A stretch of 64,000 nt of DNA from Bacteroidota bacterium (lineage in GTDB: Bacteria; Bacteroidota; Bacteroidia; Flavobacteriales; Flavobacteriaceae), in the NCBI GenBank assembly GCA_018829465.1, contig JAHJTN010000005.1, positions 310,001 through 374,000 of the forward strand. Direction: 5' to 3'. Positions within the stretch are counted from its first letter, which is position 1. Each line of letters opens with the position of its first letter. Positions 1 through 64,000 of the stretch are shown piece by piece. The notes beneath the pieces are model-generated. The model did not search any database. It worked only from the letters and a program-made list of their open reading frames with translations, and was not told where the DNA came from. The position numbers were made by a program, and so were the translations under genes.

Positions 1-2
1 TT

Positions 3-122
3 TGTGTGAATCATCAATTTTACTTTATATCATTCTTTGTTGCAGCAGCAATCTTTTACGTCACTGTGAGAGCCTTAAAAAAGAGCGAACGAAGGGCTCA
101 AATGAGAACCCAGCAAGCCTAA
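3..122 (+). CDS. C-terminal end of a membrane protein (partial, cut by window start)
   Basis: Reading frame 3 is open from the first base to a TAA stop at 120-122 and encodes about 39 residues. They form one hydrophobic stretch (roughly FYFISFFVAAAIFYVTVRAL) followed by a basic, charged tail ending in QQA. This is the usual look of a last transmembrane helix with a cytoplasmic tail. It ends 3 bp before the convergent STAS-like gene, which fits a real gene end. No family can be named from so little sequence. Confidence 0.5.
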   Translation, partial: CVNHQFYFISFFVAAAIFYVTVRALKKSERRAQMRTQQA

Positions 123-125
123 TGG

Positions 126-509
126 CTAATTTTTATCTGCAGCATCAACAAGCATCACTGCCCAATTTATTGCTTCGGATAAAGTCCCGAAAAGTTCGTG
201 TGGCTTGGTATTGAAGGCCTTTTCAATTTGAATATTAAAAGTGTCAAACATTTTGTTTGACACCACAGCAAAAGCGGCAAGGTTAGGTACTTGTGAAACT
301 TTTAAATAAATCAGAGGGTTCACAGAATACGAATGGATGCGATGTGTAATGTAAGCAAAAGGGCGTTTGACTCCATAAAAATCTTGCATTAGAGAAATAC
401 AATCGTCGATTAAAACTTCGTTAAGATCTACTCCTTCATGTATGATGGCCACGACATATTTGTCGTAAAAATTAAAAAGGCCGTAATTCGTTTCTATAGA
501 TTTTATCAC
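126..509 (-). CDS. STAS/SpoIIAA-like small cytosolic protein
   Basis: About 127 residues, with no signal peptide or membrane segment. The N-terminus (MIKSIETNYGLFNFYDKYVV) and the alternating strand/helix pattern resemble the short STAS-like proteins found across Flavobacteriia, whose biochemical role is unknown. The open frame extends to a TTG at 534-536. I prefer the GTG at 507-509, because the TTG lies inside a TAATTTTG promoter box at 534-541 and because relatives, as I recall them, start with M-x-x-I-E-T. That leaves a leader of about 20-25 nt without a clear ribosome binding site. The gene is convergent with the fragment at the window start. Function is not assigned. Confidence 0.75.
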   Translation of the reverse strand: MIKSIETNYGLFNFYDKYVVAIIHEGVDLNEVLIDDCISLMQDFYGVKRPFAYITHRIHSYSVNPLIYLKVSQVPNLAAFAVVSNKMFDTFNIQIEKAFNTKPHELFGTLSEAINWAVMLVDAADKN

Positions 510-533
510 TGTGGGTTCATCGAATTTATACCG

Positions 534-541
534 CAAAATTA
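534..541 (-). promoter_or_regulatory. Bacteroidota -7 box for the STAS-like gene
   Basis: On the minus strand the sequence is TAATTTTG, an exact match to the Bacteroidota -7 consensus TAnnTTTG. It lies about 25 nt upstream of the GTG start. Its last three bases are the TTG that a naive start call would pick. Confidence 0.5.
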
Positions 542-635
542 AACTATAAAAAAGTCAAAATATCCTAATTTTTGTGCTTTTCGATTAACCTTCTCATCCA
601 ATCGATATATGACAAAAAGCATCGATAAAAAACCA

Positions 636-662
636 AAAAATCCGACCAATGGCCGGATTTTT
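636..662 (-). terminator. Intrinsic terminator after ahcY
   Basis: Arms AAAAATCCG and CGGATTTTT form a 9-bp stem around a 9-nt loop. The minus-strand transcript continues into a T-rich run. It lies 22 bp past the ahcY stop codon and may work in both directions. Confidence 0.7.
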
Positions 663-683
663 ACATTATAAACAAAGGTTTTC

Positions 684-2000
684 TTAGTAACGGTAGTATT
701 CCGGTTTAAAGGGTCCGTTTTGAGGCACACCTATATATTTTGCCTGATCGGGCGTAAGTGTTTCTAGCTCTACTCCAATGCGCTTCAGGTGCAAGCGCGC
801 CACTTTTTCGTCTAAGTGTTTGGGCAACATATATACCTTATTTTCATATTTGTCGGCATTTTTCCAGAGTTCAATTTGCGCAAGGGTTTGGTTGGTAAAT
901 GAATTGCTCATTACAAAACTCGGGTGGCCGGTGGCGCACCCAAGGTTGACCAATCTTCCTTCTGCCAACAAAATAATATCGTTGCCTTCTACTGTATATT
1001 TATCTACTTGAGGCTTAATGTTGTCGTGGGTGTTTCCGTAGTTCTTTTTCAACCAAGCCACATCTATTTCATTGTCAAAGTGACCAATATTGCAAACAAT
1101 GGTTTTATCTTTCATTTTAAGGAAGTGTTCCCCGCGTACGATGTCTTTGTTACCGGTTGTGGTAATCACGATATCTGCATTGCCCACCACCGTGTCTAAT
1201 TTTTTCACTTCAAAACCGTCCATAGCAGCCTGTAGGGCACAAATGGGGTCTATTTCGGTAACGGTTACAATACTGCCCGCACCTCTAAAGGAAGCCGCAG
1301 TGCCCTTGCCAACATCGCCATAACCGCAAACTACCACGCGTTTGCCCGCAAGCATCACATCTGTAGCCCTTCTGATGGCATCTACGGCACTTTCGCGACA
1401 ACCGTATTTGTTGTCAAATTTAGATTTGGTAACAGAGTCGTTCACGTTGATAGCCGGCATAGGCAAGGTTCCGTTTTCTACGCGTTCGTAAAGGCGATGA
1501 ACGCCTGTAGTGGTTTCTTCGGAAAGGCCTTTGATCCCGGAAACCAACTCCGGATAACGGTCTAGCACCATGTTGGTCAAGTCGCCGCCATCATCCAAAA
1601 TCATATTGAGCGGTTTGCGATCTTCGCCAAAGAAAAGGGTTTGTTCTATACACCAGTCAAATTCTTCTTCATTCATTCCTTTCCATGCATATACAGCCGT
1701 TCCGGCAGCAGCAATGGCGGCAGCGGCTTCATCTTGGGTAGAGAAGATATTACAAGAACTCCAGGTAACCTCCGCACCAAGGGCTTGAAGGGTTTCTATA
1801 AGCACCGCTGTTTGGATGGTCATGTGCAAACAACCCGCAATGCGAGCACCTTTAAGAGGTTGTTCTTTTTTAAACTCTTCTCTGAGCGCCATCAAACCGG
1901 GCATTTCGGCTTCAGCCAGGGAAATTTCTTTACGACCCCAAGCAGCCAACTCAATATTTTTCACTTTGTACGGTACGTACGGCATGGTTTTTACAGACAT
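684..2000 (-). CDS. ahcY: Adenosylhomocysteinase (S-adenosylhomocysteine hydrolase)
   Basis: 438 residues, full length for the family. It hydrolyses S-adenosylhomocysteine to adenosine and homocysteine in the cytoplasm, which clears the product inhibitor of methyltransferases and feeds the methionine cycle. The NAD-binding Rossmann motif GYGDVGKG is present, as are the conserved DDGGDLT segment and the C-terminal K-PEYYRY end typical of the enzyme. The ATG at 1998-2000 follows an A-rich stretch. A TATCTTTG promoter box lies 33 bp upstream and a terminator follows the gene, so it is probably a single-gene unit. Nothing looks odd. Confidence 0.98.
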
Positions 2001-2032
2001 TTTTTTTGAATTAATGATGAATCTTTTTTTTG

Positions 2033-2040
2033 CAAAGATA
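2033..2040 (-). promoter_or_regulatory. Bacteroidota -7 box for ahcY
   Basis: Minus-strand TATCTTTG matches TAnnTTTG exactly. A T-rich segment (ATTTTTAT) lies where the -33 element should be, squeezed against the 36-bp palindrome. The leader would be about 30 nt. Confidence 0.55.
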
Positions 2041-2052
2041 AGGGATAAAAAT

Positions 2053-2088
2053 ATAAACCTGAAAGGTTTCGAAACCTTTCAGGTTTAT
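2053..2088. repeat. 36-bp perfect palindrome between the laminarin operon and ahcY
   Basis: The half-site ATAAACCTGAAAGGTTTC is followed directly by its exact reverse complement, with no loop. The centre is between 2070 and 2071. It lies 88 bp beyond the last laminarin gene's stop codon and just upstream of the ahcY promoter. It could act as a terminator for the laminarin operon or be a member of a dispersed palindrome family. No other copy is visible in this window. Confidence 0.85.
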
Positions 2089-2176
2089 TAAAAACCATTG
2101 TTATGGTAAGAACTTTGTAAACGAATTAATTTTTTACCGATTTTTTTGGTAACAACATTATTTTCTATTCTTATTA

Positions 2177-3094
2177 TCAATATTTAAGCTTTTCGTTTTT
2201 ATCAAAAATACCCCAAAAGGCACCCACATCGCCTTCTGCACCTACCTTCCAAGATTCATCAAAAGATGAAAAATAAAAACTCTCTACACCGGCTTTTTGG
2301 CACCAGAGTTGGGTGTCGATAAAATACTTTAAGAAATTTTCGTCTGATGGTTGCGCGGCATGTAGGTTTTTCCCTTGGCTCGGCCAACCGGTTTCTGTGA
2401 TGATGACTCTTTTCCCTCTGCCGGCAGCAAGTGCCTGCCCATACATTTGCTGCATGTGGTTTAGCGCATAATCGATTGGGCAACTCTCCCAAAAGGGATA
2501 GCAGTTGGCGAGGATCAGGTCGCATTTTTCGGCCAAGACAGGGTGTACAGAAAATTCATAGTAGGCATCTACATAGCCAACGGGGATGTGGCCAGGCAGG
2601 GCGGCTTTGACTTCGTCTATATGGGCGAGAAGTTCCTCAAGGGGGAGGTCGTTGCGGTACAATACTTCATTTCCTACTGCTGCAATGTCCACCAAACCTT
2701 TTTGCCCAAGTTCGATTAAAGCGTCTATTTCGCGTTTGTTTTTTTCTCTGTCATCGCCAATCCAGGCACCCACTAAGGTTTTTATGCCCAGTTGTTTGGC
2801 TACCATGGGGACAAATTCGTTGCCTTCAATACACGAAAATGAACGCACCCACTTTATATAAGGTTGAATGATTTTCATCCTGCGCAACACTTGTGCTTCG
2901 GTGATGTCATCGCCGGGTTTTTGGCCATCTTCATACATGCTGAAACAAAGCCCATGCATGCCTTTTTGCAGAATTTGATGAAAAAGTTTTACCAATTCAT
3001 TTTCAGATAGCGTTTTGGTAGCGTGATGCGGATCTAATGAAGCTAAAAAATTTTGATAGGCTTCAGTAACTTGAATTTCTTGTCTGAATGACAT
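2177..3094 (-). CDS. GH17-family beta-1,3-glucan hydrolase, cytoplasmic
   Basis: 305 residues with no signal peptide, so probably cytoplasmic. The two GH17 glutamates are in place: the acid/base in VGNEVLYR (E143) and the nucleophile in ITETGWPSQG (E234). The C-terminal FYFSSFDESWK segment is also typical. It is a clear paralogue of the C-terminal half of the transporter fusion encoded just upstream; the two share AAVGNEVL, NCYPFWE, ITETGWP and FYFSSFDESWK. It is the last gene of the minus-strand laminarin operon, 17 bp after the fusion gene. I infer that it cleaves or transglycosylates short beta-1,3-glucans after import. Exact substrate length is unknown. Confidence 0.88.
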   Translation of the reverse strand: MSFRQEIQVTEAYQNFLASLDPHHATKTLSENELVKLFHQILQKGMHGLCFSMYEDGQKPGDDITEAQVLRRMKIIQPYIKWVRSFSCIEGNEFVPMVAKQLGIKTLVGAWIGDDREKNKREIDALIELGQKGLVDIAAVGNEVLYRNDLPLEELLAHIDEVKAALPGHIPVGYVDAYYEFSVHPVLAEKCDLILANCYPFWESCPIDYALNHMQQMYGQALAAGRGKRVIITETGWPSQGKNLHAAQPSDENFLKYFIDTQLWCQKAGVESFYFSSFDESWKVGAEGDVGAFWGIFDKNEKLKY

Positions 3095-3111
3095 AATAAG
3101 CGTATTATAAA

Positions 3112-5481
3112 TTAATCGAATTTAAACTTTTCTTTGCTGTCCCAAAGCCCCCATGAGGTGCCTGACCAGCCTTCGGCATGAATCTTCCACGATTCGTCAA
3201 AAGAAGAAAAGTAGAACAAATCCACTTGGGCATGGGCGGCCCAGACTTGGGCATCGCAATAATACTTCATGGTGTTTTCTTTGTTGGGTAGGGCTTCGCC
3301 AACGGCCGGGCCTTGGGTTGGCCAACCTGTCTCGGTAATCATCACTTTTTTGTTGGGTGAGGCTTCGAGGGTTTTTCTATACATTTCTTGCAGATAAAGT
3401 CCGGCGTGGTCTATGTGTGCGCCTTCCCAAAAAGGATAACAATTAATCATTAACACATCGCAAGCAGCAATGAGTTTGGGTCGGTTGATAAATTCATAGT
3501 ACACATCTACACAACCTACCGGTATGCCGTTGGCACCTTCTTTTACTTGTTGGATATAGTCGATGATTTTTTCTTCGGTCAGTTCGCCTCTAAACAGCAC
3601 TTCATTGCCCACTGCTGCCATATCTACGAGTCCGTCTGCCATGAGTTTTTTTAGACTTTGTATTTCGCGTTGGTTTTGTTGGGCATCTTTGCTAATCCAT
3701 GCGCCCATGAGCACTTTGAAGCCCATGGCTTTGGCTATGGCGGGGATTTTATCGTGTTGGTTGGTGGATGAAAAAATTCGTATCCACTCAACGTGGGGTT
3801 GCAAAGCTTCTAAGCGTCTGCGGATTTGTGCTTCGGAGAGGTTATCACCCGGATTTTGACCTTCTAAATAAGGGCTAAAACATATTCCGTGCATGCCTTT
3901 TTTGAAGGTTTCTGTGAAATATGCATTGAGTTTACTGTCTTTAAGGCTTTCCCAATCTACGGGAGTATTGTAATAGTGGGGAAATTTTTGTACGAGTTCT
4001 AAGCGCGATGTTCCCTTCAGGTCTATGCCTTGCATAATATTGAAGGTGCTGTAGCCGGAAGGTTTAGGGTTTTTCCTCTTGGCCAATTCAGCTTGTATCT
4101 CGTGGGTTCTTTCTTCGGTCACGTCGTAATTTCTCATGATCCACATGGCAATCAGCGTACCCATAATTGGCACACCGGAGAAGAACAGCCGCAGTCCGGT
4201 CACGGCACCTTCGGGCTGTACTTCGGCATTGGGGTTTAGCCCCACGTAAGAAATAATCAAACCACTCAATCCGCCGGCAATGGCAAATCCGAATTTCACC
4301 ATCCACCAGTAAATAGCCCCAAAAAGCCCTTCCCTTCTTTTACCCGTGTTGAGTTCGTCTAAGTCGCACACATCGGCGGTCATCGACATCATCAGGGTAA
4401 ACAAGCTGCCTATCCCGAAGGAGAAAAAAGGCAGGGCAAAAATGAACATATACGGCTTGCCGGGTATAAACAGTAAATAGAGTAAAATATATCCTACAAC
4501 GGAAATGCCTTGTGACCAAATAAAGGCGTTTTTCTTGCCCATTTTTTTCGACATTCTAGCCACCATAGGAATCACCAAAAAAGTGGTAATCAAAGCACCT
4601 AAACTACCAAAAAGGGTCGGCCAAATACCTGCTTCAGCGGCATTTCCGGCAAACAAATGGTAAACTACAATAAAAAAGGAGAAGGCTGCAACGGTATTGA
4701 AAGCGTTAAAAATAAGGAAGGTGGAAATGCAAAGTTTACGGAAGGGTTTGGACTGAAAGGCTTCTTTAAAACCTTTGAAAATTTCCGTTAGGCTGCTTCC
4801 AATGGTTTTGAAGGTAATCGGGGTTAAAGAAGTGTCGTCTTTGGTCGATTTGCTTTTGATAAAGATAGCGGGCACCATAGCCAGCAAGGCACAAGAAACG
4901 CCCAACCAAGTGGCGAGTGTACGGGTGGCTGTGTCGGCATTTGGAAACCAATCGGGGTCGTACATAATGACCCAAAACCAAGGCGCTATGACCCAAGCCC
5001 ATTGACCTATCCACTGTGCTATGGCCATGATGTTGGTTCGCTCATGAAAATCGTCGCTCATTTCGTAGCCCATGGCCACATAGGGTACACTAAAAATGGT
5101 TAGCCCCAAATAAAATATAAAAGACCAAACCATGAAATAGGTAAAGTTATAGTCTAAACCACTCTCACGGTGCAATTGCCACATGGTCACAAAAGCAATG
5201 CCCATAACGATGGCACCTATAAAAACATATTGACGCCTGCGTCCCCAAACAGAGCGGGTATTGTCTGAGATAAACCCCATGATGGGGTCGGTGATGGAGT
5301 CAAATATCCGAGGAAAGAAATAAATGGCGCTCCACATCCAACCCGGAAAACCGAGATCTTGAACCAAAACAACCATGAATATACCCAGGGCAGCAGGAAA
5401 CATTTGATTGGCCAACATGCCAAGCCCGAAAGCGATTTTTTGGCCTAGGGGTACTTTGTTATGTGCGATAGTTTGTGACAT
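3112..5481 (-). CDS. GPH/MFS sugar transporter fused to a C-terminal GH17 domain
   Basis: 789 residues. Residues 1-450 form a complete glycoside-pentoside-hexuronide (MelB-like) transporter of about 12 membrane helices, with the DSITDPIMGFISD motif near residue 61 and the basic RRRQY loop. A charged linker spans 451-525, and 526-789 is a complete GH17 domain with VGNEVLF (E627) and ITETGW (E718). In GPH carriers both termini are cytoplasmic, so the glycosidase should face the cytosol at the exit of the transporter. The frame is uninterrupted, so the fusion is real in this sequence. It lies between the GH17 lipoprotein and soluble GH17 genes. Likely role: import of laminari-oligosaccharides and immediate processing. 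The transport substrate is inferred from context. Confidence 0.93.
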   Translation of the reverse strand: MSQTIAHNKVPLGQKIAFGLGMLANQMFPAALGIFMVVLVQDLGFPGWMWSAIYFFPRIFDSITDPIMGFISDNTRSVWGRRRQYVFIGAIVMGIAFVTMWQLHRESGLDYNFTYFMVWSFIFYLGLTIFSVPYVAMGYEMSDDFHERTNIMAIAQWIGQWAWVIAPWFWVIMYDPDWFPNADTATRTLATWLGVSCALLAMVPAIFIKSKSTKDDTSLTPITFKTIGSSLTEIFKGFKEAFQSKPFRKLCISTFLIFNAFNTVAAFSFFIVVYHLFAGNAAEAGIWPTLFGSLGALITTFLVIPMVARMSKKMGKKNAFIWSQGISVVGYILLYLLFIPGKPYMFIFALPFFSFGIGSLFTLMMSMTADVCDLDELNTGKRREGLFGAIYWWMVKFGFAIAGGLSGLIISYVGLNPNAEVQPEGAVTGLRLFFSGVPIMGTLIAMWIMRNYDVTEERTHEIQAELAKRKNPKPSGYSTFNIMQGIDLKGTSRLELVQKFPHYYNTPVDWESLKDSKLNAYFTETFKKGMHGICFSPYLEGQNPGDNLSEAQIRRRLEALQPHVEWIRIFSSTNQHDKIPAIAKAMGFKVLMGAWISKDAQQNQREIQSLKKLMADGLVDMAAVGNEVLFRGELTEEKIIDYIQQVKEGANGIPVGCVDVYYEFINRPKLIAACDVLMINCYPFWEGAHIDHAGLYLQEMYRKTLEASPNKKVMITETGWPTQGPAVGEALPNKENTMKYYCDAQVWAAHAQVDLFYFSSFDESWKIHAEGWSGTSWGLWDSKEKFKFD

Positions 5482-5591
5482 TTTCCGTTTTTGTTTATAA
5501 GGTTTAGGTTTTTTTAGAGAAAGTCTTTTTCGGGGTTAGTTCCCTCCGATAGACTTTATCTTCATGAAGTGGTTATAGTATAGAATTTGTT

Positions 5592-6878
5592 TTAATGTGA
5601 GCGTAAAATTTCATCTTTAACGGGAGGCAAAAGCACTTCCTGCAACAAGCTTTCCTCATCACCTTTGTATGTTTTGCTTATGGGCTTACCGGATCGGGAC
5701 AATCCCGTAAAAACACCTTTATCTACCCATTCCCAGATACTGAATTTGGCTTGGCCTTCTACTGTAAAAAGACCAAAATGATTTTCCGACCCCTGCGGAT
5801 TTTGTGCATCCTTCCAAGGCTCGTCGAAAGCTTCGAAGAAAAAGCAGGACACTTGGTTTTCGCGCGACCATTTTCTCATTTTTTGGTAATAAAGCGCTTG
5901 TTTGTATTCGTCAGTTGCTTTAGAACCTGAGTTTCCGTAAAGTTCATTGGAATAGGAAGCCCAACCTGTTTCACCTATATGAATGGGTTTTTCTACTCCC
6001 AACGATTTCATATAGTGCCTTACGCTGTCGAACTGCGACACGGCGTAGGCCAAAGACCTGTCCATGGCTTTGTGGATGATTTCGGTCTTGGACAAGCCGG
6101 TTTCATCGGGCAAAACACCCCAAAAAGCCGGGTTGTAATGGGTGTCGTGCATAGGATAGGTGTGAATTGAGAGGTAATCAACCGCTTTGATGAGTTTTTC
6201 TAAATCGGGCGTGTGGTATTCAGGACCACCTCCGCCCCAAGATGCAAAATTGTCGGAACTGGTAATCCACAAATCCTTAGCGAGCTTGCCCTCTTTTTTC
6301 AGGTTTTGCAGGTATTCCACCCATTTCAGTATCACATCGGCTTGCACATAGTAGGCTTCGGCCCATTTGACCATGGCTTCGTTGCCCACGGCTATAACTT
6401 TTACAATATCGGGATAGGTTTGAGCCAAGGCAACCGCTCTTTGTATTTCCGGTTCATTTCTTTCACTTTCTTGGTTGTGGTCAACCGTCAGACCCGTCCA
6501 AGCATTTTTACAGTCAATCCAGGCGCCCAACATTACATACATTTCAAAAGAAGCATCCTGAGTTTTAAGTTCACGAATCGCTTTAAGCACGTTGGAGGCA
6601 TGGGGCAGGTGCACGTTGTAGGTTCGTAAAATCCTGATTCCCATAGCATGCAGTATCAATAAATCTTCTTTAAGTTCGGCAATCGTAGGCTGTTGGTCTC
6701 TGCTGGTTAGTCTGTAACCGCCATAAGAGATGGCCAAATAATCTGGGTTGCCCAAAATTTCGCGGGCGGTGAGCTGGGGTTCTTCTTTTTTTATCACTTT
6801 TGGGTCTTGGGTTTGATTTCTGCACGACAATAAAACTACTGACGCAAATAGAACGGTTATGTAGGTTAAATTTTTCAT
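5592..6878 (-). CDS. GH17-family glycosidase, lipoprotein
   Basis: 428 residues. A lipoprotein signal ends in LLSC (Cys19), so it is anchored in the periplasm or on the surface. It is a divergent GH17: the acid/base is in VGNEAMVKW (E167), the nucleophile in IGETGWASY (E303), and FEAFDEPWK closes the barrel. A longer loop region between the two glutamates sets it apart from the two cytoplasmic GH17 proteins. The gene starts directly after the GH149 stop codon and is followed by a 110-bp gap before the transporter fusion. It probably cuts beta-1,3-glucan oligomers outside the inner membrane. Confidence 0.87.
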   Translation of the reverse strand: MKNLTYITVLFASVVLLSCRNQTQDPKVIKKEEPQLTAREILGNPDYLAISYGGYRLTSRDQQPTIAELKEDLLILHAMGIRILRTYNVHLPHASNVLKAIRELKTQDASFEMYVMLGAWIDCKNAWTGLTVDHNQESERNEPEIQRAVALAQTYPDIVKVIAVGNEAMVKWAEAYYVQADVILKWVEYLQNLKKEGKLAKDLWITSSDNFASWGGGGPEYHTPDLEKLIKAVDYLSIHTYPMHDTHYNPAFWGVLPDETGLSKTEIIHKAMDRSLAYAVSQFDSVRHYMKSLGVEKPIHIGETGWASYSNELYGNSGSKATDEYKQALYYQKMRKWSRENQVSCFFFEAFDEPWKDAQNPQGSENHFGLFTVEGQAKFSIWEWVDKGVFTGLSRSGKPISKTYKGDEESLLQEVLLPPVKDEILRSH

Positions 6879-9800
6879 TTACTTGAGAATAGTAGGTTTA
6901 ATAAAAACCTTGATGGATATTACTTCGGCAGTACGTCCGAATACAGCTCGACTCAGTTCGGGGGTGAGCGACTGACCGGGCAAACAGACCATACCCGACG
7001 AGGTATGCACCTCCAATTTGTTTTCTTCGGCCATACAATAGATTACAGGTACTTGGCAGAAGGTAAAGCAGATAGAGGGATGGTTAATGGGTATTTCCTT
7101 GGTTTCGCCCTGAACATCAACGAACCGGAAGGTTTTTAAATTTTCTGAAAACTCGTCTTTGCGCAGCAAATAGGGTTTAAAATGGAGAACGCCATTTTCC
7201 AAAACTACGCCCAGTTCCCCAAAACGGCTCAGAATATCTTCTTTTACTTGGCCGGTCATGCCGGGTTGTTGTGCGCCCTTGCCAAGGGGTGTATGCGAAT
7301 AAGGATCGGTTGGAAAAGCACCGTATAGTTCAGGCGATTTGTGTACACCTATCCCTTCGTTTATTTCATAATAGTGTTCCAGTAGTCTGCCAAGTATAGT
7401 GGGGTCGGCGTTTTCTAGTGCCGCTTTTTGGCAACATTCCTGTACTGCCAACAACAACTTCGAAACCATATGCCAATAGATTGACCCCAAGCCTTCATAA
7501 CCGTAAAAAGTTCCGGATCGGCCGGTGAAGGCTTTGTGGTTAAAAACCGATTCGTAAAGGTCGAGCACCTTGTTTGTTTCCGACTTAGCCAAGGGTGCGT
7601 AAACTGTATCTTCGAGGGCTACTAAAGCAGTTTTTAAAGCTTTAGCGTTCCTGAATTCAGGATGAAAATGATACTGCCCGTATGCGTCTTTTCGAATGAT
7701 GCCCTTGTGTTCGTCTTGCACCAATCGGGTGAGCAGTACGGATGATTTTACCGCGTTTTCGGCTAAGGTATTGCGGTCTAAAAATCCTTTCAGGTTTTTA
7801 TTGGGATAGAGGATATAACTGTATTGATCTTCCCTGAATAAAGCACTGTTTTTTAAACTATCAAGTACCTCCAGGGCTTCGTTCGAACTGAGAAAATGGG
7901 CACTGAGTACCGCCACTTGGCCTTCGAGCATTTCGTCTAAATACGAAATAGCTACGCCTTGATCAGCGTTTACAGTCATTAAATTGTAGGCATGGTACAT
8001 GCCGTCGGGTCGTTTGTTTGCCCTTATGGAATGTTCAGTGTAGCTTATGGCCAAGTCTACAAATGACTTTAGGGATTTGACAGAAATCTCAGTTTTTTTA
8101 CCCGAAAATTTATGGGTATAAATTTGTTCTCTGAACCCACTGGCTGAAGACCCTAAGGCCTCCAAGGCAGCCCTCCTTTTTTCCGGTGAAAAACGCCCGC
8201 TTAAGCCGTCTTGATGGGTTTCTAAAGCCTGAAGTATGCCCTCGAATTGACGGTGCATTTCGTCAGACACCGGATAGGTTTCATTTTCGTTGAGTTGTGA
8301 AAAAATACGCTCAAAAAAACTTAAAAATCTTCGGATGTAATAGAGCGTTACCATTGATACACCGTTACCCACCAAGGCGTTGTTGGCATCGTTCCATTCG
8401 GGTCTTTGGGTGTTCATCCAAATACCGCCTTCGGGTATGAAATTGGAGAATTTGGCCAAGGTAACCGCAAGGATTTTTTCCAGAAAGTTTACATGGATGA
8501 TTTGCCCCTCTTTGTTAGTGAGCAAAGTACCATCAGCTCCTAAAGTCTCGCGATTTTCTCGTATTTTTTTATCTTCTTCCCTGTCGAAGATAATAGTGTC
8601 TTTGGGGTCTGAAAGTATTTCCTCAAAGGTTTTTATTTTATAAGGCACATGAGCGTAAACAAAGGCATCTACGGCGAATAATGTTGGTAGTTTTTTGGGG
8701 CTTAAATGGTCTAAGTGTTCTAACAATTTAAGCAGGTAGATAATTTGGTGATCGCCCCAATAACCGATATAAGACCAGGGGTCATCGGGTTCTATTATTT
8801 CCCAATCAAAACCGTCTTTGGTCACCCTGTAGGGATTGTATCCATCAAAAGTTGAAGCATTCAGGAACTTGCTGATCATGCTTTCAACAAAATCGGGATA
8901 TGAATACGCCAAGCTTTCCCAGTTTTGGAAAATGTCTCGCCAATTGCCTTCGTAGTCTAAAATTTTTGAACCGTCTTCAGCCTTAGTATTGATGGAAAAC
9001 CGGTTCCACGGCCTACTAGGATCTCCGTGACGTCGGCTGAATTTGAGCGGCAGATATTCCAATGACAATCTGCTAAAATCTTTATCTTTAAGTTCAAGCT
9101 CAAGTGCCCTAAGCTGATCTAGAGAGAAAACCACGCCCAGTTGCGCTATGGATTTGGCATAACGCCGGTAGATGTTTTTGTTGGCATTTTGTAAATACGT
9201 TTCAAAATCTTTTTGTTCAACGCTGTAATTATTATCAAATATGCCACCACGCATGATGTTGTACATACAGTTTGAATAATGCCTGATGTCTCTCAGTTTA
9301 TCAGCTGAACACTGAACACCATCGGCGGCGGCGATTAGTTTCAACAGTTGATCTGTGCCCTTGGCAATGTCTTTTTCTAAGTTTGCAGACAGTTCTTTGT
9401 GGTTTGTGATTTTGTGGATGAGTGCCGTGACGTCCGTTTGATCATAGTTGACGTCGGCAATTATTTTCCAAGACACTGTTTCATCGGGTTGAAGTGAACG
9501 TGCCTGATGTACCAAATAAGCGCCTTTTTCAGCTTTGATATCCGTTTCCTGTACTAGGGTTTGGCCTTTTCTGAAATTTTCGAGCTGCAGAGAAGAGAGG
9601 AGATATAATGGATTTTTTACACCCAAAGACCAGCATACATTAGCCGTCAAAGCTTCGCTAGGTTCGGCCTTATCTAAAGGCACCGCACTGAGCGCATACA
9701 TACCAAGTCCCGATTTTAGATGCAGTTCGCTGCGTTTGTATGCATCTACCAAATTGCTGCTTTGGGTTTGCAAATCGCTAACCACGCCTGCGGGGAGAAT

Positions 9801-10307
9801 GTTTTGCAGTCCGTCTATACATTCCAGTTCTATTTTCGATTCGGAAATATTGGTCAAGCTAACTGATTTTATAAAGCCGAAAGTGTCGCACGAACTCCAC
9901 CCATAGCGAAAACGGAGGCCGAGGCTGTGGTTGATTTCTTCGAAAACAATTTTATTTCCGTAAATATTTTTATAAAGATTTCGAGTCAGCTTATAATGGT
10001 CAGCAAACCTTACCGAATAAGGCTCCCAAAACACGATTTCTGTATTTTGTTTTGTTTTAATAATCGTCTTGCTTCCTGTAATTTCTACACTTTCGGTAAT
10101 TTTATCATCTGTAGTGTACGGAAACAAAGCGTAATTGGCATTTTTCCTGCCGGCTGTTAAACCGCCATTGCTGGAGATAAACATCCAGTGGTTGTATGCG
10201 CTTGCTATGTTCATAAAAAAAGGGCGCATCAAATCTGCTTCAGATATTTTCAGGAATTCCTCTCCGTCTATTTTATTTAGAGCTATTTTATTATTACTTG
10301 TCGACAT
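6879..10307 (-). CDS. GH149-type beta-1,3-glucan phosphorylase
   Basis: 1142 residues with no signal peptide, so cytoplasmic. Length, the N-terminal beta-rich region (GGLTAGRKNANYALFPY) and the EWNDANNAL segment with Asp at about residue 640 match the pattern of the GH94/GH149/GH161 phosphorylase clan. There the Asp of the WND motif is the proposed general acid. GH149 members are beta-1,3-oligoglucan phosphorylases of about 1100 residues, which fits both size and context. The reaction would release glucose-1-phosphate from laminari-oligosaccharides with inorganic phosphate, saving one ATP per glucose. It lies between the GH-A/GH16 fusion and the GH17 lipoprotein. The family choice (GH149 against GH161) is from length and memory of the families, not from a search. 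Confidence 0.8.
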   Translation of the reverse strand: MSTSNNKIALNKIDGEEFLKISEADLMRPFFMNIASAYNHWMFISSNGGLTAGRKNANYALFPYTTDDKITESVEITGSKTIIKTKQNTEIVFWEPYSVRFADHYKLTRNLYKNIYGNKIVFEEINHSLGLRFRYGWSSCDTFGFIKSVSLTNISESKIELECIDGLQNILPAGVVSDLQTQSSNLVDAYKRSELHLKSGLGMYALSAVPLDKAEPSEALTANVCWSLGVKNPLYLLSSLQLENFRKGQTLVQETDIKAEKGAYLVHQARSLQPDETVSWKIIADVNYDQTDVTALIHKITNHKELSANLEKDIAKGTDQLLKLIAAADGVQCSADKLRDIRHYSNCMYNIMRGGIFDNNYSVEQKDFETYLQNANKNIYRRYAKSIAQLGVVFSLDQLRALELELKDKDFSRLSLEYLPLKFSRRHGDPSRPWNRFSINTKAEDGSKILDYEGNWRDIFQNWESLAYSYPDFVESMISKFLNASTFDGYNPYRVTKDGFDWEIIEPDDPWSYIGYWGDHQIIYLLKLLEHLDHLSPKKLPTLFAVDAFVYAHVPYKIKTFEEILSDPKDTIIFDREEDKKIRENRETLGADGTLLTNKEGQIIHVNFLEKILAVTLAKFSNFIPEGGIWMNTQRPEWNDANNALVGNGVSMVTLYYIRRFLSFFERIFSQLNENETYPVSDEMHRQFEGILQALETHQDGLSGRFSPEKRRAALEALGSSASGFREQIYTHKFSGKKTEISVKSLKSFVDLAISYTEHSIRANKRPDGMYHAYNLMTVNADQGVAISYLDEMLEGQVAVLSAHFLSSNEALEVLDSLKNSALFREDQYSYILYPNKNLKGFLDRNTLAENAVKSSVLLTRLVQDEHKGIIRKDAYGQYHFHPEFRNAKALKTALVALEDTVYAPLAKSETNKVLDLYESVFNHKAFTGRSGTFYGYEGLGSIYWHMVSKLLLAVQECCQKAALENADPTILGRLLEHYYEINEGIGVHKSPELYGAFPTDPYSHTPLGKGAQQPGMTGQVKEDILSRFGELGVVLENGVLHFKPYLLRKDEFSENLKTFRFVDVQGETKEIPINHPSICFTFCQVPVIYCMAEENKLEVHTSSGMVCLPGQSLTPELSRAVFGRTAEVISIKVFIKPTILK

Positions 10308-10377
10308 TTTAGGTTTTTATGGTTTTTATGCTGCTGTGCATATGGTTATTGTTTTTTTTTAAGAATATCGGTTAAAA

Positions 10378-12435
10378 TCAGTCGTAAACTCTTACATAAT
10401 CTACCTCTAGGGTTTGGGGAAAAGGGGTTTCTGTATTGGGGCTTCCTACAAAATGACCTCCAACAGCAAGATTTATCAACATAAAGAATGGCTTGTCAAA
10501 AACCCAATTGCCCGGCAAATCGGCAGGGGTAATTTTGTGGTAAATTTGACCGTCTATGTAAAAATGAATATAATCTGCTCTCCAATCTACTGCAAACACA
10601 TGAAAATCTTCATCAAATCCGCCTTGTTGGGTTTCAAAACTTTTTGAAACGCCTTTGTTTCCGGAATACCCCGGTCCGTGCAAAGTGCTGAGTACAATGT
10701 TGGGGTTTTGACCTCTGTATTCCATTATATCGATTTCTCCGGTCTTTGGCCAACCTATTTGATCAATATCAGAACCTAGCATCCAAAACGCCGGCCACAT
10801 GCCTTGTCCTTTGGGCAATTTCATCCGCGCCTCAAACCAACCGAATTTTTTTTCAAATTTTCCTTTGGTTTTTATCCGTGCAGAGGTAAAATAAGCGCCT
10901 TCAAAAACCTCTTTTGTCGCTGTAATGATGAGCCGACCATCGGCTACTTTTACGTTTGCAGGCCTGTTGGTGTAATATTGCAATTCGGCGTTTCCCCAGC
11001 CGTTATTTCCCCTTCCTAAGTCGAAGACCCATCGGGTTGTGTCTATTTGAATGCCTTCAAACTCGTCTTGCCAGAACGGTTTTTTTGAAGCGGATGGAGC
11101 GTGACCACTATGGTCTGTGGTTTCTAATGGTTTATTGCCGAAACGCTGTTGGTCCTGCTCGTTTGCTAAATTGACAAATGTGTAGACAGACAATCCTTCA
11201 AAAAAATTGACAAGATCTTTCTGAGTGATTGTATCTGAATACGGGTTGATTTGGTGTATTTCTTTTAGCGCATAATAGGCCGCACGCGGATAAAGATCGT
11301 ACAGACCATTCTCATCCTTAGGGCCTTTGGCACAAATCCCAAACCATTCTTCATTCATGTTATTGCGCCCTTTTTCAAAATCAAAAGCGTAACCTCCGTT
11401 GGCCCATGAGGCGTTAGTATCGTGCGTGTCTAGTCCGTAGGTTTGGCCGTATTTCCACCAGCCGTCACTAAACTGAAAAGTAAAGCCACCCAAGGTGTTT
11501 TCTGCTTTGCCCATGCCTGCCGCGTTGAGATAGATTTCTTTCCAGTTTTCAATTAAGTATTCGGCTTGTGCCAACTGGTTTTCTTCATGCTTCACGGCAT
11601 CAAAAGCATCGGAGCCAAATTCTGTGAACAGGATGGGTTTGCCATATATTTTTTGGACTCTTTCAAAGGCGTCACCAAAAGAAAGACCTCGGTACATATT
11701 GGTTCCGAATATATCTACATCCGGACAGGTTTCGGCTATAATTTCTAAAAATAAAAGATCGCCATTGCAAATAGCCACAGGTACCGATGTGTCTATAGCT
11801 TTGATGATTTTAGCAGCATCGTTCATCAATTTGTACATGGGTCTGGCTCTTTTTTCCCCCACTTCTTTTAAACGGGCATCTTCAGTAGGAAAATCTTCGG
11901 TTTCTGCGCCTTGCCAAAACAGGCCATAGTTGTTTTCATTGCCTATCAGATACATGAGAAGCCCCGGGGTGTTTTTGTAGTAGCGAACCATATCTTCCAC
12001 TTCCTTGAGCAACAGGTCTTGTGTAGCTATTTCGTCATAATGTGTTTCGGCTTTCCAAACGCCGTTAAGCGTGAGACCATATCTGCCAAAAGAATGATTT
12101 ACCATGGTATAAATACCATAATTTTCAAATATGTAGCGAATCCATTTTGGAGGAATTCCTGTATAAATTCGAACGGCATTGACTCCAATTTCTCTGAGCT
12201 TTCCCATTTCATTTTCCAGGGCGGTTTTAATCATTTCCTCTGGCTGATCCCAAAAGTTGTACTCGTAGTTGGTGCCTCTGGGATAGTAGTCCCAATTCAT
12301 CCCGTTGATGATAAAGTCTTTCCCGTCCACTTGAAGCTTAAAACCATCCTCGTTTACCAAGGCAACACTTTGGGCATAAACCAAACCATTCAAGCAGGTG
12401 AAAAAAGCAAAGAGATATAAAAGGTATTTGTTCAT
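10378..12435 (-). CDS. Two-catalytic-domain glucanase: clan GH-A barrel plus GH16
   Basis: 685 residues with a signal peptide ending at about VYA-Q (residue 21). Residues 25-400 form a clan GH-A (beta/alpha)8-type domain that keeps both expected glutamates: YLIGNENNYG (E167) and ILFTEFGSD (E272). Its start (NGMNWDYYPRGTNYEY) resembles GH2 barrels and also GH72/GH158-type beta-1,3-glucan enzymes; I cannot fix the family. Residues 450-685 are a full GH16 laminarinase domain with GEIDIMEY (E567, D569, E572). No T9SS sorting domain or lipobox is visible, so a periplasmic location is likely. The two domains probably attack the same glucan in different ways, for example endo-cutting plus exo-cutting or transglycosylation. 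Confidence 0.9.
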   Translation of the reverse strand: MNKYLLYLFAFFTCLNGLVYAQSVALVNEDGFKLQVDGKDFIINGMNWDYYPRGTNYEYNFWDQPEEMIKTALENEMGKLREIGVNAVRIYTGIPPKWIRYIFENYGIYTMVNHSFGRYGLTLNGVWKAETHYDEIATQDLLLKEVEDMVRYYKNTPGLLMYLIGNENNYGLFWQGAETEDFPTEDARLKEVGEKRARPMYKLMNDAAKIIKAIDTSVPVAICNGDLLFLEIIAETCPDVDIFGTNMYRGLSFGDAFERVQKIYGKPILFTEFGSDAFDAVKHEENQLAQAEYLIENWKEIYLNAAGMGKAENTLGGFTFQFSDGWWKYGQTYGLDTHDTNASWANGGYAFDFEKGRNNMNEEWFGICAKGPKDENGLYDLYPRAAYYALKEIHQINPYSDTITQKDLVNFFEGLSVYTFVNLANEQDQQRFGNKPLETTDHSGHAPSASKKPFWQDEFEGIQIDTTRWVFDLGRGNNGWGNAELQYYTNRPANVKVADGRLIITATKEVFEGAYFTSARIKTKGKFEKKFGWFEARMKLPKGQGMWPAFWMLGSDIDQIGWPKTGEIDIMEYRGQNPNIVLSTLHGPGYSGNKGVSKSFETQQGGFDEDFHVFAVDWRADYIHFYIDGQIYHKITPADLPGNWVFDKPFFMLINLAVGGHFVGSPNTETPFPQTLEVDYVRVYD

Positions 12436-12484
12436 GTGCGTTAAACTGATGTTTTTTTAATGATTTTAGTGCGGTCGGACTGGA

Positions 12485-14773
12485 CTATTCTTCATAAAAA
12501 AATACTGATTCTAAATTGTTTACGGAATTTCCTCCTACAAAAACTTTAAATTCGCCTGACTCAACTTTCCAATTTCCTTCGTTGTCAAAGAATCCTATGC
12601 TTTCTTCATTTAGGATGAATGTCACCTTACGGGTTTCGCCCGGTTGGAGATCTATTTGTTCGAAACCTTTTAACTCTTTGACCGGTCTGGACACGGAAGC
12701 ATACAAATCGTGCAAATAGAGCTGAACGGTCTCTTTGCCGAGCAAGTAACCTGTGTTGGTCACTTCTACGCTAACTTCGATAGATCCGTCTTTACTGAAA
12801 CCGTTTTTACTTAGTTGCAGGTTTTTGTATTCAAACGACGTGTAGCTAAGGCCATAACCAAATGGAAACAAGGGTGAATTTGTTGCATCGATATAGTGCG
12901 ACCAAAATATTTGTTTGTTATCCGGCAAAACGGGTCGGCCGGTATTTTTATGATTGTAGTATATAGGAATCTGACCCACATTTCGGGGAAAAGTCATGGT
13001 GAGTTTGCCACTGGGGTTGTAATCCCCGTATAAGACTTGTGCGATGGCATTGCCACTTTGGGTGCCCAATTGCCAAGCTTCTACAATAGCCGGGATTTTT
13101 TCTGCGGCCCATTCTATGGCGAGAGGCCTGCCGTTCATCAGTACCAAAACGATATTTGGGTTTATCTTATAAATTTCTTCCAAAAATTCTTGCTGTAAAC
13201 CGGGTAAGCCAATTTCTGTTCGACTTCTTGCTTCGCCACTTTGAAATGCATGCTCACCCAATACAATAATGACAACTTCGGCTTGCTTGGCGATGTTTTT
13301 TGCCGCTTCAAAACCGCTGCGGTCTGTGGTGTTTATTTGAACTTCCTGAAGAAACGAGGGCGAGCCATCTGTAAGTCTGACACCTTGTTCGAAAAGTAAA
13401 TCATTGTCGGGATATTTTTCTAAACCTTCTTGTACAGACACGGCAGAATTGGGTGCTGCCAAGGCACGCCAGCTGCCCAACGGGCTGTCTTTATCGGCAG
13501 CCAATTGTCCCAAAAGGGCAATTTTTAAACCTTTTTTATTGAGTGGCAAGAGCTGTTTTTCGTTTTTCAACAAAACGATCGACTTCTTGGCCATGTCTAA
13601 AACTGCTTCGTGAAAGGCGGGTTTGCCTATTACTTCTTTTTCTCTGAGTTCATCGCAATAAAGGTAGGGATTGTCAAACAAGCCCAGTTCGTATTTTAAG
13701 GTCAAAATTCTCTTCACGGCGTCGTCAATTAGCGCTTCATCCACCTTGCCTTCTTTAACTAAAGTGGCTAGGTGTTCTACGTATAAGCTCGATTCCATGT
13801 CCATATCCGAGCCTGCCTTTACGGCCAGTTCGGCAGCTTGTTCGCCGTCTTTCGCATATCCGTGAGGAATCATTTCTTTGATGGAGCCCCAGTCGGAAAC
13901 AACTAATCCGTTAAAATTCCACTTTCCTTTCAAAATATCTCTTTGCAGAAAAGTATTACCGGTTGCGGGTACGCCATTGAGTACGTTAAAAGCATTCATA
14001 AAGGTTTTTACCCCGGCGTCTGTAGCAGCTTTAAATGGCGGAAAAACTTGGTTGTAGAGTGTAGAAGTACCTACATCTACTGTATTGTAATCTCTACCGG
14101 CTTCTGCAAAACCGTAGCCTGCAAAGTGCTTCGCAGTAGCGGCGATGGTATGTGGTGCTTTCAAATCGGTTCCCTGAAAGCCCGCTACACGTGCTTTGGC
14201 AATCAAACTTCCCAAATAGGGATCTTCTCCTGCGCCTTCCATAACACGACCCCAACGGGCATCGCGAGAAATATCGACCATAGGGGCAAATGTCCAATTA
14301 ATTCCGGCGGCGGCGGCTTCGGCGGCAGCCACCTCAGCCGATTTTTTTATGGCTTCCAAATCCCAACTGGCTGATTCCGCCAAGGGAATGGGAGCCATGG
14401 TTTTATAGCCGTGAATCACGTCATAACCGATGATGAGCGGTATGCCCAAGCGCGTTTCTTCTACGGCTATTTTTTGAAGTGCTTTTACGTTTTCAACGCC
14501 CGTAACATTGAGCATAGAACCGATAAGTCCTTTGCGAAGTTGTTCGTATCTAATGGCGGCACTTCCTTCTTCGGGAGCCGGCCCGGTTACTTCCCAAAAG
14601 CCGGAATACTGATTCATCTGTCCAACTTTTTCTTCCAAAGTCATGATAGAAAGCAGGGAATCTACTTGCTTGGCATAAGGACTTTGGTTAGAACCGGAGG
14701 AAGCACTGTTGTTTTGACAAGAATGTAAAATGTTCATCAGGACAATAATTAAAATTAAGCTTAAACTTTTCAT
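12485..14773 (-). CDS. GH3-family beta-glucosidase, lipoprotein
   Basis: 762 residues, full length for the BglX-type GH3. The signal peptide ends in LHSC (Cys19), so it is a lipoprotein. The catalytic nucleophile Asp is in GLVVSDWGS (D294), followed by the alpha/beta sandwich domain and a C-terminal fibronectin type III domain (KGFEQIDLQPGET region). In the laminarin context it probably removes beta-1,6-linked side glucose and splits short oligosaccharides in the periplasm. It is the first gene after a terminator-like hairpin at 14845-14873, and a TAACTTTA box about 30 bp upstream of its start could be its own promoter. Confidence 0.93.
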   Translation of the reverse strand: MKSLSLILIIVLMNILHSCQNNSASSGSNQSPYAKQVDSLLSIMTLEEKVGQMNQYSGFWEVTGPAPEEGSAAIRYEQLRKGLIGSMLNVTGVENVKALQKIAVEETRLGIPLIIGYDVIHGYKTMAPIPLAESASWDLEAIKKSAEVAAAEAAAAGINWTFAPMVDISRDARWGRVMEGAGEDPYLGSLIAKARVAGFQGTDLKAPHTIAATAKHFAGYGFAEAGRDYNTVDVGTSTLYNQVFPPFKAATDAGVKTFMNAFNVLNGVPATGNTFLQRDILKGKWNFNGLVVSDWGSIKEMIPHGYAKDGEQAAELAVKAGSDMDMESSLYVEHLATLVKEGKVDEALIDDAVKRILTLKYELGLFDNPYLYCDELREKEVIGKPAFHEAVLDMAKKSIVLLKNEKQLLPLNKKGLKIALLGQLAADKDSPLGSWRALAAPNSAVSVQEGLEKYPDNDLLFEQGVRLTDGSPSFLQEVQINTTDRSGFEAAKNIAKQAEVVIIVLGEHAFQSGEARSRTEIGLPGLQQEFLEEIYKINPNIVLVLMNGRPLAIEWAAEKIPAIVEAWQLGTQSGNAIAQVLYGDYNPSGKLTMTFPRNVGQIPIYYNHKNTGRPVLPDNKQIFWSHYIDATNSPLFPFGYGLSYTSFEYKNLQLSKNGFSKDGSIEVSVEVTNTGYLLGKETVQLYLHDLYASVSRPVKELKGFEQIDLQPGETRKVTFILNEESIGFFDNEGNWKVESGEFKVFVGGNSVNNLESVFFYEE

Positions 14774-14844
14774 GATATTAAATTTTGAATAAAGTTATGA
14801 TGAACCGTCAAAAAAGGTTTGTCAATTAATAAACCGATTTTATC

Positions 14845-14873
14845 AAAAAAAGGCCGGCCAGAGCCGACCTTTT
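14845..14873 (-). terminator. Hairpin with T-run inside the laminarin locus
   Basis: On the minus strand AAAAGG-T-CGGC and GCCG-G-CCTTTT pair around a TCTG loop, directly followed by a run of seven T. This is a classical intrinsic terminator shape. It sits 27 bp after the GH16 stop codon and 70 bp before the GH3 start. Confidence 0.65.
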
Positions 14874-14899
14874 CGAAAAAATGAGAAATGAAGAAAAAT

Positions 14900-16540
14900 T
14901 TATTGAAAAACACGAATATAATCTATCTCATAGGTAGATTGTGTGAAAGCGCCATCGATGGCACCACCAAAATTACCTCCCATAGCAACATTTAGCAGCA
15001 TAAAAAAGTCTTTGTTAAATGGTACAGTCAGGTTATTTGGGAAGGTGTGATAATTCACATCATCGACAAAAAATTTGATTTCATTAGGAGTCCATTCCAC
15101 TTCATAAATATGAAACGAGTCTGAAACACCGGGAACAATTGTGGAATTGCTGACGCCATTTCCTCCGGAATTACCCGGAAAATGTAGAGTACTAAAAATA
15201 GTATTTTGTTGGTTGCCAACATGCTCCATGATGTCTATTTCTCCTGCACCCGGCCAAGGATTGGTGTCTATGTCTGCACCCAACATCCAAAACGCAGGCC
15301 ATGTACCGCCACCGCTAGGTAATTTGGCTCTCATTTCTACACGGCCGTACATAAATTCGACCTTGTCTTTTGTTTTGATTCTGGCAGAAGTAAATTGTTT
15401 GCCATCGAGGTTTTCTCTAATTGCGGTAATTTTCAACATGCCGTTTTCAACTACAATATTTTCGGGTCTGTCTGTATAGGTCTGCTGTTCGTTGTTCCCC
15501 CAACCGCAGTTTTGAGGACAACCATCTCCCAAATCAAAAGACCAATTGCTAGGGTTTACCCCGCCGTCCACATCAAATTCGTCTGCCCAAATAAGGGTAT
15601 CAAAATTGGAAGCGGGTGGTTCTGTGCTACCTCCACCTTCGGGAACGAAGGTGAAGTACCAAGCCAATTGTCCGCCACCAAATTCGCTACGTACATTTTG
15701 AACACCTCTAACACTTAATTTGTTTTCGGTCAATTCTAATATTTTGAATTCTGTGATACCGGCATCATAGGAAAGCACGCTGTTGTCTATGATAAGCGAG
15801 CGGTCGGAAGTTGCCTCATCGGTAATGATAGAGAAAACTGTTTCTGTACGGATGAAACCGTCTATATTTCTACATTCGTCAACAAATTGTTGTACGGGTG
15901 CATCGGGGAAAAATTTGGTAACTTCTGTCCAGTTCATAAAAGTTTCGCCTTGTGTTTCAATCTTGTAAGTAAGATTTTGGTTGGCATCAAAACTGAATTC
16001 CAAAACATCGTCATACAAGCAAGGGTTGAGCGCATTGGGCGTAGCCGAGAAAAAGCCCGGAAAATCTGTATTGACATCTCCAACGCCAAAGTGTCCGGCC
16101 ACGGTTTGGTCCCAAACCCATCTTTTGCTGCCGTCTCCGGCCAGTTGTTGGAGCACCACCGGATCGATGGTTACCTTCACATCGAGTTCGACCTCTACCA
16201 CTCCGGATGTAGATGCACCTCCCGTACCGAAAGCAAGTACTACAATTTGTGCCGTAAATTGACCTGCACGCGTAAACCTAAAAGTAGCTTCTTCTCCTGG
16301 TAAAACCAGGACTGGCGTACTTTGTTGTGTGAAGATTACTTGAAAACTGGTTGCGTCATTTGCGGTTGGACGCACCGTGACCAAACCGGACTGGTCCGGA
16401 GCTACAATGGCTTCAATTTGAAGGTTTGTCGGTGTTTTGACAGCACCAAAACTTCCTTCGTCGTCTGGTGCGCAATTCTGCAGCAAAACGAACGCGAAAA
16501 TCACGGACAGTAAAATTTTTATTTTTTTCATTTTTGACAT
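14900..16540 (-). CDS. GH16 laminarinase lipoprotein with N-terminal PKD-like domain
   Basis: 546 residues. A lipoprotein signal ends in LLQNC (Cys23), so it is likely to be surface or outer-membrane anchored. Residues 30-120 form a PKD/Ig-like domain, 125-300 a domain of a type common in flavobacterial PUL lipoproteins, and 310-546 a GH16 catalytic domain with GEIDIMEH (E434, D436, E439) and the aromatic WPAFWML strand. It should act as an endo-beta-1,3-glucanase on laminarin, generating oligosaccharides for SusC/SusD. Either the annotated ATG or the one three codons later could start translation. It follows the large binding protein gene by 43 bp in the same operon. Confidence 0.93.
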   Translation of the reverse strand: MSKMKKIKILLSVIFAFVLLQNCAPDDEGSFGAVKTPTNLQIEAIVAPDQSGLVTVRPTANDATSFQVIFTQQSTPVLVLPGEEATFRFTRAGQFTAQIVVLAFGTGGASTSGVVEVELDVKVTIDPVVLQQLAGDGSKRWVWDQTVAGHFGVGDVNTDFPGFFSATPNALNPCLYDDVLEFSFDANQNLTYKIETQGETFMNWTEVTKFFPDAPVQQFVDECRNIDGFIRTETVFSIITDEATSDRSLIIDNSVLSYDAGITEFKILELTENKLSVRGVQNVRSEFGGGQLAWYFTFVPEGGGSTEPPASNFDTLIWADEFDVDGGVNPSNWSFDLGDGCPQNCGWGNNEQQTYTDRPENIVVENGMLKITAIRENLDGKQFTSARIKTKDKVEFMYGRVEMRAKLPSGGGTWPAFWMLGADIDTNPWPGAGEIDIMEHVGNQQNTIFSTLHFPGNSGGNGVSNSTIVPGVSDSFHIYEVEWTPNEIKFFVDDVNYHTFPNNLTVPFNKDFFMLLNVAMGGNFGGAIDGAFTQSTYEIDYIRVFQ

Positions 16541-16583
16541 TTTTTAAAATTATGGAGTCATTAAAAGATTATTTTTTGGCCTT

Positions 16584-19500
16584 TTACTGACCACTAAACC
16601 TGATGTTGTCTATATAAATTACATTATCGGAAGTTCTTCCGTTCAAATTAAAGTCGGGGAATATAATAATTTGATCTATCACCCCTGTGATGCCTTTGCC
16701 AATAAGGCTGGAAACATCAAAGGTGATTTCTTCCCATTCGTTTATTTTGGTGTTGGCTACTTTAATTTCGGGTTGGGCTTCGCCGTTGTTTTCGGCAAAT
16801 TTGAGGCCGATGTCGCTGATGACTGATTTCCAAACCATGATTCTGACAATTTTATTGGTCTGATCGAAGGTAAAGGAACCTATATCCGACCCGTGTTGCG
16901 ATTCAAAACCCATCCAAGGCATACCAGCCTGCAAAGCCGTTGCTTTCAAAACTGTTCCGGAAGTATTGATGCCTGATGGATTCGGATTGGCTACAATTTC
17001 AACCGGTGGGTTGCTACCATTTTCAAAAACGGTCCAAGTCCAGTCTGCTCCAAATCCGCCTGTTTCAAAATTAATCGGATTTAAAGGTGGTGTTCCAGTT
17101 CCTCCTCCACCTCCGGTGCCACCACCGCCTCCGGTTGTACCACCTGGGGTTGTAGATACGCTGATGTCGTCAAAATGATAGACACTTCCATCGCCGTTTG
17201 TTCCAAAATCAAAGAAAATGACAAATCTGACGTAATTGCCTGCCGGTGCAGCACTGAAATTGAAGGAAATTTCTTCCCAAGCGTTGGCAGTGGTATTGGT
17301 TACGTCCACTTCGTGCGTCACACTGGCATCTTGGTTCTCAATTTTTGCCTTGATGGTGATGCCACTTTTGGGGCTCAGCACCTTCACTTTGATATAAGGC
17401 CTAGTAGCCACATCTATAACTTTGTTTTCGATAAAAGAACCTGCCCATATTTCTGCCCCTTGCGCTTTGACGAGCTCTGCAACCAAACTACTGGTATTGA
17501 TACCCGATGGGTTGGGATTGTTCACAACGGCTGAGGTGGGTATGTTTCCAAAAGAAGTGAACACTGGCGCCACGCCTTGAAAGTCTTCAATTAAACTTGG
17601 TGCGCTGCCTGTTCCACCACCTGTTCCACCACCTCCGGTGCCTCCACCAGATTGTGGGTTAAAAGTGATGTTGTCTATATAGATTACGTTATCGGAAGTT
17701 CTGCTGAAATTAAAGTCGGGGAATATAATAATTTGATCTATCACTCCTGTGATACCTTTGCCTATAAGGCTGGAAACATCAAAGGTGATTTCTTCCCATT
17801 CGTTTATTTTGGTGTTGGCTACTAAGATTTCGGGTTGCGCCTCTCCACTGGCTTCCGCAAATTTGAGACCTATGTCGCTGATGACCGATTTCCAAACCAT
17901 GATCTTGACTATAGAATTGGATTGGTCGAATGTAAACGAACCCAAATCTGTTCCGTGTTGCGATTCAAAGCCCATCCAAGGCATACCTGCCTGCAAGGCC
18001 GTTGCTTTCAAAACTGTTCCTGAAGTATTGATGCCTGATGGATCCGGATTGGCTACAATTTCAACCGGTGGGTTGTTACCATTTTCGAAAACGGTCCAAG
18101 TCCAATTGGCTCCAAATCCATTTTGTTCAAAATCAATAGGATTGAAAGGAGCTGTGCCTGTGCCGCCTCCCGTATTGCCACCGCCCTGTCCGGGTGTGGT
18201 GAGTCTGATATCATCAAAGAAGAAGGAGTCACCTGTTCCTGCATTTCCAAAGTCGGGGAATAAAATAACCCTGTCATAAGGAATTGCTGTACTGAAAGCA
18301 GAGGCTGAGGTAAGGTCAAAAGTGAGCTCCTCCCAAGCATTGCCAACAGTAGTAGATGCCTGAATCTCAACAAAAACAGTTGGATTTCCGTTGTTATCCA
18401 GAGGTGATCCGGAATCTTCTATTTTAAACAAGATAGGCGTACCGGCTCTGGGCGACCACACTTTTACACTGGCTGTAGTGCCAGCCGAAAAATCTATGGC
18501 ACCACTCAAGTTGAGACTGGCACCTGCCCATACTTGCGCACCGGCAGCTTTATTGATTTCCAATACTCTGCTGCTGGTATTGATACCGGATGCTGCAGGA
18601 TTGTTGATAATGGAAGCCGGGATGGGGCCAAAATCGGCTGCGCCAAATCCTATCCATTCAAAAGTGGTCTGCGTGTCTTCAAAGCTCAAAGGCAGCATGA
18701 TGTTGCCTCCACCGCCGCCTTGGCCGGGAGTGATCATGCGTACATCGTCGAAAAAGAAAGCATCGCCGGTTCCGGCATTTCCAAAGTCGGGGAATAAAAT
18801 AACCCTGTCATAAGTAATTGCCGTGCTGAAAGAAGTGACTGAGGTAAGATCAAAAGTGAGTTCTTCCCATGCATTAGCCACTGAAGTTGACGCTTGTACT
18901 TCAACAAAAACCGTTGGATTCCCATTGTTGTCTAAAGGTGATCCTGAATCTTCTATCTTAAACAATACAGGTGTGCCGGCTCTGGGCGACCAGACTTTTA
19001 CACTGGCTGTTGTACCAGCCGAAAAATCTATAGCTCCGCTCAAATTGAGACTGGCACCGGCCCATACTTGTGCACCGGCGGCTTTGGTGATTTGTAAGAC
19101 GCGTTCGCTGGTATTGATACCGGATTTGTCGGGGTTGTTGATGACTGCTGCCGGAATGGGACCGAAGTCAACCGCACCAAAACCAATCCATTCGAAAGTG
19201 GTTTGTGTATCTTCAAATGTAAGCGGTAAATTGATAGGCGCGCCTGGGCCTCCATCGCCCGCTGTGATGTCGTCAAAGAAATAGGTGCCGGGTTTTGTAT
19301 CCGGACCGTCAACAAACAAGGTGATGGTATTGAAGGATCCTGAAGCATTTATAGGGCCGCTCAACGGAAAGCTCAGTTGCGCTTGAGAGAAGTCAAAAGT
19401 AACTGTATTCCAGCCGGCTGTTGTAACATTTTCAATAACCTCTACTGCATCAGCTGTACCATTTTCAAATTTTAATAAAATGGCATTGTTGGGTGTAGAA

Positions 19501-20801
19501 GTGAAGAAGCGAAGCGTAATCAGTTTTTCAGATGAAAAATCAACAGCTTCATCCAAATTCAAGGAAATCCCTTCGAATTGTGCGCCGGAATTGATCACTT
19601 GACCCGCTTGGTTATTTGGATCTTCCGGATCTACAGCAAGATTAAAGGTGGCTCCGTTAAACGTAGTAAACACTTGGTTTGAGGTTTCAAAATCTAGTGG
19701 TAAAGCTACAGGTAACACACTGTCGTTGGTTTGTTCTATTTCATCAAAGAAATAGGAAGCACCATCGCCCGGGTTTTCAAAATCAAAGAAGAAAATAAGT
19801 TTAGAAAGTTCTTTTCCATCTACCAAACCGCTAAAGTCAAAAATCAGTTCTTCCCATTGGTTTGCTAGAGTGTTTACCACATCTACCTCGGCTGAAATGT
19901 TGGGATCTGTTGCGTTTTCGAGCTTGAGTTTGACAATGATACCGCTTTTTGGCGACCAAACTTTCATTTTAATTTTTCTCAAGGTAGAAAAATCTATAGT
20001 TTCGTCGAGTTCCAAAATACTACCGGCAAAAAACTGTGCACCATCGCCTTTTACAAACTGCGCCACTTTGGCAGTTGTGTTCATGCCTGTAGCATCGGGA
20101 TTGTCTATGACTGTGCTGGTGGCACCTTCAAAGTTGATAAATGTAAAATCAAGCGTTTCCGATTCAAAATTGACAGGAAGTCGCAAAGGATTGGTAATGG
20201 TTACAGTTTGTGTGAATTCCGCTGTGGCTTCTCCGCCACTCAGGGCTATTACTCTTACTACGTAGTCACCAATCGCCGGATACGTATGTGAAACCACATC
20301 GCCTTCGTTAAAGGCAGTGGGTTCTTCATTTTCAACATCGCCGAAGAAGACTTGGAAAAAAGTTTCAAAATCTGCTGTGGCAGAGACGTTGATAGAGAAA
20401 TTATCTATAGGGTCTTGTTCTATGGTCACCTCCAAGTTTTCAGGTGCTTTGAAAGAAACTGTGAGTTCTTTTTGGCCTTCTGCCACCACGCCGGCAAGGT
20501 TTTTTGCCAAAACGCGCACGGTGAAAACGCCTTCGGGGTAGATATGTTGTAGCTGTTTACCCGGAAGTGTCACTTCGAAAGGGCTTCCATCTCCAAAATC
20601 GACTTCAAACGAATTGGCTCCTTCGGCCGTTGGGGTGATGGTCACCGTTCCTGTGTTGTCTTGCGTAATTTGAAATACGGCATTGATGTTTTGGGGTGCA
20701 TTGATGTCTTTTACGAATTCGACACTGCCATTGTCGTCATCCGAACAAGCGGAGACGCCCAAAAACAAAATGGCTAGGATGATAAATTTTATTTTTTTCA
20801 T
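16584..20801 (-). CDS. Multi-module surface glycan-binding lipoprotein
   Basis: 1405 residues. A lipoprotein signal ends in GVSAC (Cys19). Two PKD-like domains (about 31-118 and 119-203) are followed by seven beta-sandwich modules of 150-175 residues at about 208-365, 366-515, 520-690, 700-868, 884-1047, 1070-1212 and 1238-1405. Most contain NNP-x-x-SGINTS, W-x-G/WAGASL and FFFDDI-type signatures, as in carbohydrate-binding modules. Gly/Thr-rich linkers separate the later ones. Modules 3 and 4 are near-identical, and so are 5 and 7; 1 and 6 are related. No catalytic residues or T9SS domain are visible. Its position between SusD and GH16 is that of a SusE-like surface glycan-binding protein, here probably binding laminarin with high avidity. 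Confidence 0.88.
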   Translation of the reverse strand: MKKIKFIILAILFLGVSACSDDDNGSVEFVKDINAPQNINAVFQITQDNTGTVTITPTAEGANSFEVDFGDGSPFEVTLPGKQLQHIYPEGVFTVRVLAKNLAGVVAEGQKELTVSFKAPENLEVTIEQDPIDNFSINVSATADFETFFQVFFGDVENEEPTAFNEGDVVSHTYPAIGDYVVRVIALSGGEATAEFTQTVTITNPLRLPVNFESETLDFTFINFEGATSTVIDNPDATGMNTTAKVAQFVKGDGAQFFAGSILELDETIDFSTLRKIKMKVWSPKSGIIVKLKLENATDPNISAEVDVVNTLANQWEELIFDFSGLVDGKELSKLIFFFDFENPGDGASYFFDEIEQTNDSVLPVALPLDFETSNQVFTTFNGATFNLAVDPEDPNNQAGQVINSGAQFEGISLNLDEAVDFSSEKLITLRFFTSTPNNAILLKFENGTADAVEVIENVTTAGWNTVTFDFSQAQLSFPLSGPINASGSFNTITLFVDGPDTKPGTYFFDDITAGDGGPGAPINLPLTFEDTQTTFEWIGFGAVDFGPIPAAVINNPDKSGINTSERVLQITKAAGAQVWAGASLNLSGAIDFSAGTTASVKVWSPRAGTPVLFKIEDSGSPLDNNGNPTVFVEVQASTSVANAWEELTFDLTSVTSFSTAITYDRVILFPDFGNAGTGDAFFFDDVRMITPGQGGGGGNIMLPLSFEDTQTTFEWIGFGAADFGPIPASIINNPAASGINTSSRVLEINKAAGAQVWAGASLNLSGAIDFSAGTTASVKVWSPRAGTPILFKIEDSGSPLDNNGNPTVFVEIQASTTVGNAWEELTFDLTSASAFSTAIPYDRVILFPDFGNAGTGDSFFFDDIRLTTPGQGGGNTGGGTGTAPFNPIDFEQNGFGANWTWTVFENGNNPPVEIVANPDPSGINTSGTVLKATALQAGMPWMGFESQHGTDLGSFTFDQSNSIVKIMVWKSVISDIGLKFAEASGEAQPEILVANTKINEWEEITFDVSSLIGKGITGVIDQIIIFPDFNFSRTSDNVIYIDNITFNPQSGGGTGGGGTGGGTGSAPSLIEDFQGVAPVFTSFGNIPTSAVVNNPNPSGINTSSLVAELVKAQGAEIWAGSFIENKVIDVATRPYIKVKVLSPKSGITIKAKIENQDASVTHEVDVTNTTANAWEEISFNFSAAPAGNYVRFVIFFDFGTNGDGSVYHFDDISVSTTPGGTTGGGGGTGGGGGTGTPPLNPINFETGGFGADWTWTVFENGSNPPVEIVANPNPSGINTSGTVLKATALQAGMPWMGFESQHGSDIGSFTFDQTNKIVRIMVWKSVISDIGLKFAENNGEAQPEIKVANTKINEWEEITFDVSSLIGKGITGVIDQIIIFPDFNLNGRTSDNVIYIDNIRFSGQ
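16605..17080 (-). repeat. Direct repeat, copy 1 (module 7; partner about 17667-18142)
   Basis: The DNA for module 7 of the surface lipoprotein repeats in module 5 with an offset of 1062 bp (354 codons, in frame). Long stretches are almost identical on both strands, for example around 16679 and 17741. This points to recent duplication or gene conversion rather than old domain shuffling. Confidence 0.85.
18191..18720 (-). repeat. Direct repeat, copy 1 (module 4; partner about 18725-19254)
   Basis: Modules 4 and 3 of the surface lipoprotein are tandem copies with an offset of 534 bp (178 codons, in frame); compare 18241 with 18775. Differences are scattered and mostly silent. Confidence 0.88.
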
Positions 20802-20818
20802 TTTGATAAGTTTAAATG

Positions 20819-22285
20819 TTAGTAGCCCGGATTTTGTGGCCAGCGGTTTCCTGCCAGTTCAATTTCGATAGAAGGAATTGGGAAAACTTCGTGTTTTCCG
20901 GGTACAAAGCCCTGAATTTTGGATGCGGCTTGTCCGGTTCTGACTAAATCAAAGAAACGGAAGCCTTCGCCCATAAGTTCCAAACGTCTTTCGTCCCAAA
21001 TGGCCGATATTAAATTTTGGCCGGTTGCAGTGACATCGTCTAATCCGGCACGGGTTCTGACCCTGTTTAAGTATTGTCTGGCCCTGTCCTCACTTCCGCC
21101 CGAGCGGGCAAGGGACTCCGCAGCCATCAATAAAACATCTGCAAAGCGTATGGCTCGGTAGTTATTGGGGTTGGTCAGGTTGGCGTCTCCGGTATTGAGA
21201 TCGCCTTGTCTGGCTATATATTTTCTGTTGTAAAAACCTGTGTGTTCAAAGCCTTCTACAAAAGTTGCACCTGTTAAATCAGCCCAGGCATCAATGTCTA
21301 AGATGGCGACGTCACGGCGAATATCTGCCGGGTCGTAAGCATCAAAAGCTTCTTGGGTGGGTACGTTGAAACTAAAACCGGAATCGAAAAGAGGTCCGGC
21401 ATAATTTCTGATGCCGTTAAAGCCTACAGCAACATTTCCTTCACTACACTGAAAGCAACCAAATCCGGCACCTTCTAAGTCTGAATATTGAATTTCAAAA
21501 ACCGACTCTATGTTGTTCTCGCCTTCAAATTCGAAAATGCTGTTGTAATCTGTCACCAAGTCATAAGGACCGTTATTGATTAGTGCTTCTAATACTTGAG
21601 CGGCTTCTCCAAATTTGTCTTGATACAGCAAAGCTCTACCCAACAAACCTTGCGCAGCGCCTTTGGTAATACGTCCTTTTTGGGCTTGTACGTAAGGTAA
21701 ATTATCTGCTGCAAAACGCAAATCTGATTCGATAACGGCATAAATTTCGGCTTTGGGCGTACGGTCTAGAGAAGTTTCTTCACCCAATTGGAATCTGCGG
21801 TCCGACACGTAAGGTATGTCGCCAAAAAACTTGACCAATTCAAAAAGATAGTATGCTCTTAAAAAACGGTTTTGTGCCAATATTTCGTTTTTGCCTTCAA
21901 AATCTACTTTGTCTTGAAATTCAATCATAAAATTGGTGCGATTGAGACCTGCGTACATCCAAGTCCAGATGTCTCTGAGGTTTTGGTTGACGGGTGTGTG
22001 AATCATGTCGTCAATTTCTTGGAAGCTTGGTACATCTGTTGCGCTTTCACCACCTGCAAGGGTGTTATCTGAAGCCATATCGCCAATCATTACGTTCCAA
22101 TGGGTAGCTTGAAGCAAGTCGTAAGAACCTATTAAGGCATCTTCAAAATCATCCTTAGAGTTGAAGAAACTCTCAGAATCGATAACAAAATCAGGGTCTT
22201 CCTGTACAAAATCATCCGAACAGGCCAAGAGTAGGCCGAACGTCATCATCGTAAGTGTATATTTTAAAATGGATATTGTTTTCAT
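20819..22285 (-). CDS. SusD/RagB-family glycan-binding lipoprotein
   Basis: About 488 residues. It has the lipoprotein signal MKTISILKYTL...LLLACSDD and a typical SusD fold sequence: N-terminal TPR region, LNRVRTRAGL and DERRLELMGEGFRFFDLVRTG near the C-terminus. SusD caps the SusC channel at the cell surface and delivers oligosaccharides to it. The frame also contains an ATG at 22295-22297 that overlaps the SusC stop codon. I chose the ATG at 22283-22285 because it gives a normal lipoprotein signal, but either could be used. It is encoded directly after SusC and 17 bp ahead of the surface glycan-binding protein gene. Confidence 0.96.
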   Translation of the reverse strand: MKTISILKYTLTMMTFGLLLACSDDFVQEDPDFVIDSESFFNSKDDFEDALIGSYDLLQATHWNVMIGDMASDNTLAGGESATDVPSFQEIDDMIHTPVNQNLRDIWTWMYAGLNRTNFMIEFQDKVDFEGKNEILAQNRFLRAYYLFELVKFFGDIPYVSDRRFQLGEETSLDRTPKAEIYAVIESDLRFAADNLPYVQAQKGRITKGAAQGLLGRALLYQDKFGEAAQVLEALINNGPYDLVTDYNSIFEFEGENNIESVFEIQYSDLEGAGFGCFQCSEGNVAVGFNGIRNYAGPLFDSGFSFNVPTQEAFDAYDPADIRRDVAILDIDAWADLTGATFVEGFEHTGFYNRKYIARQGDLNTGDANLTNPNNYRAIRFADVLLMAAESLARSGGSEDRARQYLNRVRTRAGLDDVTATGQNLISAIWDERRLELMGEGFRFFDLVRTGQAASKIQGFVPGKHEVFPIPSIEIELAGNRWPQNPGY

Positions 22286-22296
22286 CGTAAAAAGCA

Positions 22297-25200
22297 TTAA
22301 AAGTTTAGGTTAACTCCAAAGAGATAGGTTCTGGGTGTCGGGAAAAAGCCGGGATCAATTCCGCCGCCAACGGGTGCGCCGCTGGAAATGGAGGGGTCAA
22401 ATCCGGAGTAATTTGTAAAGGTGTACAAATTGTTGACTTGTGCGTACAACCTCAGTTTGGAAATCCAAGCCTTTTTGGTAATTGACTGTGGCAAGGTGTA
22501 ACCGAGTTGGAGCGATTGTATTCTTAAAAAATCGCCTTCTTCTACAAAGAAATCGGAAAACAGGGTGGTGGTTGTGGCACCGGTGGTTACCAAGGGTCTG
22601 TTGTTGCTGGTGCCCGGTCCGGTCCATCGGTTAAGGAAATCACGGGTTTTGTTTGTGAGTTCTTGGTTTCTCTCAAAATTTCTGACAATTTCGTTACCGG
22701 CTTGTCCGAAAGCGGAGATATTAAAATCGAAGTTTTTATATTCGGCTGTGAAGTTGAAGTTGAAGGTGACATCCGGAATAGGGCTACCGATATCTATACG
22801 GTCGTTGTTGTCAATAACACCGTCGTTGTTGGTGTCAACAAACCTGAGTTCACCCGGTCTGGCGTTGGCTTGTGTGGCGTGTGCATCTACCTCTTGCTGT
22901 GTTTGAAAAACGCCATCTGTTTTCAGGCCAAAGAAGAAGCCCATGGGTTTGCCGGCTTGAAATCTGGAAGGTGGATCTTGACCTACACCAAAACTACCTC
23001 CGGTAACAAAGCCCACGTCGTTGTTAACACTTAACACTTCGTTTTCCAATGCTGTAAAATTACCGCCTATGGTGATGTTGAGTCCTTTGATAATTTCCTC
23101 TTTGAAGGTAATCCCTAGCTCAACACCTCTGTTTCGCACGGCACCTGCATTGATGAATGGCGGCGCGCTGCCGGGTGCAGAAGCACCTATGATTCCGGAG
23201 ACGGGAGCCTCGAGAAGCAAATCGCGTGTGGTTTTTCTAAATACATCGGCTGTTACATCTACTTTGTTGTTAAACATGGTCATGTCGAAACCAATGTTTA
23301 ATTGTTCTTGTTCTTCCCAACGGATGTTCGGGTTTGGAATTCTGCCTATAGCCCTACCGTTGATGAGTTGGTCGTCGAAAACGGCTGTGGCTTCACCGGT
23401 TAAGAGTGATCGGAAGGTGTTGGCTACAATTCTGTCGTTACCCAAAACGCCGAAACTGGCTCTTAGTTTGAGGAAGTTGATGGCCGTAAATTGTTTGAAG
23501 AAAGATTCTTCTGTTACAATCCAACCAAGGGTTCCGGAAGGGAAATAAGCTACGCTTTCGTTAGGTCCGAAATTGCTTGAGGCATCGCGGCGCAATGCAA
23601 ATGAGAACAAGTATTTGGTTTGAAAGTTGTATTGGAATCGACCGAAATAGGAAACCAATCGCTCTTCAAATTGGCCATTTCCGAATCTTTCGTCGGCGAG
23701 GTCGTTATTGGTCAGCGACAAGTCTGCAAAAGCATAGTCGTTGTTGGGGACGTCAAAACCGGTTGCGTTGAAAAAATCGCCTTGGTTTTTAAAAACCGTC
23801 GTACCGGCTGTTACTTCTACGTTATGGTCTTCGAAGAAAGTGTTTTTGTAAGTGACAAAGGCATCCCATGTAAAATCATTAAAATCGTCTTTCACTTCTG
23901 TGACACTGCTTCTTTGGTTGTTAAACACTTTTCCTGATCCAAAAAAGGCGATGGGTGAAAATGATTTAAACTTGGCTTCTGAGTAATTGAAGCCCAGACG
24001 GGTTTCGGCACTCCAGTTATCGTTGAGTTTAAACTTCAATCCTACCGTACCGTTAATTTTGTTGGTATTGCTTTGGTTAAAAGTATTTGCCAATTGGGCT
24101 AAAGGGTTGATTACTTCATTTCCCAAACCTTCAGCTAAGGTAAAATCGCCGTTCTCGTCACGAACCGGCAGAAGGGGTGTCATGTTGACTGCGTTGAATA
24201 GCACAGAGCCCAATCCGCTTTCGTTGATGGTTTTTCTCTTGGTGTTCGTAAAGAACAAAGAGGTGTTGAAAGTGAAATATTTATTTAAATCGGTTGTAAA
24301 GCTAAGGCGAGAAGTGAATCTGTCGAAATTTGACTTTTCTCTACCTACTATACCGTCTTGTGTAAGATAAGCGGCACCCAGTGAGTAGGATGATTTCTCC
24401 GAACCACCGCTTACGGTAATATCTTGACTAAAAATAGGTGCTGTTTCAAAAACTTCATCTTGAAAATCTGTACCTTTCCCTAATCCGGAAACATCTGTAA
24501 ACAGGGGTGCTTGTCCGGCATTGGTTCGGGCTTCATTCACCAAAAGTGCGAGTTCGGTTGCGTTGAGCATGGGAAGTTTGCGCGGTGTTTCTTGAAAAGC
24601 CACATATTGGTTTACTGAAAAACTCGGTGCTGTATTTCGCTTACCTGTTTTGGTCGTGATCAGGATAACGCCATTAGCGGCCCTTGTACCATAAATGGCT
24701 GCCGATGCATCTTTAAGCGTGGTGATGCTTTCAATGTCGTTTGGATTGATATTGGTCAGTGCATCTTCAGTGATGTTTCCATCCACTACAACCAGTGGGC
24801 GGTTGTTGCCATTGGTGCTCACACCACGAATCCGGATGTTGAGCGGGCTACCCGGCGAACCGGAACTTGGCAACACTTGCACGCCTGTACTCTGCCCTTG
24901 CAAAGCGTCTTCTATTCGCAACGGCTTTAGTGCATCAATAGTTTCTGAAGACACGACGTTAACAGCGCCGGTCACTTCTTTCTTTGCCTGGGTGCCGTAT
25001 CCGATGACAACTACTTCTGCCAAGGCTTGTGCGTCGTCTTTGAGTCGTACATTAATTTGGTTGCTGCTGACAACAATTTCTTGGGTAGCAAAACCTATAT
25101 ACGAAAAAACCAAAACATCACCCATATTGACATTATCAAGAAAATAATTTCCGTCAAAATCGGTGTTTGTTCCGTTAGTTGTTCCTTTTACCACTATGTT

Positions 25201-25320
25201 GACACCCGGTAAAGGCGTACCGTCAACATCGGCTAAAACCTGACCCGAAACACGAACAGCTTGCGCATGTGTGACAATTCCAGTCAGTAAAAAAATAATG
25301 ATTAATGTACATCTTTTCAT
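22297..25320 (-). CDS. SusC/RagA-family TonB-linked outer membrane transporter
   Basis: 1007 residues, full length. It has a signal peptide, an N-terminal carboxypeptidase-D-like/DUF4480 domain (residues about 22-100, GTPLPGVNIVVKG), the TonB-box region VVVIGYGTQ and a plug domain with the SusC signature (VVVDGN, ITTLKDASAAAIYGTR-like). A 22-strand barrel ending in the aromatic residue F follows. It imports glycan oligomers using TonB energy in partnership with SusD. It is the first structural gene of the laminarin operon, downstream of the regulator gene and a 297-bp control region. Confidence 0.97.
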   Translation of the reverse strand: MKRCTLIIIFLLTGIVTHAQAVRVSGQVLADVDGTPLPGVNIVVKGTTNGTNTDFDGNYFLDNVNMGDVLVFSYIGFATQEIVVSSNQINVRLKDDAQALAEVVVIGYGTQAKKEVTGAVNVVSSETIDALKPLRIEDALQGQSTGVQVLPSSGSPGSPLNIRIRGVSTNGNNRPLVVVDGNITEDALTNINPNDIESITTLKDASAAIYGTRAANGVILITTKTGKRNTAPSFSVNQYVAFQETPRKLPMLNATELALLVNEARTNAGQAPLFTDVSGLGKGTDFQDEVFETAPIFSQDITVSGGSEKSSYSLGAAYLTQDGIVGREKSNFDRFTSRLSFTTDLNKYFTFNTSLFFTNTKRKTINESGLGSVLFNAVNMTPLLPVRDENGDFTLAEGLGNEVINPLAQLANTFNQSNTNKINGTVGLKFKLNDNWSAETRLGFNYSEAKFKSFSPIAFFGSGKVFNNQRSSVTEVKDDFNDFTWDAFVTYKNTFFEDHNVEVTAGTTVFKNQGDFFNATGFDVPNNDYAFADLSLTNNDLADERFGNGQFEERLVSYFGRFQYNFQTKYLFSFALRRDASSNFGPNESVAYFPSGTLGWIVTEESFFKQFTAINFLKLRASFGVLGNDRIVANTFRSLLTGEATAVFDDQLINGRAIGRIPNPNIRWEEQEQLNIGFDMTMFNNKVDVTADVFRKTTRDLLLEAPVSGIIGASAPGSAPPFINAGAVRNRGVELGITFKEEIIKGLNITIGGNFTALENEVLSVNNDVGFVTGGSFGVGQDPPSRFQAGKPMGFFFGLKTDGVFQTQQEVDAHATQANARPGELRFVDTNNDGVIDNNDRIDIGSPIPDVTFNFNFTAEYKNFDFNISAFGQAGNEIVRNFERNQELTNKTRDFLNRWTGPGTSNNRPLVTTGATTTTLFSDFFVEEGDFLRIQSLQLGYTLPQSITKKAWISKLRLYAQVNNLYTFTNYSGFDPSISSGAPVGGGIDPGFFPTPRTYLFGVNLNF

Positions 25321-25395
25321 ACTTGAAATGATTTTGAGAATTTAAAATGAAATAAATCAAACGCCATCCATCCAATTGAACGGATTTGAGATTTG

Positions 25396-25403
25396 TAAAT
25401 GTA
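25396..25403 (-). promoter_or_regulatory. Possible -7 box for the SusC operon
   Basis: Minus-strand TACATTTA differs from TAnnTTTG only in the last base and would give a leader of about 70 nt. No exact consensus box is present in the region, which would suit an activator-dependent promoter. Confidence 0.35.
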
Positions 25404-25494
25404 GATATCCAGAATTGTGTTGACTAAATATTAACCTTAACAAAAAATATACATAATGACACTTGTGCTATTTTTACTGTAAAATGTATAGGAT

Positions 25495-25528
25495 AAACCC
25501 CCGTATATAAGTAGAGGACGGGTGGTTT
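25495..25528. terminator. Imperfect hairpin, possible attenuator
   Basis: AAACC-CCCGT pairs with ACGGG-T-GGTTT (10 bp, one bulge, 13-nt loop). The T-run after it is short on the minus strand, so it is at best a weak terminator for the regulator transcript. Confidence 0.35.
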
Positions 25529-25550
25529 TGCTACACTCAAATAAACGCAA

Positions 25551-25610
25551 GTTGAGTTACGAAAACGTTTTAGTTGAGTAAATGTTGAGGTGATTTTAAG
25601 AAATGTTGAG
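25551..25610 (-). promoter_or_regulatory. Array of four GTTGAG repeats, helically phased
   Basis: GTTGAG occurs at 25551, 25573, 25584 and 25605, i.e. at steps of 22, 11 and 21 bp, close to two, one and two DNA turns. The last two are part of an exact 12-bp repeat, AAATGTTGAGGT. Between the first and second copies is the palindrome AAAACGTTTT. The array starts 8 bp after the regulator stop codon and lies about 230-290 bp upstream of SusC. Confidence 0.5.
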
Positions 25611-25617
25611 GTTTTTA

Positions 25618-28449
25618 TTAAAAGCTCAATATGTAGTCTGTGAGGTTTTCGTCGTGTGTAAGCCCTAGTTTTTGGCGCAAGCGGTATCTTTTGATTTCAA
25701 CACTTCTAATGGAAATGTTGAGCAAGGGTGCGATTTCTTTTGAGGAAAGATTTAACCGCAGATAGGCACAAAGTCTAAGGTCATTGTTGGTAAGTGCCTG
25801 ATGTTTTTCTTTAAGTCTGTTTAAAAATTCTTTGTCTGCCTTATTGAAAGCGTCTTCAAACAATTTCCAATCACTGCTTTCATCGCGGTTGTTTTCAATA
25901 AAATCGAGTAGTGATTTTACTTCATTTTGGTTCTTAACTTTTTTAATTTCTTTCTTGATGTTGTTGAGCAATTCATTTTTCTGGATCAAATTGGAAGTGG
26001 TGGACTCAAGTTCCTGATTTTTCTTCTCAATCAGTAAATTGAGTTGGTCATTTTTGAGCCGGATGATTTGCTCTTGATTTATTCTTTCGAGTTCCTCTAC
26101 CTGTTTTTGTTGTTCGGTGAGTAAGTGGCGTTGTTTTTTGTGATAATACCTTCTATAGGTGATGTGAATAAGATAAACGACAAAAATGGTCAAAAGCGCG
26201 TAAAGCAAAATCATTTTGCTAGACCAATACCACGGTTTCCGGACTTCAAAATTGATAGCTATCGTATTTGAAGACAATTTATCGGCTCTTTTGGCCCTCA
26301 CTTGTAGGGTGTAATTGCCCCAATCGAGAAAGATAAAGCCAACCTTCGATTCTTGAGACCAATCAGACCAATGTTCGTCAAATCCTGAAAGTTTGTATTG
26401 ATAAAGGGTCGGATTGGTTATATCGAGGTTTTGGGTGCTAAATTCGAATCGAAGTTCCCTAAAATCATAAGGAACTTGAAAAGATTCGTTCACCGGATGT
26501 TGTGTGCTAACATCTTTTTTGTTGATGTGCGAAATACCGTTGAGATACAACTGAAAATCCGGAATTTCTGTCTGATCGGTTTGCAAGATGATATATCCGG
26601 TAGTGTTGCCAATCAAGTATTTACCCTCGCTGAGTTTGGTCACGTTTTCATAACCGACCATCGTTTTGCGCTTGTGTTGCGGGAGAATCACTTTGCTCAC
26701 ATCCATCGAGCCGGTCAATAAATTCTTCCTACCTATTGCGATATTGTTCTTATTGAACAACCAAAGCTCCTGGTTGTCAATATTGCTCAACTTTCCCGAT
26801 AGATAAGCCGTGGAGTCCGTCATCTGACTCTTGGTCTCGTCCTTTTCAAAGGCCTTGGTGTGATAGTCATACACATACAAGCCACTTATATCTGCATAGA
26901 CAATCTTGTCTCTAAATTTGATTATACTTGAGTTTTTTTGAGGCCTATTACTAAAATTGTTGGGGGTTTCTTCAACACTCGTAAAATCTATATCTACTTT
27001 TAATTGATGGATTCCTTTGTACTCATGGTTTACCCAAATATTGTAGGAAGCATCTATCACCAAGCTGCGCGATGAAATGTCAAACCCTTCTAATTTGTTA
27101 AAGCCCCAACCGTCTTGCGACCTGCTGAGTATCCCCAGACCTTTGTACATGCCTAGTAAAATTTTGTCTTCTTGATTTGGAATTTTTTGAAAAGTCCAAA
27201 CCCCATCATCACTAAAAACCAAATCAGCCTTGTCATCGGTAATCGAATATATTCCGAAGTTGTGTGCGCAAAGCAGGTGATCATCAAACTCGAACAACTC
27301 CCAAACTTGCCCTTTAGTGTTTTGAATGAGTTTAAACGAATCGTTGCTGTCCAAAGTGCGCCAATACAGTCCTTGATTGGTGCCTAAATAGAGTTTGTTT
27401 TTAAAAATTTTGGACGAATACACAGTTCCCAAAAAACCGTCGATATCCTGGAAAAGCTTGATTTTTGACTCATAGTTGATCACATTGATACCAATGTCTA
27501 AGCCCAGCCAAATATTGCTTCTTTGGTCTTCAAAGATAGACAGCACCGTATTGTTTGACAATCCCTTTTGGTTGGAAAAAGTCTCTACCACATTGCCTTG
27601 TTTGTCGAGCATCAGAAATCCGTTTGCAATAAGTCCTAGGGCAATATTTCCGGTAGAAAGCAGGTGGCTTGTATATATAGTTGTTTGGCTGAGCAACGCG
27701 TCGGCAGGCACACTTTTTTTAATCAAACCTTGGGCACTATAGGTATAAAAACCGCTCTTCTTTGTCAGGATAAGCCACTCATTGTCCACGTAAAAAATAT
27801 TTTCAATGCGGTCATCTCCTTCAAGCGGAACCGTAACTACATATTTAGAAATGCCGTTTTCAATATTAAAAATCTGTCCCTCTGTGGTATGATAAAACAA
27901 TCCGCCGTTTACCAAAACCGACTTTTCAATAATGCCTGCTGCTTTTATAATTTTAAATTCTTTATTCGTGGTGTTATAGATAAAAATTTGATTTAACGAT
28001 TGAAAAATAACAAGGTCTTTGAAGGCGTGTATTTTCCAAAATTGCTCATCCTCCACGATGTTTTGACGAACCGCATCAGACAGATTGTTATAGGTTAATT
28101 TTCCATAAGCATCTGTTTCCCAGTATCCAAACTCCATATAATAACCCGTGTAGATGAGATTCCCTACGGCTTTCACAGAACGCATAATGGTTTGGTTTGG
28201 CGTAGGATACGTTTGCCAATCTATTCCATTAAATGCCAATAAACCGTAGTTGTTTGCCACGTAAATATATCCTCTAGCGTCCTGCGTGATGTCCCAATTC
28301 TGCGTTTCTGCTTTGTAGGATTCGGGATTGTAACTAATGATGTTGGGGATTTCTTGAGCAAAACCGGAAAAGCTCAAAACACATAGCAACGACAACGTTC
28401 TTAAAAGTTGACGGCAAATCCGGAAAATGTCAAAAATATATAGGTGCAT
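25618..28449 (-). CDS. Membrane-anchored propeller/Y_Y_Y/LuxR-type transcription regulator
   Basis: About 943 residues from the ATG at 28447-28449. The open frame extends 63 bp further, but this start gives a normal signal peptide (LLRTLSLLCVLSFSGFAQ). A two-component-type beta-propeller sensor region (about 30-640) is followed by a Y_Y_Y domain, one membrane helix at about 746-770 (MILLYALLTIFVVYLIHI), a coiled coil and a C-terminal LuxR-type helix-turn-helix (LNISIRSVEIKRYRLRQKL). No kinase or receiver is present, so it is a one-protein sensor that binds DNA while still in the membrane. The gene directly precedes the SusC operon on the same strand, which makes it the likely laminarin regulator. 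Confidence 0.88.
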   Translation of the reverse strand: MHLYIFDIFRICRQLLRTLSLLCVLSFSGFAQEIPNIISYNPESYKAETQNWDITQDARGYIYVANNYGLLAFNGIDWQTYPTPNQTIMRSVKAVGNLIYTGYYMEFGYWETDAYGKLTYNNLSDAVRQNIVEDEQFWKIHAFKDLVIFQSLNQIFIYNTTNKEFKIIKAAGIIEKSVLVNGGLFYHTTEGQIFNIENGISKYVVTVPLEGDDRIENIFYVDNEWLILTKKSGFYTYSAQGLIKKSVPADALLSQTTIYTSHLLSTGNIALGLIANGFLMLDKQGNVVETFSNQKGLSNNTVLSIFEDQRSNIWLGLDIGINVINYESKIKLFQDIDGFLGTVYSSKIFKNKLYLGTNQGLYWRTLDSNDSFKLIQNTKGQVWELFEFDDHLLCAHNFGIYSITDDKADLVFSDDGVWTFQKIPNQEDKILLGMYKGLGILSRSQDGWGFNKLEGFDISSRSLVIDASYNIWVNHEYKGIHQLKVDIDFTSVEETPNNFSNRPQKNSSIIKFRDKIVYADISGLYVYDYHTKAFEKDETKSQMTDSTAYLSGKLSNIDNQELWLFNKNNIAIGRKNLLTGSMDVSKVILPQHKRKTMVGYENVTKLSEGKYLIGNTTGYIILQTDQTEIPDFQLYLNGISHINKKDVSTQHPVNESFQVPYDFRELRFEFSTQNLDITNPTLYQYKLSGFDEHWSDWSQESKVGFIFLDWGNYTLQVRAKRADKLSSNTIAINFEVRKPWYWSSKMILLYALLTIFVVYLIHITYRRYYHKKQRHLLTEQQKQVEELERINQEQIIRLKNDQLNLLIEKKNQELESTTSNLIQKNELLNNIKKEIKKVKNQNEVKSLLDFIENNRDESSDWKLFEDAFNKADKEFLNRLKEKHQALTNNDLRLCAYLRLNLSSKEIAPLLNISIRSVEIKRYRLRQKLGLTHDENLTDYILSF

Positions 28450-28515
28450 CAATACGACCTGATTTAATGGAACTATTTTCTTGTAAATATAGCAAAAAAT
28501 GAGGCTTGGCACCTT

Positions 28516-28532
28516 GTTTCAATTTTTGAAAC
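28516..28532. promoter_or_regulatory. 17-bp interrupted palindrome upstream of the regulator gene
   Basis: GTTTCAA-TTT-TTGAAAC is a perfect 7-3-7 inverted repeat about 67 bp upstream of the chosen regulator start. It is a possible operator, perhaps for autoregulation. Two 8-bp inverted arms (TGAGGCTT at 28500, AAGCCTCA at 28594) flank it. The rest of 28450-28748 shows no gene and no clear terminator. Confidence 0.4.
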
Positions 28533-28748
28533 TAATTTGTAAAAATAATATTCAGTTTTTTACCAATAGAACAAATAGAGGTACAAAAAAAGCAAAGCCT
28601 CATCAAAAAACCATGAGCCAAAATTATACTTGAATGTGTATTAGCATTTCGGTAAAAAATTGTTGGTTTGGTGTGCTGCGAAGTTGTCTATGCAATCACA
28701 GTGGCTAAAGTGATTAAAATAAACGTATTGAAAACCCTTAGCACAGCA

Positions 28749-29591
28749 CTAAAGCGGAATAAAAGTGAGTTCGACAAAAACCGGCAAGTGATCGGACGGA
28801 TATTTTGCATCTTTAGAATCGCTCAGCACAGCGTATTTATGCACTACAAAGGATTCGTATTGCGAGATAAATACATAGTCTATCCGACGGGTCACAGCTT
28901 CTTGATGGTTGAATCCGTTAAATGTACCCTCGGGCCCAAAAGGTGGATTTTTGGACACAGTCCTCGTATCATACATGACTTTACTCAAGTTGACAATCCG
29001 CTCAGAATCAGGTTCGGAGTTCAAATCGCCCATAAAAATTACCGGATAATTAGGCCTGTTAAGGGCTTCAATTTTTGCCAATATCAATTCGATACTTTTG
29101 GTTCGCGCGGTTTCCCCTACATGGTCTAAATGGGTGTTGAATACCCAAAAACGCCTACCGCTTTCTTTGTCAGACAACAATGCGTAGGTACAAACCCGGT
29201 TGAGTGCTGCATCCCAACCTTTAGATATTTTATTAGGGGTTTCAGACAACCAAAACGTATTGTTTTCCAACAGTTTGTACCGGTCTGTTTTAAAGAAAAT
29301 ATTGGAAGATTCTCCTTTTCCTTCCCCATCTCTGCCCACTCCTACTTGGCTGTATAGCGGCAAAACCGACTCCAAATAGGCAACCTGATGCGGCAAGGCT
29401 TCTTGAATACCTAAAATATCAGGTTCGTAGAATTGAATTTGAGAAGCAAAATAATCTTTCCGCAAAGGCCAAGCATTTTCTCCATCCGATGCAATATCCA
29501 ACCTAATGTTGTAAGTCATCACTTTAAATTGTTGACCATGCATGGCAGATGCTGTAAAAAAGAAAATCAAACAAACAAATAAGTATTTCAT
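28749..29591 (-). CDS. Secreted endonuclease/exonuclease/phosphatase-family protein
   Basis: 280 residues with a signal peptide (FFFTASAMHGQ). The metal-dependent EEP motifs appear in order: MTYNIRLD, GIQEALP, FNTHLDHVG, FMGDLNSEPDSE, RRIDYVF and SDHLPVF, including the catalytic His/Asp/Asn set. Members hydrolyse phosphodiester or phosphomonoester bonds in nucleic acids, inositol phosphates or lipids; the substrate here cannot be told. It is translated 2 bp downstream of a GH16 gene, in the same operon as an ABC system. A role in phosphate or nucleic-acid scavenging during algal-matter degradation is only a guess. Confidence 0.88.
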   Translation of the reverse strand: MKYLFVCLIFFFTASAMHGQQFKVMTYNIRLDIASDGENAWPLRKDYFASQIQFYEPDILGIQEALPHQVAYLESVLPLYSQVGVGRDGEGKGESSNIFFKTDRYKLLENNTFWLSETPNKISKGWDAALNRVCTYALLSDKESGRRFWVFNTHLDHVGETARTKSIELILAKIEALNRPNYPVIFMGDLNSEPDSERIVNLSKVMYDTRTVSKNPPFGPEGTFNGFNHQEAVTRRIDYVFISQYESFVVHKYAVLSDSKDAKYPSDHLPVFVELTFIPL

Positions 29592-29593
29592 AT

Positions 29594-30418
29594 TTAAGGT
29601 TTTTGATAAACACGTATATAGTCAATCAACATTTTTTGCGGAAAAATATCAGCATTTACACCTTCCTTCCCACCCAGTGAACCGCCAACAGCCAAGTTAA
29701 TTTTCAAATGAAAAGGCTGGTCAAAAGGCCAAGATGACTTCTTTTTTAGGTCTTTTTTCAGCACTACAAAAACCCTTTTCCCATCCTGTAAAAATATTAA
29801 TTTTTTAGGTGTCCATAGCAAGCCAAACAGGTGAAAATCTGTGTGTGGTTTGGATATTTTGCTCTGCCCCACTCGCGTCGCGTAACTGCGATGTCCAACA
29901 GTGCCTACGTGAATGGCATGAATCACCCGATTTTCGTTATAACCTACGTATTCAACAATGTCAATTTCACCTTTATCTTTGTGCGCAGCCGTGTGATATA
30001 AATCGTTGATCATCCAAACAGCCGGCCACAAGCCTTTGCCTTGTGGAAATTTCATGCGAAACTCAAAATAACCGTATTGCCATTGCAAACGGTTTTGTGT
30101 GGTGATGCTTCCCGAAGTGTAAGTTGTGTTCACAGATTTTCCGCGTTTAGCCTTCGAAGTTTGGCCCCGGTGGGCTTCCAGCACAAGGTATCCATCTTCT
30201 AACCTCACATTTTTGAAGTCGTCGGTATAGGTTTGAAGTTCGTTGTTGCGTTGGTAACCCAATTCGTAATCCCAATAGGTCGTATTTGGCTTTGAGCCGG
30301 AATCAAATTCGTCTGACCAAACCAAATTTTCTGCTACAGCCAATTGCTTGTAACTGTTGCAACCTGTGAAAAGGACGCATAAAACAAAGATGACTGTAAA
30401 TGAAGCCAAACGCATCAT
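29594..30418 (-). CDS. GH16-family glucanase, lipoprotein
   Basis: 274 residues. A lipoprotein signal ends in LFTGC (Cys20), directly followed by a single GH16 domain with WPAVWMIND and GEIDIVEY (E151, D153, E156). It keeps the beta-bulge-type spacing of laminarinases (E-x-D-x-x-E). It is more compact than the two other GH16 domains in the window and less similar to them than they are to each other. It lies 13 bp downstream of the ABC permease gene and just before the EEP gene, about 4 kb away from the SusC operon. It is probably a surface or periplasmic beta-1,3-glucanase. Confidence 0.9.
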   Translation of the reverse strand: MMRLASFTVIFVLCVLFTGCNSYKQLAVAENLVWSDEFDSGSKPNTTYWDYELGYQRNNELQTYTDDFKNVRLEDGYLVLEAHRGQTSKAKRGKSVNTTYTSGSITTQNRLQWQYGYFEFRMKFPQGKGLWPAVWMINDLYHTAAHKDKGEIDIVEYVGYNENRVIHAIHVGTVGHRSYATRVGQSKISKPHTDFHLFGLLWTPKKLIFLQDGKRVFVVLKKDLKKKSSWPFDQPFHLKINLAVGGSLGGKEGVNADIFPQKMLIDYIRVYQKP

Positions 30419-30431
30419 AAAATGTTATATT

Positions 30432-32984
30432 TTATACATTGACTTCTTTTCGAAGCACAGCTAGTGGCGGACTTTTGATGACAGCTAAACTGTTGGTCAA
30501 CCCGACAAAGATAACCAGCAACACTATACCCGGAATCAATATCAAAAATGGAACCCAAGAAGGAATAAAAGGTGCATCAAACAGCCAGATGGCCATTACT
30601 TGACTTGAAACGAGCGATAAAACTACACCCGTTATCCCTCCCAACAATCCGAGAAATCCGTATTCGAATATCACAATTTTAAATATTTGAACTCCTTTGG
30701 CACCGAGCGTTCGCAACAACACGTTTTCTTTGATTCGTTGATATTTACTCGTTTTGAGTGCGCCTAGCAAAACAATGAGACCAGTCAAAATACTGAAAAA
30801 TGCCATAAAATTGATGAGCCAAGCAATTTTACCGAGCAAACTTTCCACCAAGGCAAGTACTTGTCTGAGGTCAATCACAGATATATTGGGCAAATCTCGC
30901 ACCAAATCCTGCTGTACAGCTGCGGATGCGGCCTCGTTGGGCACATGTGTGGAAAGTACCCAAAACTGAGGTGCATTTTCCAAAACTCCTCTGGGGAAGA
31001 GCACGGTAAAATTGAGCTGAACGCGCCCCCAATCTACTGCGCGGATGCTAGACACTTGTGTTTTCATCAGCACGCCCTGCACGTTGAAAGTCAAGGTGTC
31101 ACCCACGGTCAAGTCTGCATCGCGGGCAAGATTGTCGCTTACCGAAATGGGGATAATTTTCGTATTGTCAGATACTTGTCCTATCCATTTGCCTTGCTGT
31201 ATTTCTTCAGAAGCAATGAGACTGTCGCGATAGGTCACCCGAAACTCGTGGTTTAAAATCCACCGGTTGATGCGTGAAGTAGTATCTTGCCGAATGGCGT
31301 TGGTCAAAATTCCTTTAATGGCATGCAGTCTCATGGTAACTATAGGCACTTCTTCAGTCAGTTCAAGTTCGGCATTTGTCAAAATTTGTTTGACCGATTG
31401 CCTTTGATCCGATTGCACATCCAGCAGAATCAAATTGGGATTATTGGCTTGGGCATCTATTTCGGCCTGAGCCAACAACAAATCTTTTGTAAAATACAGC
31501 GTGCTGATCAAAAACGTGCCGATACCAATGGCTAAAACTAATATAAGTGTTTGATTTTGGGGTCTGAACAAGTTTTTGACACCCTGCCTGGCAGGAAAAT
31601 GCCAACCGACAGGAAAATATTTTTTTATTAATTTTATAAACAGTGATGCCACTGCGGCCAATATCAAAAAAGTGAGCGCAATGCCGAGTACAAAGCTTAG
31701 AGCGTACAGTGGGTTTCGCAAAACCCAAAGCGCAAAAAGAAAAATAAAAAGAACGATGGCTGCCGAAACAAACAGCTGAGATTTGGATTTTTTCTTTGTC
31801 TGATTTCCTTCAACCCTAAGCGCTTGCAGAGGAGAAATATGTAAAGTACCTAGTAACGGATTTAAGGAAAACAATACCGACATAATCACTCCTAAAAGCA
31901 ATCCTACTAATAGTACAGTAGGAAAAACAGCAATTTCAAACGACACCGGTATCAAATCGCCGAGCAGGTAGGGGAAAAACTGTTGCAACAACACGCCTGC
32001 AAAAGTGCCCAGCAAACCTCCCACAAAGCCAATAGCTATGACTTGCAAGAGATATATGAGGAAAACCTGACGATTGTCGGCACCCAAACACTTCAACACT
32101 GCAATAGATTGAACTTTTTCTTTAATATAAATTTGAACGGAGCTGGCAATACCCACACAGCCAAGCAACAAAGCAATAAAAGCAACCAGGTTTAGGAACT
32201 TGCCAAAATTGTCGTACCTACGCCCCAGTCGTTGGCTGGTCGATAGATGTGTGTCTAAGTCGGCGTCTTCTGCATCTAAGACCTTACCTATACTTTCGTC
32301 TAATTTTTCTAAATCTGTATTTGGATCCAAAAAATAAAAATCATAACTAACCCGACTGCCGGTTTGCACCAATGCAGTTTTATCAATAAAACTATATGGA
32401 ATAATGACGGGCGGCGCAATAGAGCTAAAAACCGCATTGCTGCCCGGAATCGATTTTAAGGAAGCCAAAATAGGAAGCGTGATGTTGCCGAGCCTGATAC
32501 TGTCGCCGGGGTTTAAACCCAATTGCATCATTACTGTGGCATCTACCAAAGCCGCATTATTGAGCTGATAAGCTGCATTTGACGGGTTGGTCTCCAACAT
32601 TCCGTAAAATGGAAAACCGCCTTCTATACCTCTCACTTGCACCAACTTGGTTGCCTCCGTACCCGAAAAAGCAGCCATAGATGGAAAAGAAATTTCACGA
32701 GATTGATAGCCACCCAACGAATCCATCAGTTTGGATACAGTCTCTTTGGGCGGATGGTTGCTGTCTATTTTGTAATCGGCACCCATCAAAGCTTTTGATT
32801 GCAAAGCCATATTCTGCTTGAGGTTCTCTCCAAAAGACTGAATGGCCACTACCGCTGCAATGCCAAAAACTATTGAAGCCACAAATAAAAAAAGTCTTTT
32901 GCTGCTGGCTTTGCCGTCTCGCCAAGCCATTTTCAGTAGCCAACGCCAAGCTGTTGAATGGCTCCGGGCGTACAAATTTTTCAT
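30432..32984 (-). CDS. ABC transporter permease, YbbP-like (FtsX family)
   Basis: 850 residues with about ten membrane helices arranged as in YbbP: one N-terminal helix, a large periplasmic domain, a block of helices (about 270-500), a second large domain and three C-terminal helices with FtsX signatures (ENVLLRTLGAKGVQIFKI). With the ATPase encoded upstream it forms an export- or mechanotransmission-type ABC complex (type VII fold). The substrate is unknown. The start overlaps the ATPase stop by 4 bp. The neighbouring TesA-like esterase completes the well-known ybbA-ybbP-tesA neighbourhood. Confidence 0.9.
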   Translation of the reverse strand: MKNLYARSHSTAWRWLLKMAWRDGKASSKRLFLFVASIVFGIAAVVAIQSFGENLKQNMALQSKALMGADYKIDSNHPPKETVSKLMDSLGGYQSREISFPSMAAFSGTEATKLVQVRGIEGGFPFYGMLETNPSNAAYQLNNAALVDATVMMQLGLNPGDSIRLGNITLPILASLKSIPGSNAVFSSIAPPVIIPYSFIDKTALVQTGSRVSYDFYFLDPNTDLEKLDESIGKVLDAEDADLDTHLSTSQRLGRRYDNFGKFLNLVAFIALLLGCVGIASSVQIYIKEKVQSIAVLKCLGADNRQVFLIYLLQVIAIGFVGGLLGTFAGVLLQQFFPYLLGDLIPVSFEIAVFPTVLLVGLLLGVIMSVLFSLNPLLGTLHISPLQALRVEGNQTKKKSKSQLFVSAAIVLFIFLFALWVLRNPLYALSFVLGIALTFLILAAVASLFIKLIKKYFPVGWHFPARQGVKNLFRPQNQTLILVLAIGIGTFLISTLYFTKDLLLAQAEIDAQANNPNLILLDVQSDQRQSVKQILTNAELELTEEVPIVTMRLHAIKGILTNAIRQDTTSRINRWILNHEFRVTYRDSLIASEEIQQGKWIGQVSDNTKIIPISVSDNLARDADLTVGDTLTFNVQGVLMKTQVSSIRAVDWGRVQLNFTVLFPRGVLENAPQFWVLSTHVPNEAASAAVQQDLVRDLPNISVIDLRQVLALVESLLGKIAWLINFMAFFSILTGLIVLLGALKTSKYQRIKENVLLRTLGAKGVQIFKIVIFEYGFLGLLGGITGVVLSLVSSQVMAIWLFDAPFIPSWVPFLILIPGIVLLVIFVGLTNSLAVIKSPPLAVLRKEVNV

Positions 32985-33670
32985 AAAGACGCGCGTTTTA
33001 CATGTTCCACAATGCGCCCGCCCTTGAGTTTGAGAATGTTTTGAGTTTGCTGGGCAAGTTCCAAATCGTGTGTGACGATAACCAAGGTGGTACCGCGTTC
33101 TTTGTTGAGATCGAAGAGCAGTTTTACAATTTTTTCTCCTGTGGCCGTATCCAAATTTCCGGTGGGCTCATCTGCAAAGAGAATTTCCGGATTGTTGGAA
33201 AATGCCCTTGCCACGGCCACGCGCTGCTGTTCGCCTCCCGAAAGTTGTGACGGATAGTGGTGTATGCGATCTTGAAGGCCCACTTTTCCAAGCAATTCTA
33301 TTGCTGTTTCCATGGCGTTTTTGTTTCCTTGCAATTCTAGCGGAACCGCCACATTTTCAAGTGCTGTTAATGTGGGAAGCAATTGAAAATTTTGAAAAAC
33401 AAAACCCACTTTTTGATTTCTGAGCTTGGCCAATTCATCTTCGCTAAGCCCGCTAAGCGCCACATCGCAAAGTGTAATTTCTCCGGTATCTGACCTGTCT
33501 AAACCCGCGCACAGACCCAACAATGTGGTTTTACCACTGCCCGAAGGCCCAACAATTGCAAAGGTTTCGCGCGCTTCTATATCGAAGTTAATTTCTTGTA
33601 GCACTGTAAGTTGATTAGATCCGCTGCTATAGGTTTTCTTTAAGTTGCGAACGTTTAATATCTTTGGCAT
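32981..33670 (-). CDS. ABC transporter ATP-binding protein, YbbA/LolD-like
   Basis: About 229 residues. Walker A GPSGSGKT, the signature LSGGEQQRVAVARA and Walker B ILFADEPTGNLD are all present, as in the LolD/MacB/YbbA subfamily. I chose the ATG at 33668-33670 (MPKILNVRNLKKTY); the open frame runs on to 33742, but the extra 24 residues do not look like family sequence and would leave only 1 bp to the divergent tesA-like gene. It energises the downstream permease, with which it overlaps by 4 bp. Confidence 0.92.
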   Translation of the reverse strand: MPKILNVRNLKKTYSSGSNQLTVLQEINFDIEARETFAIVGPSGSGKTTLLGLCAGLDRSDTGEITLCDVALSGLSEDELAKLRNQKVGFVFQNFQLLPTLTALENVAVPLELQGNKNAMETAIELLGKVGLQDRIHHYPSQLSGGEQQRVAVARAFSNNPEILFADEPTGNLDTATGEKIVKLLFDLNKERGTTLVIVTHDLELAQQTQNILKLKGGRIVEHVKRASL

Positions 33671-33743
33671 GTAGAGAAGAAAAAGTTTAGTATTTGTAAG
33701 ACCTACAAGATATATAAATTCGGATAATTTAAGCACACACATT

Positions 33744-34427
33744 ATGAAAAACTTAGGGATTTTGACTTTTTTATCGGTTTGTTTGCTAATGTGTTCGTGT
33801 AAAGAAAATACGCAAAATCAAACCGAAAAAGTGTCAGATCAAGCTGCTGAGGAAATTGAGAAGACGCTTACAGAAAAGACTATTTTGTTTTTCGGCACTA
33901 GCCTAACTGCGGGTTTAGGGTTGGATCTCAGTGAGGCCTATCCGGCAATCATCCAACAAAAAATAGACTCTTTGGATCTAGATTTTACCGTTGTGAATGC
34001 CGGATTGAGTGGTGACACCTCCGCAAGCGGCCTCAGTAGAATTGGGTGGGTTTTTAGTCAAAATATAGATGTACTCGTCTTAGAATTGGGTGCTAATGAT
34101 GGACTGAGGGGTATTCCACTTGACGAAACAGAGCGAAATCTGCAAGAAATTATCGATTTTGTGAGAGCTAAAAATCCTGAGGTTGAAATTGTTTTAGCCG
34201 GGATGCAGATGCCGCCAAATATGGGCCCCGATTACACAAGCACTTTTAAAGACCTCTTTCCGAAATTGGCTAAAAAAAACCAGTTGCAACTCGTGCCTTT
34301 TCTATTGGATGGCGTGGGTGGACATCCGGAACTCAATCAAGCCGACGGCATCCATCCAACGGCAGCGGGTCAGAAAATTTTGGCACAAAATGTTTGGGCG
34401 GTACTCAAATCTGTGATTATCCAGTAA
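33744..34427 (+). CDS. TesA-like SGNH-hydrolase (arylesterase), lipoprotein
   Basis: 227 residues. A lipoprotein signal ends in LLMCSC (Cys19). SGNH blocks are present: block I FGTSLTAGLGL with Ser53 as nucleophile (Thr replaces the usual Asp before the Ser), the GANDGLRG block, and DGIHPTAAG with the catalytic Asp and His. The family hydrolyses acyl-thioesters, lysophospholipids or aryl esters. It is divergent from the YbbA/YbbP-like genes with 73 bp between starts, which matches the arrangement in E. coli and suggests a linked envelope function. Confidence 0.9.
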   Translation: MKNLGILTFLSVCLLMCSCKENTQNQTEKVSDQAAEEIEKTLTEKTILFFGTSLTAGLGLDLSEAYPAIIQQKIDSLDLDFTVVNAGLSGDTSASGLSRIGWVFSQNIDVLVLELGANDGLRGIPLDETERNLQEIIDFVRAKNPEVEIVLAGMQMPPNMGPDYTSTFKDLFPKLAKKNQLQLVPFLLDGVGGHPELNQADGIHPTAAGQKILAQNVWAVLKSVIIQ

Positions 34428-34559
34428 TTTTTTGAAGATGTTTGGCGGTACAGATATTAGGTAAAATAAAAGGACTAATTGCTTTTGGTTTAGCAAAATA
34501 AAAATTGTTTTCATTCCGATAGCCCGCGGCATCACGAAGCTTAATGACCGATTACCTAC

Positions 34560-36209
34560 TTATGAAAAGTAGATATAAATACCAATAACCAAGATTAAAA
34601 TTCCTAAGCCCACCGGTTTCACATATTTCCATGGCTCAATATTCACTTGCTTGGTGTATTGAAGTTCAAAGTCGGCTTCTCTTGGGTAAAGTTTACCAAT
34701 CACTAACATAATGAGTACGTTTACGGCAAACAGGATGGCCATTACATGTAGAAAATGCGGATACGCTTCTGCTTTTACCAGTGCCAATGCTGCCGAATCT
34801 GTGATGCCTTGTGCGTTGGCATTGTCTAAGGCTTTTTGCACAAAATAAGGCCCCATCACAAACTGGCTGATGCTGTACAGGATGACTCCCGAAAACAGGG
34901 CAACTTTGGCCGCAATGGCCGGTATGCGTTTGGTTAAATAGCCGACGACAATGATGGTGAGAATGGGAATGTTGTAACAGCCGTTAACTTCCTGTAAGTA
35001 GCCGAATAAGCCTTGAGGTGCATTGGCAATCAGCGGTGCAATAAACATAGACAAAAATGCCAAGAGAATCCCGAAGAGTTTTCCGGCCTTCACTACTTTT
35101 AATTCAGAAGCCTCTTTATTAAAATGTTCTTTGTAAATATCAATCCCAAAAAGCGTTACCGAGCTGTTGAGCGCACTGTTAAACGAACTCAAAATGGCAC
35201 CAAAAAGCACGGCTGCAAAAAATCCTAACCAAATACTTGGCAAAACGGCTTTAACCAAAGCCGGATAGGCTTCATCCGGTTTTACGAGTGTGTCTCCAAA
35301 AATATGATACGCAATGATACCCGGTAATACCACAATAAGCGGCCCGAGTATTTTGATAAACCCTGCGAGCATCAGTCCTTTTTGGCCTTCTTTAAGATTT
35401 TTGGCACCCAATGCACGTTGAATAATGGCCTGATTGGTTCCCCAATAGAAAAGCTGCACCAGCATCATTCCGGTAAAAATGGTGGAAATTGGCACAGAGT
35501 TGGTCACCTTGCCAATGGAGTTAAATTTATCAGGATTGGCTTCCATCAAAACAGAAATACCGTCCAAAACACTGCCATCGCCAATAGCGGCGAGTCCAAA
35601 AAAAGGAATGAGCAAACCGCCTATCAACAAGCCAACGGCATTCACGGTATCTGAAACGGCTACCGCTTTTAAACCGCCAAAAATTGCGTAAACAGAACCC
35701 ACAATACCAATACCCCAAACCGTTATCCAAAGTGCAGTGGTATCGGACACGCCCAACAAAGTGGGAACGTCGAACATCGTATTGACGGCTACTGCGCCGG
35801 AATAGAGAACAATGGGAAGCAACACCACTACATAACCGCTGAGGAACAAGCCCGACGTCAGGGTTTTCGTCATCGTATCGTAGCGTTTTTCCAGAAATTG
35901 TGGCACAGTTGTCAAACCACTTTTTAAGTATCTGGGCAGTAAAAACAAAGCCGTCACTACAATGGCAATAGCGGCCAGGGTTTCCCATGCCATTACCAAA
36001 ATGCCTTCTGTATAGGCTTGTCCGTTGAGCCCTACTATTTGCTCTGTAGATAAATTAGTCAACAACAAGGAGGCTGCAATAACACCGGCGGTTAAACTCC
36101 TGCCTCCAAGAAAATATCCGTCAGAAGTGTTTTCATTTGTGGATCGGGTTGACCACCATGCAATAATCGCCACTAAGAGCGTAAAGCCAACAAAAGAAAT
36201 AATGCCCAT
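34560..36209 (-). CDS. Sodium/solute symporter (SSS family), sugar-type
   Basis: 549 residues with about 14 membrane helices. It carries the SSS signatures SDGYFLGGRSLTAG near the N-terminus and GAILSSFNSALNSSVTLFGIDIY in the middle. It belongs with the SglT-like sodium/glucose, mannose or inositol carriers of Bacteroidota. Its gene is convergent with the tesA-like gene (132 bp between stops, no strong hairpin seen). No sugar-catabolic partner is adjacent, so the substrate is left open. Confidence 0.9.
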   Translation of the reverse strand: MGIISFVGFTLLVAIIAWWSTRSTNENTSDGYFLGGRSLTAGVIAASLLLTNLSTEQIVGLNGQAYTEGILVMAWETLAAIAIVVTALFLLPRYLKSGLTTVPQFLEKRYDTMTKTLTSGLFLSGYVVVLLPIVLYSGAVAVNTMFDVPTLLGVSDTTALWITVWGIGIVGSVYAIFGGLKAVAVSDTVNAVGLLIGGLLIPFFGLAAIGDGSVLDGISVLMEANPDKFNSIGKVTNSVPISTIFTGMMLVQLFYWGTNQAIIQRALGAKNLKEGQKGLMLAGFIKILGPLIVVLPGIIAYHIFGDTLVKPDEAYPALVKAVLPSIWLGFFAAVLFGAILSSFNSALNSSVTLFGIDIYKEHFNKEASELKVVKAGKLFGILLAFLSMFIAPLIANAPQGLFGYLQEVNGCYNIPILTIIVVGYLTKRIPAIAAKVALFSGVILYSISQFVMGPYFVQKALDNANAQGITDSAALALVKAEAYPHFLHVMAILFAVNVLIMLVIGKLYPREADFELQYTKQVNIEPWKYVKPVGLGILILVIGIYIYFS

Positions 36210-36324
36210 CGCAATCGTTTTAGTTTTTATTAAGAATTCGTAAATATATTAGAATATTTTTAATCACAGCCAACAACGCTAACGGATTTTGTGAGAAAAA
36301 CGGTTGTTTGTAAATCGTCTTCTC

Positions 36325-37290
36325 TTATTTGATTCCCCGGACTTGTGTACAAATACAATTGCTTTGACTCCCGCCAAAATCTATTCCGATACTGATGAGG
36401 TGGGTGTTGGTTCTAAAATCATTAGCATCGGTAAAAAAAGATTGGTAACCATAGGCAAAGTAGTAATTCAGATACTTAAATCCGAGCATGGGTGTAACTG
36501 ACAAGGCTTCAAAATCGCTTTCATCGGATTGAAATCGGGCGGTGATTCCACCCCAATAAGACATATCGCGAAGTTCTTGAGTTACTTTCAAATTGAGATC
36601 TGTTTCTGCACGACCGTCTCCAAAAAAATAGTGATAATTGACGCTTGGCGCCACCACAAGATAGCCCGTGGGACCTGCAACCCAGTCAAACTCATATCCG
36701 GCCAGAAGGTTAAACTTACTGATGCCCAACGGCTCTTCAGCGCCAAAGTCAGCAGCATCGCGTTCCACGATGTCTTGTATGTTTAAATTGGCAAAAAATC
36801 CGTTGGCACGATACAGCACGCCAATATCGAAGTTAGACTCGTCCAAACTCCTGTCGCCCCCTACGGCAGGATCGGGTTGAAGATTAAAAAAATCGGAGGT
36901 GTCCACATTAAAATTTGAAAACCGATATGAAAGTCCAAATGACAAAAACCGATAAGAATCGGCATCTAAAATAAGGTGATAGGCATAGGAAAGTGTAACA
37001 GATCGCAAACTTGTAAATCCGTTTTCATCATCCGAAAGAATTATCCCAAAACCTGATCTGTCTGACAGCCTGCCGTTAGCAGACAGATAAAACGTACGAG
37101 GCGCATCTTGCACGTCCAACCATTGCCATTGGCCCAAGGCCCGCACTTGGTAGCTGTCGCCAATTCCTGCCCAAGCAGAAGACAAAAGATATTGATTGTC
37201 AGCTATATAAATAGTAGGCGACGGTATGTTTTGAGCAAATATGGAATAACTCCATAATAAACACAACCATAAATAGCCTCGTTTTTTCAT
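36325..37290 (-). CDS. PorP/SprF-family type IX secretion outer-membrane protein
   Basis: 321 residues with a signal peptide (YSIFAQ) and an all-beta outer-membrane sequence with alternating aromatic strands. It has the N-terminal YNPAWAG-like segment typical of PorP/SprF (here LLSSAWAGIGD). PorP/SprF proteins are paired with large type-B T9SS cargo and help attach it at the surface. The gene lies 85 bp downstream of just such a cargo gene. Confidence 0.9.
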   Translation of the reverse strand: MKKRGYLWLCLLWSYSIFAQNIPSPTIYIADNQYLLSSAWAGIGDSYQVRALGQWQWLDVQDAPRTFYLSANGRLSDRSGFGIILSDDENGFTSLRSVTLSYAYHLILDADSYRFLSFGLSYRFSNFNVDTSDFFNLQPDPAVGGDRSLDESNFDIGVLYRANGFFANLNIQDIVERDAADFGAEEPLGISKFNLLAGYEFDWVAGPTGYLVVAPSVNYHYFFGDGRAETDLNLKVTQELRDMSYWGGITARFQSDESDFEALSVTPMLGFKYLNYYFAYGYQSFFTDANDFRTNTHLISIGIDFGGSQSNCICTQVRGIK

Positions 37291-37375
37291 TTGTTTATTA
37301 GTTTTTATCGGTCATGCTTTTGCTGCGTTTAGTGGCACATCATACGCTTGTGTGAATGCAATTCTCATGGGTGTT

Positions 37376-39112
37376 TTATCTAAATAAATTAAAATGCCCA
37401 ACGATTGGGCGGTCACCGATTCCGGTGTTAATTTCATACCAATAATCTGTCCCGGGCATGTCTTGCCCGTTAAATTTTCCGTCCCAGCCGCGAACCGCGC
37501 CCCTAAACCGTGCAATCACCCTGCCCGATCGGTCATAGATGGTCACTTTTATATCAGGTGTACAACTCAGACCGGAAGGAAACCAAAAATCGTTGATTCC
37601 GTCTCCGTTGGGTGAGAAAAAATTGGGTACCACGAGTGGGTCGCAACTAAAAAACAGGGAGGCTTCCGCCACACAACCCAAAGCATCGGTTACAGTTACG
37701 GTGTAAGTGCCGCTTTGTGTGATGGTCAATCTATTGGATGTAGTTGCTTCTGCCCCATTAAATGAAAACATAAAAGGTGGTGTGCCGCCACTTACAAAAG
37801 CCTCAATTTGATTGGCACTTACAGCGCGCAAACGCGTTGTGAGGTTTGCCGGCAAAACAACCGGTATGTTGCGCGTCCGCACGCAACCCAAAGCATCTCT
37901 GACTGAGAAGGTGTACAGATTGGTCTCTGTTATTTGAAAGACAGGACTGTCCTGACTCGTCACAAAACCGTCTAAAGAATAACTGTATGGCGGTAAGCCA
38001 CCTGCTACATCAAGTGTTATTTCTTTGATGCCACAAAAGGGAATTTCTGTAAAACCGCGGATGGTAATATCATTTGGCACCACAGATATATGTTCGGTTT
38101 CAACACCACAGAGCGATGTTTTGGTAGCGGTAAAAACACCCAAGGTATCAACTGTGAGCAATCGGGTATTGCCAATGGTATTTCCCAAGGCGTCTGTCCA
38201 TTCGTAGGTGTCAAATCCATTTCCGGCATCGAGTGTAATAGGGTTGCTGTCGCAAAGGAATGCTGAGGTTTCAAATTCGAAATCTTGCCGATTGATGCTG
38301 ATATTTACGTTCTTCACCGCATGGCTGTCTACCCAGCTTCCCGTGGCGGCGGTAAATCCGAAAAAGCCGGAAAAATCGAGGCTTCTTGTAAGCGTAACAG
38401 GGGCAATAACCTGCTGTAGCGTACCATTGTTTTGCACATCTACAAAAACACTGATTTGCTGGTTTTCAAAAACAATGCGGGCGTGTCTGTAATTGGTAGA
38501 ACGAAGGATAAAGTTGTCCGTTGCCAAGTTTCCGGTGCCTAATTTGGCGGTAGTGGGTGTAGATTGGCGTGTGGGTGTTGCGCAGTTTTCGTCATAAGAA
38601 AGCCCATTGGCTACATCTATTTCTCGAACTTGGATTTCGGGGTTGTCGTGTTGGTTTGAAAGCCTGTCATGACAGTTGTCAAAAGTGTCAAAACCGACAA
38701 TTACACCGCGTGTATTGGATGCATTTGGGATTCCCAACCCGCCTCCACTGACAAAGCCGGACGGGAATTGTTCCAAAAAAGCAAAAGCAAAACCGTCGGC
38801 ACCACTCACGGAGGTTGTGCTCCAAATTCTAAAATCAAAATCGACCTGCCACGCGCGACACACATTGAGGTTTACGGGATTGTTGAAAAAGAGAAAACCG
38901 CTTTCAAACAGGTTTGGCCCCACCAGTTGTACTTCATCATTGCCGTTTATCCCGTCCAAATCGATAACCTGAGCGGCACCACCAATTTGCCACTGTGCCG
39001 AATCGATAGGAAAAGTAAGTGAGAAATTTTGCTGTGCGTTAGATGTAGAAAATAAAAATCCTAAAAAAATATAGAGGAAACGGAGTGCGTGTTTGTAGTT
39101 TTTCTTTGTCAA
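37376..39112 (-). CDS. T9SS type-B cargo protein with L-type lectin domain
   Basis: 578 residues. A signal peptide (FLFSTSNAQ) is followed by an L-type (legume-like) lectin domain at about 25-275, with GADGFAFAFLEQ, VGFDTFDN and a GFTAATGSW motif. Two or three SprB-like/Ig repeats (FCGIKEITLDVAGGLPPYSY and similar) follow, then a CHU_C-type T9SS type-B sorting domain (VPNFFSPNGDGINDFW to GHFNLFR). The protein should be secreted by T9SS and shown on the surface as a glycan-binding adhesin, together with the PorP/SprF partner. A TACTTTTA box lies about 20 bp upstream of the start. Confidence 0.92.
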   Translation of the reverse strand: MTKKNYKHALRFLYIFLGFLFSTSNAQQNFSLTFPIDSAQWQIGGAAQVIDLDGINGNDEVQLVGPNLFESGFLFFNNPVNLNVCRAWQVDFDFRIWSTTSVSGADGFAFAFLEQFPSGFVSGGGLGIPNASNTRGVIVGFDTFDNCHDRLSNQHDNPEIQVREIDVANGLSYDENCATPTRQSTPTTAKLGTGNLATDNFILRSTNYRHARIVFENQQISVFVDVQNNGTLQQVIAPVTLTRSLDFSGFFGFTAATGSWVDSHAVKNVNISINRQDFEFETSAFLCDSNPITLDAGNGFDTYEWTDALGNTIGNTRLLTVDTLGVFTATKTSLCGVETEHISVVPNDITIRGFTEIPFCGIKEITLDVAGGLPPYSYSLDGFVTSQDSPVFQITETNLYTFSVRDALGCVRTRNIPVVLPANLTTRLRAVSANQIEAFVSGGTPPFMFSFNGAEATTSNRLTITQSGTYTVTVTDALGCVAEASLFFSCDPLVVPNFFSPNGDGINDFWFPSGLSCTPDIKVTIYDRSGRVIARFRGAVRGWDGKFNGQDMPGTDYWYEINTGIGDRPIVGHFNLFR

Positions 39113-39377
39113 TGGATTTTGTTTGTGTAAAAGTAAGACCTCTTTAGAGAAATTACAATCAATCGGGCATGAGAAAATGTTAAAATACTACAGAAATAGA
39201 TGACGTTTCGCAATGCCTTTGCGAATATTTGCGGATTAGGCAGCTGTTTTAGAGCGAACTAAACAGGATTTGTCATCCAAAAAGTGATGTGAACCACAGA
39301 TTGTCAATCTTTATATTTTGAAATTTCTTTTAAGCGAAAGGATTGCGAAGACTTTAGGGGAGATTGTGGGGAATCGA

Positions 39378-39477
39378 CAGCAGAACCGGACTTCCCGAAC
39401 AAAGCCCGGGATAAACTTCTCGTCCTTTTATCCTTAAAACAAAAAAAACCGCCTCATATGATGAAACGGCTTCTTCT
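39378..39477 (-). repeat. Dispersed repeat, copy A (partner 40384-40531)
   Basis: CGGACTTCCC, then CGGGATAAACTyCTCGTCC, TTTTATCCTTAAAACAAAA and the hairpin CCGCCTCA...CTTCTTCTTTG occur in the same order in both copies. Copy B carries about 45 extra bases in the middle, including a 20-bp palindrome. In copy B the unit continues into a tRNA-fMet 3' end; here it does not. Confidence 0.8.
39442..39469 (-). terminator. Intrinsic terminator of the XRE/membrane-protein operon
   Basis: The minus-strand transcript forms CCGUUUCA...UGAGGCGG, using two G-U pairs, followed by eight U. Compared with the copy at 40500, the base changes keep pairing in minus-strand RNA but break it in plus-strand RNA, which supports the direction. 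Confidence 0.7.
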
Positions 39478-39553
39478 TTGAAGATATTGCCATTAAATTA
39501 TCGAACTTTGATTGCTATCCCAAAGTATCTTCCAATGTTATCAAATCAATTTA

Positions 39554-39754
39554 TCATGAAAAATCTTCAAAAATGAAGAAGTCTTCAATAGGTAACTGAA
39601 ATAATTTAGACATTTTGAAGGCTGTGGGTAAACTTGGATCAAATTTTTCCTTTTCAATCGCATTGATTGTTTGTCTTGACACCCCAATCAACTCGCCCAA
39701 TTGTTCTTGAGTAAGTCCTTTCTGTTTTCTTAAATCACACACCCTATTTTTCAT
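39554..39754 (-). CDS. XRE-family (Cro/CI-like) helix-turn-helix regulator
   Basis: 66 residues forming one complete HTH domain: LRKQKGLTQEQLGELIGVSRQTINAIEKEKF is the helix-turn-helix region, and the tail PIEDFFIFEDF is typical of this small subgroup. Such regulators often control a co-transcribed small membrane protein, which is the gene just upstream here (39867-40259). The ATG at 39752-39754 is the only sensible start. The protein probably binds the two TGTAAA-N6-TTTACA-type sites at the operon promoter. Confidence 0.92.
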   Translation of the reverse strand: MKNRVCDLRKQKGLTQEQLGELIGVSRQTINAIEKEKFDPSLPTAFKMSKLFQLPIEDFFIFEDFS

Positions 39755-39769
39755 GTGTCTATAATTATT

Positions 39770-39830
39770 TATTTTTCATCGGTCATGCTTCGACTGCGCT
39801 CAGCACAGGCATGGAACGCCCTAGGATAAT
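39770..39830. repeat. Dispersed intergenic repeat between the two operon genes
   Basis: The sequence ATCGGTCATGCTTCGACTGCGCTCAGC lies in the 112-bp gap between the membrane-protein and XRE genes. A weaker version starting ATCGGTCATGCTT is at 37308-37345 beside the PorP gene. In both cases it fills a gap between genes of one strand, as expected of a small dispersed repeat. Confidence 0.45.
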
Positions 39831-39866
39831 CATGCTCCTGTGGGTCAATGATTTTACATGGGCGTT

Positions 39867-40259
39867 TCATGAATATCGCTTTCTATTGATCAACAAAGTA
39901 ACCAAATAGGTGATGCCGATAAACCCAACCAATAAACCGATTTCTGCATCCGATTGTATGAGGTTTTTCTGATCTAAAATTGAGTAAGTTAATCCAACAA
40001 TGACAGAAAGGCCAAGCGTTAAGCCCATGGACTCCAAATGAATTTTTCGTTCCAATTCGTCATAGTGATTAAACAATTTCCGGTTTGCCAAGATCATCAA
40101 AACTCCATTGATAAGATTAACAACAACAGCCAAAATCGTCAGCGTTTTGTTGTCCTCCCATATAAACATGGGACCAAATGTGGCAATAGCTAATGTGGCT
40201 ACCCAAGACCATGTCCATGCAGCCAATTGAATCATCCTTTTTTTTCTTTCTGCTTTCAT
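39867..40259 (-). CDS. Small four-helix membrane protein, regulated by adjacent XRE protein
   Basis: About 130 residues with four predicted membrane helices (near 12-30, 36-55, 75-98 and 103-122) and charged ends. No enzymatic motif is visible and I do not recognise a named family, although small HTH/membrane protein pairs of this kind are common. The frame could begin at a TTG at 40278-40280, but that codon lies in the TATTTTTG promoter box; the ATG at 40257-40259 (MKAERKKRMIQ) is preferred. It is followed by the XRE gene after 112 bp. Confidence 0.8.
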   Translation of the reverse strand: MKAERKKRMIQLAAWTWSWVATLAIATFGPMFIWEDNKTLTILAVVVNLINGVLMILANRKLFNHYDELERKIHLESMGLTLGLSVIVGLTYSILDQKNLIQSDAEIGLLVGFIGITYLVTLLINRKRYS

Positions 40260-40261
40260 TT

Positions 40262-40320
40262 TGTAAAGTTTATTTGACAAAAATAATCAAAAAAAATTAA
40301 AATGTAAAGTTTTATTTACA
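40262..40320 (-). promoter_or_regulatory. Promoter with two operator-like sites
   Basis: The -7 box TATTTTTG occupies 40278-40285 on the minus strand. TGTAAA-N6-TTTACA is perfect at 40303-40320, over the expected -33 position, and a near copy, TGTAAA-N6-TTGACA, lies at 40262-40279, touching the -7 box. The two sites are 41 bp apart, about four DNA turns. This is a classical layout for repression by the XRE protein encoded in the operon. Confidence 0.6.
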
Positions 40321-40383
40321 AAAAAATTATTTTAATATTAAATGGTTACACGTCTTAAAAGTATAATCGCTTAATTGTTATCG

Positions 40384-40531
40384 CAACAGAAATCGGACTT
40401 CCCTCGATGGCTACGCCATATACCTTCAATTGAAATATATTTCAATTTCGGTAGCGCTCGGGATAAACTCCTCGTCCTTTTATCCTTAAAACAAAAAAAC
40501 CGCCTCATGTGGTGAGACGGCTTCTTCTTTG
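40384..40531 (-). repeat. Dispersed repeat, copy B, with 20-bp palindrome
   Basis: Same elements as 39378-39477. The extra middle part holds AATTGAAATATATTTCAATT, a perfect 20-bp palindrome at 40428-40447. On the minus strand this unit follows directly on a tRNA-fMet 3' end, so it may be the original downstream flank of that tRNA gene. Confidence 0.8.
40493..40520 (-). terminator. Intrinsic terminator downstream of the tRNA fragment
   Basis: In minus-strand RNA, CCGUCUCA pairs with UGAGGCGG around a 5-nt loop, followed by seven U. One G-U pair is used. The stem is nearly the same as the terminator of the second gdhA gene (57633-57668). Confidence 0.75.
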
Positions 40532-40579
40532 TAGCGGGGACTGGACTCGAACCAGCGTCCGCCAAAGGCGGATATGAGC
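40532..40579 (-). pseudogene. 3' fragment of initiator tRNA (tRNA-fMet remnant)
   Basis: The last 26-27 bases, covering the T arm and acceptor 3' strand, are identical to the intact tRNA-fMet at 40909-40981, including the neighbouring C. Upstream of them the anticodon part GGCTCATA is kept, but the following stem and variable region is replaced by the small hairpin TCCGCCTTTGGCGGA. No 5' half exists, so it cannot make a tRNA. Confidence 0.85.
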
Positions 40580-40586
40580 CTTGACA

Positions 40587-40856
40587 TCAGTTTTGCAGAT
40601 AAAACGATTTTAGTTGTTTAATATGGTTTCGGCCCGCTCCACTTTTAAAGTATTTTTCCTTTAGCATAGCGTCCTTTTTATTGTCAAAAAACTCTAAATG
40701 TAAAACTTCCCACGGGCGGTATCGTAAAGTATACCCTTTAGTACCCAATTTGTTATGTGATTGAAATCTGTTAATAAGATTTTGAGTAAAACCTACATAA
40801 GTTTTATCAAAGGTTTTGGAATATAAAATGTAAACCACAAAATAAATATTATCCAT
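40587..40856 (-). CDS. GIY-YIG nuclease-domain protein (solitary, UPF0213/URI type)
   Basis: 89 residues comprising one GIY-YIG domain: the YVVYILYS strand (GIY position), KTYVGFT (YIG position), the Arg in LINRFQSHN, and a conserved Glu in LKEKYFKSGAGR. Proteins of this group are solitary nuclease domains, often found next to tRNA or rRNA genes in flavobacteria. Here the gene lies exactly between intact tRNA-fMet and a copy of that tRNA's 3' end, which suggests a small mobile or homing-like unit. Its stop codon is 7 bp from the tRNA fragment. Activity is not proven. Confidence 0.9.
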   Translation of the reverse strand: MDNIYFVVYILYSKTFDKTYVGFTQNLINRFQSHNKLGTKGYTLRYRPWEVLHLEFFDNKKDAMLKEKYFKSGAGRNHIKQLKSFYLQN

Positions 40857-40876
40857 AACCCAAGTGTTATAAATAA

Positions 40877-40906
40877 AAAAAGAGAACCAATAAGAGTTCT
40901 CTTTTT
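40877..40906 (-). terminator. Intrinsic terminator of tRNA-fMet
   Basis: AAAAAGAGAAC and GTTCTCTTTTT form an 11-bp stem with an 8-nt loop immediately downstream of the tRNA 3' end on the minus strand. Confidence 0.8.
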
Positions 40907-40908
40907 AG

Positions 40909-40981
<73 letters not shown>

Positions 40982-41016
40982 ATATATGATGAACGTGTTG
41001 TTTCTGAATTGGGATG

Positions 41017-41024
41017 CAAATATA
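41017..41024 (-). promoter_or_regulatory. Bacteroidota -7 box for tRNA-fMet
   Basis: Minus-strand TATATTTG matches TAnnTTTG exactly and lies 36 bp upstream of the tRNA. A CTTTTTC segment lies at about the -33 distance. Confidence 0.55.
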
Positions 41025-41081
41025 ACACATTTTAGAAAAAGATAACACATCAAAAAGAATTTTTTGATTCACAGAATTGTT

Positions 41082-41089
41082 TAGTTTTG
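41082..41089 (+). promoter_or_regulatory. -7 box directly in front of the alanine symporter gene
   Basis: TAGTTTTG matches TAnnTTTG and ends only 4 bp before the ATG at 41094. A TTTTTG segment at 41061-41066 is in place for the -33 element. Transcription from here would give an mRNA with almost no leader. Confidence 0.5.
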
Positions 41090-41093
41090 TCAA

Positions 41094-42451
41094 ATGCTTG
41101 AAAAAATTCAAACTTCAATCGATTTTCTGACCTCTTATGCAGAATGGCTTTTGTTGTTCTTTGTCATAGGTGGCGGCTTGTATCTCATTGTAAAATCACG
41201 CGGTTTGCCTTATCGATTTTTCCGACACAGTTTGGGCATTTTGTCGGGCAAACACGACCACCCCGAAGACGTAGGCGAAGTAAACCATTTACAAGCCCTA
41301 TCCTCGGCTGTGGCCGCAACCGTTGGCATGGGCAATATCTCAGGTGTAGCGATTGCCATTTTTAACGGTGGTCCGGGCGTTGTTTTTTGGATGTGGCTCA
41401 CCGCGCTTATAGGCATGTGCATCAAGTTTTATTCGTGTTCGCTTGCGGTGATGTTTCGTCAAGAAACGGCTGAAGGAAAATTTGCAGGCGGCCCTATGTA
41501 CTACATTGTACAAGGCATCGGGAAAAAAGCCAAACCCTTGGCCGTGTGGTTTTGCATAGCAGGTTTGGTTGGCGTACTGCCTATTTTTACAGTCAATCAA
41601 TTTACGGAAACCTTCATGAGCGTCATCAAACCCGACAAACTTTTGGGCATTAGTATTTTTCAAAGCCGAATTGTTTTGGGGCTTGTGCTGTCCGGCGCAA
41701 CGGCTTTGGTCATTTTCGGCGGTTTAAAAAAATAGCTGCTGTGTCGGTCAAAATGGTGCCATCTATGGTGATCCTTTACTTTGTGTCTGCTATCATCATA
41801 CTCGGCACACACGCACAAAACATCTTGCCTTCTTTCGGACAAATCTTTACAGAGGCTTTCAATTTTAGCAGCATGGTTCAGGGCGGATTTTGGGGGATGG
41901 TTATCTTAGGCGTCCGAAGAGCTGTTTTTTCAAACGAATCGGGTGTGGGCACCGCCCCGATGTTTCACGGACAATCAAAGGCGCATTTGCCGGTACAAGA
42001 AGGTTTGGTTGCCATGTTGGGGCCGTTTATAGACACCATTTTGGTCTGTACTTTTACAGCATTGATTATCTTGACCACCGGTGCGCATCTTGACGGTGAA
42101 AAGAATGGCATTTTAATGACACTTCACGCCTTTGATCGCTCGTTGGGCATCTCCGGGCAGGTTATCATGATGATACTTGTGGCAAGTTTTGCCCTCAGCA
42201 CCTTGTTTACCTATTCTTATTACGGCACCAAATGCCTGAGTTTTTTACGGGATAAAAATTCGGATACCGTTTACAACCTGTTTTACATTGGCAGTATTAC
42301 CTTTGCAGCCATCGCTTCTGTGAGTTTGGTTGTCGGATTGATTGATTTGGCTTTTGCATTGATGTGTATTCCCAATATGATTGCCGTAGTTTATCTGTCG
42401 CCCAAGGTGACCGAAGCCTTAAAAGCCTACAAGGTAAATACAAAAATATGA
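41094..42451 (+). CDS. Sodium:alanine symporter (AGCS family), interrupted by a -1 frameshift
   Basis: Two frames together make one full AGCS transporter of about 452 residues. The first (41094-41735) has the signature AATVGMGNISGVAIAI and ends in GGLKK-stop. The second, which is open from the same place, continues KIAAVSVKMVP, as expected from the family's GG-x-x-RIA-x-V...P stretch. The break is at 41712-41719, TTTAAAAAAAT. A lost A in the A7 run, or a -1 slip on T-TTA-AAA, restores the protein. Whether this is a mutation, a sequencing error or programmed frameshifting cannot be told here. The gene overlaps era by 4 bp. Confidence 0.88.
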
Positions 42452-43332
42452 GCACACACAAATCCGGTTTTGTCAATATTATAGGCAATCCAAACGTGGG
42501 AAAATCCACATTGATGAATGCCTTGGTAGGCGAGAAAATTTCTATCATCACTTCCAAAGCACAAACCACACGCCACAGAATCTTTGGCATCGTCAACGGA
42601 GATGATTTTCAGGTCGTTTTTTCAGATACACCAGGCGTCATTAAGCCTGCCTATGCCTTGCAAGAATCCATGATGGGATTTGTAAAAAATGCTTTGGAAG
42701 ATGCCGATGTGATTTTGTATATGGTTGAAATTGGCGAGAAAGCTTTGAAAGATGAAAGTTTTTTCAACAGACTCTGCCACACCGATATTCCCGTTTTGTT
42801 GCTTCTCAACAAAATAGACACCTCTGACCAGGCCGGCTTGGAAGAAGCTGTCAGTTACTGGAAAACCCAACTGCCCAAAGCAGAAATTCACCCCATCTCG
42901 GCACTTGAAAATTTTGGTGTAACCGAACTTTTTCACCGCATTCTCGAGCTTTTACCGGCTTCACCGCCCTATTTTCCTAAAGACAGCCTAACCGACAAAC
43001 CCGAACGCTTTTTTGTGAACGAAACCATCCGAGAGAAAATCTTGTTGTACTACAAGAAAGAAATACCTTACAGCGTAGAAATTCTCACAGAGTCTTTTAA
43101 AGAAGAAGTAGAAATTATACGTATTCAGTCGGTAATTTTGGTGGAACGCGAAACCCAAAAAGGCATCATCATAGGACACAAAGGTGCTGCGCTCAAAAAA
43201 GTAGGTACAGAGGCGCGCAAAGACTTGGAAAAGTTTTTTGGCAAAAAAATCTTTTTAGAACTTTTTGTGAAAGTAAGCAAGGACTGGCGATCCAACAAAA
43301 CACAGTTGCGAAAATTCGGCTATGACGGATAG
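42448..43332 (+). CDS. era: GTPase Era
   Basis: 294 residues, standard length. G1 GNPNVGKST, G3 DTPG and G4 NKID are followed by a C-terminal KH domain (IIGHKGAALKKVG). Era binds the 3' end of 16S rRNA and checks 30S subunit maturation. The ATG at 42448-42450 overlaps the stop codon of the symporter gene (ATGA). The open frame extends further upstream, but those residues are not Era sequence. Confidence 0.98.
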   Translation: MSTHKSGFVNIIGNPNVGKSTLMNALVGEKISIITSKAQTTRHRIFGIVNGDDFQVVFSDTPGVIKPAYALQESMMGFVKNALEDADVILYMVEIGEKALKDESFFNRLCHTDIPVLLLLNKIDTSDQAGLEEAVSYWKTQLPKAEIHPISALENFGVTELFHRILELLPASPPYFPKDSLTDKPERFFVNETIREKILLYYKKEIPYSVEILTESFKEEVEIIRIQSVILVERETQKGIIIGHKGAALKKVGTEARKDLEKFFGKKIFLELFVKVSKDWRSNKTQLRKFGYDG

Positions 43333-43676
43333 CTTTTGTTCAGAATTGAAAACCAAATCTTTACGGATTTTTATTTAAAAAAAATAACTTAACTGTGCCC
43401 GAAGCGATTACAAAAAAAGTATCTTCATTCCTCAAAAGACGCCTAATACAACACTCAAACTTATTAAGTTGTTTACCCCAAATAAATACGGAATGCAACA
43501 AGAAGTTAATCAGAATGTTTTGACTAAAACACGGCTTAAAACAAGGCTACATCTTTCTAAAATTCAGGTGTATTGAGCACAAACCGTTATTTTAAAAAAA
43601 TTGAAATATAAATTTCAAAAATCCCGACTGTTTTTAGGCAATTGTGTACTTTTGCAACATTCTCAAAATAAAACCT
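43333..43676. other. 344-bp intergenic region with purH promoter
   Basis: No gene is supported. A weak hairpin (AAATC...GATTT plus T-run, 43355-43372) may end the era transcript. TTGAAAT-ATAA-ATTTCAA at 43603-43620 is a perfect 7-bp inverted repeat. TACTTTTG at 43647-43654 is an exact -7 box 22 bp before purH. The rest is AT-rich and featureless. Confidence 0.6.
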
Positions 43677-45203
43677 ATGCAATCTTCAAAGCCCATTCAA
43701 TCGGCACTGATTTCTGTATTTAGCAAAGACGGTTTGGCTCCTGTGGTAGAGCAACTTAATAGGCTGGGTATCACCATATATTCTACCGGAGGCACCGAAA
43801 AATTCATTCAAGAGTTAGGCGTACCCGTCACAGCCGTTGAATCGCTCACTTCCTACCCTTCTATTTTAGGTGGTCGTGTGAAAACGCTGCACCCAAAAGT
43901 TTTTGGAGGCATTCTCAACAGACAAGACAACGAAAGTGATGTAGCCGAGTTGGCCGAATACGATATTCCGCAAATTGATTTGGTTGTGGTAGATTTGTAT
44001 CCTTTTGAAAAAACGGTTTCATCGGGTGCTGCCGAGGCAGAAATTGTAGAAAAAATTGATATAGGAGGTATTTCATTGATACGTGCAGCTGCCAAAAATT
44101 TTAAAGATGTACTTTGTATTGCATCGGTTGACGACTACGCCGGTTTGCTGGATATTTTAACAAACACCCAAGGCCACACAACTCTCGAATTGCGAAAAAA
44201 ATATGCTGCCAAGGCTTTTTCCGTTTCCTCGCACTACGACACGGCCATTTTTAATTATTTCAATTCAGACCAAGGCGTTTTCAAGCTGAGTTTTGACAAA
44301 GGGAAATCACTTCGCTATGGTGAAAACCCGCACCAAACCGGTACTTTTTTCGGCGATTTTGATGCGTTTTTTACCCAATTGCACGGCAAAGAACTATCCT
44401 ATAACAACCTGTTAGATGTAGATGCGGCCATCAACCTGATGCTGGAATTTCAAGATGACGCGCCTACCTTTGCCATCCTCAAACACAACAATGCCTGCGG
44501 CTTGGCTACACGAGATGCACTTTCTCAGGCTTATGCCGATGCGCTGGCCGGCGATCCATTGAGCGCTTTTGGCGGCGTGTTGATTGCCAACCGTGCCATA
44601 GATAAAGCAACAGCCCTAGGCATTTCAAAATTGTTTTGCGAAGTCGTTATCGCACCCCATTTTGATGCAGAAGCAAAAGAAATATTGACCCAAAAGAAAA
44701 ATTTAATACTGCTGCATCAAAACGTTTTTAACCAATCGCCCAAACTCATAAGAAGCTGTTTGAATGGCATTTTGGTTCAAGACGCTGATACCAAAACAGA
44801 TACTGCCACTGACTTGAAGGTAGTAACACACACATCTCCGAAGCCATCTCAAATAGCGGATTTGTTGTTTGCCTCCAAAATTTGCAAACACACCAAATCC
44901 AATACGATTGTTTTGGCTAAAAACGGACAGCTGCTGGCCTCCGGTGCCGGACAGACATCGCGCGTAGATGCGTTAAAACACGCCATAGAAAAAGCGCGTA
45001 GTTTTAACTTTGACTTGAAGGGAGCTGCCATGGCCAGTGATGCCTTCTTCCCTTTTCCGGACTGCGTAGAAATAGCCGACAAAGCAGGAATTACTTCGGT
45101 GATACAACCCGGAGGTTCCATTAAAGATCAATTGAGCATCGACTATTGCAACCAACACGGTTTGGCAATGGTTTTTACGGGTTTTAGACATTTTAAACAC
45201 TAA
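43677..45203 (+). CDS. purH: Bifunctional AICAR formyltransferase/IMP cyclohydrolase
   Basis: 508 residues. The N-terminal MGS-like IMP cyclohydrolase domain (about 1-195, with STGGTEKFI and GGRVKTLHPK) is followed by the AICAR transformylase domain (LRYGENPHQ, KHNNACGLA, the catalytic Lys-His pair). It performs the last two steps of IMP synthesis. I chose the ATG at 43677 (MQSSKPIQSALISVF); the frame reaches 33 bp further upstream but passes through the TACTTTTG promoter box. mreB follows after 27 bp. Confidence 0.98.
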   Translation: MQSSKPIQSALISVFSKDGLAPVVEQLNRLGITIYSTGGTEKFIQELGVPVTAVESLTSYPSILGGRVKTLHPKVFGGILNRQDNESDVAELAEYDIPQIDLVVVDLYPFEKTVSSGAAEAEIVEKIDIGGISLIRAAAKNFKDVLCIASVDDYAGLLDILTNTQGHTTLELRKKYAAKAFSVSSHYDTAIFNYFNSDQGVFKLSFDKGKSLRYGENPHQTGTFFGDFDAFFTQLHGKELSYNNLLDVDAAINLMLEFQDDAPTFAILKHNNACGLATRDALSQAYADALAGDPLSAFGGVLIANRAIDKATALGISKLFCEVVIAPHFDAEAKEILTQKKNLILLHQNVFNQSPKLIRSCLNGILVQDADTKTDTATDLKVVTHTSPKPSQIADLLFASKICKHTKSNTIVLAKNGQLLASGAGQTSRVDALKHAIEKARSFNFDLKGAAMASDAFFPFPDCVEIADKAGITSVIQPGGSIKDQLSIDYCNQHGLAMVFTGFRHFKH

Positions 45204-45230
45204 CCATTTACTTAATACGTTTACTGCATC

Positions 45231-46259
45231 ATGGGATTATTTGATTTTATGACTGAAGAAATTGCCATCGATCTCGGTACGGCAAACACACTGATTATTC
45301 ACAACGACAAAGTTGTAGTGGACAGTCCGTCCATCGTGGCAAGAGATCGCATCACAAACAAAATCATAGCCGTGGGCAAAGAGGCGAGTTTGATGCAAGG
45401 CAAAACCCATGAAAACATCAAAACCATACGTCCGCTGAAAGACGGTGTCATTGCCGATTTTGATGCTTCTGAAAAAATGATAAACATGTTTATCAAAAGT
45501 ATTCCGGCACTCAAGGGCAGATTTTTCACCCCTTCGCTAAGGATGGTAATTTGCATACCTTCAGGAATTACCGAAGTAGAAATGCGTGCCGTAAAAGAAT
45601 CCGCAGAGCGCGTCAATGCCAAAGAAGTGTATCTCATACACGAACCTATGGCTGCTGCTATTGGAATCGGCATAGACATCATGCAACCCAAAGGCAATAT
45701 GATTATCGACATAGGCGGTGGCACCACTGAAATTGCCGTGATTGCTTTGGGCGGAATTGTTTGTGACAAATCTGTAAAAGTAGCCGGTGATGTGTTCACC
45801 AATGACATTATCTATTATATGCGTACACAACACAACTTGTTTGTAGGTGAGCGTACTGCCGAAAATATAAAATTGGACATCGGTGCGGCCACGGAAGATT
45901 TGGACATGCCTCCGGATGACATCAGTGTACAAGGACGCGATTTGCTGACCGGAAAACCAAAACAAGTGCAGATTTCTTATCGCGAAATAGCTAAGGCGCT
46001 TGATAAATCTATCACGCGCATTGAAGACTCTGTAATGGAAACGCTCTCTCAAACTCCGCCCGAATTGGCTGCGGATATATACAACACCGGCATTTATTTG
46101 GCCGGTGGCGGTTCTATGCTTCGCGGTTTGGACAAACGTATTTCTCAAAAAACAGACTTGCCTGTTTATATAGCAGAAGATCCTCTGAGGGCCGTAGTTC
46201 GAGGCACGGGCATCGCTTTGAAAAATCTTGAAAAATTCAAGAGCATTCTCATCAAATAA
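45231..46259 (+). CDS. mreB: Rod-shape determining actin-like protein MreB
   Basis: 342 residues. The actin-fold motifs are clear: DLGTANTLI (phosphate 1), MIIDIGGGTTEIAVI (phosphate 2) and IYLAGGGSMLRGLD (adenosine). MreB filaments guide the side-wall elongation complex. It is the first gene of mreB-mreC-mreD-mrdA-rodA, and may also be read from the purH promoter; a TACGTTTA box lies just upstream. Confidence 0.98.
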   Translation: MGLFDFMTEEIAIDLGTANTLIIHNDKVVVDSPSIVARDRITNKIIAVGKEASLMQGKTHENIKTIRPLKDGVIADFDASEKMINMFIKSIPALKGRFFTPSLRMVICIPSGITEVEMRAVKESAERVNAKEVYLIHEPMAAAIGIGIDIMQPKGNMIIDIGGGTTEIAVIALGGIVCDKSVKVAGDVFTNDIIYYMRTQHNLFVGERTAENIKLDIGAATEDLDMPPDDISVQGRDLLTGKPKQVQISYREIAKALDKSITRIEDSVMETLSQTPPELAADIYNTGIYLAGGGSMLRGLDKRISQKTDLPVYIAEDPLRAVVRGTGIALKNLEKFKSILIK

Positions 46260-46269
46260 AGCTTAAACC

Positions 46270-47097
46270 ATGCAGCAACTGATACGGTTTTTTGTCAGAA
46301 ACCATGTTTCTCTCATCTACGTAGCTTTGCTGAGTCTTTCTTTGGTTTTTATTTTTCAATCTCATCAATATCACAGAAGTGCTTTTTTAAACTCAGCCAA
46401 TGCCTTGTCCGGAAATCTTTTTTCCATTGCGGGCGGTATAGAATCCTACTTCCATTTAGAGAAAAAAAACAGCATATTGGCTGAAGAAAACAGCCGTTTG
46501 CGCCAAATGGTTTCCAAACTTCAAACTGTCGAACTTCCGGAAATTACCCTGCAAAAAGACTCGAGTTTGCATGCGCAATACACTTTTAAACCGGCAAAAG
46601 TCATCAACAACAATTACGCGCTTCAAAACAATTTTATCACTTTGAAAATCGGCAAAAACCAAGGCGTACAAAGAGAGATGGGCGTCATTTCGAGTAACGG
46701 GATTGTAGGAATTATTGACAATGTGTCGGGTCGATTTTCTACCGTGCTTTCTATATTGCATTCAAAATCGAGAATCAATGCGCGCCTAAAAAAAAGTGCA
46801 CATTTTGGATCGCTTATTTGGAATCAAAAAGACCCCAATCTGTTGCAGTTAATAGATGTGCCAAGGATGGCACCTGTAAAGAAAGGAGATACCATAGTTA
46901 CCGGAGGTAAATCTGCCATTTTCCCTGACGGCATCCCCATAGGCGTGATTGAAAATCTCAATTTGAACGAGGCCTCCAATTATTTTGAGATTGATGTGAA
47001 GCCTTTTACAGATATGACCAATTTGAGTTATGTATACATAATTCAAAACAGGTTTAGAGAAGAAATAAAAGCATTGGAAAAGCAAGTCAATGAGTAA
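46270..47097 (+). CDS. mreC: Rod-shape determining protein MreC
   Basis: 275 residues. One N-terminal membrane helix (SLIYVALLSLSLVFIFQ), a coiled coil at about 65-90 and the beta-barrel periplasmic core with IGKNQGVQREMGVIS and GVIENLNLNE. It connects MreB to the periplasmic side of the elongasome. It lies 10 bp after mreB and overlaps mreD by 8 bp. Confidence 0.97.
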   Translation: MQQLIRFFVRNHVSLIYVALLSLSLVFIFQSHQYHRSAFLNSANALSGNLFSIAGGIESYFHLEKKNSILAEENSRLRQMVSKLQTVELPEITLQKDSSLHAQYTFKPAKVINNNYALQNNFITLKIGKNQGVQREMGVISSNGIVGIIDNVSGRFSTVLSILHSKSRINARLKKSAHFGSLIWNQKDPNLLQLIDVPRMAPVKKGDTIVTGGKSAIFPDGIPIGVIENLNLNEASNYFEIDVKPFTDMTNLSYVYIIQNRFREEIKALEKQVNE

Positions 47098-47596
47098 CAA
47101 TTTTTTCCTTATCGGTATTCGTTTTTTGGTACTCTTGCTGGTTCAGGTACTGATTTTTAACAAGCTCAACCTCTCCATTGCGGTGACACCGTATGTGTAC
47201 GTCATTTATTTCATCTTGTTTCCCATTAAGGAAAAGCGCGTTTCATTTCTGTTTACTTCTTTCCTTTTAGGTTTGGCCATTGATATGTTTATGAACTCGG
47301 GCGGCATACATGCGGCGGCAAGTGTGACTACTGCCTATTTCAGACCTGCTATTTTAAAAGCAGTGTTTGGCATCAGCTATGAAACACAATCACTCAAATT
47401 CAGACAAGCTACGGGTTATCAAAAAGTTATCATTGTTTTGCTGTTGACACTTATCCACCACTCGGTATTGTATTTTTTAGAAACCTTTAACCTGAATTTG
47501 TTTTTATTTACATTGACAAAGGTGTTTTTAACCGTTATCTTTACAACCATTTTATCAATTTTGTTAATACATCTATTTAGAACCAGCACTAAATGA
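47090..47596 (+). CDS. mreD: Rod-shape determining protein MreD
   Basis: 168 residues with about five membrane helices. Sequence conservation in MreD is low; the call rests on size, helix pattern (the segment LGLAIDMFMNSGGIHAAAS is typical of Bacteroidota MreD) and its position between mreC and mrdA. It overlaps both neighbours by a few bases, indicating translational coupling. Confidence 0.93.
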   Translation: MSNNFFLIGIRFLVLLLVQVLIFNKLNLSIAVTPYVYVIYFILFPIKEKRVSFLFTSFLLGLAIDMFMNSGGIHAAASVTTAYFRPAILKAVFGISYETQSLKFRQATGYQKVIIVLLLTLIHHSVLYFLETFNLNLFLFTLTKVFLTVIFTTILSILLIHLFRTSTK

Positions 47597-49455
47597 GGCG
47601 TTTTTTCCTTCACGGTCTCATCCTCTTTTCTGCAGTTGTTTTTGTGGCAAAACTGGCACAAATACAATTGTTAGACAATTCTTATGAACTGATTGCCAAT
47701 AATATATCCATCAAAAAAGTGTACGATTTTCCTGAGCGTGGTTATATTTATGACCGAAACGGAACACTATTGGTCAGTAACCAACCTTCATACGACATTA
47801 TGGTGATTCCGCGAGAAGTGAAAGAAATAGATTCCATTGAGTTTTCCAAGCTTCTCAAGATTAGACCTGAGGATTATTCGCAGATGTTCAGCAAAGCCAA
47901 ACATTATTCTTTGGATTTACCTTCTGTTTTTGTACCCCAACTTTCTAAAGAAGATTTTGCTGCACTTCAAGAAAAAATGTGGAAGTTTGAAGGTTTTTAC
48001 ATTCAGAAACGGTCTTTAAGAGACTATCAGACCCGCCATGCCGCTAATATTTTGGGTTACATTGCAGAGGTCAATGAAGCCAAGATAGCGCAAAACAATT
48101 ACTATCAAATGGGCGATTTGATTGGTATTCAGGGTGTTGAAAAGGCTTACGAAGATGAATTGCGCGGCGTAAAAGGTGTAAAACGCTACCAAAAAGACCG
48201 GTTGAACAGAATCATCAGTTCCTTCAAAGATGGCATCTACGATACGTTGCCTTCCCAAGGAAAAGATTTGGAGTTGACCATAGATATTGAATTACAAAGC
48301 TACGGCGAAATGCTTATGCAAAATAAGCGTGGGGGTATCGTTGCCATCGAGCCCAAAACAGGTGAAATTTTGGCCTTGGTAAATGCACCTTCATACGATC
48401 CTGCATTGTTGGTAGGCAGGGAAAGGTCTAGAAATTTCACTAAACTTTATTACGATACCATTGCCAAACCTTTATACGACAGAGGTTTGTTGGCCGAATA
48501 TCCGCCGGGCTCTACTTTTAAAATCTTAAACGCTTTGATTGCATTGCAGGAAGGTGTAGTCAGTGAAGATACCAAAGTATATTGCCACAACGGTTACTTT
48601 TATGCGCGTGGAAGCTTTATGAAATGCCACTCACACGCCAGTCCCGTAGATCTCGACAGCGGTATTTACAACTCATGCAATGCCTATTTCGGTACGGTGT
48701 ACACCCGCACCTTAGAAAAGTTTGCCACTCCACAACTAGGCATAGACAATTGGGCAAAACACGTAAAAAGTTTTGGGTTGGGCGACTTTTTAGGTTATGA
48801 TTTACCTACCGGAAAAAAAGGCCTTGTGCCTACATCGGTCTATTACAATCGCGCTTACCCAAACGGCAATTGGAGGCCGGCAGCTACGGTGTCTAATGGT
48901 ATTGGTCAGGGCGAATTGCTCACAACACCCATTCAGCTGGCCAATTTTACGGCGGCCATTGCCAATCGGGGTTTTTACTACACACCTCATATCATTCGAA
49001 AAATAGAAGGCAAACGGATAGAGGTACCCGAATATACAGAAAAGAAAACTACGACTATCGACCCGAAGCATTTTGAACCAGTCATTGAAGGTATGTTCAA
49101 CGTATTTGAAAAGGGAACCGGGAGAAGCGTGCGTGTTGAGGGCATTGAGATTTGCGGTAAAACCGGAACGGCTGAAAATTTCACAAAAATAGACGGCAAG
49201 CGCGTTCAGCTGACCGATCATTCTATTTTTATAGCCTTCGCACCCAAAGACAATCCCAAAATTGCCATTGCTGTATTTGTTGAAAACGGTTATTGGGGGG
49301 CACGTTGGGCTGGGCCTATCGCAAGCTTGATGATCCAAAAACACTTAAACGATAGCATCAGCAGAAAAGACCTTGAAAAGAGAATGTTGGAAGGCAGTCT
49401 TTTGTTTGAATACGACAAACCCCTTAGTGGTGAACCATTTAATATAAACCAATGA
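47593..49455 (+). CDS. mrdA: Penicillin-binding protein 2 (elongation transpeptidase)
   Basis: 620 residues. An N-terminal membrane anchor, the pedestal domain (FPERGYIYDRNG) and a transpeptidase domain with S-x-x-K in PPGSTFKIL (Ser307) and K-T-G in CGKTGTAENF. It crosslinks new side-wall peptidoglycan together with RodA. It overlaps mreD by 4 bp and rodA by 4 bp. The length is at the normal value for Bacteroidota. Confidence 0.97.
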   Translation: MRRFFLHGLILFSAVVFVAKLAQIQLLDNSYELIANNISIKKVYDFPERGYIYDRNGTLLVSNQPSYDIMVIPREVKEIDSIEFSKLLKIRPEDYSQMFSKAKHYSLDLPSVFVPQLSKEDFAALQEKMWKFEGFYIQKRSLRDYQTRHAANILGYIAEVNEAKIAQNNYYQMGDLIGIQGVEKAYEDELRGVKGVKRYQKDRLNRIISSFKDGIYDTLPSQGKDLELTIDIELQSYGEMLMQNKRGGIVAIEPKTGEILALVNAPSYDPALLVGRERSRNFTKLYYDTIAKPLYDRGLLAEYPPGSTFKILNALIALQEGVVSEDTKVYCHNGYFYARGSFMKCHSHASPVDLDSGIYNSCNAYFGTVYTRTLEKFATPQLGIDNWAKHVKSFGLGDFLGYDLPTGKKGLVPTSVYYNRAYPNGNWRPAATVSNGIGQGELLTTPIQLANFTAAIANRGFYYTPHIIRKIEGKRIEVPEYTEKKTTTIDPKHFEPVIEGMFNVFEKGTGRSVRVEGIEICGKTGTAENFTKIDGKRVQLTDHSIFIAFAPKDNPKIAIAVFVENGYWGARWAGPIASLMIQKHLNDSISRKDLEKRMLEGSLLFEYDKPLSGEPFNINQ

Positions 49456-50711
49456 ACACTTCGGGGTCTAGGCATTTAAAACCCGATTGGGTAATTATTT
49501 TCTTATTCATTTGTTTGGCGGGTATCGGATTCGTTAATATTTATTCCGCATCTGTATCCGGACTGGAAGTATCTTTATTGGACCTTTCAAAACCCCACGG
49601 AAAGCAATTGATGTTTATCGGACTCTCCTCCATTCTCATTTTGCTGATTTTCAGTCTAGATTCTAAATTTTATGAACGTTTTGCCTTTGTTTTTTATCTG
49701 ATTACTACTCTCCTATTAATAGGCTTATTTATTTTTGGAAAAAAGATTTCCGGTGCCACCTCTTGGTATGTGTTTGGCGGCGTCAGCATACAACCTTCAG
49801 AATTCGCCAAGGTTTCTTGCGCCTTGTTGGTGGCAAAGTATTTAAGTGACAACCAAGTAGATTTAAAAAACCTAAAAGATTTGTCCGTTTTGTCTTTATG
49901 GATTTTTATACCTGCTTTTTTGATTCTAATCCAGCCTGATGCCGGAAGTGCATTGGTGTTTACTGCTTTTTTTCTGGTAATGTATCTACATAGCTTATCG
50001 GGATGGTTTGTCTTTGCCGGTTTTTCTGCCATCATAATGTTTTTGCTCACACTGCTTCTAGGCAGTACATGGGCAATTGGGGTTGTTTTGGGATTTTGTG
50101 TATTGTTGTACTTTCTATTGGGTAAACGCAAACACAAAACAGGGCCTTTGTTGTTGTTTTTCAGCATTTGCGTGGTTTTTTCACTCTCCGTTAATTATAT
50201 TTTTCAAGAGGTTTTTGAGCAGCGACACCGCGATCGTTTCAATATAGTGTTAGGTCTTACGGAAGACAACCGCGACATAGGTTTTAACACCTATCAATCA
50301 AAAATTGCTTTGGGATCGGGTGGCTTTTGGGGCAAAGGCTTTATGGAAGGAACGCAAACCAAAGGAAACTTTGTGCCCGAACAACACACCGATTATATTT
50401 TCACAACCGTTGGCGAAGAGTGGGGTTTTGCAGGAAGTTTTGTTGTGATTGCTTTGTTTGTACTTTTTCTGCTCAGACTGCTCCACCTGATTAATCGCCA
50501 GAAAACGGCATTTGCAAAGTGGTATGGGTTTGGAGTGGTGTGCGTGTTCTTTATCCATTTTGCCATAAACATCGGCATGGTTATAGGTGTAGTACCTACT
50601 ATAGGCATTCCCCTGCCTTTTTTTAGCTATGGAGGTTCCTCGCTTTGGGGCTTCACACTGCTGCTTTTTATCTTTATCAAGCTTGATGCAACCCGTTATA
50701 ACGAATGGTAA
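49452..50711 (+). CDS. rodA: SEDS glycosyltransferase RodA
   Basis: 419 residues with about ten membrane helices and SEDS motifs: GGVSIQPSEFAKV, ALGSGGFWGKGFMEGTQTKG and the catalytic-loop Asp region near HTDYIFTTVGEEWGF. It polymerises lipid II for side-wall growth, paired with PBP2. It is the last gene of the mre operon and is convergent with the following minus-strand gene (3 bp between stops). Confidence 0.97.
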   Translation: MNTSGSRHLKPDWVIIFLFICLAGIGFVNIYSASVSGLEVSLLDLSKPHGKQLMFIGLSSILILLIFSLDSKFYERFAFVFYLITTLLLIGLFIFGKKISGATSWYVFGGVSIQPSEFAKVSCALLVAKYLSDNQVDLKNLKDLSVLSLWIFIPAFLILIQPDAGSALVFTAFFLVMYLHSLSGWFVFAGFSAIIMFLLTLLLGSTWAIGVVLGFCVLLYFLLGKRKHKTGPLLLFFSICVVFSLSVNYIFQEVFEQRHRDRFNIVLGLTEDNRDIGFNTYQSKIALGSGGFWGKGFMEGTQTKGNFVPEQHTDYIFTTVGEEWGFAGSFVVIALFVLFLLRLLHLINRQKTAFAKWYGFGVVCVFFIHFAINIGMVIGVVPTIGIPLPFFSYGGSSLWGFTLLLFIFIKLDATRYNEW

Positions 50712-50714
50712 GGT

Positions 50715-51527
50715 TTAGAAATTCAAGTAATACACATACCCGATGCTAAAAGAAAGCAAGTAATCTGCATGTTCAACAGAATTGACACTGTTATCGTTAA
50801 TACCATCAACATCATCAGAAAAAAATGCTTGCCACCGGCCTTCTACAATTAAATCGGCCATAGGATTTAATTTATATCGGAAACCTATATTGGTTAACAA
50901 AGACCACTCAGAGCCACTTCCATTTACGATACCGCCCAAAAACTCCGGAGGTGTGGTGGCCGGTGTGTTTATTCTGCCCAAACTCGAAGACACATTTCTA
51001 TTAAAAGCCGTATATCCCACTCCAACAGCAATATAAGGATGAATGGCAAAATTATTTCGAATATCATCAGAAAAACCTCTGATACTAAAAGGATTGTATT
51101 CTATTTGAGAAGAGAGCGATAACAAACCCAATTCGCCTTTCATGGCGCGAAGTTGGTCTGCCGTCAAACTCGTTTGGCTTTGATCTACCAATCCGCCTTC
51201 GTGCCGTAAGTTGCCTATGTACGTAAAAAAAATATCGGAGCGAACTTTAATGTGGTCATTGAACCACCTGTTTTTGGTATAGCGTCCGTAATCGTCTCGA
51301 TAAGCAAAATTGAAAAAATGTACCACCCCAAGGTGAAAACTAGAGTTTTTTGCCTGAGTTTCATAGGATCGTTCGCCAAAATCCGTAAAAAAAGTGGTGG
51401 CTCCGCCATAGAAACCAATTTCATTAGAGAAGCCTCTCTTCTTGGTTCTTTGAGAAAAAGCCAAGGAAGAAACTATCATAAAAAAGATAAGTATCTTGTA
51501 TTTCAAACGACAATAGTTGTTAAGCAT
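50715..51527 (-). CDS. Outer-membrane beta-barrel protein of unknown function
   Basis: 270 residues with a signal peptide (FMIVSSLAFSQ). The sequence is an opa/OmpA-type eight-stranded barrel pattern (NEIGFYGGATTFFTDFGE, HPYIAVGVGYTAFN, LLSFSIGYVYYLNF with a terminal aromatic). It resembles the DUF6089-like proteins of Flavobacteriia, which are conserved next to cell-envelope genes. No activity can be assigned. An upstream AT-rich gap of 199 bp is shared with the divergent gdhA gene. Confidence 0.8.
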   Translation of the reverse strand: MLNNYCRLKYKILIFFMIVSSLAFSQRTKKRGFSNEIGFYGGATTFFTDFGERSYETQAKNSSFHLGVVHFFNFAYRDDYGRYTKNRWFNDHIKVRSDIFFTYIGNLRHEGGLVDQSQTSLTADQLRAMKGELGLLSLSSQIEYNPFSIRGFSDDIRNNFAIHPYIAVGVGYTAFNRNVSSSLGRINTPATTPPEFLGGIVNGSGSEWSLLTNIGFRYKLNPMADLIVEGRWQAFFSDDVDGINDNSVNSVEHADYLLSFSIGYVYYLNF

Positions 51528-51666
51528 AGTCAGCGTGCTAATTTAACTATTTTTTTGATATTTTATTTTAGACAGACAAAAAGATAATGGTAAATTTTAT
51601 TTTTTGAAATATTTCTCAGGTACATTACAAAAAAAATGTTAACTCATTAATATACTCATATTTTGA

Positions 51667-53070
<1,404 letters not shown>

Positions 53071-53077
53071 GGCAATA

Positions 53078-53093
53078 TATTTTTGTAAATTTG
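53078..53093 (+). promoter_or_regulatory. Two adjoining -7 boxes upstream of the receiver/PPDK-like gene
   Basis: TATTTTTG and TAAATTTG lie back to back at 53078-53085 and 53086-53093, both exact matches to TAnnTTTG. A TTTG overlapping the gdhA stop codon (53066-53069) may be the -33 element. The leader would be 0-10 nt. Confidence 0.5.
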
Positions 53094-53100
53094 ACTAAAA

Positions 53101-56100
53101 ATGCTCAAAAACCCGCTGCTCGATTTAAGAAACCACGAATTTGAAGAAGTTGCATTTGGCGAATTAATGCAAAACAGAATCAATAGGATTCTCATCGTTT
53201 GTTCTAACTATGATTATTATATGTTAGAAGAAGACGGCAGGATAGACGAGCGAATTTTTAACGAATATACAGATTTAAACTTAAGGTATCCCCCAAGTTT
53301 TGTTCACGCTAACTCTGCAAAGAGAGCAATAAAATTAATGACTGAAGTTAAAATTGACTTGGTCATAACATGGTTGGATATTGGAAATTACAATGCTTTT
53401 GAAACTTCAAAAGAAATAAAAGAAGCTTTTCCGGATGTTCCAATAGCTGCATTAAGTTTTTACTCCTCTGAATTAAGGAGTAAATTAGAAAAAGGCAATA
53501 AAGGCATTATTGATTTTGTTTTTCATTGGAATGGAAATGTTGACATCTTTTTGGCAATTATTAAATTGACAGAAGACAGAATGAACGCCAAAAGAGACAT
53601 TAATCAAATTGGTGTCAAAGCTATTCTGATGGTTGAAGACTCTTTAAAATTCTACTCCAGGTACTTGCCCATTATTTATAAAATTCTTTTAAAACAGACC
53701 CATGCTTTTATGTCTGAAGGGTTAAATGAGCACAGAAGCATGATGCTTATGCGGGGACGTCCAAAAATGTTGCTGGCAAACACCTACGAAGAAGGTCTGT
53801 CCCTTTTTGAAAAATATAAAAGTAATCTATTGGGTGTAATCTCAGATGTTAATTATTTTAAAGATGGTAAAAGAGACCCGGAAGCAGGTTTTGAATTTTT
53901 AAAATATGTGCGAAGCTCCCAACGCTATTTCCCTTTTTTAATCCAGTCATCAGATCTGGAAAACGAAAAAAGAACCCTTGAGCTAAAAGGCAAATTTCTG
54001 TACAAACACTCCGAAACATTAGGTACAGATTTAAAAAACTATATCAACAAATATTTTTCATTTGGCGACTTTGAATTTTGGGATCCCGAGCAAATGAAAG
54101 TTTTAGAAGTTGTTAAAAACCTAAGCGAGCTTCAAAAAGCATTAAAAACCGTTTCTAAAGCATCTATTGCTTATCATGCCAAACGCAGCGAATATTCTAA
54201 ATGGTTGAAATCTAGGGCGTTATTCCCGTTAGCCAATCTATTCAGTAATGTTGAGTATGACGATTTTGAAGATGTAGAACAAATCAGGGAATTCTTAATT
54301 GAAGCCATACGGGTTTATAGTATTTATCGGTCTAGAGGCGTAATTGTAAAATTTGACAAAGAAAAGTATGATGAATATTTAGGCTTTGCAAGAATAGGAG
54401 AAGGCTCACTTGGAGGTAAAGGCCGAGGGCTAGCCTTTATAGATTCGTTTTTAAAACGCCATAAGCTGTTTAGTAAATATGAAGATGTTCATATTTCCAT
54501 ACCACGAACAGTTGTTATAAGTACAGAGGTTTTTGATGAATTTATAGAACAACACGATTTAATTAGGTTTGCGGCCAGTTCAAATAATGATGATGAAATT
54601 TTAACCAAATTCATTTCAAAACCTTTGCCTAAGTGGGTCTTAGAAGATGTTCAAGCATTTTTAAACGTAATTAAAAGACCTATAGCCGTCCGTTCATCAA
54701 GTGTTTTGGAAGACTCCCATTTTCAGCCTTTTGCAGGCGTGTTTGCCACATATATGATTCCAAACACTAATGATAGCAATATGTTAGAAATGGTATCCAA
54801 TGCCATTAAATCGGTAATGGCATCTGCCTTTTTCCAAGCCAGCAAAGTATATCTAAAAGCAACCGCACATACTATTGAAGAAGATAAAATGGCGGTTATC
54901 CTTCAAGAACTCACCGGAAAAAAATACGGTGACATCTATTATCCAAATATTTCAGGTGTTGCCAGATCCATTAACTTCTATCCCATAGGAAACGAAAAAC
55001 CAAATGAAGGAATCGCTAATATTGCTTTGGGCTTAGGTGAAATTATAGTTGGTGGCGGGCGCAGTTTGCGTTTTTCACCATTCCATCCTAAAAAAGTCTT
55101 ACAATTATCATCGCCAGGCTCTACCCAACGAGAAACACAACAGTATTTTTATGGCTTAGACCTAGATCCCAAAAGCTATAAAGTTTCAACCAGTGAGGCT
55201 ATAAACAAAAAAAAGGTTACCATAAGGCAAGCCAAAAACCATCCTTCATTAAAATTTGTTGCTTCAACGTACGATTTACAAAATAATGTTATCCGGCCAG
55301 GAGTCTTACATGACGGAATAAGGGTTGTAACTTTTGATAATGTTTTAAAGTATGATACATTTCCGTTGCCCGAAATTTTAAAGGATTTATTGCACATTGG
55401 CCAACGCGAAATGCGAAATCCTATCGAAATAGAGTTTGCGGTAAATCTGGATGTTCCAAAAGGACAACCCAGAATTTTTAGCTTCTTGCAAATAAGGCCC
55501 ATTATTGAAAGTATTGCCATAAACCATGAACTACCCAAGGATTTTAAAATTGAAGACACCATTATTTATTCAGAATCTGCCTTGGGAAACGGCACTTACA
55601 ACCATATAAGAGATTTTGTTTACGTCAAGCCAGAAACGTTCAATCCGGCCAATACAAGAAAAATAGCATCGGCCGTTGAACAAATAAATAAAAAGTTTTC
55701 CGAACAAGATCATCAATACATTTTGGTTGGCCCGGGACGATGGGGATCAAGTGATCCATGGTTGGGCATCCCCGTAATTTGGCCTCAAATTTCTTCTGCG
55801 AAAATCATTGTGGAAGCAGGCTTAAATGATTTTAGAATAGACCCCAGTCAGGGTACCCATTTTTTTCAAAACTTGACCTCTTTTAAAGTGGGGTATTTTA
55901 CCATAAACCCCTTTATGGACGACGGCTTTCTCGATTTAGATTACTTAAACAAACAAAAAGCCTGTTATGAGGATGAATACTTAAGACACATTTGTTTTAA
56001 AGATCCATTCACTATTATTATTGAAGGAAAAAGCAATAAAGCCGCAATATATAAATCAGGATTTAAAATTAATAGACATCAAGAACCGTTAGAAAACACC

Positions 56101-56133
56101 ATTGACGACTCACCTCCTGAAGGTTTTATGTAA
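53101..56133 (+). CDS. Receiver-domain plus PPDK-type ATP-grasp protein
   Basis: 1010 residues, cytoplasmic. Residues about 25-160 look like a degenerate receiver and 172-310 like a better-kept one (MVEDS acidic pair, Asp249 in VISDVNY as the possible phospho-acceptor). Residues about 425-850 match the ATP-grasp part of pyruvate phosphate dikinase/PEP synthase (GEGSLGGKGRG, IAVRSSSVLEDSHFQPFAGVF). The final part carries GPGRWGSSDPWLG. The swivelling phospho-histidine domain and the PEP-binding barrel are absent, so it cannot be a normal PEP synthase. It lies between two gdhA genes and shares AT-rich composition with the second. Function is unknown; a phosphotransfer or regulatory role is plausible. 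Confidence 0.85.
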   Translation: MLKNPLLDLRNHEFEEVAFGELMQNRINRILIVCSNYDYYMLEEDGRIDERIFNEYTDLNLRYPPSFVHANSAKRAIKLMTEVKIDLVITWLDIGNYNAFETSKEIKEAFPDVPIAALSFYSSELRSKLEKGNKGIIDFVFHWNGNVDIFLAIIKLTEDRMNAKRDINQIGVKAILMVEDSLKFYSRYLPIIYKILLKQTHAFMSEGLNEHRSMMLMRGRPKMLLANTYEEGLSLFEKYKSNLLGVISDVNYFKDGKRDPEAGFEFLKYVRSSQRYFPFLIQSSDLENEKRTLELKGKFLYKHSETLGTDLKNYINKYFSFGDFEFWDPEQMKVLEVVKNLSELQKALKTVSKASIAYHAKRSEYSKWLKSRALFPLANLFSNVEYDDFEDVEQIREFLIEAIRVYSIYRSRGVIVKFDKEKYDEYLGFARIGEGSLGGKGRGLAFIDSFLKRHKLFSKYEDVHISIPRTVVISTEVFDEFIEQHDLIRFAASSNNDDEILTKFISKPLPKWVLEDVQAFLNVIKRPIAVRSSSVLEDSHFQPFAGVFATYMIPNTNDSNMLEMVSNAIKSVMASAFFQASKVYLKATAHTIEEDKMAVILQELTGKKYGDIYYPNISGVARSINFYPIGNEKPNEGIANIALGLGEIIVGGGRSLRFSPFHPKKVLQLSSPGSTQRETQQYFYGLDLDPKSYKVSTSEAINKKKVTIRQAKNHPSLKFVASTYDLQNNVIRPGVLHDGIRVVTFDNVLKYDTFPLPEILKDLLHIGQREMRNPIEIEFAVNLDVPKGQPRIFSFLQIRPIIESIAINHELPKDFKIEDTIIYSESALGNGTYNHIRDFVYVKPETFNPANTRKIASAVEQINKKFSEQDHQYILVGPGRWGSSDPWLGIPVIWPQISSAKIIVEAGLNDFRIDPSQGTHFFQNLTSFKVGYFTINPFMDDGFLDLDYLNKQKACYEDEYLRHICFKDPFTIIIEGKSNKAAIYKSGFKINRHQEPLENTIDDSPPEGFM

Positions 56134-56223
56134 AATAAAAGACGTTCCCTAAAACCGCATCCCTATTTATTGAATTAACAAAAATCACCAATGTAAATTA
56201 TGAATTATTGAATTTAATATTGG

Positions 56224-56231
56224 TATTTTTG
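56224..56231 (+). promoter_or_regulatory. Bacteroidota -7 box for the second gdhA
   Basis: TATTTTTG is an exact -7 match, 35 bp before the ATG at 56266. The 132-bp gap to the upstream gene holds no terminator that I can see. Confidence 0.55.
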
Positions 56232-56265
56232 TAGTATATTTTAAACACTTTTATATATAAAGATT

Positions 56266-57603
56266 ATGAATGTGAAAAACATTTTGACAAACCTTGAAAC
56301 CAAGCACCCCGGCGAAAAGGAATACTTACAAGCCGTACATGAAGTATTGGAATCTATTGAAAGTATTTACAATGAAAACCCGCAATATGAGTCTGCTAAA
56401 ATCATTGAAAGATTAGTAGAGCCAGACCGTATCTTAACGTTTAGGGTTTCTTGGGTGGATGACGAAGGTCAAGTTCATGTAAACCTAGGTTACAGAATAC
56501 AGTTTAACAATGCTATTGGTCCTTACAAAGGCGGCATTAGACTGCACCCTAGCGTGAATTTAAGTATTCTTAAATTTTTAGGCTTTGAACAAACCTTTAA
56601 AAATGCCCTAACTACCTTGCCTTTAGGAGGTGCCAAAGGAGGTTCTGATTTTAACCCAAAAGGAAAATCAGATGCTGAAATTATGCGTTTTTGCCAAGCC
56701 TTTATGTTAGAATTATGGCGTATGGTTGGCCCCAACACAGATGTCCCTGCCGGAGATATTGGTACCGGTGGCAGAGAAATTGGGTATTTGTACGGAATGT
56801 ACAAAAAACTTCAAATTGAAAACACAGGGGTTTTTACAGGAAAAGGACTTAATTGGGGTGGCAGCTTGATAAGACCAGAAGCTACCGGCTTTGGAGCTAC
56901 CTATTTTACCAACGAGATGTTAGCAGTTAATAATGATTCCTTTAAGGGAAAAACCGTTAGCGTTTCCGGGTTTGGTAATGTAGCTTGGGGTGTAGCGCTT
57001 AAAGTAACTGAGTTGGGCGGAAAAGTTGTTACCATTTCTGGACCCGATGGCTATATTTATGACGAAAAAGGACTAGATGCAGATAAAATAGACTATTTGC
57101 TTACACTTAGAGCGTCTAATAATGATATTGTTTCTCCATACGCTGATGAGTTTCCAGAAGCTAAATTTGTTGCAGACCAGAAGCCTTGGGAAGTAAAATG
57201 CGATATAGCAATGCCTTGTGCCACTCAAAATGAGTTAAATGGAGAAGATGCCAAAAAATTAATAGCCAATGGGGTTAAATACGTTGCCGAAGTTTCTAAT
57301 ATGGGATGTACCCCAGAAGCAATAGAAGCTTTTCATGATGCGCAAATTCCTTTTGGACCCGGAAAAGCGGTTAATGCAGGAGGTGTCGGTGTTTCTGGTT
57401 TAGAAATGTCACAAAACGCAATGAAATTAAATTGGACTGCCGAAGAAGTTGACGCCAAATTGCATCAAATGATGGCCTCAATACATGCAGCATGCACCAA
57501 ATTTGGCACTCAAGACAACGGATATATAAACTATGTAAAAGGAGCCAATATTGCCGGCTTTATTAAAGTAGCCGATGCCATGTTGGATCAAGGTGTCGTT
57601 TAA
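56266..57603 (+). CDS. gdhA: Glutamate dehydrogenase, copy 2 (AT-rich paralogue)
   Basis: 445 residues. All key motifs are intact (GPYKGGIRLHPSVN, PLGGAKGGSDFNPKGKSD, SVSGFGNVAWGVA). It differs from copy 1 throughout and uses more A/T-ending codons: the matched 60-base line at 56581 has 26 G+C, against 31 in copy 1 at 52081. Residue changes in the nucleotide-binding region (for example SGSGNVAQ against SGFGNVAW) could mean a different cofactor preference, but this is inference. A strong terminator follows. Confidence 0.95.
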   Translation: MNVKNILTNLETKHPGEKEYLQAVHEVLESIESIYNENPQYESAKIIERLVEPDRILTFRVSWVDDEGQVHVNLGYRIQFNNAIGPYKGGIRLHPSVNLSILKFLGFEQTFKNALTTLPLGGAKGGSDFNPKGKSDAEIMRFCQAFMLELWRMVGPNTDVPAGDIGTGGREIGYLYGMYKKLQIENTGVFTGKGLNWGGSLIRPEATGFGATYFTNEMLAVNNDSFKGKTVSVSGFGNVAWGVALKVTELGGKVVTISGPDGYIYDEKGLDADKIDYLLTLRASNNDIVSPYADEFPEAKFVADQKPWEVKCDIAMPCATQNELNGEDAKKLIANGVKYVAEVSNMGCTPEAIEAFHDAQIPFGPGKAVNAGGVGVSGLEMSQNAMKLNWTAEEVDAKLHQMMASIHAACTKFGTQDNGYINYVKGANIAGFIKVADAMLDQGVV

Positions 57604-57632
57604 GTTACCATTTACAGAAACTCAATAATGAA

Positions 57633-57668
57633 ACCGTCTCAACCAATAAATAGAGGCGGTTTTTTTTA
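57633..57668 (+). terminator. Intrinsic terminator of the second gdhA
   Basis: ACCGTCTC pairs with GAGGCGGT (one G-U pair in RNA) around a 12-nt loop, followed by eight T. It probably also serves the convergent nuclease gene, whose stop lies 6 bp further. Confidence 0.85.
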
Positions 57669-57673
57669 TAGCT

Positions 57674-59638
57674 TTATCTAAAAATCACTTTGCTAATTTG
57701 CGTCCCGAAAGTCGTTGTTGTTTTAACCAAATACACGCCCGAACGCAAATTTACCTGCAAGTCAGTATCTTGAAAAACCGTCTTTTCAAATACTTTTTGT
57801 CCGGTTATTGAATACATTTGAACCGTTGTCTCACCCACAATGCCGGTGAAAAATAATTGACCGTCCGACGGATTGGGATAAACCCTAAACCGATTCTTTT
57901 GAAAATCAACCAAACTCACTGTTGGTCGTGTCCAAATATCACCCACTCTTGACCCCCAAATAAAATCGACCATATCCGGAAAATCGATAAACGGATTTCT
58001 GTTCTTTTGCCAAGTGTAAATCACATTGTTCCTATTCATTTCAAAATCATCCGGCGGATCTGCCACATGCCACTGCAAGAGTGTTGCCAAATCGCCAAAT
58101 GCGCCTTCCTCCACCGGAAAACCATTCACAACGTCCAAGCCGTTGTAGCGGATAGCCATGTACAAAATAGCTCTAGAGACATCTCCTTTGAAGCTTCCCA
58201 AGTTTCCAGTAGGCCCTTCGTATTGTCCCGGGCCGTAGAATTGGTTGCCTCTTGAACTGTTTTCGTTGGCATCGGCAGCGCGCAAATGGTGTGCGTCCGA
58301 ATTGGCATGCCGGAGCGAATCGGCGTTGGTTTCCCACCAAAAATTGATGCCATCTGCAATATCGTCCTCTTGAATACTGTTAAATCCGCCCCTAGACCTC
58401 GGATACACATGTTCCCGATTCCAAAAGCCGGTACCCGTGGATGTTTCCTGAAACAGAAACTTGGCACGTGGCTCTTCGCGATAGAGCAACCAAACTTGGT
58501 TGTTGTTTTCCGGATTTTGATCGGCTGCTTTTAAAATATCTATAATATCCGCATAGGAGTGTGTTCGAACCACAAATGGTTTTGCCACTAGGTCTTGCAA
58601 TGCTTGCACCAAATTGGCACCTGACAATCCTTCTAAGGAATCGTAATAATCACCGGGTGCTGTGCTTTCAACATTTCCAAAAGTTGGATTGAGCGGCGTG
58701 CCCCAAGGCGAAATACCAAAATCTCCGTCTATAACGGTTACCGACACATTGTCGTTTACCCTGAAGAATTCTGGAGGCAAACCCGTATGTGCAATCCGCA
58801 TAAATTCGTCTTCTTCCGTGACGCCATCAGCTAAAAGGGTGATGCTAGTAGCTCCTGTGTTTGTCCCGCCCAAGATGGTGACAAATGCATCGCCCGTAAA
58901 GTCTGCATTGGTAAAATCACCATTGATAAAACTCAATGGAAATGTCACGTCTCCCGTCACGTTAAAATCTGTCACAAGCGTGATGTCAAAAGTATCACCT
59001 TCGTTGAAAAGATTGGCAGTCAATACAATTTCGACACCATTGAGGATTACCCCCGAGCCGTCATTCAGCATCTTTGGGGTCGGTGCGGCAACAAACCAAG
59101 AGCCGTCATTGGCACGTTGGATGGATTCTGTGTCTTTATTACCGTTCTCATTTTCGTTTATCTGTTGCGTTTGCCCCAACAAACTCATCAAATTGACATC
59201 ATCTGCGTCGGATGTATCGTAAACCAAAGCATCTATCAGGTTGGTGGTGGTGGCCAAAGTGCCATCGGGAAAATCAAAAAAACTGCCTTGATAGATGGCT
59301 ACGGCATCGGCTCCGTTTTGGATCAGGTTAAGTGGTATCACATAATCCGGCGTGGGCCTGAGCGCCTCGGCACCCAATACAAACAAACCGTTGATATCGG
59401 TAACAAATCCGTCGAGATCTATTGTAAAATAACTAGAATCGCCACCGGAAGTGGAACCGTTAAACAACACCAACACATAGCCGTCTAAGGGCGAGAACGG
59501 ATTGGGCGTTTTGAGTTCTATAAATTCGAGCAGATCCGTGCTTGGGGTGTCAGCGTCTAATTCGTTAATCAACACAGGCTGTGAAAAACCGATGCTTGTG
59601 ATAAAAATGAATAGAAAAAAGGTACATATTTTTCTCAT
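57674..59638 (-). CDS. Secreted endonuclease I with lamin-tail domain and T9SS sorting signal
   Basis: 654 residues. A signal peptide (SIGFSQ) is followed by a lamin-tail-type domain (about 20-145, LINELDADTPSTDLLEFIEL), a Calx-beta-like stretch (about 200-310), and an endonuclease I domain with NREHVYPRSRGG and DAHHLRAADANENSSRGN, which carry the His/Asn metal site. A type-A T9SS C-terminal domain (VYPNPSDGQLFF...SGVYLVK) completes it. It should be exported by T9SS and degrade extracellular DNA. All domains are complete. Confidence 0.92.
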   Translation of the reverse strand: MRKICTFFLFIFITSIGFSQPVLINELDADTPSTDLLEFIELKTPNPFSPLDGYVLVLFNGSTSGGDSSYFTIDLDGFVTDINGLFVLGAEALRPTPDYVIPLNLIQNGADAVAIYQGSFFDFPDGTLATTTNLIDALVYDTSDADDVNLMSLLGQTQQINENENGNKDTESIQRANDGSWFVAAPTPKMLNDGSGVILNGVEIVLTANLFNEGDTFDITLVTDFNVTGDVTFPLSFINGDFTNADFTGDAFVTILGGTNTGATSITLLADGVTEEDEFMRIAHTGLPPEFFRVNDNVSVTVIDGDFGISPWGTPLNPTFGNVESTAPGDYYDSLEGLSGANLVQALQDLVAKPFVVRTHSYADIIDILKAADQNPENNNQVWLLYREEPRAKFLFQETSTGTGFWNREHVYPRSRGGFNSIQEDDIADGINFWWETNADSLRHANSDAHHLRAADANENSSRGNQFYGPGQYEGPTGNLGSFKGDVSRAILYMAIRYNGLDVVNGFPVEEGAFGDLATLLQWHVADPPDDFEMNRNNVIYTWQKNRNPFIDFPDMVDFIWGSRVGDIWTRPTVSLVDFQKNRFRVYPNPSDGQLFFTGIVGETTVQMYSITGQKVFEKTVFQDTDLQVNLRSGVYLVKTTTTFGTQISKVIFR

Positions 59639-59742
59639 CTCTACTATTTAAAAGATGAGGCTAATTTAACCAAAAGTCGGCTACTTTCGCTTTATCAAAT
59701 TGTAAATACAAACTTGTAGAAGTCTTTAAACCATTTAGTCCT

Positions 59743-60525
59743 CTAAAAATCTTTGTTATTTCCTTTTCTGTAAAGATTCCAAACCGGAACTATTATCCAA
59801 AGCAACAAAATGGCAGCAACGGTGAACAAGCCCAAACCCGTGCCAAAAAACTGTTTGAAAACAGCACCCGTGTATCCCATCAAGGCAGAAATATCGAGTT
59901 GTAGCATAATCAGTATGCGAGACAGGTCAACAGGATTGAGCAAGGTGGCAACCAACGAAAATTTTTCAAGTGGATAGGCACTGTAATTCATTAACAGAAT
60001 CAAAAAAAGACCGTCGTACAAAACCGTTAGAAACAGCCACATCAAGATGGCGTAACTAAAGCCTTTAATTCGGTTTTCGTGGTATAGCGACAGGTTGTAT
60101 GCCAATGCGGTAAAAATGAAATTCTGAAAAACACCGGCCAGTAGCAGCATCGAAAAATCGGGAATCACTTCAGTATTAAAACCACCATAGAATGCAAAGG
60201 GAATGCCCAAGCCCAAGAGCAAGCTCAAACTCAAGGATAAGCTCACACCTAAATATTGGCCAATAAAAATTGATGATCTCTTCAGGGGTTGCCCTAGCAA
60301 AAGCTCTATAAACTCACGGGAATTGTAATAATACATGGAACCAAAAACGACGGCAATCAACGAGGTTAAAACCACCAAAACGTTCATCAGGGTAATGACA
60401 GATTTTGACACGTCGTTGTTGAGAAACAAAAGTGAAAAAGTGAGCAACAGATAGAAGCCGAAATATATCCAGCTCCAGCCGCTTCTCAACAGGTCGTATA
60501 GGGTGTATTTTAGTACTTTAAGCAT
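59743..60525 (-). CDS. nosY: ABC transporter permease NosY
   Basis: 260 residues with six membrane helices, of the ABC-2 permease type; EFIELLLGQPLKRSSIFIGQYLG is the typical coupling region. With NosF and NosD it forms the complex needed to build the copper centre of nitrous oxide reductase. It overlaps the nosF gene by 8 bp and is the last gene of the cluster. Confidence 0.92.
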   Translation of the reverse strand: MLKVLKYTLYDLLRSGWSWIYFGFYLLLTFSLLFLNNDVSKSVITLMNVLVVLTSLIAVVFGSMYYYNSREFIELLLGQPLKRSSIFIGQYLGVSLSLSLSLLLGLGIPFAFYGGFNTEVIPDFSMLLLAGVFQNFIFTALAYNLSLYHENRIKGFSYAILMWLFLTVLYDGLFLILLMNYSAYPLEKFSLVATLLNPVDLSRILIMLQLDISALMGYTGAVFKQFFGTGLGLFTVAAILLLWIIVPVWNLYRKGNNKDF

Positions 60526-61225
60526 GTTCTTTAATAATTAGTTGGGCAATAGCCATTTCGATAGTTTGGGTTTGGGTCTGGTTTTTTAAAGCATCGACAG
60601 TGCCGCAAAAATGAATTTTCCCCTCCAATAGATAGACTACCTCATCGCTTATTTCTTCTACAAAATCCATCACGTGAGAAGTCATCAGTATGGTTTTTCC
60701 CTTTTCTTTTTCGGATTTTAAAATGTGTTTCAAAACCTGCATAGCAGCCGGATCCAAGCCGGAAGTAGGCTCGTCTAACACCACTACCGGATTGTCTGTC
60801 ATAAAAGCAAGCAACAAATTGACTTTTTGCTTAGTACCGCCAGACAAGTTGCCCAGTTTTTTATGTAAAAAAGGTGCCAGTTGAAATTGAGAAACAAAGG
60901 GGGTTTCATCGGATGGTTTTTGGCGAAGGTTTTTGATAAATTGGATGAGTTCTCCTACAGAAACATTTTTGGGAAAATTGGCAATCTGCGGCAGATAGCT
61001 AATGTTTTCTCTGTACTGCCAATGCTTCAAAACGCTTTTCCCTTGCCATATTATATCGCCTGCATCCGGATGTACCATACCCATAAAAGATTTGATCAGG
61101 GTGGTTTTCCCCGATCCGTTTGGACCGAGTATGGCATAGATACCGGGTGTTTCTATATTGAGGTTAACACGCTGTAGCACTTGCAATTTGCCAAATGACT
61201 TGGATATGTTTTGAAAAGAAATCAT
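60518..61225 (-). CDS. nosF: ABC transporter ATPase NosF
   Basis: 235 residues. Walker A GPNGSGKTTL, the signature LSGGTKQKVNLLLAF and Walker B VVVLDEPTSGLDP are present, and the protein has the short NosF/CcmA-like size. It drives NosY and hands energy to NosD for copper-site assembly. It overlaps nosD by 4 bp and nosY by 8 bp. Confidence 0.93.
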   Translation of the reverse strand: MISFQNISKSFGKLQVLQRVNLNIETPGIYAILGPNGSGKTTLIKSFMGMVHPDAGDIIWQGKSVLKHWQYRENISYLPQIANFPKNVSVGELIQFIKNLRQKPSDETPFVSQFQLAPFLHKKLGNLSGGTKQKVNLLLAFMTDNPVVVLDEPTSGLDPAAMQVLKHILKSEKEKGKTILMTSHVMDFVEEISDEVVYLLEGKIHFCGTVDALKNQTQTQTIEMAIAQLIIKEHA

Positions 61226-62454
61226 GGTTTAAATTTTGTCATGTTAGGGGTTTCATCCACCAAATTGTCGGGTGTAAAAACAGGTGATACTTTTTCGGAA
61301 AAGTTAACCAAATCCACAAAAAAACTTCGCATCAGCATAATGCTTTCAGGTGTTTTGTTTACAATATATGAAAACAATTTAACGGGCCTGAAAGGGACAT
61401 CGCCCACGCCGTCTCTATCCAAATCATAGCCGGTATATTCGCTCCAGTAATTGCTATTGAAAGTGTTGTCGTTGATCCTACCACCACTAAACGAAATATC
61501 GAAAGTGTTGGCTATAAAGTTGTTACGTGTAAATACATTCGTAAAACTAGCCCCCATCATCTTAACCGCCCAGCCGTTGCTTTCAAACAAATTTTGGGTG
61601 TATTGGATTCGGTTGCAACCTTCTATATGCAAGCCTGTGGTGTTGCCTATAAAACGATTTTGATGAATTTCGGCGTCGTTGATTTCTTTGAGTAACAGAC
61701 CGTAAGCTGCCGGCCCCCAATTTTCTTTAAAGAGATTCTCTCTGATTTCTATGTTTTTAGAAAACATCACAGCCACGCCTGCGCCATTATTTTCAAATCG
61801 ATTATGGGTATAACTGTCATGGTTTGAAAACATAAAATGCAAGCCGTATCTCAGATTTTTCCAACTCCGGTTGTCCCAAACCCGGCTGTCATCTACAAAT
61901 TCGAAGTAGATACCGTCTCGCGTTCCTGTGATTTCATTTCCGTAAACCTGCAACCGATCCGACTCCCATGCGTGGATGCCATTGCCGGAATTGTATTCGG
62001 CTTTGGCTTCGCCTTCAATGCGGTTGTTTCGCAAAATACCGTCTGAAGATTTTTCGAGATAAATACCAAAGAAAAGGGTTTCTAAGCGAACGTTTTGCAC
62101 GATAAAAAAACGACTTCTTCGAAACCGTATGGCAGCAAAATCTGCCGTATAGCTAGTTCCCACGTTTTTGATAAACAAACCGTCGAGCGTGACACTGTCT
62201 GCCTGAACCGTGATGACTTCACCTTTAAATTCACCGTCTATAACCGGATAATCGCGTCCAATCAAGGTGAGCTTCTTATCGATTATAAGGCTGTTTTCCT
62301 TATAAACACCTGGTTCAATGCGCAAAGTGTCGCCAGGTTTTGCTTTTTGGATCGCTTCTGCTATGGAAGAGAGTGTACAACCTTTACAAACCTGCAAGGT
62401 TTGGGCATAGCTCTGTTGAAAAAACACACATAAAATGACAAAAAAAAGGCGCAT
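61222..62454 (-). CDS. nosD: Periplasmic copper-centre assembly protein NosD
   Basis: 410 residues with a signal peptide (FFQQSYAQ). The body is a right-handed beta-helix (CASH/parallel beta-helix repeats such as DGIYFEFVDDSRVWDN and AEIHQNRFIGNTTGLHIEG). The C-terminal D-x-D-GVGDVPFRPV segment is typical of NosD. It is the periplasmic partner of NosF/NosY in making the CuZ site. It is encoded 3 bp after nosL. Confidence 0.94.
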   Translation of the reverse strand: MRLFFVILCVFFQQSYAQTLQVCKGCTLSSIAEAIQKAKPGDTLRIEPGVYKENSLIIDKKLTLIGRDYPVIDGEFKGEVITVQADSVTLDGLFIKNVGTSYTADFAAIRFRRSRFFIVQNVRLETLFFGIYLEKSSDGILRNNRIEGEAKAEYNSGNGIHAWESDRLQVYGNEITGTRDGIYFEFVDDSRVWDNRSWKNLRYGLHFMFSNHDSYTHNRFENNGAGVAVMFSKNIEIRENLFKENWGPAAYGLLLKEINDAEIHQNRFIGNTTGLHIEGCNRIQYTQNLFESNGWAVKMMGASFTNVFTRNNFIANTFDISFSGGRINDNTFNSNYWSEYTGYDLDRDGVGDVPFRPVKLFSYIVNKTPESIMLMRSFFVDLVNFSEKVSPVFTPDNLVDETPNMTKFKP

Positions 62455-62457
62455 AGC

Positions 62458-62889
62458 TTATTGTTGGCTGTTGAAATAGGCTTTCAATTCATCCCAATAA
62501 TACAATTTTCCATCGTATTTCGCTGCTTCTTCCTTGTTTTTGTGTGCCGATAAGTTGGCGCCCATAGGACTTTTAATCTCACGAGAGATGAGGAAAATGG
62601 CATCGTGAGCGTTTGTAAAACCTCCGTCCGGATTTTGAAGATCGTGCACAAGATGCAAGGCATACTCCGTTTGCGAATCAGCTTTTAGATGGTTCATCAT
62701 ACACTCTATAGCATCAAATTTGTACACCTTCCCTTTTTGTGTCACCAATTCAGCCGAAAAGGGTTTAGATACGATGGTCATCTTGCAAAAATGGCAACTA
62801 TCGGAAGCGTAGTTGATGGGTTCGGGTGCGGGTTTGCAAGCGGCAAACCCCAACAAGAGTACAACAAAGGTTAGTGAAATATTTTTCAT
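62458..62889 (-). CDS. nosL: Copper-binding lipoprotein NosL
   Basis: 143 residues. A lipoprotein signal ends in FAAC (Cys18). The copper-binding segment CHFCKM (Cys32, Cys35, Met37) and the ECMMNH motif are those of NosL, a Cu(I) carrier for nitrous oxide reductase maturation. It lies between the nosD gene and a small membrane-protein gene in the same operon. Confidence 0.94.
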   Translation of the reverse strand: MKNISLTFVVLLLGFAACKPAPEPINYASDSCHFCKMTIVSKPFSAELVTQKGKVYKFDAIECMMNHLKADSQTEYALHLVHDLQNPDGGFTNAHDAIFLISREIKSPMGANLSAHKNKEEAAKYDGKLYYWDELKAYFNSQQ

Positions 62890-62955
62890 TTTGAAATCAA
62901 TTGGTTAGCATTAAATTCAACACAACAATCGGCTAAAAACCGCGTCCGAATCGCA

Positions 62956-63534
62956 TCAGGCTAAGGATTTCTTTCTGGAAAAACGAAATGCCAGATAACC
63001 CATAAATATTGCAATTCCGAAGACGTAGGTAGCCATTTCCGGATAGGACTGTGCTGTAAAATTGAGCAGCATTTTTTCGCCAAACAAAGGCGGCTGATAT
63101 GCCATGCCGGGCACTTTGATTGGAGCAGTCGGACTCAGGTTGTGGCCATAGTCATATTCCCAGAGGTAAAAATCGTAAAGTCCCAAAATACCGAGCACGC
63201 CCAAAATAAGACTCCATACGTAGTACAAATGTCTTTTGCCAATCAGTGCAATCAGCAATCCCAAACCTATCATGCCATAGATAATTTTAGGAAAGTATTG
63301 CAACTCGGGAATGGAATCTGGTTCTATCATTTTCATCCCGACATAGTGGTTCAATATATTGATATTTTGAAGTGTTCCGGGTTCACTTCCTGTAAGCTTA
63401 TCGACCCAAATATAGAGGGTAACGCCATCCGGATATTGTGGGGCTAATAGGGTGATTTGCCAAATCGGAAAAACAAAGACCAGCAAGAGTAGCAGGGCGG
63501 CTGCTACCATAATCAACCTTGGAAAAATTTTCAT
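62956..63534 (-). CDS. Membrane protein of the nos cluster, function unknown
   Basis: 192 residues with four predicted membrane helices (near 6-26, 85-101, 106-124 and 168-184) and a periplasmic loop rich in Tyr and Pro. I recall similar proteins in nos clusters of Bacteroidota between nosZ and nosL, but no role is established. The spacing (66 bp to nosL) fits one operon. It could take part in electron supply or in metal handling; no Cys or heme motif is visible to decide. Confidence 0.8.
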   Translation of the reverse strand: MKIFPRLIMVAAALLLLLVFVFPIWQITLLAPQYPDGVTLYIWVDKLTGSEPGTLQNINILNHYVGMKMIEPDSIPELQYFPKIIYGMIGLGLLIALIGKRHLYYVWSLILGVLGILGLYDFYLWEYDYGHNLSPTAPIKVPGMAYQPPLFGEKMLLNFTAQSYPEMATYVFGIAIFMGYLAFRFSRKKSLA

Positions 63535-63624
63535 TGTGATGATTTTGAAATTGTGTGTCCGGCTTTTACTGATGGCAGACAGGATTTAAAAAGCTGGAAA
63601 AATCAATACTGTCTGAATTTGAAA

Positions 63625-63649
63625 AGGCCGCCGCCGGAGCAAGCGGCCT
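63625..63649 (-). terminator. GC-rich hairpin between nosZ and the nos accessory genes
   Basis: AGGCCGC and GCGGCCT form a 7-bp stem with an 11-nt loop. The minus-strand transcript continues TTTTCAAA, a short T-run. It lies 21 bp past the nosZ stop codon and could reduce read-through into the accessory genes. Confidence 0.6.
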
Positions 63650-63670
63650 CATTTCAAAAACCTGAATGGT

Positions 63671-64000
63671 TTATTCGCCCAATGACCATTTGAGTGGCAC
63701 ACTGGCATTTTTTGCGGAAACCCTTAGGTAACCTTGCATTTCTTGATGAAGTGCCGAGCAAAAATCTGTACAATAGAACGGAAACACACCTTCTGTTTTG
63801 GGTTCCCATAGTAAGGTCTCCGTTTGACCCGGCATAATGAGCAACTCTGCATTGTTGGCACCCATTACTGAAAAGCCGTGTGGCACATCCCAATCTTGTT
63901 CCAAATTGGTTATGTGAAAATAGACCTTATCGCCCACTTTGATACCTTCAATATTGTCTGGAGCAAAGTGGCTCCGAATGGTAGTCATATACACATGTAC
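63671..64000 (-). CDS. nosZ: Nitrous oxide reductase, C-terminal CuA domain (partial, cut by window end)
   Basis: The last 109 codons are in the window and the gene runs on past base 64000. The CuA binding motif is present in FYCTDFCSALHQEMQGYL (Cys-x3-Cys, His, Met), preceded by the cupredoxin strand VHVYMTTIRSHF and by a GFSVMGANNAEL segment holding the remaining ligand region. NosZ reduces N2O to N2 in the periplasm. Neighbours nosL-D-F-Y without nosR suggest the Bacteroidota (clade II) type, though the N-terminus is not visible. Confidence 0.95.
   Translation of the reverse strand, partial: VHVYMTTIRSHFAPDNIEGIKVGDKVYFHITNLEQDWDVPHGFSVMGANNAELLIMPGQTETLLWEPKTEGVFPFYCTDFCSALHQEMQGYLRVSAKNASVPLKWSLGE

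Follow-up and report, generated by a model that had tools for sequence, protein, structure and literature searches.

Why should a sugar carrier and a glycoside hydrolase be made as one polypeptide? The question is raised by a protein encoded in the window, that is, the whole stretch of 64,000 nucleotides analysed here, in which an MFS carrier runs on into a GH17 domain. We favour, with a probability of about 0.6, the reading that this protein is a MelB/GPH-like laminari-oligosaccharide symporter whose tethered, cytosolic GH17 would attack sugars at the exit of the carrier and so pull their import.

Coupled transport and hydrolysis was proposed by Unfried et al. (2018) for the MFS-GH17 protein FbGH17B, whose gene, part of a laminarin PUL, they cloned and whose activity they assayed (PMC6246565). 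The available text of their report describes the conversion of oligosaccharides into glucose by FbGH17B and calls the fusion common in marine Flavobacteriia. In the accessible descriptions FbGH17B (FORMB_24740, AOR29491.1, Formosa sp. Hel1_33_131) has, like the window protein, an N-terminal 12-TM MFS and a C-terminal GH17, and is encoded in a laminarin PUL close to a second GH17. The window protein, with its 12-TM MFS followed in frame by GH17, is an FbGH17B-type MFS-GH17 protein, a kind already described in 2018, and a preliminary description of the locus was mistaken in knowing of no characterised example.

Further reports, as far as their available text goes, bear on this type. One or more such fusions were present in the majority of the expressed variant 1 laminarin PULs of a set of MAGs, and the fusion-bearing MAGs include Gammaproteobacteria, with SAR92, Luminiphilus and SAR86 named (PMC10108472, 2023). 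Two GH17 genes with GH30 and MFS genes between them are described for Muricauda PULs (PMC13188888, 2026), and two or more GH17 for variant B PULs, without a distinction of tethered and free forms (PMC6298971, PMC6794258).

The fusion protein and its gene cluster

The ORF table and the translation gave a single 789-amino-acid frame without an internal stop codon (Table 1), in agreement with the preliminary description. Pfam MFS_2 (PF13347) matched residues 18-456 (E 4.9e-69; 233.4 bits against a gathering cut-off of 27). The Pfam GH17 family (PF00332) matched residues 708-788 only, at 35.9 bits against a cut-off of 28.2; this short coverage was offset by two further results, a match over most of the barrel to the profile of the transferase 4wtp/4wtr (profile positions 537-762) and a whole barrel in the AlphaFold2 model. 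With PF00332 above its cut-off and two catalytic glutamates, the C-terminal half belongs to GH17.

The AlphaFold2 model, built on a 45-row alignment (mean pLDDT 85.6, pTM 0.61), contained 12 TM helices, a further helix, then a stretch modelled with low confidence and, starting near residue 515, the GH17 barrel. The pTM leaves the relative placement of the domains uncertain, and we do not claim that GH17 sits over the channel mouth. Between residues 470 and 515 the linker measured 35-46 residues over the 45 aligned rows (46 in the window), and part of it may be flexible, given the low model confidence there. In Foldseek searches the top match of the carrier half was MFSD2A in its inward-open form, and MelB was also matched; these MFS_2/GPH-type proteins share the fold and the 12 helices, although MelB carries no enzyme domain. 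The GH17 half matched RmBgt17A, the Rhizomucor miehei beta-1,3-glucanosyltransferase (4wtp/4wtr; TMt 0.87-0.88), which has the same barrel but is fungal, is not fused and, in the text available, has Tyr102 where the window protein has Phe. The carrier and the GH17 domain are each complete and the helices number 12, as had been supposed; of the catalytic glutamates named earlier E627 stood, whereas the nucleophile is E717 rather than E718, one residue off, since the TETGWP motif starts at 716.

Table 1. Features of the fusion protein and of the surrounding cluster, in window positions.
Feature	Position	Strand	Basis
Free GH17, 305 aa, no signal sequence by eye; E143/E234 catalytic; Y146 at Tyr136 position	2177..3094	-	Pfam; free lineage in trees
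MFS-GH17 fusion, 789 aa	3112..5481	-	Open frame; Pfam MFS_2 and GH17
GH17 barrel, residues 515-789; E627 and E717 catalytic; F630 at MlGH17B Tyr136 position	3115..3939	-	
Linker, residues 471-514	3940..4071	-	pLDDT <50 at 472-480
Carrier half, residues 1-470: 12 TM helices (12-449) and helix 456-470	4072..5481	-	AF2 model; MelB 4m64 aligned over 3-445; positive-inside
GH17 with lipobox-like N-terminus (VVLLSC, by eye), putative periplasmic lipoprotein	5592..6878	-	Pfam
GH149 beta-1,3-glucan phosphorylase	6879..10307	-	NCBIfam NF058639, 1710 bits, cut-off 1150
GH2-type TIM barrel and GH16	10378..12435	-	Domain search
GH3	12485..14773	-	Pfam and NCBIfam
GH16, long N-terminal part	14900..16540	-	Domain search
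1405-aa protein with PKD domain	16584..20801	-	Domain search
SusD-like	20819..22297	-	Domain search
SusC-like TonB-dependent receptor	22297..25320	-	Domain search
Regulator: propeller repeat, Y_Y_Y, LuxR-type match just below Pfam cut-off	25618..28512	-	Domain search

Judged by its gene content, the cluster is a laminarin PUL. Read from upstream, its genes follow one another on the same strand as propeller-type regulator, SusC, SusD, PKD protein, GH16, GH3, GH2-type/GH16, GH149, GH17 lipoprotein, fusion and, 17 bases from the fusion ORF, free GH17, after which comes a gene for S-adenosylhomocysteine hydrolase. The fusion thus has the context of the FbGH17B type, a laminarin PUL with two further GH17, GH149, GH16, GH3 and SusCD. 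By locus tags, Formosa differs in that FbGH17A and the fusion are separated by GH30, as far as the sources seen extend; no GH30 was found among the 16 window proteins scanned. From its position in the PUL, the lipoprotein GH17 would be the counterpart of MlGH17A and FbGH17A. At E 0.001 the window's own genome gave three GH17 matches, all inside the PUL. A further GH16 lies at 29594-30418, just past the regulator and a gene of the endonuclease/phosphatase family. The GC content of the PUL (0.437) is slightly above that of window positions 33744-64000 (0.410). The fusion had no match at E 1e-60 in two genomes of the same genus (G395, G396), so the locus looks accessory there; horizontal gain of the PUL is possible from this absence and the GC content.

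In the favoured reading, laminarin fragments would reach the periplasm via SusCD and be cut by the lipoprotein GH17, and an inner-membrane MelB/GPH-like symporter would move the oligosaccharides inward. GH17, linked to the cytosolic C-terminus through some 35-46 residues, would attack the leaving oligosaccharides and keep their free concentration at the exit low, so that transport would be drawn inward by metabolic pull or channelling. The pool would then be shared between the GH149 phosphorylase and the free GH17, which is probably a glucanosyltransglycosylase. One difficulty lies in chain length: the text available for the Muricauda lutaonensis enzymes states that MlGH17B, the free relative studied best, acts poorly below DP5 and that periplasmic MlGH17A yields DP2-4 (PMC13188888), so the chains brought in may lie below the length that such a GH17 needs.

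Occurrence of the fusion and two lineages of GH17

Contigs were scanned with an alignment of nine fused proteins and with two carrier peptides as patterns, which gave at least 554 confirmed relatives. These are relatives of the carrier and not necessarily fused; the best 80 were chosen by their match to the whole fusion and therefore lean toward fused forms. Counting only stop-free ORFs, we found the fusion in one frame in 78 of these best 80 of at least 554 loci, in many assemblies. A complete free GH17 was present in 69 of the 78 fusion loci of the same best 80 of at least 554, a partial one at a contig end in 2 and none in 7, some of which are loci cut short. In even samples, a match of any kind, fused or not, was detected in 39 of 395 genomes class-wide (E 1e-20) and in 46 of 395 phylum-wide (E 1e-60), the window's own being counted in both.

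By title, the best 80 of at least 554 loci comprised 59 from Bacteroidota and 21 from betaproteobacteria, mostly named Burkholderiales groups, and one betaproteobacterial fusion locus was titled as groundwater. Matches of at least 300 bits to GH149 were found in 52 of these 59 Bacteroidota loci versus 6 of these 21 betaproteobacterial loci, and to the lipoprotein GH17 in 54 of 59 versus 0 of 21. The scarcity of GH149 and the lack of a lipoprotein-GH17 match indicate that the pathway around the fusion differs in betaproteobacteria. There the order from upstream is often free GH17, a third GH17 and then the fusion. This third, very divergent GH17 (about 310 aa) occurs near the free GH17 in 27 of the best 80 of at least 554 loci, for example L034:13280-14224, which scored 30 bits with PF00332, and is absent next to the window's fusion. 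Frames of 1025-1045 aa in three genomes (G439, G429, G445) had the appearance of a triple fusion, which we rejected: the parts are separate ORFs in all three, and the translated G439 DNA has stops between them.

The preliminary description was right that a separate soluble GH17 is the adjacent gene; it is not just, as also suggested there, an untethered form of the same enzyme, for the two lie on opposite sides of the GH17 trees and differ in a transglycosylation residue. In a first tree of 205 domains, all 93 fused domains lay on one side of a branch (SH-aLRT 98) and 112 separate domains on the other. In a larger unrooted tree, 101 of 102 fused domains lay on one side (SH-aLRT 95) and 125 of 125 separate domains on the other. 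These were quick, unrooted trees without bootstraps, sampled from hits assigned a locus, with a leaning toward fused loci; further hits of the even samples and of the genome search that covered G395, G396 and G439 were left out. The GH17 trees omit repeat-genome loci (L116, L117, L119-L121, L123, L124, L147), partial domains (including L165), the third GH17 and the more distant domain L028; among the repeat-genome loci omitted from the carrier tree are also L114, L115 and L118. L006 and L085, with identical carrier rows, apparently represent the same genome. A recent duplication of the fused domain in the window genome was rejected as the source of the free GH17, the two being far apart in the trees.

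The one exception, L166 (G541, 481-2943, minus strand), joins a carrier to a GH17 of the free lineage (VGNEVLYR), and its long linker retains an MSFRE stretch resembling the start of the free protein. By this sequence evidence, it is a second, independent carrier-GH17 fusion. Across the carrier tree, with its 93 fused and 28 separate rows, the fused/separate label changes at least 11 times, 7 of them forced by well-supported branches. We read these changes as repeated loss of the domain because none of the 125 separate domains sampled lay on the fused side. Domain gain may still apply to three fused rows of a distant carrier clade. These rows, L018, L019 and L149 (822-860 aa), are fusions with longer carrier halves on a clade that is mostly unfused. 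Rooting the GH17 tree with the third GH17 grouped all free domains with the remaining fused ones and left the window's fused sub-clade (12 rows) and L019 outside this group; with that root the fused domains do not form a single clade, and fusion would predate separation. The outgroup branches were very long (about 5 changes per column), and we therefore relied on the unrooted split. Comparison of the genomes suggests that the tethered GH17 is an old lineage of its own, usually accompanied by an untethered relative.

One competitor of the favoured reading, which we consider somewhat unlikely, is that the fusion mainly sets the expression ratio and the membrane placement of two activities, with transport and catalysis kinetically uncoupled. 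It would agree with a linker that is partly of low model confidence and may be flexible, with the cytosolic activity already supplied by the free GH17 of the cluster, and with the 28 of 121 related carriers in the tree that are unfused. A point against the favoured reading itself is that tethering is dispensable in some genomes: carriers 74% identical to the window's (L013/L114 in G202; L014/L115 in G010) keep GH149 nearby, and neither a fused nor a free GH17 of this kind was found beside them. Against uncoupling, the fused lineage is absent among the 125 separate domains sampled, and the second fusion arose independently.

Active-site residues and predicted chemistry

The catalytic positions E627 and E717 are Glu in all 227 domains, and W685 and E686 are likewise invariant in the 227; an activity of the fused half on laminari-oligosaccharides is putative from this conservation. 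For reference we used MlGH17B, a beta-1,3-glucanosyltransglycosylase that splits off laminaribiose at the reducing end and makes new beta-1,6 linkages, with Tyr136, Trp191 and Glu192 as key residues in the text available (PMC11005184). In the available descriptions it differs from the window fusion in being a stand-alone protein of 295 aa whose PUL has a separate MFS gene. Its Phe76, Trp101, Glu133, Tyr136, Trp191, Glu192, Glu223, Phe264, Trp271 and Trp283 correspond to F570, W595, E627, F630, W685, E686, E717, F758, W765 and W777 of the fusion at a constant offset of 494, a match that rests on the numbering of the paper, in which the nucleophile is printed both as 223 and as 233 (PMC11005184). 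All residues listed there are the same in the fused GH17 except Tyr136. The triad is thus incomplete in the fused copy (F630, W685, E686) and complete in the window's free GH17 (Y146, W202, E203). At this site FbGH17B has Met (PMC11005184), as opposed to Phe in the window fusion.

Position 630 was L in 62, M in 13, Y in 9, F in 7, H in 7 and Q in 3 of the 101 fused-lineage domains, and Y in 104 and L in 22 of the 126 free-lineage domains; of 24 aligned copies of the third GH17, 23 had Val there and 1 had Ala. The best separator of the lineages was position 776, adjoining W777 (fused, n=101: R 43, Q 26, S 21, A 4, 7 others; free, n=126: Y 108, F 12, H 4, C 2). We compared both forms in 80 paired loci, 11 from the class-wide even sample and 69 from the best 80 of at least 554. 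In 52 a non-Tyr fused copy accompanied a Tyr free copy, in 22 neither had Tyr, in 6 both did, and the reverse was found in 0; the 22 were 16 betaproteobacterial loci and 6 from Bacteroidota or genomes of the window's class. A strict rule of Tyr in the free and no Tyr in the fused copy was therefore rejected in favour of a tendency, and the window's Phe is a mild change.

The pattern at the Tyr136 position suggests a tethered hydrolase and a free transglycosylase. From its residues the window's free GH17 would probably transglycosylate; the activity of its fused copy is less certain, because Phe keeps the ring. A wider reading, which we hold tentatively and at somewhat less than even odds, is that laminarin eaters have long divided the work between two cytosolic GH17 lineages. 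One, tethered only and mostly without Tyr, would pull import as a hydrolase, function solely within a carrier and be lost with the link; the other, free and mostly with Tyr, would be a transglycosylase, with which fusion was re-invented at least once.

The tethered GH17 may instead be a transglycosylase, lengthening or branching incoming oligosaccharides so that they could not leave and would suit GH149, for trapping or storage. The aromatic ring of F630, the invariance of W685 and E686, the other transglycosylation residues, in 227 domains, the Tyr in 9 of the 101 domains of the fused lineage, some of them closely related to the window's, and the transglycosylase activity of the free homologue MlGH17B (PMC11005184) are consistent with it. 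We nevertheless regard it as unlikely: this position is occupied by Leu, Met, His or Gln in 85 of the 101 domains of the fused lineage (Tyr in 104 of 126 free-lineage domains), glucose release is reported for FbGH17B, which has Met, and the exchange Tyr102Ala abolishes transfer in RmBgt17A, as related in the accessible part of PMC11005184.

Side of the membrane and meaning of the tether

With helix limits taken from the model, the loops on the side of the N- and C-termini had a mean of 27.0 K+R versus 2.4 on the other side, and the bias had the same direction in 45 of 45 aligned rows. MelB, the termini of which are cytosolic, aligned end to end with the carrier half. By the charge rule and homology to MelB, the GH17 half is most likely cytosolic, as the preliminary description had held. 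D55 and D59 of MelB, which belong to its cation site, align with D61 and D65 of the carrier, invariant in the 45 rows, and cation-coupled sugar transport is putative from their conservation. MelB D19 and D124, residues with roles of their own in that protein, align with Q26 and S131, so the sugar specificity is probably other than that of MelB. The whole NCBIfam gph model (TIGR00792) matched, although at 190.6 bits its cut-off of 231.35 was missed; we therefore call the carrier MelB/GPH-like and do not file it as a member.

A periplasmic GH17 that trims oligosaccharides ahead of uptake is very improbable. Hydrolysis before uptake would fit the glucose release by FbGH17B, and Unfried et al. call two laminarin enzymes likely periplasmic (PMC6246565), the side of the fused domain not being clearly stated in the available text. 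The 12 helices, the strong positive-inside pattern, the cytosolic termini of MelB and the lack of a signal sequence by eye argue against it, as does MlGH17B, described in the accessible text as lacking a signal peptide (PMC13188888). That a missed stop or an assembly artefact joined two genes is refuted by the 78 of the best 80 of at least 554 loci, whose many assemblies exclude sequencing error.

The tethered/free split, the regular free partner beside the fusion and the betaproteobacterial members found no mention in the open-licence literature searched, within the text of it that was available. What is added here is the pattern of tethered and free GH17 lineages, little studied so far, around an already known type of fusion. 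The 21 betaproteobacterial loci among the best 80 of at least 554 make this type more than a trait of marine flavobacteria. Laminarin accounts for a large share of marine carbon flow, and if carrier and tethered enzyme act as one unit, catalysis at the exit would here clearly be what drives the uptake of sugar. The tethered/free pair offers a natural test of what tethering is for.
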